From a bacterium (GTDB taxonomy: Bacteria > Campylobacterota > Campylobacteria > Campylobacterales > Sulfurimonadaceae): 48,789 nucleotides of DNA. Position 1 is the first letter of the stretch. The number at the start of each line of letters is the position of its first letter. Shown here piece after piece: positions 1 through 48,789 of this stretch. Made by a program: the position numbers and the translations under genes. The stretch is from NCBI GenBank assembly GCA_018822665.1, contig JAHJJX010000013.1, positions 1 to 48,789 on the forward strand, in the 5' to 3' direction. The notes beneath the pieces are model-generated. The model was not told the DNA's origin. It did no database searches and saw only the letters and a list, made by a program, of their open reading frames with translations.

Positions 1-1311
1 ATCAGTTACGTGAGTTTCAGGCCCATAAACTTCTATATAAAGACCCAATCTATCCGCTGCCTCTTTAATGTCTTTTAAACCTTTTTCATAGTTTGGTCCG
101 CCACGTCTTACATATGTCTTAACTTTATGCTCTTTCATTTTATCAGCATACGTTTCAAACGACTGGATAATACCTGTAAATGTTTTTGCAACATCTGTAA
201 AGTTAGCAATAGCTCCGCCAATGATTAATATTTTTTCTCTTCCCTCAGAGTCCTTATGTCTTGTCATAAGGTCAATTAAAGTATCTGCATAAAACTTTGT
301 TTCACTTGTAGTTGGTCCGCCAGAATACTCACCATAATTAGCAAGATCTTCAATACCTGCCAAATCAGCAATAGTATCAGCATAAACAACTGAAGCACCA
401 CCACCGGCAACCATAGTCCAAATTCTAGCCTCTGGCTTTAAGATTGTAAGCTTTAATGAAGCACCTGATTTACTGTCAGCATCTTCAATTGCTAAAACTT
501 CAGGAGATTTTTCTTCCATACCGAAAGAAGTTGGGTATTCTACATCACCCCACTGTTCTCTCATCATGAAACCAGCAGTATCATCAAGTTTCGCAACCAT
601 ATCGAGTAACTCAATTTTGTTCCCCTGCATTACAAACGGATTAATTTCTAAATATGCAAAATTTAATTCTCTGTATGCTCTAAAAAAGCCGATAGCAAAT
701 TCTGCAAAAGCCGCTTTATCTGCATCTGCTACATCAGCAGGTATATTTGCTTTAATTCTATCCGCAATTTCTTCTTCTGTGTCAGTAATTTTAAAAGCTA
801 CTTCTGTAACTTTTTCATCCCAACCTTCTTCTACTTCCATTCCGCCCTCAGCAGACATGTAAAGCATGTCATCGTCACCGACGCATGTAGCAGAAATGTA
901 GTATTCTTCTTCTTGAGAGTGCGGAGCAAATGGCTCAACAATAAAGTGAGTAAGCATATCTGTTTTAGCTTCACCCGTCGGAGTATCCCCATTAAATGAA
1001 AAATAAACATTTTGAACAGCACTAGACTTTTCATTAATCCATGATGTTGCTTTTTCTAAAGAAACATCACCCGGTTTTTGATCTTTAAACAGAACAAGAC
1101 CGTTTTTACCTCTTTTACCAAACAGCATATCTGGCTTTGCAACTAAAGGCTTTTCTTTCAGCCAACTTTTAGAAGCTGAAGCTTCTTTTAATTGTGTTCC
1201 ATTTTCTACCATTACAGTTTCATATGCATATGTAAAATTTGGAAAATACTTATCCCAATGCTTAGCCAAAATTGACTTTGCGTCAAATTCTCTTATCGCT
1301 TTTTGAGCCAT
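1..1311 (-). CDS. aclB: ATP-citrate lyase, beta subunit (3' end outside window)
   Basis: Beta subunit of ATP-citrate lyase, which with AclA cleaves citrate (ATP plus CoA) to acetyl-CoA and oxaloacetate and is a key enzyme of the reductive TCA cycle. The translation starts MAQKAIREFDAKSILAKHW and reads 437 codons without a stop to the window edge, ending ...EVYGPETHVTD, close to the expected C-terminus of a roughly 440-residue AclB. It has the ATP-grasp/succinyl-CoA-synthetase-beta-like layout, including ELNFAYLEINPFV and TMVAGGGASVVYAD. ATG at 1311 is preceded by GGGAG. aclA would be expected beyond the left edge, since aclBA order is usual. The 89 bp upstream hold a -10-like element, so the gene probably has its own promoter. 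Identity is confident from family recognition; only the last few residues are missing. Confidence 0.9.
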   Translation of the reverse strand, partial: MAQKAIREFDAKSILAKHWDKYFPNFTYAYETVMVENGTQLKEASASKSWLKEKPLVAKPDMLFGKRGKNGLVLFKDQKPGDVSLEKATSWINEKSSAVQNVYFSFNGDTPTGEAKTDMLTHFIVEPFAPHSQEEEYYISATCVGDDDMLYMSAEGGMEVEEGWDEKVTEVAFKITDTEEEIADRIKANIPADVADADKAAFAEFAIGFFRAYRELNFAYLEINPFVMQGNKIELLDMVAKLDDTAGFMMREQWGDVEYPTSFGMEEKSPEVLAIEDADSKSGASLKLTILKPEARIWTMVAGGGASVVYADTIADLAGIEDLANYGEYSGGPTTSETKFYADTLIDLMTRHKDSEGREKILIIGGAIANFTDVAKTFTGIIQSFETYADKMKEHKVKTYVRRGGPNYEKGLKDIKEAADRLGLYIEVYGPETHVTD

Positions 1312-1341
1312 TGCAACTCCCTATTTTTATGATTAGGGCTC

Positions 1342-1347
1342 ATTTTA
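1342..1347 (-). promoter_or_regulatory. Putative -10 element of aclB
   Basis: On the minus strand TGATAAAATG lies about 30 bp before the aclB start. The TAAAAT hexamer fits a vegetative -10 box. No convincing -35 is visible, which is common in Campylobacterota promoters. Confidence 0.35.
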
Positions 1348-1400
1348 TCACATCTTATCTGATTTATATCCTCTGTTTATGCAAACCTAAGTCGATACTC

Positions 1401-2594
1401 TCATAAATTGTTAATTTTTGTAACATTATAAATATATACTATTTTATTTTTGTAACTAATTGTAGCATATTGGGCATCTGGATTATTCATATCTTTTTCT
1501 GTTAAGATATTTTCATTACATTCTGTTACACCATAGAACTTTAATCTTTTTAACATTTGATCATTCGTATGAACGCAAGTTATACCACTCTTCTTGAGTT
1601 TATCTGCCAATTCTTTGGCAATATGCATTTTGTATGCAAAATGTTTTCTTGGATTTTCGAGTACATTATATAAATACTTATTAAAAAAAACTAAAAAACT
1701 ATTGAGTAATAAAAAAATTAATGATACTGTGAATAAAATTTTATATTTTTTCCTAAATATTTTTAATCTGATTCTATATGAACTGTAAAAAGTTTGAGCG
1801 GCTAAGGGTAATGCAATAATTAAATACGGTGCGAAATGTTCGACATCTACTCTTTGTCTAAAAGATAATAAAAGTGAAAATATTAATGGAACAAAAGAGA
1901 TAAACCATAATAAATCAATATTTTTGGTTAAAAGTCTTCTATATAAAATATAAAAAATATAAATAAATAAAATAGGTGTAAAAATTGCAGCAAATATCCC
2001 AATAAAATCTAAAAAATGTCCCTCTGGAAGTCCTTCGGTATTAAATCCATACAAATAGACGGAAATTAACAAAGCTAAAATATTAACAATGAAAAGAATT
2101 TTATCTTTTATATAAAGAGAATACGCGGCCAAAGCTAAAAATAAATAGGTAAAACCTCCATCTACAAATGCATAAATACCCAATAGAACATACAAAAAAA
2201 TTCTTGAATTGTTTTCATATACATATACAAACAGTAATAATCCAAAAACAACTAATCCTGCGCTGTCTACTAAAAGCGCAGAACTAATAACACCGGGTAT
2301 TAATACAAATACTAAAATCAACCACAACCTGTTTTTTTCATTTGTAATATATTTTTTCGATATAGTATAAAGCAGTAAAGCACTAAGTAGATGAAAAATA
2401 ATCATCGGTAATCGAAGAGCAAAATCATTTTGACCAAAAAAATAAAGTGATGTTTTTATGATACCCTGCAAAAAAGAAAACTTATCATAGAGCATAGACG
2501 CTTCATGATAGGATATAGAGAGTTGTGTTGTTTGTGTTAATAAGACAAATGCATCTATCCCCAATAAGAAGAATAAGATGTATTTGTAATTCAT
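1401..2594 (-). CDS. Polytopic membrane glycosyltransferase-like protein (GT-C / family 39 type)
   Basis: A 397-residue integral membrane protein with about nine to ten hydrophobic segments and a soluble C-terminal tail from roughly residue 300. The N-terminal helix, the first periplasmic loop with SYHEASMLYDK, and the FALRLPMIIFHLLSAL stretch resemble GT-C transferases of the ArnT/PMT superfamily, which use lipid-linked sugars. In that family the first loop carries acidic catalytic residues; here the region has an HEA motif. Its ATG overlaps the stop of the trpG-like gene (ATGA), indicating translational coupling. The substrate cannot be read from sequence. The GT-C assignment is inferred from topology and loop motif, so it is moderate. 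Confidence 0.55.
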   Translation of the reverse strand: MNYKYILFFLLGIDAFVLLTQTTQLSISYHEASMLYDKFSFLQGIIKTSLYFFGQNDFALRLPMIIFHLLSALLLYTISKKYITNEKNRLWLILVFVLIPGVISSALLVDSAGLVVFGLLLFVYVYENNSRIFLYVLLGIYAFVDGGFTYLFLALAAYSLYIKDKILFIVNILALLISVYLYGFNTEGLPEGHFLDFIGIFAAIFTPILFIYIFYILYRRLLTKNIDLLWFISFVPLIFSLLLSFRQRVDVEHFAPYLIIALPLAAQTFYSSYRIRLKIFRKKYKILFTVSLIFLLLNSFLVFFNKYLYNVLENPRKHFAYKMHIAKELADKLKKSGITCVHTNDQMLKRLKFYGVTECNENILTEKDMNNPDAQYATISYKNKIVYIYNVTKINNL

Positions 2595-3160
2595 AGTTTT
2601 AAAAAGTTCCCAATAATTTCATGTCCATATTCACTCATAATGGATTCAGGATGAAATTGTACCCCGTAGATATCTTTGTCTTTGATTTTCAACGCCATAA
2701 TCTCGTTGTCATCCGCACTATATGCAGTTGGTTCTATAATTATTGGCAGGGAATCTTTTTTAACTATCAGGGAATGATATCTTGTCGCTATAAATTCTTC
2801 CGGCAAATCTTTAAAAATTGCACAGTCATGCACTATTTTCATTTTAGAGGTTTTTCCATGCATCATATTTGTCGCACGAACAACATCGCCGCCAAAAACT
2901 TGAGCAATACTTTGATGTCCCAGACAAATTCCAAGAATTGGAAGTTTATCTTTGAAATAATCTATTACGGCAAGTGTAATTCCAGCTTCATCTGGAGTTG
3001 CAGGACCCGGAGAGATGATAATCTTTTCAGGATTTAGAGCTTCTATCTCTTCTATACTCATCTCATCATTTCTAATAATTTTTAAATCCGCCCCCAACTC
3101 TCTACAATATTGAACAATATTATATGTAAAACTATCATAATTATCTATCATCAATACCAT
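2591..3160 (-). CDS. trpG/pabA: Anthranilate/aminodeoxychorismate synthase glutaminase subunit
   Basis: A 189-residue class I glutamine amidotransferase that supplies ammonia from glutamine to a chorismate-using partner (TrpE or PabB). It begins MVLMIDNYDSFTYNIVQ, typical of TrpG/PabA. The oxyanion loop ISPGPATPDEAG, nucleophile Cys in GICLGHQS and His/Glu in QFHPESIMSE are all present, so it looks active. No synthase partner is in the window, so tryptophan and folate roles cannot be separated; one protein may serve both. It is coupled by an ATGA overlap to the downstream glycosyltransferase-like gene and lies 71 bp after galU. Confidence 0.88.
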   Translation of the reverse strand: MVLMIDNYDSFTYNIVQYCRELGADLKIIRNDEMSIEEIEALNPEKIIISPGPATPDEAGITLAVIDYFKDKLPILGICLGHQSIAQVFGGDVVRATNMMHGKTSKMKIVHDCAIFKDLPEEFIATRYHSLIVKKDSLPIIIEPTAYSADDNEIMALKIKDKDIYGVQFHPESIMSEYGHEIIGNFLKL

Positions 3161-3201
3161 CGTTTATCCTAAATTATTATTTCAATAGCAATAGAGATTT
3201 A

Positions 3202-3213
3202 TTCCACATGCCA
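3202..3213 (+). repeat. Dispersed 12-mer TTCCACATGCCA, copy 1 (intergenic)
   Basis: Exact copy in the 71-bp gap between galU and the trpG-like gene, continuing as ...CCAAG. See the findings on the dispersed motif. Confidence 0.8.
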
Positions 3214-3231
3214 AGTATCTCTTTATAAAAT

Positions 3232-4062
3232 TTATTTTTTATAAAAATAATTTGTAGCTTCAACAAATCCATCAACACTGCCGCAATCAAATCTTTTACC
3301 TTTGAACTTGTAAGCAATAACATTTCCTTGTTTTGCCTGAATCAAAAGAGCATCGGTTATTTGTATTTCACCGCCCTTGCCTGGTTTAGTCTCACCAAGG
3401 ATATCAAAGATATCGGGGGTCAGTATATATCTGCCAATGATTGCTAAATTAGACGGGGCATCTTGAGGATCTGGTTTTTCCACCATGTTATTTACCCTAA
3501 AAATTCCATCTTCTTCTTCATTTCCTGCTATAACGCCATATTTATTACTGTCTTTAAGGGGTATCTCTTCTACTGCGACTACGGAACATTTATATTTTTC
3601 ATAGACCTCTATCATTTGGGACAAGACGGATTCGCCATCTTCATTATCACATAAATCATCCGCTAAAACTACTGCAAACGGCTCATCCCCTATGAGAGTT
3701 TCACCGCTCAGTATTGCATGACCTAAACCCTTCATCTCAATTTGTCTTGTATATGAGAATGTACATTTAGAAATAACGTCTCTTATTCCTGTCATATAAT
3801 GTTCTTTGCTTGTGCCTTTTATTTGGTGTTCAAGCTCATAAGAAACATCAAAATGGTCCTCTATAGCTCTTTTTCCCCTTCCTGTTACAATAGCCATAGT
3901 AGTAAGACCTGCGCCTAGCGCTTCTTCCACTCCATACTGCAAAAGCGGTTTCGTCAACACCGGCAACATCTCTTTTGGAATTGCTTTAGTTGCCGGCAAA
4001 AATCTTGTACCATAACCTGCTGCAGGGAAAAGGCATTTTCTTATTTTATTGTTTTTTTGCAT
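3232..4062 (-). CDS. galU: UTP-glucose-1-phosphate uridylyltransferase
   Basis: A 276-residue GalU that makes UDP-glucose for surface polysaccharides. The nucleotide-binding signature FPAAGYGTRFLPATKA followed by PKEMLPVLTKP is canonical, and the later VVEEIPLKDSNKYGVI and VEKPDPQDAPSNLAIIGRY stretches match the family. I chose the ATG at 4062 because AAAGG lies 8 bp ahead of it; an in-frame TTG at 4092 would add ten residues with no recognisable family match. The gene sits between the permease gene and trpG on the same strand, with short gaps and possibly joint transcription. Confidence 0.93.
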   Translation of the reverse strand: MQKNNKIRKCLFPAAGYGTRFLPATKAIPKEMLPVLTKPLLQYGVEEALGAGLTTMAIVTGRGKRAIEDHFDVSYELEHQIKGTSKEHYMTGIRDVISKCTFSYTRQIEMKGLGHAILSGETLIGDEPFAVVLADDLCDNEDGESVLSQMIEVYEKYKCSVVAVEEIPLKDSNKYGVIAGNEEEDGIFRVNNMVEKPDPQDAPSNLAIIGRYILTPDIFDILGETKPGKGGEIQITDALLIQAKQGNVIAYKFKGKRFDCGSVDGFVEATNYFYKK

Positions 4063-4129
4063 TTTTATACCTTTAAAATTATTAAGTAGCAAGTATATCG
4101 GTTTTGCTCTTTTATTTTACTTACTGGCA

Positions 4130-4933
4130 TTAACTTTGAATCTGTTTTTGATTTGTCAACTGTTGTAAATAATTTGAAATATTTATGAGCGAAAATGTTA
4201 CTAAAAAAATCATGAGTCCAGGGAAAAAACTAACCCACCATGCAATCTCTACAACATCTTTTCCGCCGCTTAGTATGGTACCCCAACTCATTTGCGGAGC
4301 AACAATGCCAAGACCTAAAAAACTAAGTCCTGATTCTGCCAAAATTGCGCCCCCAACACCAAAAGTAAAACTTACGAAATATATCGGTGCCAAAATAGGT
4401 GCATAATATTTAAATAATATTTTTATTTTACTGACATTTGCTATATTTAAAATTTTTATGTAAGGTTGAGAGGTAATAGTAAAGCTCTCAGAACGAATTA
4501 ATCTAGCCGTTGTCATCCAGCCCGTTATGGATATGATAATAATTAAAACTAAAGAAGAAGCATTCACATAACTCACAAGCGCTAAGAGCAAAAAGAAAGT
4601 TGGAAATGTTAAAAATAAATCTATGATTGCTATGATACTTTTATCGACTCCACCTCTAAAGTATCCAGCCATTGAACCGACCATAAGTCCAACAACAGAA
4701 GCGATAAAAGCACTTCCCACTCCAATAATAAGTGAAACTTTGCCCCCTTCCATCAATCTGGCTAATAAATCCCTGCCCAGTCTATCTGTTCCTAAGAAAT
4801 TCTCTAAAGAGGGAGGCAACAATATGGAGCTGCTATCTAAAGAATATGCATCTACTCCATATATAAAAGAACCAAGAAATGAAAAGACAAAAACAAAAAT
4901 CAGTATTACAATGCTAAAGACGGGCAAATTCAT
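4130..4933 (-). CDS. ABC transporter permease, OppC/DppC type
   Basis: A 267-residue inner-membrane permease with an N-terminal transmembrane helix, the FLGTDRLGRDLLARLMEGG signature of DppC/OppC proteins, about five further transmembrane segments, and the EAA-loop-like SGLSFLGLGI near residue 215. Such proteins pair with a second permease (DppB), ATPases and a periplasmic binding protein for dipeptide, oligopeptide or nickel uptake, none of which is in the window. It starts 24 bp after the flgK stop on the same strand with AAGGC upstream, so it is probably co-transcribed with the flagellar genes. The substrate is unknown. Confidence 0.8.
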   Translation of the reverse strand: MNLPVFSIVILIFVFVFSFLGSFIYGVDAYSLDSSSILLPPSLENFLGTDRLGRDLLARLMEGGKVSLIIGVGSAFIASVVGLMVGSMAGYFRGGVDKSIIAIIDLFLTFPTFFLLLALVSYVNASSLVLIIIISITGWMTTARLIRSESFTITSQPYIKILNIANVSKIKILFKYYAPILAPIYFVSFTFGVGGAILAESGLSFLGLGIVAPQMSWGTILSGGKDVVEIAWWVSFFPGLMIFLVTFSLINISNYLQQLTNQKQIQS

Positions 4934-4957
4934 TAGACAGCCTTGAATGTCTCAACG

Positions 4958-6838
4958 CTATTGTTTGATGCCAAGAAGTGTCTGCATCATTTGATCTATT
5001 GTCGTAATTATTTTTGCTGCGGCGCCATAAGATGTTTGATATTTAATTAAATTAGTCATCTCTTCATCTATGCTCACTTTTGAAACTGAAAAAAATTCCA
5101 ATTCCGTTGCATTATACTGCGTAGATACTGTTTCATTTTTAAGTACGGAAGCGTTGGTCGCAGTACCCACATTCGTAGCGATTGTATCAAACATCCCATA
5201 AGCCGTTGTATTAAAAGTACTATTTCCAATTTTAAAATCAAACTTTTCAAATTGATGCTGAATCATATTAAGAGCAATTGTGTTATCTCCGGCAACCGGA
5301 CTAGAACCTGCACCAATTAATGTTGAATTTGTGCTTAATTCATGATTTAATTTAATATTTTGGGCACTGTCTCCATCAAAAAATCTATTAAGCCCAAGCG
5401 CACCTGCAAAATTAGAACCTGACCCAAAGGTAGCATCTTTAAGCACGTCTTCTATAGCAAAAGTATAGCCTTTAGATTCTGACAAAGGATCCATTGCCAG
5501 CTCCAGAGCCTTATTTCCGTTGGGGTAAGTTGCCCAATTAAAATTGATAAAATCATCTATATCATTATTTGCATTCCCGTCACCGTTATCATCTTTTTGT
5601 GATTTAATTTGACCTTCAATGGAATTTGAACCGATAATCCCTGTCATAGAAGTTGAAACATTTATATCTATTTTTCTTTTCCCTGCAACATTTCCATCAA
5701 TATCATAAACAATTATATTAAAAGAACCCTCTTTTACATTAAGCGCTGAATTAACAAGAGAATTTTCCGGATTCAATTCTAAAACATTCGAGTTTATTCT
5801 CGTTGTTGCATTAGAAGCATAAACATTATTTGTCGATTCGATAAGACCTTTTGCGAATCCGTTAAACTGTGTTATTACATTTTGAATAATACCGTTTGTC
5901 GGCATTCCGCTTGTAGTATCGAGAGATGAGCCCCTGAGATTGAGTATGGAACCGATTCTACCGCCATTAATTTTTTCGGCCATAGGAATAAGGGTACCGT
6001 CTTGTCTCTCGTAAGAAACTTCATAAAAACCAACTTTATTATTCTCTTTAGATACATGTACAGGATGATAAGTTCCCCCATCTACTATGTTAAAGCCATT
6101 CACGCTAATTGTATAGCTTCCCGATCTCGTATTGGAAGAGCTATCAATTTTAATATCAGATTGTAAATTTTCAGAACTTACTTCAGCACCTATAAGCATT
6201 GCAAGACTTTTTTCTATAAAATTTCTTTTGTCTCTTAAATCATTTGCACTATACAAACCATCCAGTTCCGCAACATCAATAGCCTTATTTAACTCTGCTA
6301 CTTCTTTAATTAAAACATTTACTTCATTAATATTGACAGCCAATTGTTCATTGAGCTGAGCTTGCAAAGATGCTACTTTATTTTGTGAATAAGAAATATG
6401 CTGAGACAAAACATCCGTTTGTTTAGCTAAAGCCAATTTAATTGAACTATTCTCTGGGTTATCGGCAAATGTTTGCCACATGTTGTAATACTCTTGCAAA
6501 TCTGCTTTAATGCCGACATTCTCTATTTCGGGGAAATATGTTGAGAGTTCTTCAAGTGTTTTTTTTTCAAAATCACTGTATTCTTTATCGGATGAAATTT
6601 TCGCATATCTTTCATAAACAAAATTATCAAAAACTCTTTTTATCTCCAATATTTGCACACCGTTGCCGACTTGCCCCGGCATTGACGAAATAGGTGTTGC
6701 AGCAGCAGTCATCACTCTTTGTCTTGTATAGCCGTCACTCTCCGCATTGGCGATATTGTGACCGGTAGTCTCAATACCCACCTGAGCAACACTTAGAGCT
6801 GAATATCCGATATTAAGTGAATTAAATATTGATGCCAT
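4958..6838 (-). CDS. flgK: Flagellar hook-associated protein 1
   Basis: A 626-residue HAP1 that forms the junction between hook and filament and is exported by the flagellar type III apparatus. The N-terminus (SLNIGYSALSVAQVGIETTG, then HNIANAESDGYTRQRV) carries the rod/hook signature, and the C-terminus (EEMTNLIKYQTSYGAAAKII, then TTIDQMMQTLL) is the paired coiled-coil D0 segment. The central region, roughly residues 200-560, is variable as usual. It starts 1 bp after the flgN-like stop, consistent with chaperone-substrate coupling. Confidence 0.92.
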   Translation of the reverse strand: MASIFNSLNIGYSALSVAQVGIETTGHNIANAESDGYTRQRVMTAAATPISSMPGQVGNGVQILEIKRVFDNFVYERYAKISSDKEYSDFEKKTLEELSTYFPEIENVGIKADLQEYYNMWQTFADNPENSSIKLALAKQTDVLSQHISYSQNKVASLQAQLNEQLAVNINEVNVLIKEVAELNKAIDVAELDGLYSANDLRDKRNFIEKSLAMLIGAEVSSENLQSDIKIDSSSNTRSGSYTISVNGFNIVDGGTYHPVHVSKENNKVGFYEVSYERQDGTLIPMAEKINGGRIGSILNLRGSSLDTTSGMPTNGIIQNVITQFNGFAKGLIESTNNVYASNATTRINSNVLELNPENSLVNSALNVKEGSFNIIVYDIDGNVAGKRKIDINVSTSMTGIIGSNSIEGQIKSQKDDNGDGNANNDIDDFINFNWATYPNGNKALELAMDPLSESKGYTFAIEDVLKDATFGSGSNFAGALGLNRFFDGDSAQNIKLNHELSTNSTLIGAGSSPVAGDNTIALNMIQHQFEKFDFKIGNSTFNTTAYGMFDTIATNVGTATNASVLKNETVSTQYNATELEFFSVSKVSIDEEMTNLIKYQTSYGAAAKIITTIDQMMQTLLGIKQ

Positions 6839-6839
6839 T

Positions 6840-7268
6840 TTATACTCTCACTTCCAAAATAGAAGGATTTTTTGATGCAACTTTATTATAGCCCTGCATC
6901 TCTGTAGGAACCAATCTTTCTAAAAATGAATTATATAAATTACTTACACTCAAAACTAATCTTGCATAATGCTTATTCACTTCTCTTAAGGTTGAAAGTT
7001 CTGCTTTGAGTTCAGAGAGCGCCTGATGCTGCTGTTCATTTAAAAGTTCTGGTAACTCTTTATCGGGATTTCTGGTCATTAAAGATGATATTTCATGGTC
7101 AATCATAGCTTTTTTACTCTCAAAGCTCTTAATCTTTTCATCTTTGAGCGATAATCTATCAAACTGGGAATCATGCTTCGCTTCTCTAATATCCGCAATA
7201 TCCGACTCAGTTATTTTAATTATATCCCTTAAATCTCTCAAAGCACTTTGTAAATGGTGAGACAACAT
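6840..7268 (-). CDS. flgN: Probable FlgN-type flagellar export chaperone
   Basis: A 142-residue, almost entirely helical protein with no signal peptide or membrane segment. The heptad-like stretch DEKIKSFESKKAMIDHEISS is typical of FlgN-type chaperones for FlgK and FlgL. Assignment rests mostly on position, between flgM and flgK, the standard flgM-flgN-flgK order, plus size and predicted coiled coil. It is 23 bp from flgM and 1 bp from flgK. Confidence 0.65.
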   Translation of the reverse strand: MLSHHLQSALRDLRDIIKITESDIADIREAKHDSQFDRLSLKDEKIKSFESKKAMIDHEISSLMTRNPDKELPELLNEQQHQALSELKAELSTLREVNKHYARLVLSVSNLYNSFLERLVPTEMQGYNKVASKNPSILEVRV

Positions 7269-7291
7269 TCTAAACCCCTCTTCTAAAATTT

Positions 7292-7498
7292 CTACAACAA
7301 CTCTTGAGCTATTTTCTCAGACAGAGCTTGTAAATTTATTTTATATTCGCCAGATTCAAGAGATTCTCTAATCTTCTCAACCTTGCTCATATCACCTTGT
7401 TTTGAAATACTCCCGCTACTCTTCACGGCTTCTCTTGGTTCACCAAAATTGCTGGCATAAGCACTCCGTACCGCCGCACTATTAGTCTGTGAAATCAT
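7292..7498 (-). CDS. flgM: Anti-sigma-28 factor
   Basis: A 68-residue FlgM-like protein. The family binds FliA (sigma28) and is exported on hook completion, which releases late flagellar transcription. The C-terminal half VEKIRESLESGEYKINLQ followed by ALSEKIAQELL matches the FlgM sigma-binding helices, including the SGEY(K/E)I core. The N-terminal half is low in hydrophobicity and likely disordered, as in other FlgM. ATG is preceded by AAAGGATAA. It lies between flgJ and flgN, and the 97-bp gap upstream may hold its own promoter. Confidence 0.85.
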   Translation of the reverse strand: MISQTNSAAVRSAYASNFGEPREAVKSSGSISKQGDMSKVEKIRESLESGEYKINLQALSEKIAQELL

Positions 7499-7518
7499 AA
7501 TTTATCCTTTTAACTCTC

Positions 7519-7557
7519 ATATCGTTATTTGTATTTTAAACATACAACCATATCGGC
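7519..7557 (-). promoter_or_regulatory. Possible sigma28-type -10 elements upstream of flgM
   Basis: On the minus strand GCCGATAT (7550-7557) is one base off the GCCGATAA -10 of sigma28 promoters, and a second CGATAT lies at 7519-7524. flgM genes are classically sigma28-controlled. I see no -35 (TAAA) at the standard 15-bp spacing, so this is weak. Confidence 0.3.
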
Positions 7558-7595
7558 TAATTGTAAAAAAAATCAATGCGAATTTAACACTTAAG

Positions 7596-7904
7596 CTAAA
7601 CTTTCCGGCTCAAATAATCATATAACATTTGGGAAAAACCAAATCCCCCGGCACTCACTTTTGCAAGTTCATCTCTGTACATTGATTTATATATTTTATC
7701 TCCCGGGTCATTTTGCTGTGAAAAAAGATTCTTTTCATCCTTCATGGCATTATCCATAAGCATCTTGAGTATCACCGATTCAAAAGCATCCGTTTGCTCT
7801 CTTAACTCAGCATCTGTGGTTTTTTCATCTATTTTTGGAACTGTATGCTGTTGCGCCATGTATTGTGATTGAATATTTAAAGAATTGATACCATAAGAAT
7901 TCAT
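7596..7904 (-). CDS. flgJ: FlgJ-type rod-binding protein (no muramidase domain)
   Basis: A 102-residue protein matching the N-terminal rod-scaffolding domain of FlgJ: residues about 32-50 (LREQTDAFESVILKMLMDNA), then DPGDKIYKSMYRDELAK and GGFGFSQMLYDYL. The C-terminal muramidase domain of enterobacterial FlgJ is absent, as is normal in Campylobacterota. Its start overlaps the flgI stop (TAATG), so translation of the two is probably coupled. It helps assemble the flagellar rod in the periplasm. Confidence 0.85.
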   Translation of the reverse strand: MNSYGINSLNIQSQYMAQQHTVPKIDEKTTDAELREQTDAFESVILKMLMDNAMKDEKNLFSQQNDPGDKIYKSMYRDELAKVSAGGFGFSQMLYDYLSRKV

Positions 7905-8947
7905 TAGATTATCTCCAAATCGGCAGATATACTGCCTGCACTTTTCATCGCTTCTAAAATAGAAATGATATCTTTTGGAGTAGCTCCTAGTTTTTGAAGT
8001 GAACGCACGACGTTCGCAACAGTTGTTGTTCCCGTTTGGGTATAGAGTTCATTTTCATTGAGACCAATCACCAGACTGCTGTCTATGACCATGGCTCCCG
8101 CCGGTCTGTCGGGTGTATTTTGCTCTTTTATTTTAATAGTTATATCCCCGTGAGTCAATACTATAGGCTTGACTTCTATTCCTATACCGGCAACGATGGT
8201 TCCAGTTCTTTCATTAATTATTATTTTATTTTTAGGCTGATAATCCATATTCATATCTTGAATCTCGGCTAAAAACTCTACCATTGATTTATTTTCAGGT
8301 TTTTTAAGCTTAATCGTTCTTGGATCCATGGCGACTGCCACTTGTGTGCTGTAAAAAGCATTTACAGCTTTTTGAATAGCAATACTATTTTTAAAGTTTG
8401 ATTCTTTTAACGACAATGTCGCATACTCTTGGTGGTATAAATCAATATTTATTTCTCTCTCCACAAATCCACCTTTAAATACAAGTCCTGTTGTAGGATG
8501 CGATTCGCCTGCACCTCTTTCATTTCTTCCGCCAATACTGAGTGCTCCCTGTGCAAGCGCATAAATCTTGCCATCAACCCCTTTTAAAGGAGTCATCAGA
8601 AGTGTTCCTCCCTCAAGCGACTTGGCATCGCCTATGGAAGATACCGTTACATCAAATTTATCGCCTTGCCTGGAGAATGCTCCAAGATTTGCCGTTACAA
8701 CAACCGCTGCAACATTTTTTGATTTAATATCTGCGGGGTTCATATCAATATTCATAGCTTTTAACATGTTGGAGATAGATTGAAGAGTAAATTTAGAGGT
8801 AGTTCCGTCGCCGGTTTTTTTAAGGCCGACAACAAGAGAATACCCAATAAGCTGATTGTCTCGAACGCCTACTATATTTGCTACATCAGTGATTTTGGTT
8901 GCATAAACCGCTGTAAGCGTAAGTAAAAATAAAATAATTTTTTTCAT
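7904..8947 (-). CDS. flgI: Flagellar P-ring protein
   Basis: A 347-residue FlgI, which polymerises in the periplasm as the P ring around the rod. The signal peptide MKKIILFLLTLTAVYA is followed by the conserved DVANIVGVRDNQLIGYSLVV and GLKKTGDGT. Further family matches are TPLKGVDGKIYALAQGALSI and INERTGTIVAGI, and the C-terminus is SLQKLGATPKDIISILEAMK. AAGGATTAGG precedes the ATG. A sigma54-type promoter lies immediately upstream, making flgI the likely head of flgI-flgJ and possibly the rest of the cluster. Confidence 0.95.
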   Translation of the reverse strand: MKKIILFLLTLTAVYATKITDVANIVGVRDNQLIGYSLVVGLKKTGDGTTSKFTLQSISNMLKAMNIDMNPADIKSKNVAAVVVTANLGAFSRQGDKFDVTVSSIGDAKSLEGGTLLMTPLKGVDGKIYALAQGALSIGGRNERGAGESHPTTGLVFKGGFVEREINIDLYHQEYATLSLKESNFKNSIAIQKAVNAFYSTQVAVAMDPRTIKLKKPENKSMVEFLAEIQDMNMDYQPKNKIIINERTGTIVAGIGIEVKPIVLTHGDITIKIKEQNTPDRPAGAMVIDSSLVIGLNENELYTQTGTTTVANVVRSLQKLGATPKDIISILEAMKSAGSISADLEII

Positions 8948-8976
8948 AACCTAATCCTTCATTGAACTAAAGGAAC

Positions 8977-8993
8977 AGCAATAATTATTCCAG
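8977..8993 (-). promoter_or_regulatory. Sigma54-type promoter of flgI
   Basis: On the minus strand CTGGAATAATTATTGCTG has the invariant GG and GC separated by exactly 10 bp, in TGGAAT-N4-TTGCT form close to the TGGCAC-N5-TTGCT consensus. It ends about 30 bp before the flgI ATG and begins 2 bp after the rsmD stop. Early-middle (rod/hook/ring) flagellar genes in Campylobacterota are RpoN/FlgR-controlled, which fits. Confidence 0.7.
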
Positions 8994-8994
8994 T

Positions 8995-9585
8995 TTATTC
9001 ATTTTGAAAATAAGTTAAAGTTGTGTTTCCAAATTTTTTAGATTTTTTCTTTTGGAATTCCCCAAGTGTCTCCGGAATTTCTAAACCGCTCATGTGTTCT
9101 ATAATAATCATTTTCACACACTCTTTTGGCAAAGAAGCAATAAGGTCAATTGTCTTATCGTAAATATCTTCCATCCCTTCTCGTATGTTAAACGGTGGGT
9201 CAACATAGAAAAAAGCGTTTTCCTTATTTCGTTTGAGTCTTGATACAACAGCGGTTATATTTGTAAAGCTGTCCCCGCTAAAAACTTCACATGCGCTTTC
9301 ATCGGTTTGAGAGATATTTTCTCTTAAAATCTTTATCGCATCTCTGTCTTTTTCCATAAAAATTATCTCTTTTGCCCCACGGCTAAGGGCTTCAAGACCG
9401 ATAGAACCGCTTCCTGAAAAAACCTCAACAAAAACAGCATCCACAATATCAAACTGCAAAGTATTAAAAAAAGATTCCAACACTATGGATTTTGAACTTC
9501 TTGTCGTATCTTTGGAGGGAAGTTTTAAAGTCTTGCCTTTAAACTTTCCGGTGATAATTTTTTTGCTTATTGTTTTACTTTTCAT
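8995..9585 (-). CDS. rsmD: 16S rRNA (guanine-966-N2)-methyltransferase RsmD
   Basis: A 196-residue SAM-dependent methyltransferase. The N-terminus (IITGKFKGKTLKLP, then TTRSSKSIVLESFFNTL) is RsmD-like, motif I is EVFSGSGSIGLEALSRGA, and the catalytic motif reads FFYVDPPFN (DPPF in place of the commoner DPPY). RsmD methylates G966 of 16S rRNA in the 30S subunit. Its ATG lies 11 bp inside the upstream gene, indicating coupled translation. It ends 2 bp before the flgI promoter. Confidence 0.88.
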   Translation of the reverse strand: MKSKTISKKIITGKFKGKTLKLPSKDTTRSSKSIVLESFFNTLQFDIVDAVFVEVFSGSGSIGLEALSRGAKEIIFMEKDRDAIKILRENISQTDESACEVFSGDSFTNITAVVSRLKRNKENAFFYVDPPFNIREGMEDIYDKTIDLIASLPKECVKMIIIEHMSGLEIPETLGEFQKKKSKKFGNTTLTYFQNE

Positions 9586-9958
9586 AAAATGCTCTCACAG
9601 CTTTCAAAATATTTTCTTGATACTCTTTTGTTAAAGATTCAATCCGTTTTTCTAAAATGCTAAAATCCAAAGATTCTTCTTTTTGCTCTTGTAGCTGCAC
9701 TTTTTCAGATTCCGCACTCTTATCTTGTTTCATTATTTTATATTTTTTTTCCAATGCCAAAATGAGCTGGGATTTAGAAAACGGTTTCACCAAATCTGAA
9801 TCATTATTTTTAGAAATATAAAAACATCTCCCATCTTCCATGCACTTAACATCACGAACGACTATGTCACAATGCTTTGCGGAGCTTAAGTATTTAGATA
9901 AAAAAAGTTCTAATGATTTTTGAAGCAAAGGGGATTTACACTCAACGGCAACTTTCAT
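9575..9958 (-). CDS. Protein of unknown function, rsmD-linked
   Basis: A 127-residue soluble protein I do not recognise. The N-terminal half (MKVAVECKSPLLQKSLELFL and DIVVRDVK) looks like a small alpha/beta fold. Residues about 80-95 are a charged linker rich in K, E and Q, and the C-terminus is helical. No signal peptide or membrane segment. It starts 2 bp after the exonuclease stop and overlaps rsmD by 11 bp, so it belongs to a five-gene overlapping set and may be coupled to RNA-modification or nuclease functions. That association is context only. Confidence 0.6.
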   Translation of the reverse strand: MKVAVECKSPLLQKSLELFLSKYLSSAKHCDIVVRDVKCMEDGRCFYISKNNDSDLVKPFSKSQLILALEKKYKIMKQDKSAESEKVQLQEQKEESLDFSILEKRIESLTKEYQENILKAVRAFYEK

Positions 9959-9960
9959 AA

Positions 9961-10677
9961 CTATCCTTGTAAATGATAACCGATACTATATCGCAAATCT
10001 TCATCTAAATCCAAAATATTCTCTAACATCCAGTGCAAATAGCCCCTGTCGTTCATCGCGATATCTTCTATATATCTGCCTATATATTTCCCAAATAACA
10101 ATTTTTGAAGCAGAACATTTTTAAAACTAAGTTCCACCATCTCTTCTTTGCCTGCAATTTGCAAAAGATTCTCATATAAAAGTTTTACTATAAAAGCATC
10201 ACTCAGAGCATGATGAGACACAAGTTCATTTTTGATTCCACATGCCAAAGCCTTCTCTTTTTCATTCTTATACAGTTTTAACTCATATCTCAAAAACTGT
10301 AAAGAAAACTGCTCACATTCAGGAATAAGGTGTTTGGTTACTCTGAGTGTGTCGACAATTTCACCTCTCCACTGCATTCCACATGCCAGAAGTTTTTCTA
10401 AATCAAATTTTATATTATGCGCTATAAGCGTTGTACCCTGCTTATTGTGCTCTTGTAAAAATTGATACGCCCTGCTCTGTTTTATATTTGCTTTATTTAA
10501 GAGCATCTCATTTGTTATATGGTGGATGCTTGAAGCTTTTGGTGAAATCTTTTTACCCTCATTAACGAGGTCGTACAAAGTTGTAATCTTTTGATTATCC
10601 AGCACAATAAAGCCAATGGAGCAGATTTTATCTTCGGCCTCCAAACCGGTTGTTTCCAAATCAAGAAAAATCAGCAT
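9961..10677 (-). CDS. DnaQ-like 3'-5' exonuclease (DEDDh)
   Basis: A 238-residue RNase T/DnaQ-fold exonuclease. All catalytic residues are visible: D6 and E8 in FLDLETTGL, D92 in NIKFD, H155 and D160 in HHALSDA. This is the DEDDh arrangement of DNA polymerase III epsilon-like proofreaders and related nucleases. It is too short for a DinG or UvrC fusion. The last ~70 residues are an unrecognised helical extension. It could be a proofreading subunit or a stand-alone repair exonuclease. It carries two copies of the dispersed motif, both decoding as ACG(I/M). It overlaps the upstream membrane gene by 7 bp. Confidence 0.85.
   Translation of the reverse strand: MLIFLDLETTGLEAEDKICSIGFIVLDNQKITTLYDLVNEGKKISPKASSIHHITNEMLLNKANIKQSRAYQFLQEHNKQGTTLIAHNIKFDLEKLLACGMQWRGEIVDTLRVTKHLIPECEQFSLQFLRYELKLYKNEKEKALACGIKNELVSHHALSDAFIVKLLYENLLQIAGKEEMVELSFKNVLLQKLLFGKYIGRYIEDIAMNDRGYLHWMLENILDLDEDLRYSIGYHLQG
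10236..10247 (+). repeat. Dispersed 12-mer TTCCACATGCCA, copy 2
   Basis: Exact copy inside the exonuclease gene; on the coding strand it reads as part of LACGIK (residues 144-149). Confidence 0.8.
10377..10388 (+). repeat. Dispersed 12-mer TTCCACATGCCA, copy 3
   Basis: Exact copy inside the exonuclease gene, about 140 bp from copy 2; on the coding strand it reads as part of LACGMQ (residues 97-102). Confidence 0.8.
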
Positions 10678-11210
10678 TGCACTACCTTTACTTTTTTACA
10701 TCGTGAACCCAATAAAATAAATGAAAAATAACCGCTTATTAAGATAAAAGAAAAGAGCCAGTAAATATCAAACCACTCAAACACACCCTCATAGGAGGTA
10801 AACAATGATGTAAAAGTTAAAGAGAGAATCATCAGAGCTCCGACAAGCCAAATGATAAGCATAAACCATTTTCTCCAAACTTTTACCAAATCACCGTATC
10901 CTATCGTTTGTATTGTATGAGCACTTCCACATGCCGTAAGTTTTAATGTATATCCTGCAATACAATTGTTAAAAATATATTTCAATCCTCTAAATAAGGA
11001 AATTAAAAGGGTAACACTCCAGGCGATTGGAAACCAAAATCTAAAAATATCCAAAAGTGCTTTCAATATTTCAATATTTAAACTTGCTGCACCCTGATTC
11101 ATATACAAAAAAAGAGTTACAAGCAAAGAGATTCCACATGCCAGCAAAATACTGCATACGGTGAGTCTCACAGCCCATCGAAGCCATAATAAAAAGTAAA
11201 ATTTATACAT
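10671..11210 (-). CDS. Membrane protein of unknown function, four predicted TM segments
   Basis: About 179 residues from ATG 11210, with four hydrophobic segments (MYKFYFLLWLRWAV plus VCSILLACGISLLVTLFLYM, FRFWFPIAWSVTLLISLF, MLIIWLVGALMILSLTFTSL, IYWLFSFILISGYFSFILLG) and a basic C-terminus. An upstream in-frame ATG at 11252 would lie well inside the preceding gene; 11210 gives an 8-bp overlap typical of this cluster. I do not recognise a family. The TIQTIGYGDLVKVW loop contains a TxGYGD string as in potassium-channel filters, but the helix spacing and overall size give no other support for a channel. Two copies of the dispersed motif lie inside the gene. Confidence 0.6.
   Translation of the reverse strand: MYKFYFLLWLRWAVRLTVCSILLACGISLLVTLFLYMNQGAASLNIEILKALLDIFRFWFPIAWSVTLLISLFRGLKYIFNNCIAGYTLKLTACGSAHTIQTIGYGDLVKVWRKWFMLIIWLVGALMILSLTFTSLFTSYEGVFEWFDIYWLFSFILISGYFSFILLGSRCKKVKVVQC
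10925..10936 (+). repeat. Dispersed motif TTCCACATGCCG, copy 4
   Basis: Matches the 9-bp core with the last base G; lies within the membrane-protein gene, decoding as TACGSA. Confidence 0.75.
11132..11143 (+). repeat. Dispersed 12-mer TTCCACATGCCA, copy 5
   Basis: Exact copy within the membrane-protein gene, decoding as LACGIS inside the second half of the first hydrophobic region. Confidence 0.8.
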
Positions 11211-11634
11211 TTTTTGTATTGTAAGGGGCCAGCATATCGTGGTAATGTTCAAGCGTTATAAAACTTTTCTCAAATCTGTATCTGATGATAAATTCAACTA
11301 TTTTTTCTTTAAGCTCTGCATCTATATTTTCTGCTCTGCCAAAATAGCCCAAAGAGATATTTTTGCTCTTAACAAGCGCGTCTTTGTCGTAGCCGATAGC
11401 CAGAATTTGCAGATATTTTCCTTTTTTTATCTCACCCAAACTTTCGCTTAAAAGTGATGCGCCGGAGAGATTGATAGCCTTAAAATCAAAAAGTTCGTTA
11501 AATTCTTCCACTTTTTTATCTATGCCAATCTCACTATACAACTCTCTTAAAAATTTTAAATTTTCCTTTCTTGCCATCTCATAACCGGAGATTTTATTTG
11601 TTAAACTTTTTAATCTATCCAAGGCTGAACTCAT
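11203..11634 (-). CDS. Protein of unknown function
   Basis: A 143-residue soluble protein starting MSSALDRLKSLTNKISGYEM. I chose ATG 11634 because AAGGAG lies directly upstream; an alternative at 11664 lacks this. The N-terminal ~50 residues look helical. The rest is mixed alpha/beta with LQILAIGYDKDAL and ISLGYFGRAENIDAE. No catalytic motif or membrane segment is visible. It heads the overlapping cluster that runs through the membrane protein, exonuclease and rsmD, and is divergent from murA. Confidence 0.6.
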   Translation of the reverse strand: MSSALDRLKSLTNKISGYEMARKENLKFLRELYSEIGIDKKVEEFNELFDFKAINLSGASLLSESLGEIKKGKYLQILAIGYDKDALVKSKNISLGYFGRAENIDAELKEKIVEFIIRYRFEKSFITLEHYHDMLAPYNTKNV

Positions 11635-11726
11635 AACAATCTCCTTTTCCTCTAAGTATATCAAAAAAACGAATTCTTTTTTCCAACTTTATATTCGATT
11701 CATTCTGAATGACTTAGAAAAACAGC

Positions 11727-11732
11727 TATAAT
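11727..11732 (+). promoter_or_regulatory. Putative -10 element of murA
   Basis: TATAAT 49 bp upstream of the murA start in the divergent gap. No clear -35 is seen. A short CATTC-T-GAATG dyad lies just upstream (11701-11711). Confidence 0.4.
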
Positions 11733-11780
11733 AACAAACTTAAAAATAATTATTAATTTACTAAAGAGAATAAAAGAACA

Positions 11781-13043
11781 ATGGATTACTTAAAAATAAA
11801 CGGAATTAAATCACTCAGCGGAGAGATTCAAATATCGGGTGCAAAAAATGCGTCTCTGCCTCTTATTGCTATGACAATACTTGCTAAAAATAAAGTAAGC
11901 ATTAAAAACTTGCCGCATGTTGTCGACATTAATACATTACTGAAACTTCTCTCAAACCTTGGTGCAAGCTGTGAATTTAATGATCACAACATTACAGTGG
12001 ACACTTCATCACTCAACCAGACTAAAGCAACTTACGACATCGTAAAAACGATGCGAGCTTCCATCTTGGTTTTAGGACCGATTTTAACGAGATTCGGCCA
12101 CTGTGAAGTTTCACTTCCAGGTGGATGCGCAATAGGACAAAGACCAATCGACCTCCATTTAAAAGCCCTCGAACATATGGGTGCAAAAATAAATATAGAA
12201 GCCGGTTATGTACAGGCAACTGCGCCCGATGGGCTTAAAGGCTGCAATATCATCTTTGATAAAATCACCGTGACAGGAACGGCAAATATCGTTATGGCAG
12301 CAGCCTTGGCCAAAGGAATCACAACAATAACAAATGCGGCAAGAGAGCCCGAAGTTGTGCAACTTTGCGAAATACTCAACAAGAGCGGAGTCAGCATCGA
12401 GGGTATAGGAACGGCGGTATTGACCATACATGGAACATCCGGTAAATTACTCGATATTGATGAATTTACTATCATTCCCGATCGCATAGAAGCAGGAACA
12501 TATCTTTGTGCCGGTGCAATTACAAATTCAGAATTGACACTCAAAAATGTAAACGCAAAACATCTTGGTGCGGTCTTGGCAAAACTTGAAGAGATGGGAA
12601 ACAGCTTTACAATCACCCCCGATACAATCACTCTGCATCCTACCGCAGAACTTAAACCAGTTAGAATCATCACACAGGAATATCCGGCATTCCCAACAGA
12701 TATGCAAGCACAATTTCTAGCACTTGCTACGCAGGCCAATGGAACTTCAGTTGTTGAAGAAAGATTATTTGAAAATAGATTTATGCATGTCAGCGAGCTT
12801 CAAAGAATGGGTGCCAACATCACGCTCAACGGACATGTTGCAACCGTAAACGGAAAAACAAAACTCAGCGGTACAGATGTGATGGCAACAGATCTCAGAG
12901 CTTCGAGCGCTTTGGTTTTGGCGGCACTTGTCGCTGAGGGAGAGACAAATATACATCGTATCTATCATCTTGACCGCGGATACGACAATTTAGAAAAGAA
13001 ACTAGAACTCGTTGGAGCAAAGATTCAAAGACTCAAAGAGTAA
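11781..13043 (+). CDS. murA: UDP-N-acetylglucosamine 1-carboxyvinyltransferase
   Basis: A 420-residue MurA, which transfers enolpyruvate from PEP to UDP-GlcNAc in the first committed step of peptidoglycan synthesis. The substrate loop [13 protein letters not shown], catalytic Cys116 in [13 protein letters not shown], and later [14 protein letters not shown] and [18 protein letters not shown] are canonical. Because Cys is kept (some species have Asp), the enzyme should be fosfomycin-sensitive by family knowledge. It is monocistronic as far as visible and ends 1 bp from the convergent hspR stop. Confidence 0.97.
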
Positions 13044-13044
13044 A

Positions 13045-13428
13045 TCAATCTTTTTGCTCAAATATAATCATTTCATAAATACTTTTTTTAGTTACAAGAG
13101 CCTTATCCGGAGAAACTGAATGCGTGTTCTTGGCTTTTGAGACTTCATGCCTTAAGCCTGCTATCTCTTGCTCCATACCATCTACATTATCTTTTAATCG
13201 TATGATGATATCTACACCGGCAAGATTTACCCCGAGTTCACGAGTAAGTCTTAGAATCAGTTTGATTTTATCTATATCTCTTTGAGAATAAAGTCTTATT
13301 CTGCCGTTGGACCTTGATGGGCAGATAAGATTTTCTCTTTCGTATTGTCGCAAAGTTTGTGGATGTATACTTAATATTTTTGCGACTACGCTTATAAGAT
13401 ATACTGGTTCATCATACTGATGTATCAT
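13045..13428 (-). CDS. hspR: MerR-family heat-shock repressor HspR
   Basis: A 127-residue MerR-type regulator. The N-terminal winged HTH reads VYLISVVAKILSIHPQTLRQ and YERENLICPSRSNGRIRLYS. A coiled-coil tail follows from about residue 75. HspR represses chaperone genes by binding HAIR inverted repeats. It follows cbpA by 9 bp, the cbpA-hspR order known in Helicobacter and Campylobacter, which makes it autoregulated through the cbpA promoter, where a HAIR-like site is visible. Confidence 0.93.
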   Translation of the reverse strand: MIHQYDEPVYLISVVAKILSIHPQTLRQYERENLICPSRSNGRIRLYSQRDIDKIKLILRLTRELGVNLAGVDIIIRLKDNVDGMEQEIAGLRHEVSKAKNTHSVSPDKALVTKKSIYEMIIFEQKD

Positions 13429-13437
13429 AATAATTCC

Positions 13438-14319
13438 TTACTCTTTTGGTAATTTTTCTTTCATAGTTTTTACTAAATCCTCATCTAGTTCATCTACTTT
13501 AGGTAAAACAATATTGGCTTTAAGATACAAATCTCCCCTTACTTTGGTTTTTCTGTTCATTGCACCCATCTCTTTTACCCGAAATCTTTGTCCGTTTTTA
13601 GTATTTTGCGGAACCTTAAGCTTAATCTCTTTTTCTAAAGTTTCTATGCTGATTTTCTCACCGAATAAAGCCGCATAAAGGGGAACATCAAAACTCTTTA
13701 CGATATCATCGCCTTCTCTTGTATAATCAGGATTTGAAGCAACGGCAATATTTAAAAAAAGATCTCCGGCAATGCCGCCTTGTGCATGCCCTTTGCCTTT
13801 TACTCTCATCTTTTCTCCGCTCTTTACACCTGCAGGAATTTTGATATCAAATCTTTCTCCGTTTACCGAAACAGAATAAGAACCGCCCAGAATTGAAATA
13901 TTAAAAGGGATGGTAACATTTGATTCTATGTCAAGATTTGGTTTGTGCTGTGAAAAACCTCCCCCTCCAAAACCTGAACTGCCGCCGCCGAATCCACCGA
14001 ATCCGCCACCGCCGCCGGAGAACATGCTTCTTAAAATCTCATCCAAGTCGGAATTTCCTCCGCGAGAGTGTGAGCGCGAAAAATCATGGAAGTTTTGCCC
14101 GCCGAACATACTGTCCCCATGCATATCATACTTCGATTTTTTTTCTTTATCGCTCAAAATCTCATAAGCTGAATTTATCTCCTTAAATTTTTCTTCGGCT
14201 TTTGGGTCTTTATTTATATCTGGGTGATACTGTCGTGCAAGTTTTCTATATGCTTTTTTTATCTCTGATTCACTTGCATTTTCAGAAATCTCAAGTGTTT
14301 CGTACAAGGATTTAGCCAT
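13438..14319 (-). CDS. cbpA: DnaJ-family co-chaperone CbpA
   Basis: A 293-residue type II J-protein. It has an N-terminal J domain with YHPDINKD (HPD triad) and a Gly/Phe-rich linker at about residues 95-125 ([15 protein letters not shown]). The two-part C-terminal substrate-binding region follows, with [17 protein letters not shown]. The cysteine-rich zinc domain of DnaJ is missing, so it is CbpA rather than DnaJ. It stimulates DnaK ATPase and helps HspR function in relatives. First gene of cbpA-hspR, under a strong promoter overlapped by a HAIR-like operator. Confidence 0.93.
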
Positions 14320-14367
14320 TTGTTTTGTCCTAAAATTTTATATTGTAATATTTATTTATTAAGCGGA

Positions 14368-14397
14368 ATTATATCATAAGGGTTGAGTGGATGTCAA
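14368..14397 (-). promoter_or_regulatory. Consensus promoter of cbpA-hspR
   Basis: On the minus strand a perfect -35 TTGACA (14392-14397) and perfect -10 TATAAT (14368-14373) are 18 bp apart, about 50 bp before the cbpA ATG. Such a full match is rare among the promoters seen here and is nearly identical in layout to the clpB promoter. Confidence 0.8.
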
Positions 14398-14402
14398 TCA
14401 AC
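14382..14402. promoter_or_regulatory. HAIR-like HspR operator upstream of cbpA
   Basis: GTTGAGT-GGATGTC-AATCAAC has the TTGA-N11-TCAA skeleton and N7 spacing of the HspR-associated inverted repeat CTTGAGT-N7-ACTCAAG, with 11 of 14 arm positions matching. It covers the -35 and part of the spacer, as expected for a repressor site. Confidence 0.65.
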
Positions 14403-14441
14403 TCTTGGCATGTGGAAATAAATTCCCACATGCCAAGAGTT
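14400..14441. terminator. Inverted pair of the dispersed motif: hairpin after purH
   Basis: A perfect 16-bp inverted repeat (14400-14415 with 14426-14441, 10-nt loop) formed by copies 6 (minus, 14406-14417, exact 12-mer) and 7 (plus, CCACATGCCA at 14426-14435). It lies 12 bp downstream of the purH stop, so it probably ends purH transcription, but no T-run follows on either strand. The left edge abuts the cbpA operator. Confidence 0.7.
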
Positions 14442-14452
14442 ATAGAGAAATT

Positions 14453-15988
14453 TTAATGTAAAAAATGGCGTACTTCAGAGAAATAAAGACTCATTCCAAA
14501 TTCATTGGCAGCTTCTATAATCTCCGCATCTCTTATGCTCCCCCCCGGTTCTATTACAGACTTGACCCCTGCAGCAGCGGCAGCATCAATACTGTCACGA
14601 AATGGAAAAAATGCTTCTGAGGCAAGGGCCGCACCGGTTACATCCAGCCCCATCTCTTTAGCTTTTTTCAAAGCACATTGAGAAGCGTCCACACGGCTTG
14701 TCATACCCATACCAACAGCTACCATTGCAGAATTTTTTACATATACAACACAATTGGACTTTGTCAGAGAAGCAACTTTATACGCTATCTCCATGTCTTT
14801 TAACTCTTGCTCCGTTGCAGAGTTTGTAGTCATTAGTTTTGCATTTTTAACCTCATCCACGCCCACTTTATCGGCATCTTGGAAAACAAAACCGCCATCA
14901 ATATGTTTAAAATCTTTGATATCATCTGCAAGAATAAGCTTCTCCGCTCCCATCTCAAATAGCTTGATACGCTTTTTCGTAGCAAATACTTCCTGTGCTT
15001 CTTCAGTGATACGCCCGGCAATGATTACTTCTAAAAAGATTTCATTCATCTTAAGAGCTAATTCTTTGTTTACTACACCATTCACAGCAACAACTCCGCC
15101 AAAAGCAGAAACCGGGTCACATTTCAATGCCTCTTCATACGCTTCTAAAAGAGTGTCTTTAATGGCAAATCCGCATGGATTTCCATGCTTCGTAATACAC
15201 ACGGCATTTTCTTCTCCAAAGGCAGATGCGATTTTCACGGCTCCGCTTAAGTCATTAAGGTTATTAAAACTCGCTTCACCTTTTAATGTTTTAAAGTTGT
15301 TTGAATAATGTTTATCAAACTCATAGAGAGCTCCGGCTTGGTGAGGATTTTCACCATATCTTGTAGCCATTACTTTACTTCCTACGATAAATTGTTTCTC
15401 ACCAAATCCGCCATTAAAACGTGTATTCATATAATTTGCTATCATAGAATCATAGGCGGCAGTATGTTCATACGCTTTTATCATTAAATTACGACGAAAT
15501 TCAACTGTATTTTTTTCATTTTCTATCGCGTCTATTATAGATACATAATCATTTACATCCGTCACTATCATAACGCTCTCAAAGTTTTTTGCAGCTGAAC
15601 GAACCATCGCCGGTCCGCCAATATCGATGTTTTCTATAATCTCTTCAAAATCATCAGTTTTTTGGATTGTTTCTTTAAAAGGATAAAGATTAACACACAC
15701 CAAATCAATTGCTTCAACACCCAGCTCTTTTGCTTGGTCTAGGTGAGATTGCTTATCTCTTCTGTGAAGTATTCCGCCATGGACATAAGGATTTAAAGTT
15801 TTAACACGCCCTTCAAAACACTCTGGAAATTTTGTAACTTCATCAATCTCAACGGCATACACACCATTCTCAACTAATATCTTATAAGTTCCGCCGGTAG
15901 AGATTATCTCAAACCCATTACTAACAAGCTTTTTACAAAAATCTACTATGCCATTTTTGTCGCTAACACTCACTAATGCTCTTTTCAT
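14453..15988 (-). CDS. purH: Bifunctional AICAR transformylase / IMP cyclohydrolase
   Basis: A 511-residue PurH catalysing the last two steps of de novo IMP synthesis. The N-terminal MGS-like cyclohydrolase domain begins [20 protein letters not shown] and includes STGGTYK. The C-terminal AICAR transformylase domain contains the catalytic [12 protein letters not shown] (KHxNPCG) and AFGGVVAVN. Length is normal. It is divergent from pfkA over a 91-bp gap and its 3' end is marked by the 14400-14441 hairpin. Confidence 0.97.
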
Positions 15989-16079
15989 TATAGCCCTTGA
16001 TATAAATAAATTGCGTAATTTTATCTAATTTGAGTTGAGATGATGGTAAACTACAAAAAATTAAAATGAGAAACTAAAA

Positions 16080-17030
16080 ATGAAAAATATAGCTATTTTA
16101 TGTTCGGGCGGAGATGTCTCCGGCATGAATCCTGCATTAAAACACTTTGTAGAGTACTCATTAAAAAAGGGCTTGCAGCCTTATTTTATATATGACGGGT
16201 ATGAAGGGCTTATAGATAATAATATTACAAAAGCGGGTTATGAAGATGTTGCGGGCATCATCAATCGCGGCGGTACAAAAATTGGTTCCGCGAGGTCTAA
16301 AAGATTTACACTTGCGCAATATAGAAAAATCGCTAAAACAAATCTTGACAATCTCAATATAGATATGCTTATTGTTCTGGGAGGGGACGGTTCATTTAGA
16401 GGACTCGATGTGTTTTACAAAGAGCACGGCATAAAATTTTGCGGCATTCCCTCAACCATCGATAATGACATAAGCGGAACAACATACTGCTTAGGCGTTG
16501 ATACGGCTTTAAATATAATCAAGGTTTCCATTGATGCCATCAGAGATACAGCTGCTTCTTTTAAAAGGGCTTTTGTTATCGAGACGATGGGGCGTGATTG
16601 CGGCTACTTAGCGCTTATATCTTCTCTTACCTCGGGAGCAGAGCTTTGCCTTATTCCTGAAATAGAATATGATTTACAATCGTATGAAGAAGAATTTAAA
16701 AAACAGATAAAAAATGGCAGAAGATACTTTTTAGCCGTCGTTTCGGAGGGGATACAACAAGATTCTCATGATATCGCCGATTGGTTTGAAAATAAAATCG
16801 GCATTGAATCTAGAGTCAGTATTTTAGGGCATATTCAAAGAGGTGGAAATCCAACTATTTATGACAGACTCATGGCATACAAATTTATAACACATGCTAT
16901 CAACGGTCTTTTAAATGGAACTGATGAAAGTGTAGTTTGTTATACAAAAAGTGGATTTGAGCTAAAAAGCATAGATGAAGTGGCAAATGTAAAACATGTT
17001 TTAGACAAAGAGCTTTTATCTTATTTATAA
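16080..17030 (+). CDS. pfkA: ATP-dependent 6-phosphofructokinase
   Basis: A 316-residue PfkA phosphorylating fructose 6-phosphate. Visible are an N-terminal phosphate loop with the variant GGDVSGMN (usual form GGDAPGMN), the ATP site GGDGSFRG (101-108), PSTIDNDI with the catalytic Asp128, ETMGRDCGYLA, and the C-terminal LGHIQRGGNPTIYDR. G at GGDGS and Ser instead of Lys before TIDND argue for ATP rather than pyrophosphate as donor, from family knowledge. C. jejuni and H. pylori lack Pfk, so its presence here is a metabolic distinction. It may act mainly in glycogen breakdown in an autotroph (inference). Confidence 0.9.
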   Translation: MKNIAILCSGGDVSGMNPALKHFVEYSLKKGLQPYFIYDGYEGLIDNNITKAGYEDVAGIINRGGTKIGSARSKRFTLAQYRKIAKTNLDNLNIDMLIVLGGDGSFRGLDVFYKEHGIKFCGIPSTIDNDISGTTYCLGVDTALNIIKVSIDAIRDTAASFKRAFVIETMGRDCGYLALISSLTSGAELCLIPEIEYDLQSYEEEFKKQIKNGRRYFLAVVSEGIQQDSHDIADWFENKIGIESRVSILGHIQRGGNPTIYDRLMAYKFITHAINGLLNGTDESVVCYTKSGFELKSIDEVANVKHVLDKELLSYL

Positions 17031-17084
17031 GTAATCCCTTATGGGGAAGCACTTATAAGCTCATTAAGGTGGAATAGTTTTAGT

Positions 17085-17096
17085 TTCCACATGCCA
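17085..17096 (+). repeat. Dispersed 12-mer TTCCACATGCCA, copy 8 (intergenic)
   Basis: Exact single copy in the 122-bp convergent gap between pfkA and the chemoreceptor gene. A weak partial inverse (GGTGGAA, 17068-17074) lies upstream. Confidence 0.8.
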
Positions 17097-17138
17097 TAGA
17101 AATTGTGCTTTTTTTGCTAAAAAAATACAGGCTTAAGC

Positions 17139-17158
17139 ACTTGAGCAAAAACTCAAGT
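17139..17158 (-). terminator. Hairpin at the end of the chemoreceptor gene
   Basis: ACTTGAG-N6-CTCAAGT forms a 7-bp stem overlapping the last two codons of the chemoreceptor gene. On the minus strand a T7 run follows about 14 nt later, so it may be part of a terminator. Weak. Confidence 0.35.
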
Positions 17159-18793
17159 TCTAAATTGTGAGAGCCTGTCGCTGAGAGTTAAAGCATTTTC
17201 TTCAAGTCTTTTAATCTCTTCCGACATTATATTGCTGCTTTTAACATTTTTTTCAACTTCTTTGCTTATTTGCGATATTTTATTAATAATATAGTGTGTG
17301 CTTTGCCCCGTTTTATGCAAAGCATCTAAAGACACGTTCATTGCTATAGTTGTGTCATTCATAGTATTTACGGTAAGTTCGATCTGGTCTTTAGCGTTTG
17401 ATGATACTTCTGTAAGGTTTTGTATATTATTTGCATTTGCATTCATTTTTTCACTTACATCATTGATGGATTGCACTATGACGCTGACGGTCGCATTGAT
17501 TTCGCTTAAACTTTTTTGTGTTCTCTCCGCAAGCTTTCTAACTTCATCGGCAACGACGGCAAATCCACGGCCATGCTCACCGGCACGGGCTGCTTCTATG
17601 GCTGCATTTAAGGCTAAAAGATTGGTCTGGTCTGCTATATCGCTTATAACACTGAGCACACCTTTAATCTGCTGTGCATCGGTACTAAGACGGGCTAAAT
17701 CATCCACTAAACTCATCTCCACCTCTGCGCTGTTATGCACCTCTTCAATCATTTCCACAATATGTTTACTTGCCACGTCTAATATTTCACTTACCTTAGA
17801 TATATCTCTTCTCACTACGTCTGCATCGTCCGTAGCTTCTTTTATCATTAGGATAGTTTCTTCACCATACTTTGTAGTCTGCATAATTATATTGGAAGTT
17901 TCTTCCATGCTTTTAGACATATCTACAAAATGCTTATCTACTTCCTGAACTATATTTTTATTGTTTTGAGCACTATTTTTTGAATCATCTATTGCTTCTC
18001 TTGTAGATGAAATCAGCAGATTGAGACTGGAGAATATACTAGATATTTCATCTGTTCCTAATGATTCTTGATGAAAAGTAAAATTTCTTTGGGTATTAAT
18101 GGTATTCATACTGTGCTGAAGTTTTTCAATTGATTTATGAATTACAGAAATTAACAAGCCACTGATTACCATTAAAAATATTAAAGCAAAAATAGCTGTA
18201 TACCATATCTGATTTTCATAACCGGATAATTTTTCATCAAATGAAGCAATATTTTCATTTAAAGATTTTTTTGTGAAATCAACCAGTGCTTCCAATTCTT
18301 CTTTTGTTTTAACGGCTACGGAATTATACGAAGCGATGGCATCTACTTTGTCTTCATTATCAGCATCTTCATCCGTAAACTCATTCACCATGCCAAGTCC
18401 AATTATACTTAATGCCTTTGTTCTTAATGAAATATTTTTCACTATCGTTTTAAGTTCATTAAACTCCTCTAGCGAAGACATAAGCTCTAGTTCTGCGATA
18501 GATTTACTCAAATCTTCCTGTATTTTAATATTTTTATTTTTATAGTCGCTTTGTAACTTCAGCTGAGACGCTGCTGATGTCAAAAATATATTTTGCAAAG
18601 TGGCAATTGAATCAGATATATCCCCTGATAAAGATATAAGATGAAGCTGTTTTGATTTAAAATCATCAAAACTATTTTTTGAAACACTAAAAGCGCTAAA
18701 ACTTATGATGCTTGTTATACCAAGAGAAATGAGACCTATGGCTACTATAAACCATATTTTTGCTTTTATACTTAAATGTTCTATTGCATTCAT
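17153..18793 (-). CDS. Methyl-accepting chemotaxis protein
   Basis: A 546-residue chemoreceptor. TM1 is at about residues 13-35 and TM2 at 194-217, flanking a ~155-residue periplasmic, mostly helical sensor (four-helix-bundle type by appearance, with no Cache motif seen). A short HAMP-like region and a cytoplasmic methyl-accepting coiled coil follow, with the conserved tip [20 protein letters not shown] then [20 protein letters not shown]. The tip binds CheW/CheA. The C-terminus lacks a CheR-tethering pentapeptide. It follows the porin gene by 24 bp, forming a possible small protein-porin-MCP operon, which may link ligand entry and sensing (inference). Confidence 0.92.
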
Positions 18794-18817
18794 CTTTTTA
18801 CCTGTCTGTTGAAAATA

Positions 18818-20224
18818 TTAATACGCTACGTTAAATAGTAAATAATAGTTATTTAATTTGTCTAGGGTCGTTGGAGCCAAGCTGGCTACATCTGCTACTT
18901 TCATTGGAGCACCAATCTGGTATCCGCTTCCTGTATATTCATAATCAATCATCTGCGCACCAAGACGAAGGTGTGCATAACGGTTAATCGGCTGGATATA
19001 ATATACTTCATAGGCACTTCCGCGAGTAGCTAGTTTATTTGTCAAATCGTTTGAACCCTGCGTAAAACTAAACCAGTTTTCGCTTCCTTTATTGTATTCA
19101 ACACCGAATCTAGGATTATTCATACTCTCGATTTGCATTGTATATCTCGCACCTACCCAAAAAGCACTACCGTTTTTTTGGTCTGTACTGACAGTCGTTC
19201 CAATCATATTTGTGCTTAACAAACCGACATTCATGCCATTATATAAACTTGTGTCACCATTTGGTTTCGCTTGAGAAACAGCATAATGAGCAAATATATC
19301 CAATCCGCTATTGGCAAGATTTGTAAACTCTAACATAGCCGTGTAGAGCATAATATCACCGATGTTCTTATTGTCCCCCGGAACATTCGAAACAACATCT
19401 CTCGCCTGAACCGCGCTCAATTGTAAAAGTGAACCGTTTATTCCTAAGCCGCTATCCAAAAATACCCCAAGAACATTTGAATCTGCTATTCCTCCTGGGT
19501 TTCCTACATAACTCTGCGCTGATTGGTCTTGGTACCCTTTACCGTATCCGACTCTTAGTGCCAAACCATCTACATTACTTGCTTTTTGAAGATTTGCAGT
19601 AGCTACGATACCGTCTGCCGCACCATCAAAACTAAGAGCTGAATACGTTGCTTTACGAACAGTATTATCTTTAAACTGATGAGAAGGACCATCTGAACTC
19701 GGCTGACGGCCCAAAGTTAAGACAACAGGCACTTCGCCTTTTAAAACAGTCCAGTCAACGTATGCTCTTTCTACAAAAAGACCGCTATCCGAAGGACGTC
19801 TTCCCTGCATAGGATCTGCCCCTGCAAAAACATTAATATTTGAATCCGCCCAATTTTTATACATAACCAGACGACCTGTAAACTTCATATCATCCGTAAT
19901 TTCAGAATCCATATTTAATCTCAAGCGATTAGACCAAATATTGTTATCAGTTGCTTGAGTACCCGCAGCGTCCTGACTTTCAAAACTATCCACACGGGCA
20001 CGAAACTCTAAACCAAAATTGATTTTATCAACCATAGTAGAAGTTTCAACACTGTCGATGCGTTCTTCTAGAGCGTCATTCGAGTCCGACTGAGATGCTT
20101 TTAGTTCATTGATTTGCTTTTGCAAACCGTTAATTTTATCCATCAACTCGGTGTTTGATTCTGCAGCAGTTAAAGACAATGCAACGAGTGATGTTGCTAA
20201 ACTTAATTTTATAATTTTCTTCAT
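18818..20224 (-). CDS. Outer-membrane porin-like protein (DUF3373-like)
   Basis: A 468-residue exported protein starting MKKIIKLSLATSLVALSLTA with a signal peptide ending near TAAES. I chose ATG 20224 (RBS AAGGG) rather than an in-frame start at 20281 that precedes the signal peptide. A coiled coil (LMDKINGLQKQINELKASQS) follows, then a long beta-rich region with alternating aromatic/Gly patterns, closing with NNYYLLFNVAY, the terminal aromatic pattern of outer-membrane barrels. The coiled coil plus barrel resembles porins of the DUF3373 group in Campylobacterota. The substrate is unknown. It lies between the small exported protein and the chemoreceptor gene. Confidence 0.7.
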   Translation of the reverse strand: MKKIIKLSLATSLVALSLTAAESNTELMDKINGLQKQINELKASQSDSNDALEERIDSVETSTMVDKINFGLEFRARVDSFESQDAAGTQATDNNIWSNRLRLNMDSEITDDMKFTGRLVMYKNWADSNINVFAGADPMQGRRPSDSGLFVERAYVDWTVLKGEVPVVLTLGRQPSSDGPSHQFKDNTVRKATYSALSFDGAADGIVATANLQKASNVDGLALRVGYGKGYQDQSAQSYVGNPGGIADSNVLGVFLDSGLGINGSLLQLSAVQARDVVSNVPGDNKNIGDIMLYTAMLEFTNLANSGLDIFAHYAVSQAKPNGDTSLYNGMNVGLLSTNMIGTTVSTDQKNGSAFWVGARYTMQIESMNNPRFGVEYNKGSENWFSFTQGSNDLTNKLATRGSAYEVYYIQPINRYAHLRLGAQMIDYEYTGSGYQIGAPMKVADVASLAPTTLDKLNNYYLLFNVAY

Positions 20225-20240
20225 TGATATTCCCTTTTTC

Positions 20241-20498
20241 TTACACACCTGCCGCTTCTGGATGATCAGAATCCGCAGCATGATTTGTTAAATATTTTTT
20301 TAAATCGCTTTTGTCGGCATCAGATAATTTATCGATTCCCAACTTTTCCATTTTGTCATCTTTTTCAAATACTTTTTCCCACTGTTTTATAGCTTTAGAA
20401 CTCGCATCTAAACCCAACTTAACCGCGATTTCCTTACCGCCTGCAGATGCAATGCTTGCAACAACAGATAAGGATAAGAGCAAACGAAATAATTTCAT
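20241..20498 (-). CDS. Small exported protein of unknown function
   Basis: An 85-residue protein with a clear signal peptide (MKLFRLLLSLSVVASIASA, cleavage near residue 19), leaving a ~66-residue helical mature form rich in K and D (KQWEKVFEKDDKMEKLGIDK, then LSDADKSDLKKYLTNHAADS). The size and the LSDADKSDLKKYL helix recall small class I cytochromes c, but there is no CXXCH, so it cannot bind heme covalently. ATG is preceded by AAAGG. It precedes the porin gene by 16 bp and likely heads that operon. Function unknown. Confidence 0.65.
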   Translation of the reverse strand: MKLFRLLLSLSVVASIASAGGKEIAVKLGLDASSKAIKQWEKVFEKDDKMEKLGIDKLSDADKSDLKKYLTNHAADSDHPEAAGV

Positions 20499-20674
20499 GT
20501 CAATACCTTTAATCTAATTTACGAGCCATGTTATCCTAAGTAAAATAAACTTTAACTTATTTAACCGAATATCGCTATTATGTTTAAAATAATATTTTTT
20601 TTTATTTGTATATTTAGTGTAAATATTTAATTATTTAAAAAGATAAAAATATTCGAGGAATAATTGAAGAATGA

Positions 20675-20701
20675 AACTTAGTGCGATTACAGCACTAAGT
20701 T
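20675..20701 (-). terminator. Hairpin terminator after purL
   Basis: A perfect 10-bp stem (AACTTAGTGC with GCACTAAGTT) and 7-nt loop, 17 bp past the purL stop. On the minus strand it is followed by TTTCATTCTT, a partial U-tract, which fits an intrinsic terminator. It is unrelated to the dispersed motif. Confidence 0.6.
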
Positions 20702-20718
20702 AAAGAAAATAGTTTGTT

Positions 20719-22932
20719 TTATAAATCTCTTTCGATAACTCTTTTAAAAGTATTAAAATAATTATCTTGCAGTTCTGACATACTCATTATTACATCGTTT
20801 ACTTTGATTGTATCTCCGCCGATGGTTCCTATCTGCTCGCAAGCCAAGCCACCTAGCATGTCTTCAAAATCCGCACAGTTCTCCGGCTTCACTTCGATAA
20901 TTGCTCGAGACATACTTTCAGCAAAAATATCTCTCTCATCAGCTACAAGCATCGTAACATCACAGCCAAGTCCAGAAGTAGCGGACATTTTAGCCAAAGC
21001 GATTGCAACACCGCCGCTGCTTGCATCTTTTGCACAGGAGAGCAAACCTTTTTTATTTGCTTCAATCACTAAAGCCCAAAGAGCAAGTTCATTTTTATAG
21101 TTTATCTCAGGTAAAGTTCCTGCGACAGTTCCGCAAATCTCTTTCATGTATAAAGATCCGCCGAATTCGCTTTTTGATTCACCCACAAGGTAAAGCACAC
21201 TTCCGGCATTTTGAAAACTTGACATTAAAACCTTGTTTTCATCATCATTTACACCCACAGTCGCGATAGATGGAGTTGGAAAAACAGATATGCCGTTTGT
21301 TTCATTATAAAGGGAAACGTTTCCGCCGATTACAGGAGTAGTAAGTTCTGCACAAGCTTCTTTGATGCCCAAACACCCTTCGGCAAACTGCCACATAACT
21401 TCTGGGTTTTCCGGATTCCCATAGTTTAAGCAGTCCGTAATTGCAAGTGGTCTCGCACCGCTCATCGCAACATTTCTGCCACTCTCAATTACTGCCGCAG
21501 CAGCCCCTCTGCGAGGGTCTATATAGCAGTAGCGAACATTACAATCCGCGGACATTGCTAAGGCTTTTTTATTCTCTTTGATACGAATAACCGAAGCATC
21601 TAACATTCCGCCTTTTTTGATTGTGTTTGTTTGCACCATAGAATCATATTGCGTATATATCCAAGATTTATCTACAACTTCCATAGATTTTGTAAGTTTA
21701 GCAAAAGCGTCTTGGTTAGATACTTTGGTAAAATCATTAATTGTTACATTTGCGATTGCATCTAAATATTTAGGACGAGAAACCGGGCGCTTAAGCACCG
21801 GAGCTTCTTCACTTACAGGGTTTACAGGAACTTCAGCGCACTTCTCTCCGTGCCAAAAAAGCTCCATATTTCCCGTTGCCGTAACTTCACCGATAACCGC
21901 AGCATCCAAATCCCATTTTTCAAAGATTTTAATAATCTCGGCTTCACTTCCTTTTTTAGCGCAAAGAAGCATACGCTCTTGCGATTCACTCAGCATAAAA
22001 TCATACGGAGTCATATTCTCTTCACGAGCAGGAACACGGTCTAAGTGCATTGTCATTCCTGAACCCGAACGCCCTGCCATCTCAAAAGATGAAGAGGTAA
22101 GCCCGGCAGCACCCATATCCTGAATACCGATAACATGGTCTGTTTTGAAAAGTTCCAAACATGCCTCAAGCAAAAGTTTTTCAGTAAAAGGGTCACCGAC
22201 TTGAACAGTCGGACGAAGAGATTTTGACTCTTCTGTAAAACTGTCAGATGACATAACAGCTCCCCCAAGACCATCTCTACCTGTTTTTGCGCCAACATAA
22301 ATTACAGGATTGCCAATTCCGTCCGCACGACCATAAAAAATTTCATCCGATTTTGCAAGACCTAGAGTAAAAGCATTTACTAAAATATTCCCATTGTAGC
22401 ACTCATCAAAGCTTGTTTCTCCGCCGATAGTCGGAACACCCATACAGTTTCCATAACCACCGATTCCCTCAACAACACCGCGAACTAAATATCTTTGATG
22501 CGCAGATATCTTATCATCATTTAAAACATTACCAAATCTTAAAGCATTGAGATTTGCAATAGGGCGGGCACCCATTGTAAAAACGTCACGCATAATCCCG
22601 CCTACACCCGTAGCAGCACCTTGGTAAGGCTCGATAAAACTTGGGTGATTGTGTGATTCCATCTTAAATACAGCTGCATACCCTTCACCGATATCGATAA
22701 CACCTGCATTCTCACCAGGACCCTGGATAACCCATGGAGCTTTTGTCGGAAATCCGCTCAAGTGAATTTTAGATGATTTATAACTACAGTGCTCACTCCA
22801 CATAGCAGAAAAAATTCCTATCTCCACCAAGTTTGGTTCACGGTTTAAAATCTTTTTAATATGCGCATAGTCTTCGCTTGAAAGTTTGTGTGATGCAAGT
22901 ACTTTTTCTATGTTATCTAGTTGTTGGCTCAC
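20719..22932 (-). CDS. purL: Phosphoribosylformylglycinamidine synthase subunit PurL
   Basis: A 737-residue small-type PurL, the ATP-using synthetase subunit that converts FGAR to FGAM together with PurS and the glutaminase PurQ. The active-site stretch [15 protein letters not shown], then [10 protein letters not shown] and [20 protein letters not shown], identify it, and the second half repeats the fold ([15 protein letters not shown] near the end). Neither purS nor purQ is adjacent. Length is normal for the PurSQL type. Confidence 0.97.
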
Positions 22933-22995
22933 GGATGATTCCTAAAATTTTGGTTTTTAAAGAGGGATTATATCTAATTAGATGTAAAAAGTGTT

Positions 22996-23520
22996 TTAAT
23001 GGAAAGAAAAGTCGGTTTTCGTGCGAATATTTTTCTTTAATGAAAAAATATTTTTATAATAAATCTCTAAAATTTCATACTCTTTTTTAGCAAGTGGAAG
23101 CTTGATTTTAAACGCATCGGACACCTCTTTTCCTAACATAACCTTCGCCAAAGGAGAGTGAATGGAAATAAGTCCATTTTCCGGTTCGGATTCTAAAACT
23201 CCACAAAGAGTATATATCTCCTCTTCATCCGTGTCGAGATTCAGTATTTTAACACTGCTACCAAAACGAACTCTTTCATGCGGAAACTGTGAAGGGTCTA
23301 TAATTTGTGATTTTTGGATCATTGCATTAAGATAAAAAAGCCTTTTGTCTATAAAGCGGAGTTTTTCTTTCGCTGCATGATAATCTGCATTTTCGCTTCT
23401 ATCGCCCTGAGCAGCTGCAACCAATTTTTCATGAGCAACTTCAGGTTTTTCCACTTCTAGCAAGAATCTAAATTCTTCAACTAAAAGGTCATAACCCTCT
23501 ATGCTCATAGGCTCTTTCAA
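22996..23520 (-). CDS. greA: Transcription elongation factor GreA
   Basis: A 174-residue GreA, which enters the RNA polymerase secondary channel and stimulates transcript cleavage. The coiled-coil tip AQGDRSENADYHAAKEK contains the acidic pair D..E. The C-terminal FKBP-like domain has the ISIHSPLAKVMLGKEVSD signature. The best start is the TTG at 23520, with AAGG upstream, because the family N-terminus is xEPMSxxGY; ATG 23508 would drop the conserved EP. A basic tail of about 20 residues (KKNIRTKTDFSFH) extends past the usual end. Confidence 0.88.
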   Translation of the reverse strand: MKEPMSIEGYDLLVEEFRFLLEVEKPEVAHEKLVAAAQGDRSENADYHAAKEKLRFIDKRLFYLNAMIQKSQIIDPSQFPHERVRFGSSVKILNLDTDEEEIYTLCGVLESEPENGLISIHSPLAKVMLGKEVSDAFKIKLPLAKKEYEILEIYYKNIFSLKKNIRTKTDFSFH

Positions 23521-23529
23521 TTCAAGGCC

Positions 23530-23856
23530 TTAATGGTTAAACCCTATGATGTAATATGTTTCTTTATTTTCTAATTTTCTCACCGTCACTTTATACTTAT
23601 CGCTAAAATGTTGAATTTTTTCATGTGCTTCTACTGCAATCTCCGGACTTGGAGCTTCTATTTTTATTTTAAAACAATCATTTGTATTAGACAGCGCTAC
23701 AAAAGAGCCGTCAACTCTGAGCGCATCATGCAAATCCATAATATGCTTTTGGATTTTTTCGTACCCCTGCGTATTTTTCTCTATCTTCTCCAACTGCTTG
23801 ATTAAAGCGTCATTTGGCGCATATCCGAGCTGTGTCAGCATTGCATCTCTTTGCAT
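23530..23856 (-). CDS. Protein of unknown function
   Basis: A 108-residue soluble protein beginning MQRDAMLTQLGYAPNDALIK. ATG 23856 has AAGGAATA upstream; a longer reading from 23934 would cross the promoter of the divergent HDOD gene. An N-terminal helix is followed by an apparent small alpha/beta domain (FKIKIEAPSPEIAVEAHEKI and VTVRKLENKETYYIIGF). I do not recognise it. It lies 9 bp ahead of greA on the same strand, so they probably share a transcript. Confidence 0.6.
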   Translation of the reverse strand: MQRDAMLTQLGYAPNDALIKQLEKIEKNTQGYEKIQKHIMDLHDALRVDGSFVALSNTNDCFKIKIEAPSPEIAVEAHEKIQHFSDKYKVTVRKLENKETYYIIGFNH

Positions 23857-23934
23857 ATTATTCCTTATAATAGATTTTCCAAAAAATAATAACACTTTTT
23901 TGTAAATATTCAGTATTAATTTATGTGCATGCAC

Positions 23935-23940
23935 TATAAT
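23935..23940 (+). promoter_or_regulatory. Putative -10 element of the HDOD gene
   Basis: TATAAT 32 bp before the HDOD start codon in the divergent gap; no clear -35. Confidence 0.45.
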
Positions 23941-23972
23941 TATAGAAAAAAAGATACTAAAAAGAGAGTGCT

Positions 23973-24773
23973 ATGACTGAAGAGATACTAAAACAGATTA
24001 AACAACTTCCCCCGCTTCCGGAATCTGCTATGCAAATTGAGGCAGTTTATCAGAATCCAAACAGCAGCTTTAATGATATGGTTAAAATTTTAGAAAAAGA
24101 TCCTCTTTTAACTGCGGATATATTAAAAGCCGCGAATTCTCCGCTTTACGGCTTTAGTCGTGAAATTAATGCCATTAGTCAGGCTGTCGGTTTATTTGGC
24201 ATGGGAACAGTGAGAGGTTTTGCACTAGCGTCCATTGTTAAAAAAAGCTTTTCACTCGATTTATCTCCCTATGGAATCAATAATGATATGTTCTCCGCAT
24301 TGTCTAAAAAACAGCACGGATTGATGACTGCTTGGTGCTTAAGAAAAGAGAATAAGCTTCTGGGAGTACTTTCTCCGGCAGCTTTTTTAGTTGAGATTGG
24401 GAAAGTACTTATTTCTCAACAAATTATGGCAGAAAAAAAACAGGATGTTTTTCGCGATGCCCTTAAAGATCTTCAAGACGTGGAAGAAGCTGAGAGAAAA
24501 ATCGTTGGCACAAACACACCTGAAGTAAGTGCGAGAATCTTTGAACATTGGAGATTTGAATCGTCACTTGTGGATGTTATCAAACATTGTCAAGAACCTC
24601 AAAATGCAGAACCTCAAAATCAAAGAGCAGCAAGTATTTTACACGTTGTTCGTGTTGCTGTTCCTATAAACGGCGTCATCACTGATCAAAGCATAAAAGA
24701 AGCGAAAGAGCTCATCGCTCGATACTCCCTTGATCTTGAAAGCTTTGAAAAAGCTTTAGAAAACGCTAGATAA
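23973..24773 (+). CDS. HDOD-domain protein
   Basis: A 266-residue cytoplasmic protein made of one HDOD domain, an HD-superfamily fold usually without the catalytic HD residues. The opening QIKQLPPLPESAMQIEAVYQ is the classical HDOD start, followed by ILEKDPLLTADILKAANSPL, YGFSREINAISQAVGLFG and the HDOD core around EIGKVLISQQI. HDOD proteins act in signalling and stress regulation rather than hydrolysis. A short EPQNAEPQNQ tandem occurs near residue 209. It lies just upstream of RNase R and holA on the same strand, with 7 bp to the RNase R start. Confidence 0.88.
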   Translation: MTEEILKQIKQLPPLPESAMQIEAVYQNPNSSFNDMVKILEKDPLLTADILKAANSPLYGFSREINAISQAVGLFGMGTVRGFALASIVKKSFSLDLSPYGINNDMFSALSKKQHGLMTAWCLRKENKLLGVLSPAAFLVEIGKVLISQQIMAEKKQDVFRDALKDLQDVEEAERKIVGTNTPEVSARIFEHWRFESSLVDVIKHCQEPQNAEPQNQRAASILHVVRVAVPINGVITDQSIKEAKELIARYSLDLESFEKALENAR

Positions 24774-24780
24774 CGTCCTT

Positions 24781-26727
24781 TTGAAATCTTTACTTATTCA
24801 TCTCACTCTTGGTCTTTGTGACCAAGATATCACCGCTGAAGATATGGTTTATATTAATAATTGGATGGCAAAAAAATACCTAACCAAAAATGGCACCATT
24901 TATAAATTTAATTCCAAGTACCGTGCCGGGACTTTGGGTTTAGTTCAAAAGAATACAGCGTACCTGAATGTTATAGGTGAAAATGTTAGGGATTTATTTA
25001 TTGGCGAGGGTGATTTGGGAAGTGCTAAAGAGGGTGATCTCATCATTGCCCAAAGGCTTTTAGGCGTAAGAGGAACTCCAAGTGCAAAAGTTGTAGAAAT
25101 TGTAGGACGTGCCATAAGCTACAGCGTTGCTTATGTTGTTCAAAAAGATTCTATGAAATCTTTGCTGGATTTAAAAACAGACTATCCCATCGGGGTGGAA
25201 ATAGACAAAGAAAGTTTCGACGCTTACAAAAACGGCGATGTATTCAAAATAGACAACCAAAATAATGTCATCATGGAAAAACTTGGAAATCTTCAAGACC
25301 CTCTTGTGGATGAAAAAATTGTTCTTGCACAATTTAACAAACATGATGAATTCAGTGAAGAAGTTTTACAAATTGCCACATCTTTTGAGTCGGTGGATGC
25401 TTCTAAGCACCCGCATCGTGTTGATTTAAGAAATTTGCCTTTTTGTACCATTGACCCCGTCACTGCTAAAGATTTCGATGACGCTATTTACTGGGATGAT
25501 ACAAATACAACTTTATATGTAGCCATAGCAGATGTAAGCGAGTACGTCACCCCCTTTGGTGCCATCGATAATGAAGCGATATACAGAAGTTTTTCTATCT
25601 ATCTTCCTCATCGCTCCATTCCCATGCTTCCTCGTCAACTAAGTGAAACTCTGTGCTCACTCCAAGCAAACGTTGACAGACTCTCCTATGTTTTTGAGAT
25701 GAAACTGGACATGGATGCTTTAGAAGTGAGTAAATCTAAAGTGTATGAAGCAATAATTCATTCTCAAAGAAGATTTAACTATGAAGAGATAGATGAGTTT
25801 TTTGAAGGAAAATTAAAAGCTAAAAACAGCAGTGAAGAGATAATTTTCAAATATATCAAAAAGTTACGCATCGTAACAGATGCCCTCAAAAGAAAAAGGT
25901 TAAAAGTAGGTTATGATTTTCGCTCCAATGAACTGGAAATGTTCATAGATGAAAATTCAAATCTCACACATACAACCTATGCGCAAGAAACCCCTTCGCA
26001 CGCGCTTATTGAAGACTGTATGCTTTTAGCGAATAAAGAAGCGGCGGCCAGATTTGACAGAGGGATATTCAGAATACATGAACCGCCGAGTCAGGTAAAA
26101 CTGCAGATTTTGTATCAGGAACTCGCCGGAATTGGTATGTTTATAGATATAAAAAATTCTATTAAAGAAACCATTTCAGACATACAAAGACAAGCAAAAG
26201 AGATGGGGCTTGAATCAGAGGTGGATACTTTGATTATCCGTTCACAGATGCAAGCGAGATATTCACCGCTGAACGCAGGTCACTTTGGTCTTGGTTTTGA
26301 AGCATACACACACTTCACTTCACCGATTCGTAGATATTCCGACTTGATAGTACACCGTCTTTTAAAGGCTATAAACAACAACGATACGCTTGAAGGCTCT
26401 TATGTTCTAAGAAATATAGAAGCACTCAGCATGAGCGTAAGTGAAAAAGAAAGAGAAGCAAGCACTATAGAAGTTGAATTTATGGCCAGAAAATTTGCCA
26501 GATGGGCTGTGTTAAACATGGACAAAGAGCTCAAAGCGCGCATTAGTGCAACGGAACCTGAAGTAAGAGCGGAACTGCATGATGAAATTATGGGAGCAAA
26601 ATTTTACATAACTTCAGACAGCAATGTCGTTCTTTTTGAAGACGTAGTCGTTCAAATAGAGCGTGTTGATATAGCAAAAGCTAAAATATTTGCAAGAGTA
26701 TTAAGAAAACAAAGTGATGAAGCATAG
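24781..26727 (+). CDS. rnr: Ribonuclease R / VacB-type exoribonuclease
   Basis: A 648-residue RNase II/R-family 3'-5' exoribonuclease. An N-terminal cold-shock-like region is followed by the RNB catalytic domain with TIDPVTAKDFDDAIYWDD (metal Asp residues) and DVSEYVTPFGAIDNEAIYRS, then HFGLGFEAYTHFTSPIRRYS near residue 520. The C-terminus (ISATEPEVRAELHDEI onward) is a short, divergent S1-like region. The start appears to be TTG at 24781 without a good RBS, or ATG at 24844; the former fits the family N-terminus better. Followed directly by holA, as in other Campylobacterota. Confidence 0.9.
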   Translation: MKSLLIHLTLGLCDQDITAEDMVYINNWMAKKYLTKNGTIYKFNSKYRAGTLGLVQKNTAYLNVIGENVRDLFIGEGDLGSAKEGDLIIAQRLLGVRGTPSAKVVEIVGRAISYSVAYVVQKDSMKSLLDLKTDYPIGVEIDKESFDAYKNGDVFKIDNQNNVIMEKLGNLQDPLVDEKIVLAQFNKHDEFSEEVLQIATSFESVDASKHPHRVDLRNLPFCTIDPVTAKDFDDAIYWDDTNTTLYVAIADVSEYVTPFGAIDNEAIYRSFSIYLPHRSIPMLPRQLSETLCSLQANVDRLSYVFEMKLDMDALEVSKSKVYEAIIHSQRRFNYEEIDEFFEGKLKAKNSSEEIIFKYIKKLRIVTDALKRKRLKVGYDFRSNELEMFIDENSNLTHTTYAQETPSHALIEDCMLLANKEAAARFDRGIFRIHEPPSQVKLQILYQELAGIGMFIDIKNSIKETISDIQRQAKEMGLESEVDTLIIRSQMQARYSPLNAGHFGLGFEAYTHFTSPIRRYSDLIVHRLLKAINNNDTLEGSYVLRNIEALSMSVSEKEREASTIEVEFMARKFARWAVLNMDKELKARISATEPEVRAELHDEIMGAKFYITSDSNVVLFEDVVVQIERVDIAKAKIFARVLRKQSDEA

Positions 26728-27689
26728 TGTATAAAAGCGAATTAGATAAACATATACAAAACTCTAGTTTATCCAATAGCTTTGTTCTATTTGGGGAAAG
26801 CAGTTTTCTCATAGATAGATATACAAAGCTCTTGAGTAATATTGCAGATACCTCTGCCCTTCTTTTTTACCATGATGAGTATAACTACAATAGCGCAAAA
26901 GCGCATTTGTCACAAGCTTCACTTTTTGGAGACAGAAGTGTCCTTGTTATAAAAAGTGAGAAAAAAGTTGCCAAAAATGAACTTGATATCCTTATAGATT
27001 TATGCCAAAAAAACAAAGACAATGTTTTTGTTTATGCGTATTACGGAAGCGATCATAAAACTTATGCCAATGCATTTGCAAAAAAAAATACAATGAGTGT
27101 CAGATTTTTTCATCCGAACCATCATGATGCTCTGGGTATCATTCTCCAAGAAGCACAAGATAAAAATGTTAAAATAGATAAATATTCAATAACGCATCTC
27201 TTAAATATACACAACGGAGATGTAGCCCTCTCTTGCAATGAGATAGATAAATTTAGAGTATATGACAAAGAGATTACAACAAAAGATATTGACAATCTTG
27301 TTTTTGGATTAGCAGAAATAAATATAGAAGACCTTATAAAAAAGATTCTTCACAAAAAAGATTTTAAGAGTGACTTACATAATATTTTAGAGCACGCTGA
27401 AGATGAGATAAGAGTAGTAACAGCTCTTACGACTTATCTTACACAACTGTATATGTTTAATATCTATATAAGAGTCAATGGCACTGCAAACGCTTTGGAA
27501 ATTTTGGGATACCCAGCTCCAAAGTTTGTCGTAGATGAGAAAGCGGCATTGTCACTCAAATTCAAACCCCATACGTATTATAAACTTCACGAGCTGCTTT
27601 TGGATGCCGAGTTGAAAATGAAATCTTCAGGCATAGACAAATACTCTATTTTAATTTCTACACTTATCCGAGCTCAAAAACTTTTATAA
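26727..27689 (+). CDS. holA: DNA polymerase III subunit delta
   Basis: A 320-residue delta subunit of the clamp loader, which opens the sliding clamp. It is divergent in sequence but has the typical layout: FVLFGESSFLIDRYTKLL, DRSVLVIKSEKK, then KYSITHLLNIHNGDVALSCN and NEIDK. The C-terminal helical domain ends near SILISTLIRAQKLL. The start is a GTG that overlaps the rnr stop by one base (TAGTG). In C. jejuni rnr is followed by holA and then rpsF-ssb-rpsR; those three are not here. Its 3' end carries the perfect dispersed-motif hairpin. Confidence 0.82.
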   Translation: MYKSELDKHIQNSSLSNSFVLFGESSFLIDRYTKLLSNIADTSALLFYHDEYNYNSAKAHLSQASLFGDRSVLVIKSEKKVAKNELDILIDLCQKNKDNVFVYAYYGSDHKTYANAFAKKNTMSVRFFHPNHHDALGIILQEAQDKNVKIDKYSITHLLNIHNGDVALSCNEIDKFRVYDKEITTKDIDNLVFGLAEINIEDLIKKILHKKDFKSDLHNILEHAEDEIRVVTALTTYLTQLYMFNIYIRVNGTANALEILGYPAPKFVVDEKAALSLKFKPHTYYKLHELLLDAELKMKSSGIDKYSILISTLIRAQKLL

Positions 27690-27714
27690 CAAAACACATA
27701 ACATACTTCAAAGA

Positions 27715-27748
27715 TGCTTGGCATGTGGAACTTTCCACATGCCAAGCA
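27715..27748. terminator. Inverted pair of the dispersed motif: hairpin between convergent genes
   Basis: A perfect 16-bp inverted repeat (27715-27730 with 27733-27748, 2-nt spacer) made of two exact 12-mers, copies 9 (minus, 27719-27730) and 10 (plus, 27733-27744), extended by AAGC/GCTT and one more A-T pair. It lies between holA and the convergent DUF350 gene, a natural bidirectional terminator position, but neither side has a T-run. Confidence 0.75.
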
Positions 27749-27778
27749 AATTACAATGAAAAGTGTTCACTCTAAGAA

Positions 27779-28183
27779 CTAATAACTCATTGAGCCTGCA
27801 TTGAGAAGTCCTATGCAAACTGATAAAAATGCCATTAAAATTCCAACTGAAACTGCTCCTTTTTCAATCTGTTTTTCAAATGAAAACTTCACATTGATAC
27901 GGATTATTATAAAAGCAAAAAGCAATTGAATACCCATTGCAACACAAGCCCAAATCAAAAAATCAATATATGAAACTGAGCTCACAAGCGCACTGTAAAG
28001 GGGAATACAAAGACCCAGTATTGCGCCGCCAAAGCCAATAGCCGCAGCTGTATTATTTTCTTGGAAAATAAGTTTATAATCATCGTATGGAGTTACTAAA
28101 GCATACAGATACAGAAATAAACCAACAATAAGCATTGCGCTTAAGAAAAAAAGTCCGAAAGATAGAAACGAGTTTATAAACAT
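27779..28183 (-). CDS. DUF350 family inner-membrane protein
   Basis: A 134-residue protein with four transmembrane segments (about residues 5-27, 44-64, 70-92, 107-128). Its TAAAIGFGGAILGLCIPLYS stretch fits the DUF350 (YjfL) family, whose function is unknown. No catalytic residues. ATG lies after AAAGGA. It converges on holA with the motif hairpin between; it stands alone, with ilvC beginning more than 1 kb upstream of it on the same strand. Confidence 0.75.
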   Translation of the reverse strand: MFINSFLSFGLFFLSAMLIVGLFLYLYALVTPYDDYKLIFQENNTAAAIGFGGAILGLCIPLYSALVSSVSYIDFLIWACVAMGIQLLFAFIIIRINVKFSFEKQIEKGAVSVGILMAFLSVCIGLLNAGSMSY

Positions 28184-28297
28184 GAAAATCCTTTGGTGGA
28201 ATCATATCTAAGAAATATTAATGCTTTGAAAAAAATGACATAAAATTGAAAAAGTAAAAAATTTTATAAGGGAAATAACGAAGAAGCATATCGATGG

Positions 28298-28338
28298 AGA
28301 GCACAAGGGGAGGTGCACGCAAAAACGTGCATTGCTCT
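28298..28338 (-). terminator. Hairpin after ilvC
   Basis: Nested inverted repeats: outer AGAGCA/TGCTCT and inner TGCACG/CGTGCA around a CAAAAA loop, 1-41 bp past the ilvC stop. Likely ilvC terminator, though no U-tract follows. Confidence 0.45.
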
Positions 28339-28339
28339 T

Positions 28340-29386
<1,047 letters not shown>

Positions 29387-29410
29387 TCAAAGGCTCAAAA
29401 ATTTTGTGGC

Positions 29411-29416
29411 ATTATA
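29411..29416 (-). promoter_or_regulatory. Putative -10 element of ilvC
   Basis: TATAAT on the minus strand (GAGTATAATGCC), about 50 bp before ilvC. The left arm of the nearby dyad lies just upstream in its spacer region. Confidence 0.45.
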
Positions 29417-29422
29417 CTCAAT

Positions 29423-29460
29423 TAAAGTATAAACTTTTATTAGTCCAAGCTTATACTTTA
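29423..29460. promoter_or_regulatory. Ten-bp inverted repeat in the divergent ilvC promoter region
   Basis: TAAAGTATAA and TTATACTTTA form a perfect 10-bp dyad with an 18-bp spacer. It lies upstream of the ilvC -10 and of the plus-strand gene at 29522, a position suited to an operator for either gene. Confidence 0.45.
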
Positions 29461-29492
29461 TTAAAAAATTTTTCATTTAATATCAGAGTATG

Positions 29493-29498
29493 TATAAT
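29493..29498 (+). promoter_or_regulatory. Putative -10 element of the gene at 29522
   Basis: TATAAT 24 bp before the start codon, in the ATGTATAATATC context. Confidence 0.45.
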
Positions 29499-29521
29499 AT
29501 CAAAAAAATTACGAGGTTACT

Positions 29522-30172
29522 ATGAAAAAGTTCAATCTATTTAAAGAGATAATTGTTGTCTCTAAGTCTTCTTTACTCCAAGCAATAAATTCATCAAAAC
29601 AATTTGGTATTACGCTAAGAGGAGAGATAAAACACGAGCCTTTTTCTGATAATGATATTTTAATTTATCAAGGAGTTCCTGCCAGCCAGCCTACAAATGC
29701 CCTCATGCCAAGCAGCAGACCATCACTGCAGGCTCTGCTTGGGAAAAACTATCAAATTGTTGAAGACGATGATAGAGTTTTAATCAAAGCATTTTCCAAC
29801 TGGCAGGCAATTATAGGTTTTAATACACCAAGAGCTTCTTATGATGACACAACAGGTGACGGTGTTGCGGAGTTTGCTTCTAAAGATCTTGAAGATATTG
29901 GCTGGAATGCTACAGAGTTCAATATCTCTTATAGAAGCTTAGTGGATGTACTTGAAGAAAACTGCGAAGGAACTTTAATATGCATTGAGCAAGAAGAGCC
30001 GTATCAGTTTAGCGGACTCGGATTTTTAAGCGATAATCCACATGCCAAAAAAGTACTCTTAGAGTATTGTCAAAATACTATCAAAGAGCTTATTGAGACG
30101 GATGATGACTATAAAAGAGAAAACTTAACCGATGATGAGATTGAAGCTACAGAATTCTTTCAATTGTCCTAA
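29522..30172 (+). CDS. Protein of unknown function, cytoplasmic
   Basis: A 216-residue soluble, acidic protein starting MKKFNLFKEIIVVSKSSLLQ (GAGG upstream). I do not recognise it. It has a stretch FGITLRGEIKHEPFSDNDIL, a possible polar loop TNALMPSSRPSLQAL, and an acidic C-terminus (ETDDDYKRENLTDDEIEATE). No signal peptide, membrane segment or catalytic motif. It is followed 9 bp later by the NYN-like gene, so the two form a unit. One copy of the dispersed motif decodes as NPHAK near residue 175. Confidence 0.6.
   Translation: MKKFNLFKEIIVVSKSSLLQAINSSKQFGITLRGEIKHEPFSDNDILIYQGVPASQPTNALMPSSRPSLQALLGKNYQIVEDDDRVLIKAFSNWQAIIGFNTPRASYDDTTGDGVAEFASKDLEDIGWNATEFNISYRSLVDVLEENCEGTLICIEQEEPYQFSGLGFLSDNPHAKKVLLEYCQNTIKELIETDDDYKRENLTDDEIEATEFFQLS
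30036..30047 (+). repeat. Dispersed motif ATCCACATGCCA, copy 11
   Basis: Full 9-bp core, first base A. Inside the unknown gene, read as N-P-H-A-K. Confidence 0.7.
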
Positions 30173-30181
30173 TCATTCGCA

Positions 30182-30913
30182 ATGTATAAGCAAAAGATAA
30201 CAATAGAGTACAAGTATAGAGGAAGCGTGGAACTCCCCGATACAAAGGATGCGAAAAATATTTTTTTTCGCACTAAACAAGTGTATGCGAATCATGAAAA
30301 GATGAGTGTTAAAATTCTTTTTTCAGAATCTAACTTTAATAGACTGCAAACCTACCAAAAAGGGGGAGCGTCCCAAGAGCTTGAAAATTTAGACCTTTAT
30401 ATAGAACTTGGAAAAATTTTAAATTTTGACACAAAAGATGCGCAAGATTTAAAAAACTCAATTATTCTCACAAATGACAATGCCCATTCAAACTATAATA
30501 TCAGCAAAAGAATAAAGCTAATCAATAAAAAACAAAAAAGTAACTCTAAAATAGCGTATCTGTTTTGGGATATAGAAAATTTTTCAAACATATCTTCTAT
30601 TTTTAGAGATATCATTGAGCCTTACGGCATTTTAGATTCTGATATCTACTTAGCAGCTAATCCTGATTCACTTTATCTTAAACGTGCCGAGTGGGAAGCG
30701 AATCTATATGATTATTCTAAAACGTTACATTCATTTAATTTTATCAAATGCGACCACGGAAAGAATGTAGCAGATGATGTACTCCTCGAAGAGTTTAAAA
30801 AATTGAATCTTAAAAGTAGTGACATTTACATTTTAACATTTGACAGAGAATTGAAAGAAAAGTTTGTAGATACCGCACACATCAGCAATAATCTTTTTAT
30901 AATGGTAAATTAA
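30182..30913 (+). CDS. NYN/PIN-like nuclease-domain protein
   Basis: A 243-residue protein whose C-terminal half looks like a NYN (PIN-fold) RNase domain. IAYLFWDIENFSNIS provides the first metal Asp, LHSFNFIKCDHGKNVADDVL the central Lys/Asp cluster, and SSDIYILTFDRELKEKF the last Asp. The N-terminal ~110 residues are a separate unknown domain. NYN domains cleave RNA in turnover or defence; which role applies here is unknown. It is 9 bp from the preceding gene and converges on ruvX without a visible hairpin. The domain call is from motif pattern and is moderate. Confidence 0.6.
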   Translation: MYKQKITIEYKYRGSVELPDTKDAKNIFFRTKQVYANHEKMSVKILFSESNFNRLQTYQKGGASQELENLDLYIELGKILNFDTKDAQDLKNSIILTNDNAHSNYNISKRIKLINKKQKSNSKIAYLFWDIENFSNISSIFRDIIEPYGILDSDIYLAANPDSLYLKRAEWEANLYDYSKTLHSFNFIKCDHGKNVADDVLLEEFKKLNLKSSDIYILTFDRELKEKFVDTAHISNNLFIMVN

Positions 30914-30970
30914 TAAAGAGCGTTTCCTTAAGAGAATACGAACTTTTGAGCTTGTACAAAATTCTGATTT

Positions 30971-31360
30971 TTAAATCGTTCGCAGGAATCTTTGTAAAAT
31001 AATCATAGCAGAGAGAGAATCTATACGTCCGTCACGAATATACTTTATCTCGCCTTTCATTATATTTTCAGCTTCAAGAGAGGAGTGGCTTTCATCTTGA
31101 TAAAAAATCTCACCTTTAAAATCAACAAGATTCATAAAATGGGCGATACGCCGCTTCATCTCATCTTCACTGCTTCCACCAAGAGGAATTCCGACAACAA
31201 CAGCATCCGCTTCCCACTCTTTTAACACCTGTTTTACTTCAGCGGAGGCTTGATCTCTATTTTTTCTTTGCACAGCTTTAAGAGGCGTTGCAAAATCTTT
31301 ATGTGCAGAGTACGCGAGTCCTATTCTTTTTAGCCCTAAATCTATTGCTATGTATTTCAA
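30971..31360 (-). CDS. ruvX: Putative pre-16S rRNA nuclease / Holliday-junction resolvase-like YqgF
   Basis: A 129-residue RNase H-fold YqgF protein. MKYIAIDLGLKRIGLAYS carries the first catalytic Asp, VVVGIPLGG the central strand, and the C-terminal DGRIDSLSAMIIL the last Asp. The family processes the 16S rRNA 5' end and was earlier proposed as a resolvase. The gene starts immediately after the mnmE stop with no gap, so they form one transcript. dprA, its partner in H. pylori and C. jejuni, is absent here. Confidence 0.88.
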   Translation of the reverse strand: MKYIAIDLGLKRIGLAYSAHKDFATPLKAVQRKNRDQASAEVKQVLKEWEADAVVVGIPLGGSSEDEMKRRIAHFMNLVDFKGEIFYQDESHSSLEAENIMKGEIKYIRDGRIDSLSAMIILQRFLRTI

Positions 31361-32698
31361 CTATTTACCTAAACAAAAAGAGCCAAACATTTTGTCAAGC
31401 ATCTCATCATTTTCAAAAGGTCTTGTAATAGAAGCCATCTCTTTAACTGCTTCATTGAGATGAAAAGAAAAAATTTCAAGCTCTTGTGATTCCAAGGGCT
31501 CAAACGCTTCATCAATATTATCTAAGGTATTCTCAACGGCAGAAATCTGTCTTTGAGATATCAGCATTATTTCATCTGAAATATTGCTTGTGTCCATAAT
31601 GTTTTTTAGAATTTCAACCAATGCATTCACGCTTTGTTTAGAATTTATTTCTATATCAAATTGTATTTCCACATGCCGGAATTTTGGCTCTAAATCTATC
31701 TTATTTTTTACATAGACAAGGTGTTTATCTCTTGCATGTGATGCTATCAAAGATAATATCTGCATATCTTCACCATCTGCTTCTCGGCTTGAATCAAACA
31801 ATGCAACTACGATGTCACTCTGATCTATTGCTTCAAGCGAACGCTCGATTCCGATGCGTTCAATTTCATCATTTGCCTCACGTATGCCGGCGGTGTCAAC
31901 TATGCGAATTAAATGGGTGCCGATTTTCACCTGCTCTTCTATGGTATCTCTAGTAGTTCCAGCAATTGGACTCACTATGGCACGGTTATAATGGAGAAGC
32001 GCGTTAAGCAAAGAACTTTTACCGACATTTGGTTTGCCTACTATGGCTACTTTAAACCCTTGCATCAGTCCTTCTCTTTCCCTGCTTGCTCTAAGAGTTG
32101 CTTGAAGTGATTTTTTAAGTTCCGTGAGTTTTGCTTGTATTTGCAACACTAAATCTTCTGGTAAATCCTCTTCCGCATAATCAATACTCACCTCTGAATA
32201 AGCAAGTATATGAATAATTTCATCCCGAATATTTTCTATGAATTCTTTTAGTTCGCCTTTCATTTGACGGGCAAGTATTTTAGCGGCATCTTCACTTTTT
32301 GCTTCAATGAGTTGTGCAATCGCTTCTGCTTCACTTAAATCAATCCGTCCATTAAAGAAAGCTCTTTTACTAAATTCTCCGGCATTAGCGAGTCTAGCCC
32401 CTGCTTTAAGAGTAGCTTTTAATATACTCTGTGCAACTATAAAACCGCCGTGACACTGTATCTCCACTACGTCTTCAGCAGTGAAAGAAAAAGGAGCATT
32501 AAAATAGATAACGATTGCTTCATCTATGAGTTGATTCTCTTGATTATATATATTGGTTAAAGTTGCGTATCTTGGGGAAAAATCTTTGTTATTTGTAAGC
32601 TGTTTTACTATTTGGAGTGCTCTAGTGCCACTTATTCTTATGATAGCGATAGAGCCTATACCATTGGCTGTCGCAATAGCGGAAATTGTATCATTCAT
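31361..32698 (-). CDS. mnmE: tRNA uridine-5-carboxymethylaminomethyl modification GTPase
   Basis: A 445-residue MnmE, which with MnmG modifies U34 of tRNA. The N-terminal tetrahydrofolate-binding domain (ISAIATANGIGSIAIIRISG) precedes the G domain with G1 GKPNVGKSSLLNALL, G2/G3 around AGTTRDT and VDTAGIREA, and G4-like KNKID. The C-terminus ends FCLGK, the catalytic C(I/L)GK motif. Directly upstream is jag and directly downstream ruvX. One dispersed-motif copy decodes as RHVE near residue 345. Confidence 0.97.
   Translation of the reverse strand: MNDTISAIATANGIGSIAIIRISGTRALQIVKQLTNNKDFSPRYATLTNIYNQENQLIDEAIVIYFNAPFSFTAEDVVEIQCHGGFIVAQSILKATLKAGARLANAGEFSKRAFFNGRIDLSEAEAIAQLIEAKSEDAAKILARQMKGELKEFIENIRDEIIHILAYSEVSIDYAEEDLPEDLVLQIQAKLTELKKSLQATLRASREREGLMQGFKVAIVGKPNVGKSSLLNALLHYNRAIVSPIAGTTRDTIEEQVKIGTHLIRIVDTAGIREANDEIERIGIERSLEAIDQSDIVVALFDSSREADGEDMQILSLIASHARDKHLVYVKNKIDLEPKFRHVEIQFDIEINSKQSVNALVEILKNIMDTSNISDEIMLISQRQISAVENTLDNIDEAFEPLESQELEIFSFHLNEAVKEMASITRPFENDEMLDKMFGSFCLGK
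31667..31678 (+). repeat. Dispersed motif TTCCACATGCCG, copy 12
   Basis: Full 9-bp core, last base G. Within mnmE; the coding strand reads CGG CAT GTG GAA (RHVE), a different frame from the ACG copies. Confidence 0.75.
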
Positions 32699-32700
32699 CT

Positions 32701-33702
32701 CTAGTTTGCGTGATAATCATTTATAATGATATATTTCATCCCATCTCTTGTAGAGCGAATTGCTACATATTTATCCGGGTATTTGTTACGAAGTTCTTTA
32801 AGGGCAATCTGTACCAAAACCCCGTCAAGTATCTTAGTTTGTGCTCTAGCGTCTCTATTTACACTTTCACAAACACCTACTAAATATCGAGAAACTGATT
32901 CTTCTTGATTTTTCAAAAATTCTGCTATTTCCAAACGAAGCTGAATTTGATATTTAGTATTTATCCAATTAAATATCATATAGGAAAGTGCTTTATATCT
33001 GTAGCCTTCTTTTCCAATTAAAAGAGCAGCATCTTCACCATTGAATTCTATAAGTAAAGTATTCTCATCATACACACTTACTTCAATTTCATCAATATTA
33101 AAACATGTCAAATCAAAAAGTACATTTATCTCTTTCTTCACATCTTTTGCAATGTCTGAAATGGATTGTTTTATTTGAGAATATTCTTCATCATCATAAA
33201 AATCATCCTCATACGTTGACATATAGTTTGTTATCTCTTCTGCCAATTCGTATTCTTCATCATCTTGCGTGCTAACGAACGACTGAGGCATAATAGTATC
33301 GTTAAATATTGTATGATGATTTTCGCTAGGAGTTTCTACTTCTTTTTTAAAAATTTCTTTTTTTATCTCTTGCTTTACTTCTCTTGCAGCTTCTTTTTTT
33401 ATCTCTTGCCTTACTTCTCTAACAGTTTCTTTTTTTATCTCTTTCTTTTCTTCTCTAACAGTTTCTTTTTTTATCTCTACTTTTGGCTCTTGAGGCAAGA
33501 CTTGCTTGCTTTGCTTTATCGGCTGAATTACTTCAGCTTTTTCTATTACCGCAACAATAATTGCACTTTTTTTAAAAAGACCTAAAATACCCTTGCTAGG
33601 ATACTGAATAACTTCAATCTTTAACTGTGTAACAGAACAGTTGAGTGAAGATGCCGCATTTTTATAAGCATCTTCGAGTGTAACAGCCTCAATCTTAATC
33701 AT
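32701..33702 (-). CDS. jag: Jag/KhpB-type RNA-binding protein
   Basis: A 333-residue protein with an N-terminal Jag domain (MIKIEAVTLEDAYKNAASSL, then YPSKGILGLFKKSA), a long K/E/V-rich linker containing 12-residue repeats, and C-terminal KH (LLIEFNGEDAALLIGKEGYR) and R3H (NRDARAQTKILDGVLVQIAL) RNA-binding domains. Family members regulate cell-envelope gene expression and membrane-protein biogenesis. ATG 33702 (AGGACATAAG upstream) lies 8 bp inside the yidC 3' end, so the two are coupled. Standard order yidC-jag-mnmE. Confidence 0.9.
   Translation of the reverse strand: MIKIEAVTLEDAYKNAASSLNCSVTQLKIEVIQYPSKGILGLFKKSAIIVAVIEKAEVIQPIKQSKQVLPQEPKVEIKKETVREEKKEIKKETVREVRQEIKKEAAREVKQEIKKEIFKKEVETPSENHHTIFNDTIMPQSFVSTQDDEEYELAEEITNYMSTYEDDFYDDEEYSQIKQSISDIAKDVKKEINVLFDLTCFNIDEIEVSVYDENTLLIEFNGEDAALLIGKEGYRYKALSYMIFNWINTKYQIQLRLEIAEFLKNQEESVSRYLVGVCESVNRDARAQTKILDGVLVQIALKELRNKYPDKYVAIRSTRDGMKYIIINDYHAN
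33334..33477 (-). repeat. Four tandem 36-bp / 12-residue repeats in Jag
   Basis: Coding units EIKKETVREEKK, EIKKETVREVRQ, EIKKEAAREVKQ and EIKKEIFKKEVE form a charged linker between the Jag and KH domains. The period is 36 bp and the DNA units are similar to each other, so copy number may vary between strains. Confidence 0.75.
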
Positions 33703-35314
33703 TCTTATGTCCTGCATTTTCAGCAATTACTTTTTTTGCATCCTCTGCATTTTTAAACTGCTGGTTTACAATAAACTGTTGTGCAATCGAGAATAGGTTA
33801 TTTACGAACCAATAAAGAACTAGCCCGGCAGGGAAAGTAACAAAGAAAAATGTAAAAATTATAGGCAAAAATTTAAAAATCTTTTCTTGCATTGGGTCAG
33901 TAAAATTATTTGGAGTAAGCTTTTGCTGATAATACATAGAAGCACCCATAAGTACAGGTAAAATAAATGTAGGGTCCATGCGAGAAAGGTCATTAATCCA
34001 AAAAATCCACTCAGCACCCTGAAGTTCAACCGCATTTAAAAGAACACGATAGATTGCAAAAAATACAGGAATTTGTAAAAGCATCGGCAGACATCCACCA
34101 AGAGGATTTGCCCCATGCTTTTTATACATTTCCATAACTGCAGCGTTCATACGCTGTGGGTCACCTTTGTATTTGGCTTGAACTTCTTTCACTTTCGGTG
34201 CAATAGCTTTGAGCTTTTGCATGGAAACCATACCTTTGTATGTCAACGGATAAAGCACAGCTCTTACAATGAGCGTAAGTACAACAATCGACCAACCCCA
34301 GTTACCCAATATTCCATGCAGCCAAGATAAGAGTGCAAAGAGTGGTTTAGCCGCAAAAGTAAACCAACCGTATTCTATTGCGTTCACTAGAACAGGATTG
34401 ATAGATTCTAAAACTTTATACTCTTTTGGACCAATATATCCATGAAAACTCATAGTCCTCGATGCATCAAAATAGATAACAGGGTTATCATCTCTATCTC
34501 TCTCAACCATTATATTGGTGTCTTTATTAAATCCATACATTATTGTCGCGGCATATTGGTCAAAAGCAGAGATAAGCTTAACTCCGTTAAATGTTTTTCT
34601 CCCCTCCGCATCACCGTCTTCAACAATAGTAACAATATCATCGTCCGTATAGACCATAGCACCGGAGACCGTCATCATCTGCTCGGTAATCTGTGGTCTT
34701 TGTCCTAAATAAAGAAAATACCTTCTATCTTCTGATAAATTCACAACTGCATCATAATGTCCATCTGCATAAAACGTAATCTCTTTGGTTACAACTAAAT
34801 CTGATAACTTTTGAGTAAGCGTAACTTTTAAAGGTTCATTTTCTAGATTTAATTCTTTAATACTTGCGCTATATGCAACTTTTGTAGCTTCTTCATTCAG
34901 CTTTTCATCTAAAAATCTTACATACAAAGGTTTTGTTCCAAAAGATGGAATCATTTGAGCGTGAATGTCTTCTTTGTCATTAAACTTCTCTTGAAGCAGT
35001 TCTTTTGAAGATATACGACCGAGAGTGTCTATCCTTAAAATAAAATTTTTATTTTTAACTGTAACAAGTGTGTTTGAAACACCGGTAGCTGCTTTCTCAT
35101 CAGTAGCAATAACATGCCCTGCTTCTTTTTCTGCAACTAAATTACTATTTTGTGTAGGTTTCCCATCTTGAATGGATGTAACGTTTTGAGTTTTTGCAAC
35201 GTTCGCCTGTTCTTCTTGCTCTGGTGGAAAAATTGCTGTATAAGCTACGAAAAAAACTATTGACAATACTACAGCTAGTATGAGTCTTTGATTTGGTGTC
35301 ATTTTATCTAACAC
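33695..35314 (-). CDS. yidC: Membrane protein insertase YidC
   Basis: A 539-residue YidC of the large Gram-negative type: N-terminal helix (MTPNQRLILAVVLSIVFFVA), a ~300-residue periplasmic domain, then the conserved insertase core beginning YGWFTFAAKPLFALLSWLHG, MQKLKAIAPKVKEVQAKYKG, NPLGGCLPMLLQIPVFFAIY and VLYWFVNNLFSIAQQF. It inserts inner-membrane proteins with or without SecYEG. The gene lies 2 bp after yidD and overlaps jag by 8 bp. Confidence 0.96.
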   Translation of the reverse strand: MLDKMTPNQRLILAVVLSIVFFVAYTAIFPPEQEEQANVAKTQNVTSIQDGKPTQNSNLVAEKEAGHVIATDEKAATGVSNTLVTVKNKNFILRIDTLGRISSKELLQEKFNDKEDIHAQMIPSFGTKPLYVRFLDEKLNEEATKVAYSASIKELNLENEPLKVTLTQKLSDLVVTKEITFYADGHYDAVVNLSEDRRYFLYLGQRPQITEQMMTVSGAMVYTDDDIVTIVEDGDAEGRKTFNGVKLISAFDQYAATIMYGFNKDTNIMVERDRDDNPVIYFDASRTMSFHGYIGPKEYKVLESINPVLVNAIEYGWFTFAAKPLFALLSWLHGILGNWGWSIVVLTLIVRAVLYPLTYKGMVSMQKLKAIAPKVKEVQAKYKGDPQRMNAAVMEMYKKHGANPLGGCLPMLLQIPVFFAIYRVLLNAVELQGAEWIFWINDLSRMDPTFILPVLMGASMYYQQKLTPNNFTDPMQEKIFKFLPIIFTFFFVTFPAGLVLYWFVNNLFSIAQQFIVNQQFKNAEDAKKVIAENAGHKND

Positions 35315-35316
35315 GA

Positions 35317-35643
35317 TTACCCTTTGTAAAAAAAATTTTTTATAATATAAAAACGGTTCTCTTTATTTGGAACCAACCAATATTTTATCGAATCAATCCC
35401 GAGTTTTTTGGGCTTACATGACAGCTTATTAAGTATTGGATACTCTATTCCGCCATCAAATAATTGATTGCAACGCAGTATTCTAGTAAAAGAGTGGTAA
35501 AAAGCACTTGAAAGTGAGTTGTTTTCAAAATTAATTTTTGCATATTCACTACAAGATGGGTAATATCTGCAACTTCCATAACCAATAAGTGTAAAAAATT
35601 TCTGATAAAGCCACAAAAGCTTCAATAAAATTTTTCTAATCAT
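35317..35643 (-). CDS. yidD: Membrane protein insertion efficiency factor YidD
   Basis: A 108-residue YidD, a small membrane-associated factor that aids YidC-dependent insertion. The three-Cys signature GSCRYYPSCSEYA and the following FTRILRCNQLFDGGIEYP define the family. The N-terminus ([19 protein letters not shown]) is an amphipathic/hydrophobic helix. The ATG overlaps the last 8 bp of rnpA. Slightly longer than the usual ~75 residues because of a basic C-terminal tail. Confidence 0.93.
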   Translation of the reverse strand: MIRKILLKLLWLYQKFFTLIGYGSCRYYPSCSEYAKINFENNSLSSAFYHSFTRILRCNQLFDGGIEYPILNKLSCKPKKLGIDSIKYWLVPNKENRFYIIKNFFYKG

Positions 35644-35977
35644 TGATTGCTTTTGCTTTGTGAAGCACTATTTCAAAATCTTTTTTTAATTGTTCGTAGG
35701 GAGCTTCATACGTTAATTGTTTTGCAACAAATATATATGTGCCATCGATTAATAATGTGGAGTATTCACAAAACAAAGCTCTGAGTCTTCTTTTAGCTCT
35801 GTTTCTTTTTACAGCGTTACCTATTTTTTTGGTGGCTGTAAATCCTATTTTGTGAATTCCATTTTGAGGAAGAAAAAAAAGAACAACACTGTTCGAGTGA
35901 CTGCTTTTTCCCCTTTTATATATAGACTGAAACTCTCTATGTTGCTTCAGTGTGAAAAATTCGCCTAAACGGACAAT
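35636..35977 (-). CDS. rnpA: Ribonuclease P protein component, non-canonical start
   Basis: About 113 residues. The RNase P protein signature is clear: [20 protein letters not shown] at the N-terminus, [20 protein letters not shown] in the RNR motif, and [20 protein letters not shown]. It assists the RNase P RNA in maturing tRNA 5' ends. Between the preceding in-frame TAA (35983-35981) and residue ~68 there is no ATG, GTG or TTG. The likeliest start is ATT at 35977-35975, with AAAGG about 10 bp upstream inside rpmH; CTG within FTLKQ is the alternative. The reading frame itself is intact, overlapping rpmH by 13 bp and yidD by 8 bp. Confidence 0.85.
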
Positions 35978-36099
35978 TTTTTACGACCTTTGGCACGACG
36001 TCTATTAATAACTCTACGGCCATTCTTAGTTGCCATACGAGTTCTAAAACCATGTGTACGCTTTCTTGGCGTATTGTGAGGCTGGTATGTTCTTTTCAT
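35965..36099 (-). CDS. rpmH: 50S ribosomal protein L34
   Basis: A 44-residue L34 starting [20 protein letters not shown] and ending [12 protein letters not shown], a standard sequence and length. ATG 36099 is preceded by AAGGATATG. It is the first gene of rpmH-rnpA-yidD-yidC-jag-mnmE-ruvX on the minus strand, and its 3' end overlaps the rnpA start region. Confidence 0.97.
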
Positions 36100-36212
36100 G
36101 ACATATCCTTGTTTAATTTTAAGAGTGAAATACTACAAAAATCTTACTTAAAGCGCGGTTAAGTTTATTATTTGCAATATTTAAAAGATTTAAAAGTGAT
36201 GCTGCAGAAATA

Positions 36213-36575
36213 TTATTGAAGCAAAAAATCCTTTAAAGACTCTTTATTTGATTGATTAAATGTGTTAGAGATATCAAAAAGCTTTTCATCTGCACCAACA
36301 TGACAATCACGACATCCCTGAATGACATCATGCTCTTTAACACCGGCTCCATTTATTTTTTTCATCGAATGGCAGGCAAAACAATCAGCCCCGCAGTCCG
36401 CCATTTTATTTGGATCAGCAGAGTGGCAGCTTATACATGTAAGCATGGGTCTGTGCCTGTCATCTTCATTAATAGTAGGGACCAAATCCGGATGACACGA
36501 CAAACAGTCACCCGTACAGGCAAAAAGTGAAAAACAAAAAAGGGCTACAGCTATTATATGTTTCATGAATAGCAT
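36213..36575 (-). CDS. Small tetraheme c-type cytochrome
   Basis: A 120-residue exported protein with four CXXCH heme sites (CLSCH 24-28, CISCH 47-51, CFACH 65-69, CRDCH 88-92). The N-terminus is a signal sequence (HIIAVALFCFSLFAC); LFAC at residues 17-20 could be a lipobox, which would anchor it to a membrane. Extra His residues (H82 among others) could serve as distal ligands. It resembles cytochrome c3/NapB-like electron carriers but matches none I can name. I kept ATG 36575 because GAGAG lies 5 bp ahead; 36566 is possible. It lies between rpmH and clpB on the same strand, with no redox partner nearby. Confidence 0.8.
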   Translation of the reverse strand: MLFMKHIIAVALFCFSLFACTGDCLSCHPDLVPTINEDDRHRPMLTCISCHSADPNKMADCGADCFACHSMKKINGAGVKEHDVIQGCRDCHVGADEKLFDISNTFNQSNKESLKDFLLQ

Positions 36576-36591
36576 TATATCTCTCTTTTAT

Positions 36592-39168
36592 TTACGATAC
36601 AATAACTTTTATCTCATTGTTTTCTAAGGTAAATGCGACTTTAGAACCTTCAATAACTTTGCCCTCAAGTATCAAATCGGCAAGACGGTCTTCAACTATT
36701 TCATACAAAGCACGTTTAAGCGGTCTGGCACCGTACACAGGGTCAAAGCCGGCTTCTGCTATATAAGCCTTTGCTTCAGGGCTAAGAATAAGTTCTATGT
36801 CTCTTTGTTCAACTTTTTTTGCTATATCCGCAAAAAAGATATCAACAATACCTACTATCTGTTCATGTCCAAGTGCATTAAAGATAACTACATCATCTAA
36901 GCGGTTTAAAAATTCTGGCTTAAAAGCTTGTTTCAATTCTGCCATAACCATGGCATCAAGCTCTTTTGAAGCGGCATTATTTATAATTTTATCGCTTGCT
37001 ATATTTGATGTCAAAATGATAATAGTATTTGTAAAATCAACTGTCACCCCTTTGTTGTCCGTCAATCTTCCATCATCCAAAACCTGAAGCAACATGTTAA
37101 AAACGTCAGGATGTGCTTTTTCCACCTCATCAAAAAGTATAACACTATAAGGTTTTCTTCGCACCGCTTCTGTAAGTTGTCCACCCTCTTCGTATCCGAC
37201 ATACCCGGGAGCAGCTCCTACTAGGCGTGAAACTGCGTGTTTTTCCATATATTCGCTCATATCTATTCGTATAAGTGCATCTTGGCTGTCAAAAAGAAAT
37301 TTTGCCAAGCTTTTAGCGGTTTGAGTTTTACCGACACCTGTCGGCCCAAGAAATAAAAAACTTCCTATTGGAGAAGATGCATCAGAAAGACCTGCTTTAT
37401 TTCTCTTAATAGCGCGGGCTACGGCATGTGTTGCTTTACTTTGGCCTACGACATCTTTATTTAATTCTTCTTCAACATTTAAGATTTTATCTTTCTCGCC
37501 TTGAAGCATTTTATTGACGGGAATATGTGTCCATCTCGATACAATGGATGCGATCGCTTCTTCATCTACGCTATTTTTAAGAAGAGTTCCCTCTTTTTGA
37601 AGTTTTTCCCAATTCTCATTTATTTTTTTCTCTTCTTGTATGAGCGCAGGAATTTCGCCATACTCTATCTCTGCGGCACGATTGTATTCGGAACTGTTTT
37701 TTGCATTTTGAGCTTCTCTTCTTTTAGACTCAATATCATTTTTAATTGATGAAATTTTCTCAAACACCTCTTTTTCAGATGCAAACTGTGCTTCAAGAGA
37801 ACGAACATTTTCTTCTACATCTGCCAACTCTTTTTTTATTTCTTCAACTCTTTTTTCATTTGATGGAGTTTTTTCCATATTCAAGGCTTCTCTTTCTACA
37901 TGAAGCTCTGAGCTTTTTCTTTTTGCCGCACTCAAAGCATTCGGCTCTGATTCTATCTGCATTTTGAGTTCAGCCGCTGCTTCATCAATAAGGTCTATCG
38001 CTTTATCCGGTAAAAATCTGTCCGCGATGTATCTGTCTGAAAGTCTTGCCGCAGCTACTAAGGCAGAATCTGTAATCGTTACATTGTGGTGCGTCTCAAG
38101 TCTACCCTTAATGCCCCTTAAAATTTGCAGAGATTGATTAACCGTCGGTTCATTGAGGTTAATAGGTAAAAATCTTCTCTGAAGTGCCGCATCTTTTTCA
38201 AAATATTTTCTATACTCTTTGAGCGTTGTTGCTCCAATCGTATGAAGCTCCCCGCGCGCAAGTGCCGGCTTTAAGATATTTGCAGCATCCATACTGCCTT
38301 CACTCGCTCCTGCTCCGACAATAGTGTGAATTTCATCTATAAACAGAATGATATTTCCGCTTTTCTTAACCTCGTCTATTACCGCTTTTAATCTGTCTTC
38401 AAATTCCCCTCTATATTTTGCCCCGGCAATTAAAGCGCTCATATCAAGAGCAACCACTCTTTTATTTTTAAGTGAAGTCGGTACATCGCCATTATAAATT
38501 TTTTGAGCCAATCCTTCAACTAAAGCTGTTTTACCGACCCCCGGTTCTCCAAGCAAAATAGGGTTATTCTTAGTTTTTCGTATAAGAATCTGCATCATAC
38601 GGCTAATCTCTTCATCACGGCCAATGACAGGGGAAAGTTTTCCTTCTGCTGCTTCTTTTGTTAAATCTATACCGTATTTTTCCAAGCTCTCTAATGTTTC
38701 ATCGGAGCTTTGTGAGTCTATCTTTGCTCCAGCGCGAGATGCTTGAATATTTTTCTCCAAATCCATTACATTGATGTACTTGGACAATATGCTCGCGTAA
38801 GGCTCTTTTTTTAAGTTTGCCAATATATAGGTATCCACAGCCAAATAAGAATCGCCATTTTTTGTCATAAGCCCAACACCGGCTTCTAAAGTTCCCACAA
38901 AATTTTTAGATAGTTTAATATTTTCTTTTGATACGGTGGAAGACTTAGACAGTTTTTGCGCCAGACTTTTTAAATCCAGTTCGATGGCAGCCTTATCTAT
39001 TTTCATCTTAATAAACATCTGGTTCAACACAGAATTTGAATTTGCAAGAAGAGCCCATAAAAAGTGCAAAGGCTCCACTTCCTGATTTTGATTATGCAGA
39101 GCCAAAGATACAGACGATTCTATTGCCTCCGTCATATTATGTGTTAGTTTTTCAAAAATATTGTTCAT
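36592..39168 (-). CDS. clpB: ATP-dependent disaggregase ClpB
   Basis: An 858-residue Hsp100 ClpB, which with DnaK rescues aggregated proteins. It has the N-terminal Clp repeat domain, AAA-1 with Walker [14 protein letters not shown] and Walker [15 protein letters not shown], the ~130-residue coiled-coil middle domain ([20 protein letters not shown]), AAA-2 with [19 protein letters not shown] and [20 protein letters not shown], and a C-terminal D2-small domain ending [10 protein letters not shown]. Length is normal. Its promoter is overlapped by a HAIR-like operator, so HspR control is likely. Confidence 0.97.
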
Positions 39169-39196
39169 CTACAATCCTTTTATTTTATATGAAATA

Positions 39197-39226
39197 ATTA
39201 TATCAAATTGAGTCACTTAATGTCAA
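39197..39226 (-). promoter_or_regulatory. Consensus promoter of clpB
   Basis: On the minus strand TTGACA (39221-39226), 18-bp spacer, TATAAT (39197-39202), about 30 bp before the clpB ATG. The layout and the TGATATAAT context match the cbpA promoter almost exactly. Confidence 0.8.
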
Positions 39227-39227
39227 G
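39207..39227. promoter_or_regulatory. HAIR-like HspR operator upstream of clpB
   Basis: ATTGAGT-CACTTAA-TGTCAAG shows the TTGA-N11-TCAA skeleton of the HspR inverted repeat with 11 of 14 arm positions matching CTTGAGT-N7-ACTCAAG. It overlaps the -35 and spacer. Confidence 0.65.
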
Positions 39228-39274
39228 TTCTTTTAGTCACTATTGGAAACTAGTAACTTTTATCTATCTTATAT

Positions 39275-39280
39275 TATAAT
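39275..39280 (+). promoter_or_regulatory. Putative -10 element of the nitroreductase gene
   Basis: TATAAT 27 bp before the chosen start codon, in an AT-rich region divergent from clpB. Confidence 0.45.
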
Positions 39281-39301
39281 TTCAAAATAATGTATCAAGG
39301 A

Positions 39302-39313
39302 TTCCACATGCCA
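39302..39313 (+). repeat. Dispersed 12-mer TTCCACATGCCA, copy 13, overlapping a start codon
   Basis: Exact copy whose ATG (39308-39310) is the likely initiation codon of the nitroreductase gene; AAGGA lies immediately upstream (39297-39301). Confidence 0.8.
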
Positions 39314-39988
39314 ACTATTTTAGAAGCTATTACAACTCGTTCTTCAAAAAGAGCGTATCTTTCAAAACCGATTTCAAGAGAGATTCAAGAGAAAATTTTA
39401 AATGCTGCCAACATGACTCCAAGCGGAGCAAATATGCAACCTTGGATTGTGTATGCTATCAGCAATGAAGATGTACTTACAAATATAGGTGATGCGATTA
39501 TTCAAAAAATGAACGATGGAGTAGCCCACGACCAGTTTATACAATACTACCCTATAAAGTGGTCCAATCCTTACAAAAAACGCAGACTTGAAACTGGAAT
39601 CGGTCTGTATACCCTTATGGAAGTTGACCGAAAAGATACACAAACTAGAACAAAGATGTGGCATGACAATTTTAGATGGTTTGGTGCAAAAACAGTATTT
39701 TTTGTATTTACCGATAAAGCGCTTATCGATGGTGCGCAAGGTGCTTTAATCGATTGCGGTGCTTATATGCAAAGCATTATGCTGGCTGCCGGAGAATTTG
39801 GCATAGACAGCTGTCCACAGGGTTCTACCACAGAGTATGGAAAAGTGGTAGCAGATATCTTGAACGCTCCTGAGCACTTAGCACTTTTATACAGCGTAGT
39901 TTTAGGTTATGCGGATGAAACTGCTAAGATAAATACCTATCAGCCCAAAAGAGTTGAAATGGAAGATATCGTTACCTTTATTGAGTAA
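39308..39988 (+). CDS. Nitroreductase-family FMN-dependent oxidoreductase
   Basis: A 226-residue nitroreductase-fold protein. It opens PTILEAITTRSSKRAYLSKP with the phosphate-contact RSSKRAY, followed by AANMTPSGANMQPWIVYAIS (FMN-binding SGxNxQPW), and ends around GYADETAKINTYQPKR. These FMN proteins reduce nitro compounds, quinones or flavins with NAD(P)H. The real substrate is unknown. ATG 39308 is chosen because AAGGA sits 6 bp upstream and because MPTILEAI is where family homology begins; an earlier in-frame ATG at 39290 has no RBS. It ends 5 bp from the convergent PLP-enzyme gene. Confidence 0.88.
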   Translation: MPTILEAITTRSSKRAYLSKPISREIQEKILNAANMTPSGANMQPWIVYAISNEDVLTNIGDAIIQKMNDGVAHDQFIQYYPIKWSNPYKKRRLETGIGLYTLMEVDRKDTQTRTKMWHDNFRWFGAKTVFFVFTDKALIDGAQGALIDCGAYMQSIMLAAGEFGIDSCPQGSTTEYGKVVADILNAPEHLALLYSVVLGYADETAKINTYQPKRVEMEDIVTFIE

Positions 39989-39993
39989 AAAGG

Positions 39994-40845
39994 CTATAAA
40001 CCTTTTTTCTTATATCTTGCCAACATGCTTTCATTTCCGGTTATTCCGCCGCTGTGAATATACAGAACTTCTTCATTTGTTTGCTCCAACAAAGACTTCC
40101 ACATGCCGGGGGCATACAGTAAATCAAACTCAATTCCGCCGGCTAAAAGCTTTTTATAAATCTCTAGGAACTCCGAATACGGCTTTGCAAAATGATATTT
40201 TTTACTCGGATTTAAGATAATCAAGTTTTTAGGAATTGGGTGAAGCGCACCCATTTGTTCTCTTAGGTAGCCAACATCCCCCACGCAGGGGGTTGTATAT
40301 ACCTTATATTCCGGTAATGCAAGTGCTAAATAAAGTGCCGTTGTTCCGGTTCCGGAGGGAGTTGCAAGAGACTTTATTTTTAAAGTAGACTCTTTTATCT
40401 CTTTTGCTAAAACTTGTAAACCTTCTTGAGCACTTTTATCTGCTCCGCCTTGGTCTATTATGTAGGATTTTTCATTTAAATTAAATCTTAATGAAGAGAT
40501 AAAACCTTTATAGTTTTTCTCTTCAATTTCCACATGCTGCATACCTAAACAAAGCGCATGAAAATAATTTCCATCCTTTTGCTCTTTTAAAAATATACTT
40601 AATTTTTTTGTATAGTAAATAAACTCCCACCCTTTACTTTTACACATGGCAGCAATTGCCAACATAGCATTAGATTGTGTTCCGCCATAAGAGATTATTC
40701 TGTTATATGTATTATTTGAGGTTTGTAAAAGTGCATAAAGTTTGCGGTATTTGTTTCCCGCTAAAAAAGGATCGATTAAATCATCTCTTTTAACATAGAA
40801 AATTCTCCCATCCAAATTTATTTCAGAAATGGGAGAGTAAATCAT
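39994..40845 (-). CDS. PLP-dependent ACC deaminase / D-cysteine desulfhydrase-like enzyme
   Basis: A 283-residue fold type II PLP enzyme. YVKRDDLIDPFLAGNKYRKL contains the PLP lysine (GNKYRK) and SYGGTQSNAMLAIAAM the substrate-binding loop of the ACC deaminase/DcyD family. A Gly-rich PSGTGTTALYLALALPE phosphate loop follows. The natural substrate could be 1-aminocyclopropane carboxylate, D-cysteine or another amino acid; the sequence does not decide it. The protein is about 40 residues shorter than typical ACC deaminases. One full copy of the dispersed motif and one degenerate copy lie in the gene. Confidence 0.75.
   Translation of the reverse strand: MIYSPISEINLDGRIFYVKRDDLIDPFLAGNKYRKLYALLQTSNNTYNRIISYGGTQSNAMLAIAAMCKSKGWEFIYYTKKLSIFLKEQKDGNYFHALCLGMQHVEIEEKNYKGFISSLRFNLNEKSYIIDQGGADKSAQEGLQVLAKEIKESTLKIKSLATPSGTGTTALYLALALPEYKVYTTPCVGDVGYLREQMGALHPIPKNLIILNPSKKYHFAKPYSEFLEIYKKLLAGGIEFDLLYAPGMWKSLLEQTNEEVLYIHSGGITGNESMLARYKKKGL
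40097..40108 (+). repeat. Dispersed motif TTCCACATGCCG, copy 14
   Basis: Full 9-bp core, last base G; in the PLP-enzyme gene, decoding as PGMWK, a third reading-frame use. Confidence 0.75.
40528..40539 (+). repeat. Degenerate motif copy TTCCACATGCTG
   Basis: One mismatch in the core (CCACATGCT). In the same gene, decoding as QHVEI, so it may be a decayed copy. Confidence 0.45.
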
Positions 40846-41676
40846 CTATTTGATGGTAGCTTTTTTTCTCAAGTCTTCCATCTTCGCCTGCATAATAGTT
40901 TTGAATTTTTCCATCTTTAATCTTTGGTCTATAAAAGATTTGACCTCCGTAAATGTTCTTGTAGTCTTATCTTTTTTGTCTTCCAAATAAATAACATGAA
41001 ATCCAAATTGTGTTTTTACAGGTTCAGGTGTAATTGTTCCGACCTGCATACTAAATACTTTATCATTAAACTCCGGCACCATTTGACCCTGCGCAAAATA
41101 ACCAAGATCTCCACCTTTTGGCCCGCTAGGTCCCGTTGATTTTGCTATTGCCAAGTCTATGAACTTAGATTTTAAAGCATCGCCTTTTAAAGATTTTAAA
41201 TCAGAAATAATATCCTTCGCTTCTTCTTCTGTTTTTAAAAGAATATGACGTGCATGAACGCTCTCTTTTTCATCAAATTCTTCTTTATTTTTATTGTAAT
41301 AGTCTTTGAGTTCCGCATCAGAAACCTGAACATTGTCAAGTTCTTTTTTTTGCCATACTTGGATAGCTAATTCTTTTTTAATTCTCTCTTGAACTTCTTT
41401 GTATTCGTCTTTAAACTCTTTAGACTCCAATATGCCTGTTTTTTTCGCATCTCCATAAACAAGCTCTTTAGCAACTAGTTGCTCTAATACCTGCTTTCTA
41501 AACTCTGCTTGTTTATCAGCAGGAACTTGGTTAAATCTGCCTTGTGTTGCATTCATAAGGGCAGAGTCGACATCTGCTTGCGTAATAGCCGAGCCATTTA
41601 CAGTCACTAAAGTGTTTGCACTTACTAGAGTCGATGCTACTAAAAGAGAAGCTACTATTTTTGTTACTTTTTTCAT
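40846..41676 (-). CDS. PpiC/SurA-type periplasmic peptidyl-prolyl isomerase (PEB4-like)
   Basis: A 276-residue exported parvulin-type chaperone. It starts MKKVTKIVASLLVASTLVSA (ATG 41676, GAGGAATAA upstream; an upstream in-frame start at 41763 is unlikely because it would bury the signal peptide). An N-terminal SurA-like helical region is followed by the PpiC domain: ESVHARHILLKTEEEAKDII, GPSGPKGGDLGYFAQGQMVP and TQFGFHVIYLEDKK. Family members assist outer-membrane protein folding. In C. jejuni the homolog peb4 lies beside nth and fba; all three occur in this window, though separated by other genes. Its stop is 1 bp from the PLP-enzyme start. Confidence 0.93.
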   Translation of the reverse strand: MKKVTKIVASLLVASTLVSANTLVTVNGSAITQADVDSALMNATQGRFNQVPADKQAEFRKQVLEQLVAKELVYGDAKKTGILESKEFKDEYKEVQERIKKELAIQVWQKKELDNVQVSDAELKDYYNKNKEEFDEKESVHARHILLKTEEEAKDIISDLKSLKGDALKSKFIDLAIAKSTGPSGPKGGDLGYFAQGQMVPEFNDKVFSMQVGTITPEPVKTQFGFHVIYLEDKKDKTTRTFTEVKSFIDQRLKMEKFKTIMQAKMEDLRKKATIK

Positions 41677-41775
41677 CCAATTATTCCTCAGGTATATTTG
41701 TCTTTTATAAACAGATTTTATTAATTTAATACTAATAGTTATTAAACGAACTCCCAAATACATATCACAGTTTTT

Positions 41776-43710
41776 TTAAACTGTCACTTTTAAATATTTG
41801 CTTAGTATATTTTCTAATTTTTCTCGCGTTAGCGGTTTTGAGATGTAATCATCTAAACCTTCATTTAAAAGCATCTCTTTATCGCCTTGCATAGCCATAG
41901 CTGTTAATGCCACAATCGGTGTTTTCCCATTTAGATTTATTCTGTCTTTTATCTCCTGAGTTGCAAGTATTCCGTTTTTTTCCGGCATGTCTATATCCAT
42001 GAAAACTATATCATACTTATTTTTTTCACACATTTTGACAGCTTCATTGCCGTTGGACGCTGTTGTTACAACTATTCTGTATTCTTGAAGTAATATTTTA
42101 ATTAATCTCTGATTGATTAAATTGTCTTCAACAACCAAGGCAGCTAAACTGTCTTTTAAATGAACCTTCTTCTCATTTTTTTCATCTGCATTATGCTTAA
42201 ACATACTGTTTAAATGTTTCGCAATAAAACTCGGCAAGAGTGGTTTTCTAAGCACTTTGTCCGTTATATGCGTAAGCCTTGTTTGAAGTTTTTCTGTTTC
42301 ATCTAAAAATATTACAACCGGTACTTTTTTAGTGTATGTGCCGAGTTTTAACATCCAAGATGAATCATTTTGATTAGCAATAATATAAAGAGCATCGATT
42401 TCGTCATAAACTTTTTCATCTAAAATATTGGCTTTAATAACATCGATTGCGAAAGAGCGAAGATAAATAGTCAGAAAGTTTGCTTCATCAACTTGAGTCT
42501 GATCCAAAAGTAACACTTTAACTCTTTTTTTTGGAATCATATTATAAGTTTGTCCGCGGGAAGCTTTAAAATCTAGCACAAAATTAAAATAGCTTCCGTG
42601 CCCTTCTTCACTTTGAATTCGCAGCTCACCCCCCATAAGATTTACTAAGCCGTGTGACAAACTTAGACCTACTCCAAGTCGCTCATCAGCATGATTTCCG
42701 GCATTAAACGGTTCGGTTATTAACGCAATCTGCTCGTTTGCTATCCCTTTACCGTTGTCTTTGACACTAAAACCTATGCTGCAATCGCCGTTTACGCTTC
42801 GCTTTAGCAATTTTACTTCTACAATTACTTTCCCGCCTCTTGGTGTAAATTTAATTGCATTTTGTATCAAAGAGTTCATAACCTGCTTAATCTTTCTAAA
42901 ATCACCGTTTAACTCTTGGGGAAGTTTTGGATCGATAAACGTCAAAATTTTTATCCCTTTATCTCTTCCTTCAATACAGGCATTATATGCAAGATACTCT
43001 ATTTCCGACAAAATCTCAAACATCGAATTGTCCAGCTTTAATCTTCCCCCCTGCATTTGAGAAAGGTCCAGCAATGTTTCTATATTTGCCATCAAATTCC
43101 TTGATGATCGGCTAATCATTTGCACATAATCTGTTTGCGTTTTATCTATGTTTGTTTGAGACAACAACTCCACAAATCCAAGAACCCCATTCATCGGTGT
43201 TCTAAATTCATGTCCGATATTGGCTAAAAATTTTGATTTTAATTTTTCAGCTTCTTTGCTTTTTAGCTCTGCTTGATGAAGCTGTGTGATATCTTCCAAT
43301 TCTAAAACATAAAATTCCTGCTCATGGAATAAAGTGTGACATTTCGCGTTAATACTTAATATTTCACCGTTATTTGCCGGGATTGTTAAGTAGTAGCCAT
43401 CCTTTTTATATTTCTTAATATAGTCCATCCAGTTTTTATCATCTTCGGTAAAAACCTCTTCACTTTCGCTTAAAAAAAGTTCTCTTACGCTCTCATGTTT
43501 TTTATTAAATTCTTCAATATTACTCAATGAAAAAGTATTAAAAAACAATTTATTAGCACCTATCCAGCCATCTTTTTTTGTAAAGAACAGCATCATAGAG
43601 CTACTGCCATCTACTATTTTCCAAATTAAATCTTTTGTAAAATATTCCCCAAAGTCAGCCTTCTTTTCTATCCCTTTTCCTTGCTTGGAAAAAAACGAAA
43701 AAAAATTCAT
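41776..43710 (-). CDS. Cytoplasmic hybrid sensor histidine kinase
   Basis: A 644-residue kinase without transmembrane segments. A PAS-like sensor (about residues 30-145) is followed by HisKA with H167 in IGHEFRTPMNG, and a HATPase with QNAIKFTPRGG, DNGKGIAN and GVGLSLSHGLVNLMGGELR. A degenerate receiver (about 400-500) follows: LLLDQTQVDEANF lacks the central Asp, but LRKPLLPSF keeps the Lys. A complete C-terminal receiver (about 525-640) has D572 in FMDIDMPEKNG and the K in DDYISKPL. The H-box reads GHEFRTP rather than SHELRTP. GGAG lies 8 bp before the ATG. Input signal unknown; phosphotransfer to an unlinked partner is likely. Confidence 0.9.
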   Translation of the reverse strand: MNFFSFFSKQGKGIEKKADFGEYFTKDLIWKIVDGSSSMMLFFTKKDGWIGANKLFFNTFSLSNIEEFNKKHESVRELFLSESEEVFTEDDKNWMDYIKKYKKDGYYLTIPANNGEILSINAKCHTLFHEQEFYVLELEDITQLHQAELKSKEAEKLKSKFLANIGHEFRTPMNGVLGFVELLSQTNIDKTQTDYVQMISRSSRNLMANIETLLDLSQMQGGRLKLDNSMFEILSEIEYLAYNACIEGRDKGIKILTFIDPKLPQELNGDFRKIKQVMNSLIQNAIKFTPRGGKVIVEVKLLKRSVNGDCSIGFSVKDNGKGIANEQIALITEPFNAGNHADERLGVGLSLSHGLVNLMGGELRIQSEEGHGSYFNFVLDFKASRGQTYNMIPKKRVKVLLLDQTQVDEANFLTIYLRSFAIDVIKANILDEKVYDEIDALYIIANQNDSSWMLKLGTYTKKVPVVIFLDETEKLQTRLTHITDKVLRKPLLPSFIAKHLNSMFKHNADEKNEKKVHLKDSLAALVVEDNLINQRLIKILLQEYRIVVTTASNGNEAVKMCEKNKYDIVFMDIDMPEKNGILATQEIKDRINLNGKTPIVALTAMAMQGDKEMLLNEGLDDYISKPLTREKLENILSKYLKVTV

Positions 43711-43798
43711 GCTTAAAACTCCCCCTCCAATATGTGATTTTGATTATAGCACAGAAGTAGGTAAAATACCATTTATACAAAAGTCACAACTGAGAGTA

Positions 43799-44443
43799 AT
43801 GAAAAAAGCAACAAAAAAAGAGATACTTGTTATCCATCAAAGATTTATAGAAAGATATAGCGAAGCCGTGACTGAGTTAGATTACAAGAATGCGTATGAA
43901 CTTGTAATAGCCGTCGCATTATCAGCACAATGCACAGACAAAAGAGTAAATCTTATAACGCCTGCGCTTTTCAAAAAATATCCCACTCTACAAACTCTGG
44001 CTTGCGCAAACATAGATGATGTAAAGGCACTTATTAACAGCTGTTCATTTTTTAACAACAAAGCAAAAAATATCATTTTGATGGCGCAGCGAGTTGTTGA
44101 AGTATACAATGGAGAGATTCCTCTTCATCCAAAAGATTTAATCACACTTGCCGGCGTTGGGCAAAAAACAGCGAATGTTGTAATGATAGAATATACAGGT
44201 GCAAATCTGATGGCAGTAGACACGCATGTTTTTCGAGTATCGCACAGACTCGGGCTGAGTGATGATGATACGGCACTCAAAACAGAAGCAACCTTGGTTA
44301 AGAAATTTAAAAACAATTTGCATGCGCTTCATCAAGGTATGGTTTTATTTGGCCGCTATATTTGCACTGCAAAAAATCCAAAATGTGATGAATGCTTTTT
44401 AACAGAGTTTTGTAAAACAAAAGAGAGTTTTAAAGCTGGATAA
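43799..44443 (+). CDS. nth: Endonuclease III
   Basis: A 214-residue DNA glycosylase/AP-lyase that removes oxidised pyrimidines. The HhH motif LAGVGQKTANVVM with catalytic Lys, the VDTHVFRVSHRLGL Asp region and the 4Fe-4S cluster Cys set (C-X6-C-X2-C-X5-C in CTAKNPKCDECFLTEFC) are all visible. ATG 43799 has GAGAG upstream and gives MKKATKKEILVIHQRF, where family homology starts; longer in-frame readings overlap the divergent kinase gene. Confidence 0.96.
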   Translation: MKKATKKEILVIHQRFIERYSEAVTELDYKNAYELVIAVALSAQCTDKRVNLITPALFKKYPTLQTLACANIDDVKALINSCSFFNNKAKNIILMAQRVVEVYNGEIPLHPKDLITLAGVGQKTANVVMIEYTGANLMAVDTHVFRVSHRLGLSDDDTALKTEATLVKKFKNNLHALHQGMVLFGRYICTAKNPKCDECFLTEFCKTKESFKAG

Positions 44444-44462
44444 TTTTGGATATAATTTGCCC

Positions 44463-44681
44463 ATGGCAAAGACTACATTGATTATTTTAACTGCAATACT
44501 TTTGAGCGGCTGCTTCAATAAACACGGTATTTCCGCAAAATACTATAGTGAATGCGAGGAGTATTACGATCTTCAGGGCTATTACCACAAAAAATGCGGA
44601 GAGGACGACATCATCACGTATAAAAAAATCGGAGACGCTTTTAAAGAAAAAGAGCCCGAACAAAAAGCGAATGTCTGGTAA
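44463..44681 (+). CDS. Small lipoprotein of unknown function
   Basis: A 72-residue protein starting MAKTTLIILTAILLSGCFNK with a clear lipobox (LSGC, Cys17), so it is probably lipid-anchored with a ~56-residue soluble part rich in charged residues and three further Cys/Tyr-rich strings (ECEEYYDLQGYYHKKCGEDD). It begins 19 bp after nth. I recognise no family. The dispersed motif follows 5 bp after its stop. Confidence 0.65.
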   Translation: MAKTTLIILTAILLSGCFNKHGISAKYYSECEEYYDLQGYYHKKCGEDDIITYKKIGDAFKEKEPEQKANVW

Positions 44682-44686
44682 GCTCT

Positions 44687-44698
44687 TGGCATGTGGAA
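44687..44698 (-). repeat. Dispersed 12-mer TTCCACATGCCA, copy 15 (intergenic)
   Basis: Exact copy on the minus strand, in the 31-bp gap between the convergent lipoprotein and cmoA genes, flanked as AAATTCCACATGCCAAGAG-like sequence. A single copy at a terminator position. Confidence 0.8.
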
Positions 44699-44712
44699 AT
44701 CTAAAATTTATT

Positions 44713-45420
44713 TCACTTTATAGCTATAAATGTCGCAAAATTTGCCCACCTAAAAACCACCTCGCAATGAGAGAATCCGCAATTCAGTGCCATTTTAATA
44801 TTTTCATTTTCGCTATAAGGGACTAATACATTCTCTAAAGCTTCTCTTTTTTGCATTATTTCGTATTCAGAATATCCCTGCGTTTTTTTAAAGTCATAAT
44901 AGCACTCAATCAAATCTTTATTGAGTTTTGAATGATGACTAATAACTTTTTCGCTGAATATAAAAACACCCTCTTTCTTTAAAGCATTTGATATTTTTTT
45001 AACAAGCTTTTCTCGAACCAAAGGGCGGATAAACTGCAAGGTATAGTTACTCACAAAAACATCAGCCGCCCTATAATTGTACTCTAAAATATCGGCATAC
45101 TCTACTTTTACATCGGCTCCAAAGGCTTCACACTTTTTTCTGGCTCTCTCTAGCATGGCTTGAGAATTGTCCAGACCGATTAAAGTTGCATCCGTTTTCA
45201 ATTTTCTTTTAATGCTGATAAGCAAGGATGCTGTTGAACATCCAAGATCATACATAAGACTGCCCTCTTCTAATTTTTTGAGCGCAAAATATTCCGTAAT
45301 CTTTTGAGATTCACTGTAAAATGGAACACTTCTTTGAAGCATATCATCAAAAACAGCGGCAACCTCTTCATCAAATTCAAACTGTTTTGTTATCGGCTTT
45401 GTAAAAACTTTATCATTCAT
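44713..45420 (-). CDS. cmoA: Carboxy-S-adenosyl-L-methionine synthase
   Basis: A 235-residue CmoA, which makes carboxy-SAM from SAM and prephenate for CmoB-dependent cmo5U34 tRNA modification. The opening [23 protein letters not shown] motif [18 protein letters not shown] and [20 protein letters not shown] are characteristic. AGGAAT lies before the ATG. cmoB is not adjacent. Divergent from the small membrane-protein gene. Confidence 0.93.
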
Positions 45421-45459
45421 ATTTATTCCTAATGCGTAATTTTAACCAAAATCTTATGA

Positions 45460-45465
45460 TACAAT
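45460..45465 (+). promoter_or_regulatory. Putative extended -10 element of the gene at 45498
   Basis: TACAAT preceded by TGA (TATGATACAAT) 32 bp before the start codon. Confidence 0.35.
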
Positions 45466-45497
45466 CTCTATTATTACAGAAAATTCGAAGGAATAAG

Positions 45498-45842
45498 ATG
45501 AAGTTTGAAACCTCCACTTTAATGATGCTATTTTTTATTATTTTTCTCATTATCAGTATTTGGAAAATCTATGCTTTTCTACCAAATAAACAATTAGCAG
45601 ATGATGATACAACCAATGATTCGCAGCAGCAATTACAAAACTTAATGTTAAACATCATAAAAAAAAGGAACGGTAATATCGATGGGATTGAGTTATTTGA
45701 ACTGATGAAAAATGATAAAGATTTTGATAAAAAGCATTTTTGGAGATTCAATCAAAATAAACTCAATCAATTGCTTGTCCACTACTACATGCAAAATCCA
45801 CATGCCAAGAGTATCGAAGATATTTACAAAAATATTAAGTAG
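45498..45842 (+). CDS. Small membrane-anchored protein of unknown function
   Basis: A 114-residue protein beginning MKFETSTLMMLFFIIFLIIS, one N-terminal transmembrane helix (about residues 8-27), then a soluble helical, Asn/Gln/Lys-rich C-terminus. ATG 45498 is chosen for AAGGAATAAG directly upstream, over an in-frame start at 45432. I recognise no family. The motif copy at 45796 reads as NPHAK near its C-terminus, and a motif hairpin follows its stop by 8 bp. Confidence 0.6.
   Translation: MKFETSTLMMLFFIIFLIISIWKIYAFLPNKQLADDDTTNDSQQQLQNLMLNIIKKRNGNIDGIELFELMKNDKDFDKKHFWRFNQNKLNQLLVHYYMQNPHAKSIEDIYKNIK
45796..45807 (+). repeat. Dispersed motif ATCCACATGCCA, copy 16
   Basis: Full 9-bp core, first base A; followed by AGAGT as at the purH hairpin. 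In the small membrane-protein gene, decoding as NPHAKS. Confidence 0.7.
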
Positions 45843-45848
45843 TGAACC

Positions 45849-45874
45849 GGGCATGTGGAAGTTTCCACATGCCA
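45849..45874. terminator. Inverted pair of the dispersed motif: hairpin between convergent genes
   Basis: GGCATGTGGAA (45850-45860) and TTCCACATGCC (45863-45873) form a perfect 11-bp dyad with a 2-nt spacer, copies 17 (minus) and 18 (plus). It lies between the small membrane-protein stop (45842) and the convergent fba stop (45886). No T-run on either side. Confidence 0.7.
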
Positions 45875-45885
45875 TGAATATAAAA

Positions 45886-46965
45886 TTAGTTTCTGCCTAT
45901 CGCGTTTAAATCAGAAAATGCTTGTTCTACACGTGCGACCAAAGTTTTTTGTCCGTCTCTTAACCATTTTCTAGGGTCGTAATATTTTTTATTCGGCTTA
46001 TCTTCACCCTCTGGATTTCCAATTTGGCCTTGAAGATAATCTCTATGTTTTTCATAATAATCTTTCACGCCAACCCAAGTTGCCCACTGAGTATCTGTGT
46101 CTATATTCATTTTGATAACGCCGTAACTGATAGCTTCACGAATCTCTTCAAGAGAGGAACCTGAACCACCGTGGAAAACAAAATTCACAGGTTTTTCATT
46201 TGTATTATATTTTTTTTGAATATATTGCTGAGAATTATCCAAAATTATTGGAGTAAGCATTACATTTCCAGGCTTATACACGCCATGAACATTTCCAAAT
46301 GAAGCGGCAATTGTAAAATTTGGAGAAACCTTGCTGAGCTCTTCATAAGCGTATGCAACTTCTTCGGGCTGTGTATACAAAAGGGCATTATCTATATTTG
46401 TATTATCTACACCATCTTCTTCTCCGCCCGTCACACCGAGCTCTATCTCAATGCTCATACCGATTTTACTCATTCGCTCAAGATATTTTTTTGAAATTGC
46501 TATATTTTCTTCTAAAGGTTCTTCTGAGAGGTCAAGCATGTGTGAAGAAAAGAGTGGTTTTGCGTGAGTTTTATAGTAAGTTTCGCCGGCTTCAAGCAAA
46601 GCATCTATCCAAGGAAGCAATTCTTTAGCGGCATGATCAGTATGAAGAATAACAGGCACACCATAACTCTCAGCCATCATGTGCACATGCATAGCACCTG
46701 AAATCGCACCCGCTATGGCCGCTTTTTCATTTTCATTGCTTAAGCCTTTGCCTGCATAATATGCAGCTCCACCGTTGCTAAACTGAATAATTACGGGAGA
46801 TTTCACTTTAGCCGCTGCTTCTAGAACTGCATTGATAGAGTCTGTTCCAACAACATTAACAGCAGGGAGAGCAAATCCGGCCTCTTTCGCTGCCGCATAC
46901 ACTTTTGTTACATCTTCTCCAAAAAGAACACCAGGTTTTACAATATCTAAAATGCCTTTATTCAT
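45886..46965 (-). CDS. fba: Class II fructose-bisphosphate aldolase
   Basis: A 359-residue zinc-dependent aldolase for glycolysis and gluconeogenesis. Zinc ligands sit in ILHTDHAAKELLPWIDALLE and in NFVFHGGSGSSLEEI; ASFGNVHGVYKPGN and YGVIKMNIDTDTQWATW complete the active site. ATG 46965 with AGGAAAAG gives MNKGILDIVKPGVLFGEDV, the family start; an upstream in-frame start at 47052 lacks an RBS. In autotrophs using the reductive TCA cycle it serves sugar synthesis. Confidence 0.96.
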   Translation of the reverse strand: MNKGILDIVKPGVLFGEDVTKVYAAAKEAGFALPAVNVVGTDSINAVLEAAAKVKSPVIIQFSNGGAAYYAGKGLSNENEKAAIAGAISGAMHVHMMAESYGVPVILHTDHAAKELLPWIDALLEAGETYYKTHAKPLFSSHMLDLSEEPLEENIAISKKYLERMSKIGMSIEIELGVTGGEEDGVDNTNIDNALLYTQPEEVAYAYEELSKVSPNFTIAASFGNVHGVYKPGNVMLTPIILDNSQQYIQKKYNTNEKPVNFVFHGGSGSSLEEIREAISYGVIKMNIDTDTQWATWVGVKDYYEKHRDYLQGQIGNPEGEDKPNKKYYDPRKWLRDGQKTLVARVEQAFSDLNAIGRN

Positions 46966-46993
46966 AACTTTTCCTAAAAAATTTAATTTTTGT

Positions 46994-47004
46994 ATTATAT
47001 TATA
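46994..47004 (-). promoter_or_regulatory. Putative -10 elements of fba
   Basis: Two overlapping TATAAT hexamers on the minus strand (TTATAATATAATAC) about 30-40 bp before the fba start. Confidence 0.45.
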
Positions 47005-47116
47005 AGCTTTATTCAAAATAACTTTTTTTTTAAAAATCACCATCATAAGCAAATAAAATTCTTACCTGTTTCTCTTCTCCATACTAGCTCTAAAAAAATA
47101 AAAAAGTTTTTTATGC

Positions 47117-47122
47117 TAGAAT
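47117..47122 (+). promoter_or_regulatory. Putative extended -10 element of the cyclase-like gene
   Basis: TGCTAGAAT: TAGAAT with an upstream TGC extended -10, 28 bp before the start codon. Confidence 0.4.
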
Positions 47123-47149
47123 ATCTTAAAATAACAATGCAGAGTATAA

Positions 47150-47803
47150 ATGATTAATAAAAAGAAGAATCAGTGGATTACGGATGTCATACTTGTCGAC
47201 GTCATCAACTTTTCTAAATTACAATCAGAGGAACAATTGGAAATCATAAACTTTTTGACAAAAAGTTACACCAAGATGGTTGAAAAGATGCTCGCTAATT
47301 CGAATATGCCCCTTAGTAAGCTGATAATTGGATTTATCTCTACGGGTGATGGTTTTTTTTGTATTTTGAACCCTAGACTCAAGGGATTCGGGACAATACT
47401 GGGTCTGAGTTTTAACTATTTTTCAGAACATATTGCAAAAAAATATCCCTATTTTGAAGGAATTAGAATTGCTGTTCATACCGGACAAGTTTATGAGTTT
47501 ATAGATATCTTAGGCAACAAAAACTACATTGGGGATGGATTAAATGACTGCTCGAGATATTTGGAGTTAAAAAGCTATACAATTTCGACAGTTATGATTT
47601 CTGATACAGCTTTTGAGAGTCTGAAAAAATTTTTAGATTTGTATAAGGATTTTAATACACTCTTGCTACAAAGAGAATTTAAATACACATCTCAATACAC
47701 TTTCAAAGATAAACATGACAATGAAAAAAAAGGTCGTTTGGTTTGGTTAAGAAAGGCAGGTATAATTAACCCGCCAAATATAAATTTTAATTCTATAATT
47801 TAA
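47150..47803 (+). CDS. Stand-alone class III nucleotidyl cyclase-like protein
   Basis: A 217-residue cytoplasmic protein with a class III cyclase homology pattern: VILVDVINFSKL (metal Asp17 position), STGDGFFCIL (Asp67 in the GDG turn), RIAVHTGQVYEF, and NYIGDGLNDCSRYLEL (Asn132 and Arg136 of the transition-state motif). Because both Asp positions and the N/R pair are kept, it could be active, making cAMP or cGMP; the base-selecting residues cannot be assigned by eye. There is no sensor or membrane domain. It is followed 10 bp later by a coiled-coil HTH protein, likely co-transcribed. Class III cyclases are unusual in this phylum as far as I know. Confidence 0.6.
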   Translation: MINKKKNQWITDVILVDVINFSKLQSEEQLEIINFLTKSYTKMVEKMLANSNMPLSKLIIGFISTGDGFFCILNPRLKGFGTILGLSFNYFSEHIAKKYPYFEGIRIAVHTGQVYEFIDILGNKNYIGDGLNDCSRYLELKSYTISTVMISDTAFESLKKFLDLYKDFNTLLLQREFKYTSQYTFKDKHDNEKKGRLVWLRKAGIINPPNINFNSII

Positions 47804-47812
47804 GGAAGATAA

Positions 47813-48484
47813 ATGAGACTGACGCTGGATGAGTATGCAAAGCATTTTAAAATGTCCAAAGAGATGATACATTCAAAGCTCAGAAGCAAGAGGTTGAATT
47901 ATATTATAGAAAATGGGGTTACTTATATCATAGTAACAAAAAATTCTGCTGCTGAAGAAAAAATAATACAAATTAATCAGGAAAAAAAAGAACCGCAAAA
48001 AATCCCTGTTTCTGTTAAACCGACTGTTGCAACCGTAATATCTTTGTATCAGAGAGAAAATAAACAACTTAAAGATAAAATTACTCAACTTGAATCGAAA
48101 ATAGATAAGCTTATTGATGACAAAGAACAAATGCTTCGTAGCGAAATGGAAAAAATTGAGCAGGTTTACAGCACAAAAGATGCGCAGCTGAAAAATATCT
48201 TGGAACTGATTCATACAAAACTGATGATAGAACAAAAAACCCAGACTATTCACGAAGTTGAAAGCTATCAAACAAAATCAGAAGAACATTCAGAACAAAC
48301 TATTCAACTAGTTGAGTTGAAAGAATATTTAAAAACACTTGACTTGGAATCGTATCAAAGAAAAATAATAAAAAAAAGATTTTTAGCTGTTTATGATAAT
48401 GATGTTAGAATTATTCAGCAAAATGGCAAGCTCTATTTAGATTTTTCAAAGTACGACTATAGTGATTTACTTCAACTGTATTAG
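47813..48484 (+). CDS. HTH and coiled-coil protein of unknown function (DUF3972-like)
   Basis: A 223-residue protein. The first ~50 residues (MRLTLDEYAKHFKMSKEMIH, then SKLRSKRLNYIIENGVTYII) look like a MerR/excisionase-type helix-turn-helix plus wing. The middle (SLYQRENKQLKDKITQLESK, then IDKLIDDKEQMLRSEMEKIE) is a long coiled coil, and the last ~40 residues are a small domain (FLAVYDNDVRIIQQNGKLYL). It resembles Campylobacterota proteins of the DUF3972 type; that is memory-based. AAGGAAG precedes the ATG. Paired with the cyclase-like gene, so a signalling role is possible. Confidence 0.55.
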   Translation: MRLTLDEYAKHFKMSKEMIHSKLRSKRLNYIIENGVTYIIVTKNSAAEEKIIQINQEKKEPQKIPVSVKPTVATVISLYQRENKQLKDKITQLESKIDKLIDDKEQMLRSEMEKIEQVYSTKDAQLKNILELIHTKLMIEQKTQTIHEVESYQTKSEEHSEQTIQLVELKEYLKTLDLESYQRKIIKKRFLAVYDNDVRIIQQNGKLYLDFSKYDYSDLLQLY

Positions 48485-48598
48485 GTTTTCATTCAATTTT
48501 TTCTTTCTAGCACAACCTAGTATAGTACGCTTTTCAAATAAGATACTCTCCGCAATTAACTTACCGACATAATGCGCAAGCAGTCCTATTATAAACAA
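48467..48598 (-). CDS. Possible small membrane peptide (uncertain)
   Basis: A 43-residue reading frame on the minus strand with no ATG: a TTG at 48598 has AGAGG about 10 bp upstream and reads (M)FIIGLLAHYVGKLIAESI then LFEKRTILGCARKKKLNE. Hydrophobic start and basic end could suit a small membrane protein or a gene remnant. It overlaps the convergent gene by 18 bp. Low confidence. Confidence 0.2.
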   Translation of the reverse strand: MFIIGLLAHYVGKLIAESILFEKRTILGCARKKKLNENLIQLK

Positions 48599-48789
48599 AA
48601 AAAAACGCCTCTTTAAAACTTAAAATAAATTTATTTCAATTTCTGTATTCTAAAAACCTGTCATTAAGAATACCTATATTTCCTTTCAATAGTAAAAATA
48701 ATAATTCAAGAATACATAATCCCATATAAAATACGATATCTCGTATATAAAATATTATTTAACATATATGATACAATTTATTTAATATA
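48485..48789. other. AT-rich tail without a confident gene
   Basis: 305 bp, very AT-rich. It holds the uncertain minus-strand small frame, a T/A-rich stretch, and near the end an inverted repeat ATACGA-TATC-TCGTAT (48731-48746) bracketed by two ATATAAAAT direct repeats (48724-48732, 48745-48753). I see no convincing gene. Confidence 0.5.

Follow-up and report, generated by a model that had tools for sequence, protein, structure and literature searches.

Short sequence words that mark DNA for uptake are best described in the Neisseriaceae, as the DNA uptake sequence (DUS), and in the Pasteurellaceae, as the USS. In the portions of the two studies drawn on here, uptake signals are ~9–11 nt long, generally occur in at least 1,000 copies and, in Neisseria and Pasteurellaceae, frequently form pairs within terminators (Kingsford 2007, PMC1852404), and Neisseriaceae genomes carry dialects, inverted pairs and 943–5918 copies (Frye 2013, PMC3630211). 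The same portion of the latter study describes the requirement for short uptake sequences as unique to Neisseria species and Pasteurellaceae, and, according to an excerpt of a third paper, the species without a means of biasing uptake include H. pylori and C. jejuni (PMC2734928).

The locus described here belongs to the genus Sulfurimonas (Campylobacterota) and lies in a window of 48,789 nt, by which we mean the whole stretch of DNA analysed. As to the genus, contig C49 of the congener G025 has 1 kb of sequence exactly in common with a contig of Sulfurimonas sp. OB8. Between convergent holA and a DUF350 gene, neighbours that profile matches (NF006302 and PF03994) bear out, an 89-nt gap holds an inverted repeat of two motif copies at 27715–27748 (Table 1). 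Its arms, 27715–27730 (TGCTTGGCATGTGGAA) and 27733–27748 (TTCCACATGCCAAGCA), are 16 nt each and 100% complementary across a 2-nt spacer, just as the original prediction had described them. It had also ranked this pair as the cleanest in the window; among 17 listed inverted pairs with arms at most 60 nt apart it is the sole fully complementary one, the longer I2 pair at 14400–14441 (20-nt arms) being 95% complementary. RNA folding returned a 15-bp stem closed by a 4-nt loop on both strands (z −7.8 and −5.8), and the MFE over an 86-nt stretch, −32 and −33.6 kcal/mol, marks a stable GC-containing hairpin. Within the window the 11-mer core of the arms recurs more often than chance predicts, with 15 exact copies, or 25 when up to two mismatches are allowed (9.75 expected; largest of 100 shuffles, 16).

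Table 1. Motif copies, motif dyads and the genes flanking the central dyad, in window coordinates.
Feature	Position	Strand	Basis or remark
Dyad, two head-to-head motif copies, 2-nt spacer	27715..27748	.	Arm listing, folding
Left-arm motif copy CTTGGCATGTGGAA	27717..27730	+	Motif search
Right-arm motif copy CTTGGCATGTGGAA	27733..27746	-	Motif search
holA, DNA polymerase III delta, convergent neighbour	26727..27689	+	NF006302 (E 1.6e-116), TIGR01128
DUF350 gene, other convergent neighbour	27779..28183	-	PF03994
Second motif dyad; exact copy 14407-14417, one-mismatch partner 14424-14434	14400..14441	.	Between two minus-strand ORFs
Third motif dyad, two exact copies	45850..45873	.	43-nt convergent gap, ORFs ending 45842 and 45886
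Single exact copy GGCATGTGGAA	3202..3212	-	Motif search
Single exact copy	10236..10246	-	Motif search
Single exact copy	10377..10387	-	Motif search
Single exact copy	10925..10935	-	Motif search
Single exact copy	11132..11142	-	Motif search
Single exact copy	17085..17095	-	Motif search
Copy, last letter changed (GGCATGTGGAT)	30036..30046	-	Core 9-mer kept at orthologous place in G180, not G150
Single exact copy	31667..31677	-	Absent at G150 orthologous place; overlapping opposite-strand copy in G180
Single exact copy	39302..39312	-	Motif search
Single exact copy	40097..40107	-	Core 9-mer kept at orthologous place in G180
Copy, first letter changed (AGCATGTGGAA)	40528..40538	-	Motif search
Single exact copy	44688..44698	+	Motif search
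Copy, last letter changed (GGCATGTGGAT)	45796..45806	-	Core 9-mer kept at orthologous place in G180

Each arm is one copy of a repeat, consensus yTTGGCATGTGGAA, that is scattered through the genome. Its genomic signature suggests a DUS-like repeat, and this genome-wide aspect was the main point that the original prediction did not include. In the 2.5-Mb genome that carries the window (G000), the 11-mer GGCATGTGGAA occurs 662 times, 328 and 334 times on the two strands, compared with a single occurrence of the reversed control, and the 14-mer CTTGGCATGTGGAA occurs 160 times compared with none. When sampled stretches of this genome were scanned for over-represented k-mers without prior guidance, the motif ranked first; a 400-kb k-mer scan of the motif-poor relative G150 yielded no comparable over-represented word. 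Individual copies were characterized in a 449-kb sample (20 stretches plus the window) containing 143 of them, with mechanical ORF calls. Because the 20 stretches were picked partly where copies had already been listed, sampled densities are biased upward, a bias that the genome-wide counts do not share. Conservation across the 143 copies is confined to the core and three letters on its 5′ side (mostly C, T and T); the other 57 flanking positions examined carry at most 0.15 bits of information each, and conservation ends at ~14 bp. Single-letter variants of the 11-mer number 1 in total across the six inner positions C-A-T-G-T-G, and the outer letters do vary, above all G9 and A11.

Most sampled copies (95 of 143) lie inside ORFs, 52 in sense and 43 in antisense orientation. 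The remaining 48 lie in gaps, where copy density in the sampled stretches is ~7-fold higher (1.55 versus 0.23 per kb). Convergent gaps hold 25 copies in 3.9 kb, tandem gaps 19 in 17.3 kb and divergent gaps 3 in 6.9 kb, with one copy unplaced (convergent versus divergent, p = 8 × 10−9), and 14 of the 25 convergent-gap copies sit in pairs. Opposite-strand GGCATGTGG pairs within 25 nt number 10 and same-strand pairs 6, compared in each case with a simulated mean of 0.95 and a maximum of 6; pairs occur in both polarities. The named loci L031–L041 contain no copy.

That 25 of 48 intergenic copies fall into convergent gaps, with 14 of the 25 paired, would suit dyads selected primarily as transcription terminators, with single copies as their remnants. 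So would the very stable hairpins and one pair, L125:4065–4088, in which 10 T lie within 12 nt past the stem on one strand. This pair is, however, one of the 10 examined in G000, and over 28 pairs in three sets the 12-nt tails exceed the background T content only slightly (4.35 versus 3.83 T per tail in the 10 G000 pairs, 4.23 versus 3.51 in 13 pairs of the relative G180, and 4.40 versus 3.64 in 5 others). At 27715–27748 itself, for which a bidirectional intrinsic terminator had been proposed, neither strand carries a U-tract after the stem (tails AATTACAATGAA and TCTTTGAAGTAT) and a terminator scan of 27500–28250 returned 0 sites, so that this proposal is not supported at this site. An Rfam search of 26000–30000 at the gathering threshold matched no known RNA family. 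The dyad is absent from the 220 nt scanned after holA in each of the 29 relatives with the best HolA matches. Three of them, the motif-rich G180, G192 and G161, carry one copy in that stretch, and in six of the 29 the convergent DUF350 gene lies 3–12 nt from the end of the HolA alignment without a hairpin.

Thus, in the absence of a U-tract and of conservation, the terminator reading of 27715–27748 is unproven. The slight T enrichment beside pairs and the empty scan led us to reject termination as the primary function, and with two thirds of copies in ORFs, and genes of relatives meeting without a hairpin, we regard it as highly improbable. In our reading the dyad results from motif copies accumulating where the sequence tolerates them, and it may have been co-opted to end transcripts. 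The original prediction was to fall if the dyad were missing from every close relative and the genome-wide motif count were at chance; the first proved true (0 of 29), whereas the count, 662 against 1, is far from chance.

How copies arise was assessed at orthologous places, defined by best tblastn matches of G000 ORFs in sampled stretches of relatives (60% identity, 70% coverage). In motif-rich G180 (mean identity 80%), 31 motif sites comprised 27 aligned without gaps, 1 with a gap and 3 at edges. An identical 9-mer was found at 19 of the 27 places, compared with 485 of 4503 random control 9-mers (10.8%; Fisher p = 5 × 10−13); an earlier, looser version of this comparison had 8 of 13 kept. 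Near the 8 copies lost in G180, a search for a shifted copy found one case, on the opposite strand. In motif-poor G150 (79% identity), 10 of 11 sites aligned ungapped and 1 gapped, and 0 of the 10 were identical. Amino acid identity in this comparison was 0.49 in motif codons versus 0.76 in their flanks, indicating that the motif goes with protein changes. A third relative, G036, gave 10 aligned sites and 1 at an edge; one site was identical, and CATGTGG was kept at 5 of the 10, the identical one included. Gaps affect 1 of 28 non-edge motif sites in G180 and 1 of 11 in G150. The alignments indicate that copies arise by substitution in place, not by insertion.

REP/REPIN elements, which have a RAYT transposase, are short, dispersed and able to form hairpins by pairing. 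The Sulfurimonas repeat resembles them in its dispersed copies and palindrome-forming pairs in gaps, and one Y1_Tnp (PF01797) match in G000 would also fit a REP/REPIN-like or MITE-like selfish element spread by a transposase. Unlike these elements, it has no body beyond 14 bp, conservation stopping at the motif, and it lies mostly in genes: the two thirds of sampled copies inside ORFs nearly always show no insertion relative to relatives. Nor is a Y1 transposase consistently present, motif-rich G180, G191, G192 and G239 giving no Y1_Tnp match. We rejected a mobile origin on the substitution origin, the 14-bp limit and the lack of a consistent RAYT/Y1 partner, and give it the slimmest of chances.

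The repeat could also be a binding site for a chromosome-organizing or recombination protein (Chi, KOPS or a nucleoid factor), selected at each place. The high copy number and the positions conserved in G180 are consistent with this, as is the even spread of 3–12 sites per 20-kb stretch, counted in the twenty stretches partly chosen at listed copies. Chi and KOPS are strand-biased, however, whereas the motif has no strand preference, either in its genome-wide counts (328 versus 334) or within ORFs (52 copies in sense and 43 in antisense orientation), and its orientation in the sampled stretches is unrelated to GC skew, taken as a stand-in for replichore (Spearman 0.07, p = 0.77). With ~11–14 informative bases it is also long for sites of these kinds, and 16 of 135 genus genomes are motif-rich and others are near chance. 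The missing strand bias led us to reject a Chi/KOPS-type site, and a protein-binding site of any such kind seems unlikely.

Turning to the distribution of the motif, we called genomes motif-rich if they contained at least 200 copies of the 8-mer CATGTGGA and more than 5 times the control. By this definition, 16 of 135 genus genomes and 0 of 93 genomes from 17 other genera of the family are motif-rich, and among 397 genomes drawn from the class, those outside the genus hold at most 5 copies of GGCATGTGGAA each. Mapped onto a 54-genome HolA tree, the motif-rich state of the 16 requires 5 changes, and 8 of 500 shuffles need as few; the 16 thus form a few clades rather than one, on a tree that represents one gene and has some weak forks. 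Ten further genomes of this tree hold 83–153 copies of CATGTGGA. For the 11-mer TGGCATGTGGA, seven of these drop to 1–5 copies and the others have 9 (G147), 50 (G162) and 66 (G185), and with such low counts none was considered motif-rich.

G036 is one clear dialect case, with 115 copies of TAGCATGTGGA and 38 of TGGCATGTGGA, compared with 14 and 263 in its relative G184 and 5 and 249 in G182. Decay was measured by counting one-mismatch copies, subtracting a baseline of 44.6 taken from 14 motif-poor genomes, and dividing by the number of exact copies. This ratio is 0.33–1.44 in the eleven genomes with more than 200 exact copies. The other 8 of the 19 genomes have fewer than 100 exact copies, with ratios of 3.49 (G240), 3.50 (G195), 3.34 (G239), 2.38 (G147), 2.16 (G234), 1.83 (G162), 1.46 (G185) and 5.41 (the dialect genome G036). 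The lower the exact count, the higher this ratio becomes, in part simply from the way it is defined.

The genome that carries the window encodes a near full-length ComEC (C24:16988–18250; query 1–421 of 422, open frame of 423 aa). ComEC matches were found in 123 of 135 genus genomes (78 of 79 good ones), and PilT matches in 133 of 135, again including our genome. Because both are near-universal, yet 16 of 135 genomes are motif-rich, having the machinery is not in itself enough to predict the motif, and we rejected the presence of ComEC or PilT as a predictor. Among genomes with fewer than 100 exact copies, G240, although 99% complete, has no ComEC match. G195 has comEC in two pieces ~8 kb apart (C15:14716–15270 and 23331–24107), as if the gene were interrupted by an insertion. 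Near full-length ComEC is nevertheless present in G239, G147, G234, G162 and G036; the matches in G168 and G185 are cut by contig starts, and the incomplete assemblies of G182 and G187 gave none. With ComEC retained in decayed genomes, and with G240 and G195 belonging to one clade, a link between ComEC and motif decay is weak, a lead from two genomes. A regular expression for type IV prepilin signals, run on sampled stretches only, gave one unconvincing match in G180 and none in G000.

We compared the repeat with the described uptake sequences, whose genomic traits it shares, though not their sequence. Like these, it is an over-represented exact word with conservation confined to the word, it is present on both strands and in genes and gaps, and it originates by point mutation, is shared between related species, forms inverted pairs at gene ends and has dialects (one clear case). 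Competence genes are present too, a weak criterion given that ComEC and PilT are near-universal in the genus. Neisseriaceae DUS, in the part of PMC3630211 used here, are likewise short exact words of very high copy number in core genes and gaps, with inverted pairs tied to gene ends and related dialects around a constant core. The Sulfurimonas motif differs in being found in another phylum and patchily inside one genus, and its copy counts are below most of those given for Neisseriaceae in that part (943–5918). Its core, GCATGTGG, is unrelated by eye to GCCGTCTGAA, the Neisseria sequence given in the consulted portion of PMC1852404. In the same portions of both studies, Pasteurellaceae USS are present in great numbers, often pair up as inverted copies within terminator hairpins and come in two sequence versions across the family, to all of which the Sulfurimonas repeat can be likened. 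It is unlike them in sequence, again by eye, matching neither AAGTGCGGT nor ACAAGCGGT, and the T-rich tails of terminators are only weakly present at its pairs.

On this evidence, yTTGGCATGTGGAA probably serves a Sulfurimonas lineage as a DNA uptake sequence. The competence machine would have a DNA receptor, presumably a minor pilin of type IV pilus-like kind, with a preference for extracellular DNA bearing the motif; in Neisseria the receptor is the minor pilin ComP (in the parts of the sources used here), whereas the Sulfurimonas receptor is putative. ComEC would bring the DNA in, and recombination would then replace homologous alleles. Because motif-bearing alleles would be taken up more often, this drive would spread mutations that create the motif and restore mutated copies, and the genome would fill with copies at every place that tolerates them, convergent gaps in particular. 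Head-to-head pairs such as 27715–27748 would form strong hairpins that may serve as the 3′ ends of both transcripts.

We also think it likely that Campylobacterota harbour a third, independently evolved system of self-DNA uptake sequences, with its own sequence and dialects and probably its own receptor, gained or lost repeatedly within one genus and decaying where the machinery is lost. Among the matches listed in the open PMC literature, we found no report of a DNA uptake sequence for Sulfurimonas or Campylobacterota. Matches listed there for natural transformation with Sulfurimonas contained nothing on an uptake motif, and those listed for the words GGCATGTGGAA or TTCCACATGCC look unrelated. 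An Aliarcobacter paper mentions uptake signals in its references only (PMC8308473), a paper on spaced motifs makes no mention of Sulfurimonas (PMC5217627), and one on ComN makes none of Campylobacter or Helicobacter (PMC12616744). If true, a third origin in an environmental Campylobacterota genus would show that sequence-tagged self-uptake evolves repeatedly. Sulfurimonas would offer a natural experiment in the emergence and loss of uptake tags: its 135 genomes, with the tag dense, decaying or absent, would make the order of events (receptor, motif, uptake loss, decay) testable. The DUS reading also predicts that Sulfurimonas is naturally transformable and that the motif could be put to practical use as a tag in genetic tools for this genus.

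Several minor repeat features were seen alongside. Five same-strand motif copies stand in tandem at L130:9077–9160 (contig C20 of G000, ~449077–449160), spaced ~18–19 nt apart and near an ORF that resembles nifH by eye; similar tandem copies, with a spacing of 16–18 nt, occur in G161:C42 and G162:C13. In the sampled stretches of G000 (L111–L130), the next most over-represented words are of the GACACTGACAC, GACACAGACAC and GACAATGAC type, which perhaps belong to a repetitive protein gene. A stretch like AAAACTAAAAGAGTGATG...CAAGG...GAGGAAGC follows holA in several relatives (L153, L157, L159, L162, L168 and L178–L180) and is perhaps another dispersed repeat or element. Within the window, positions 33354–33478 comprise a 36-bp tandem repeat of 3.5 copies with 91% matches.
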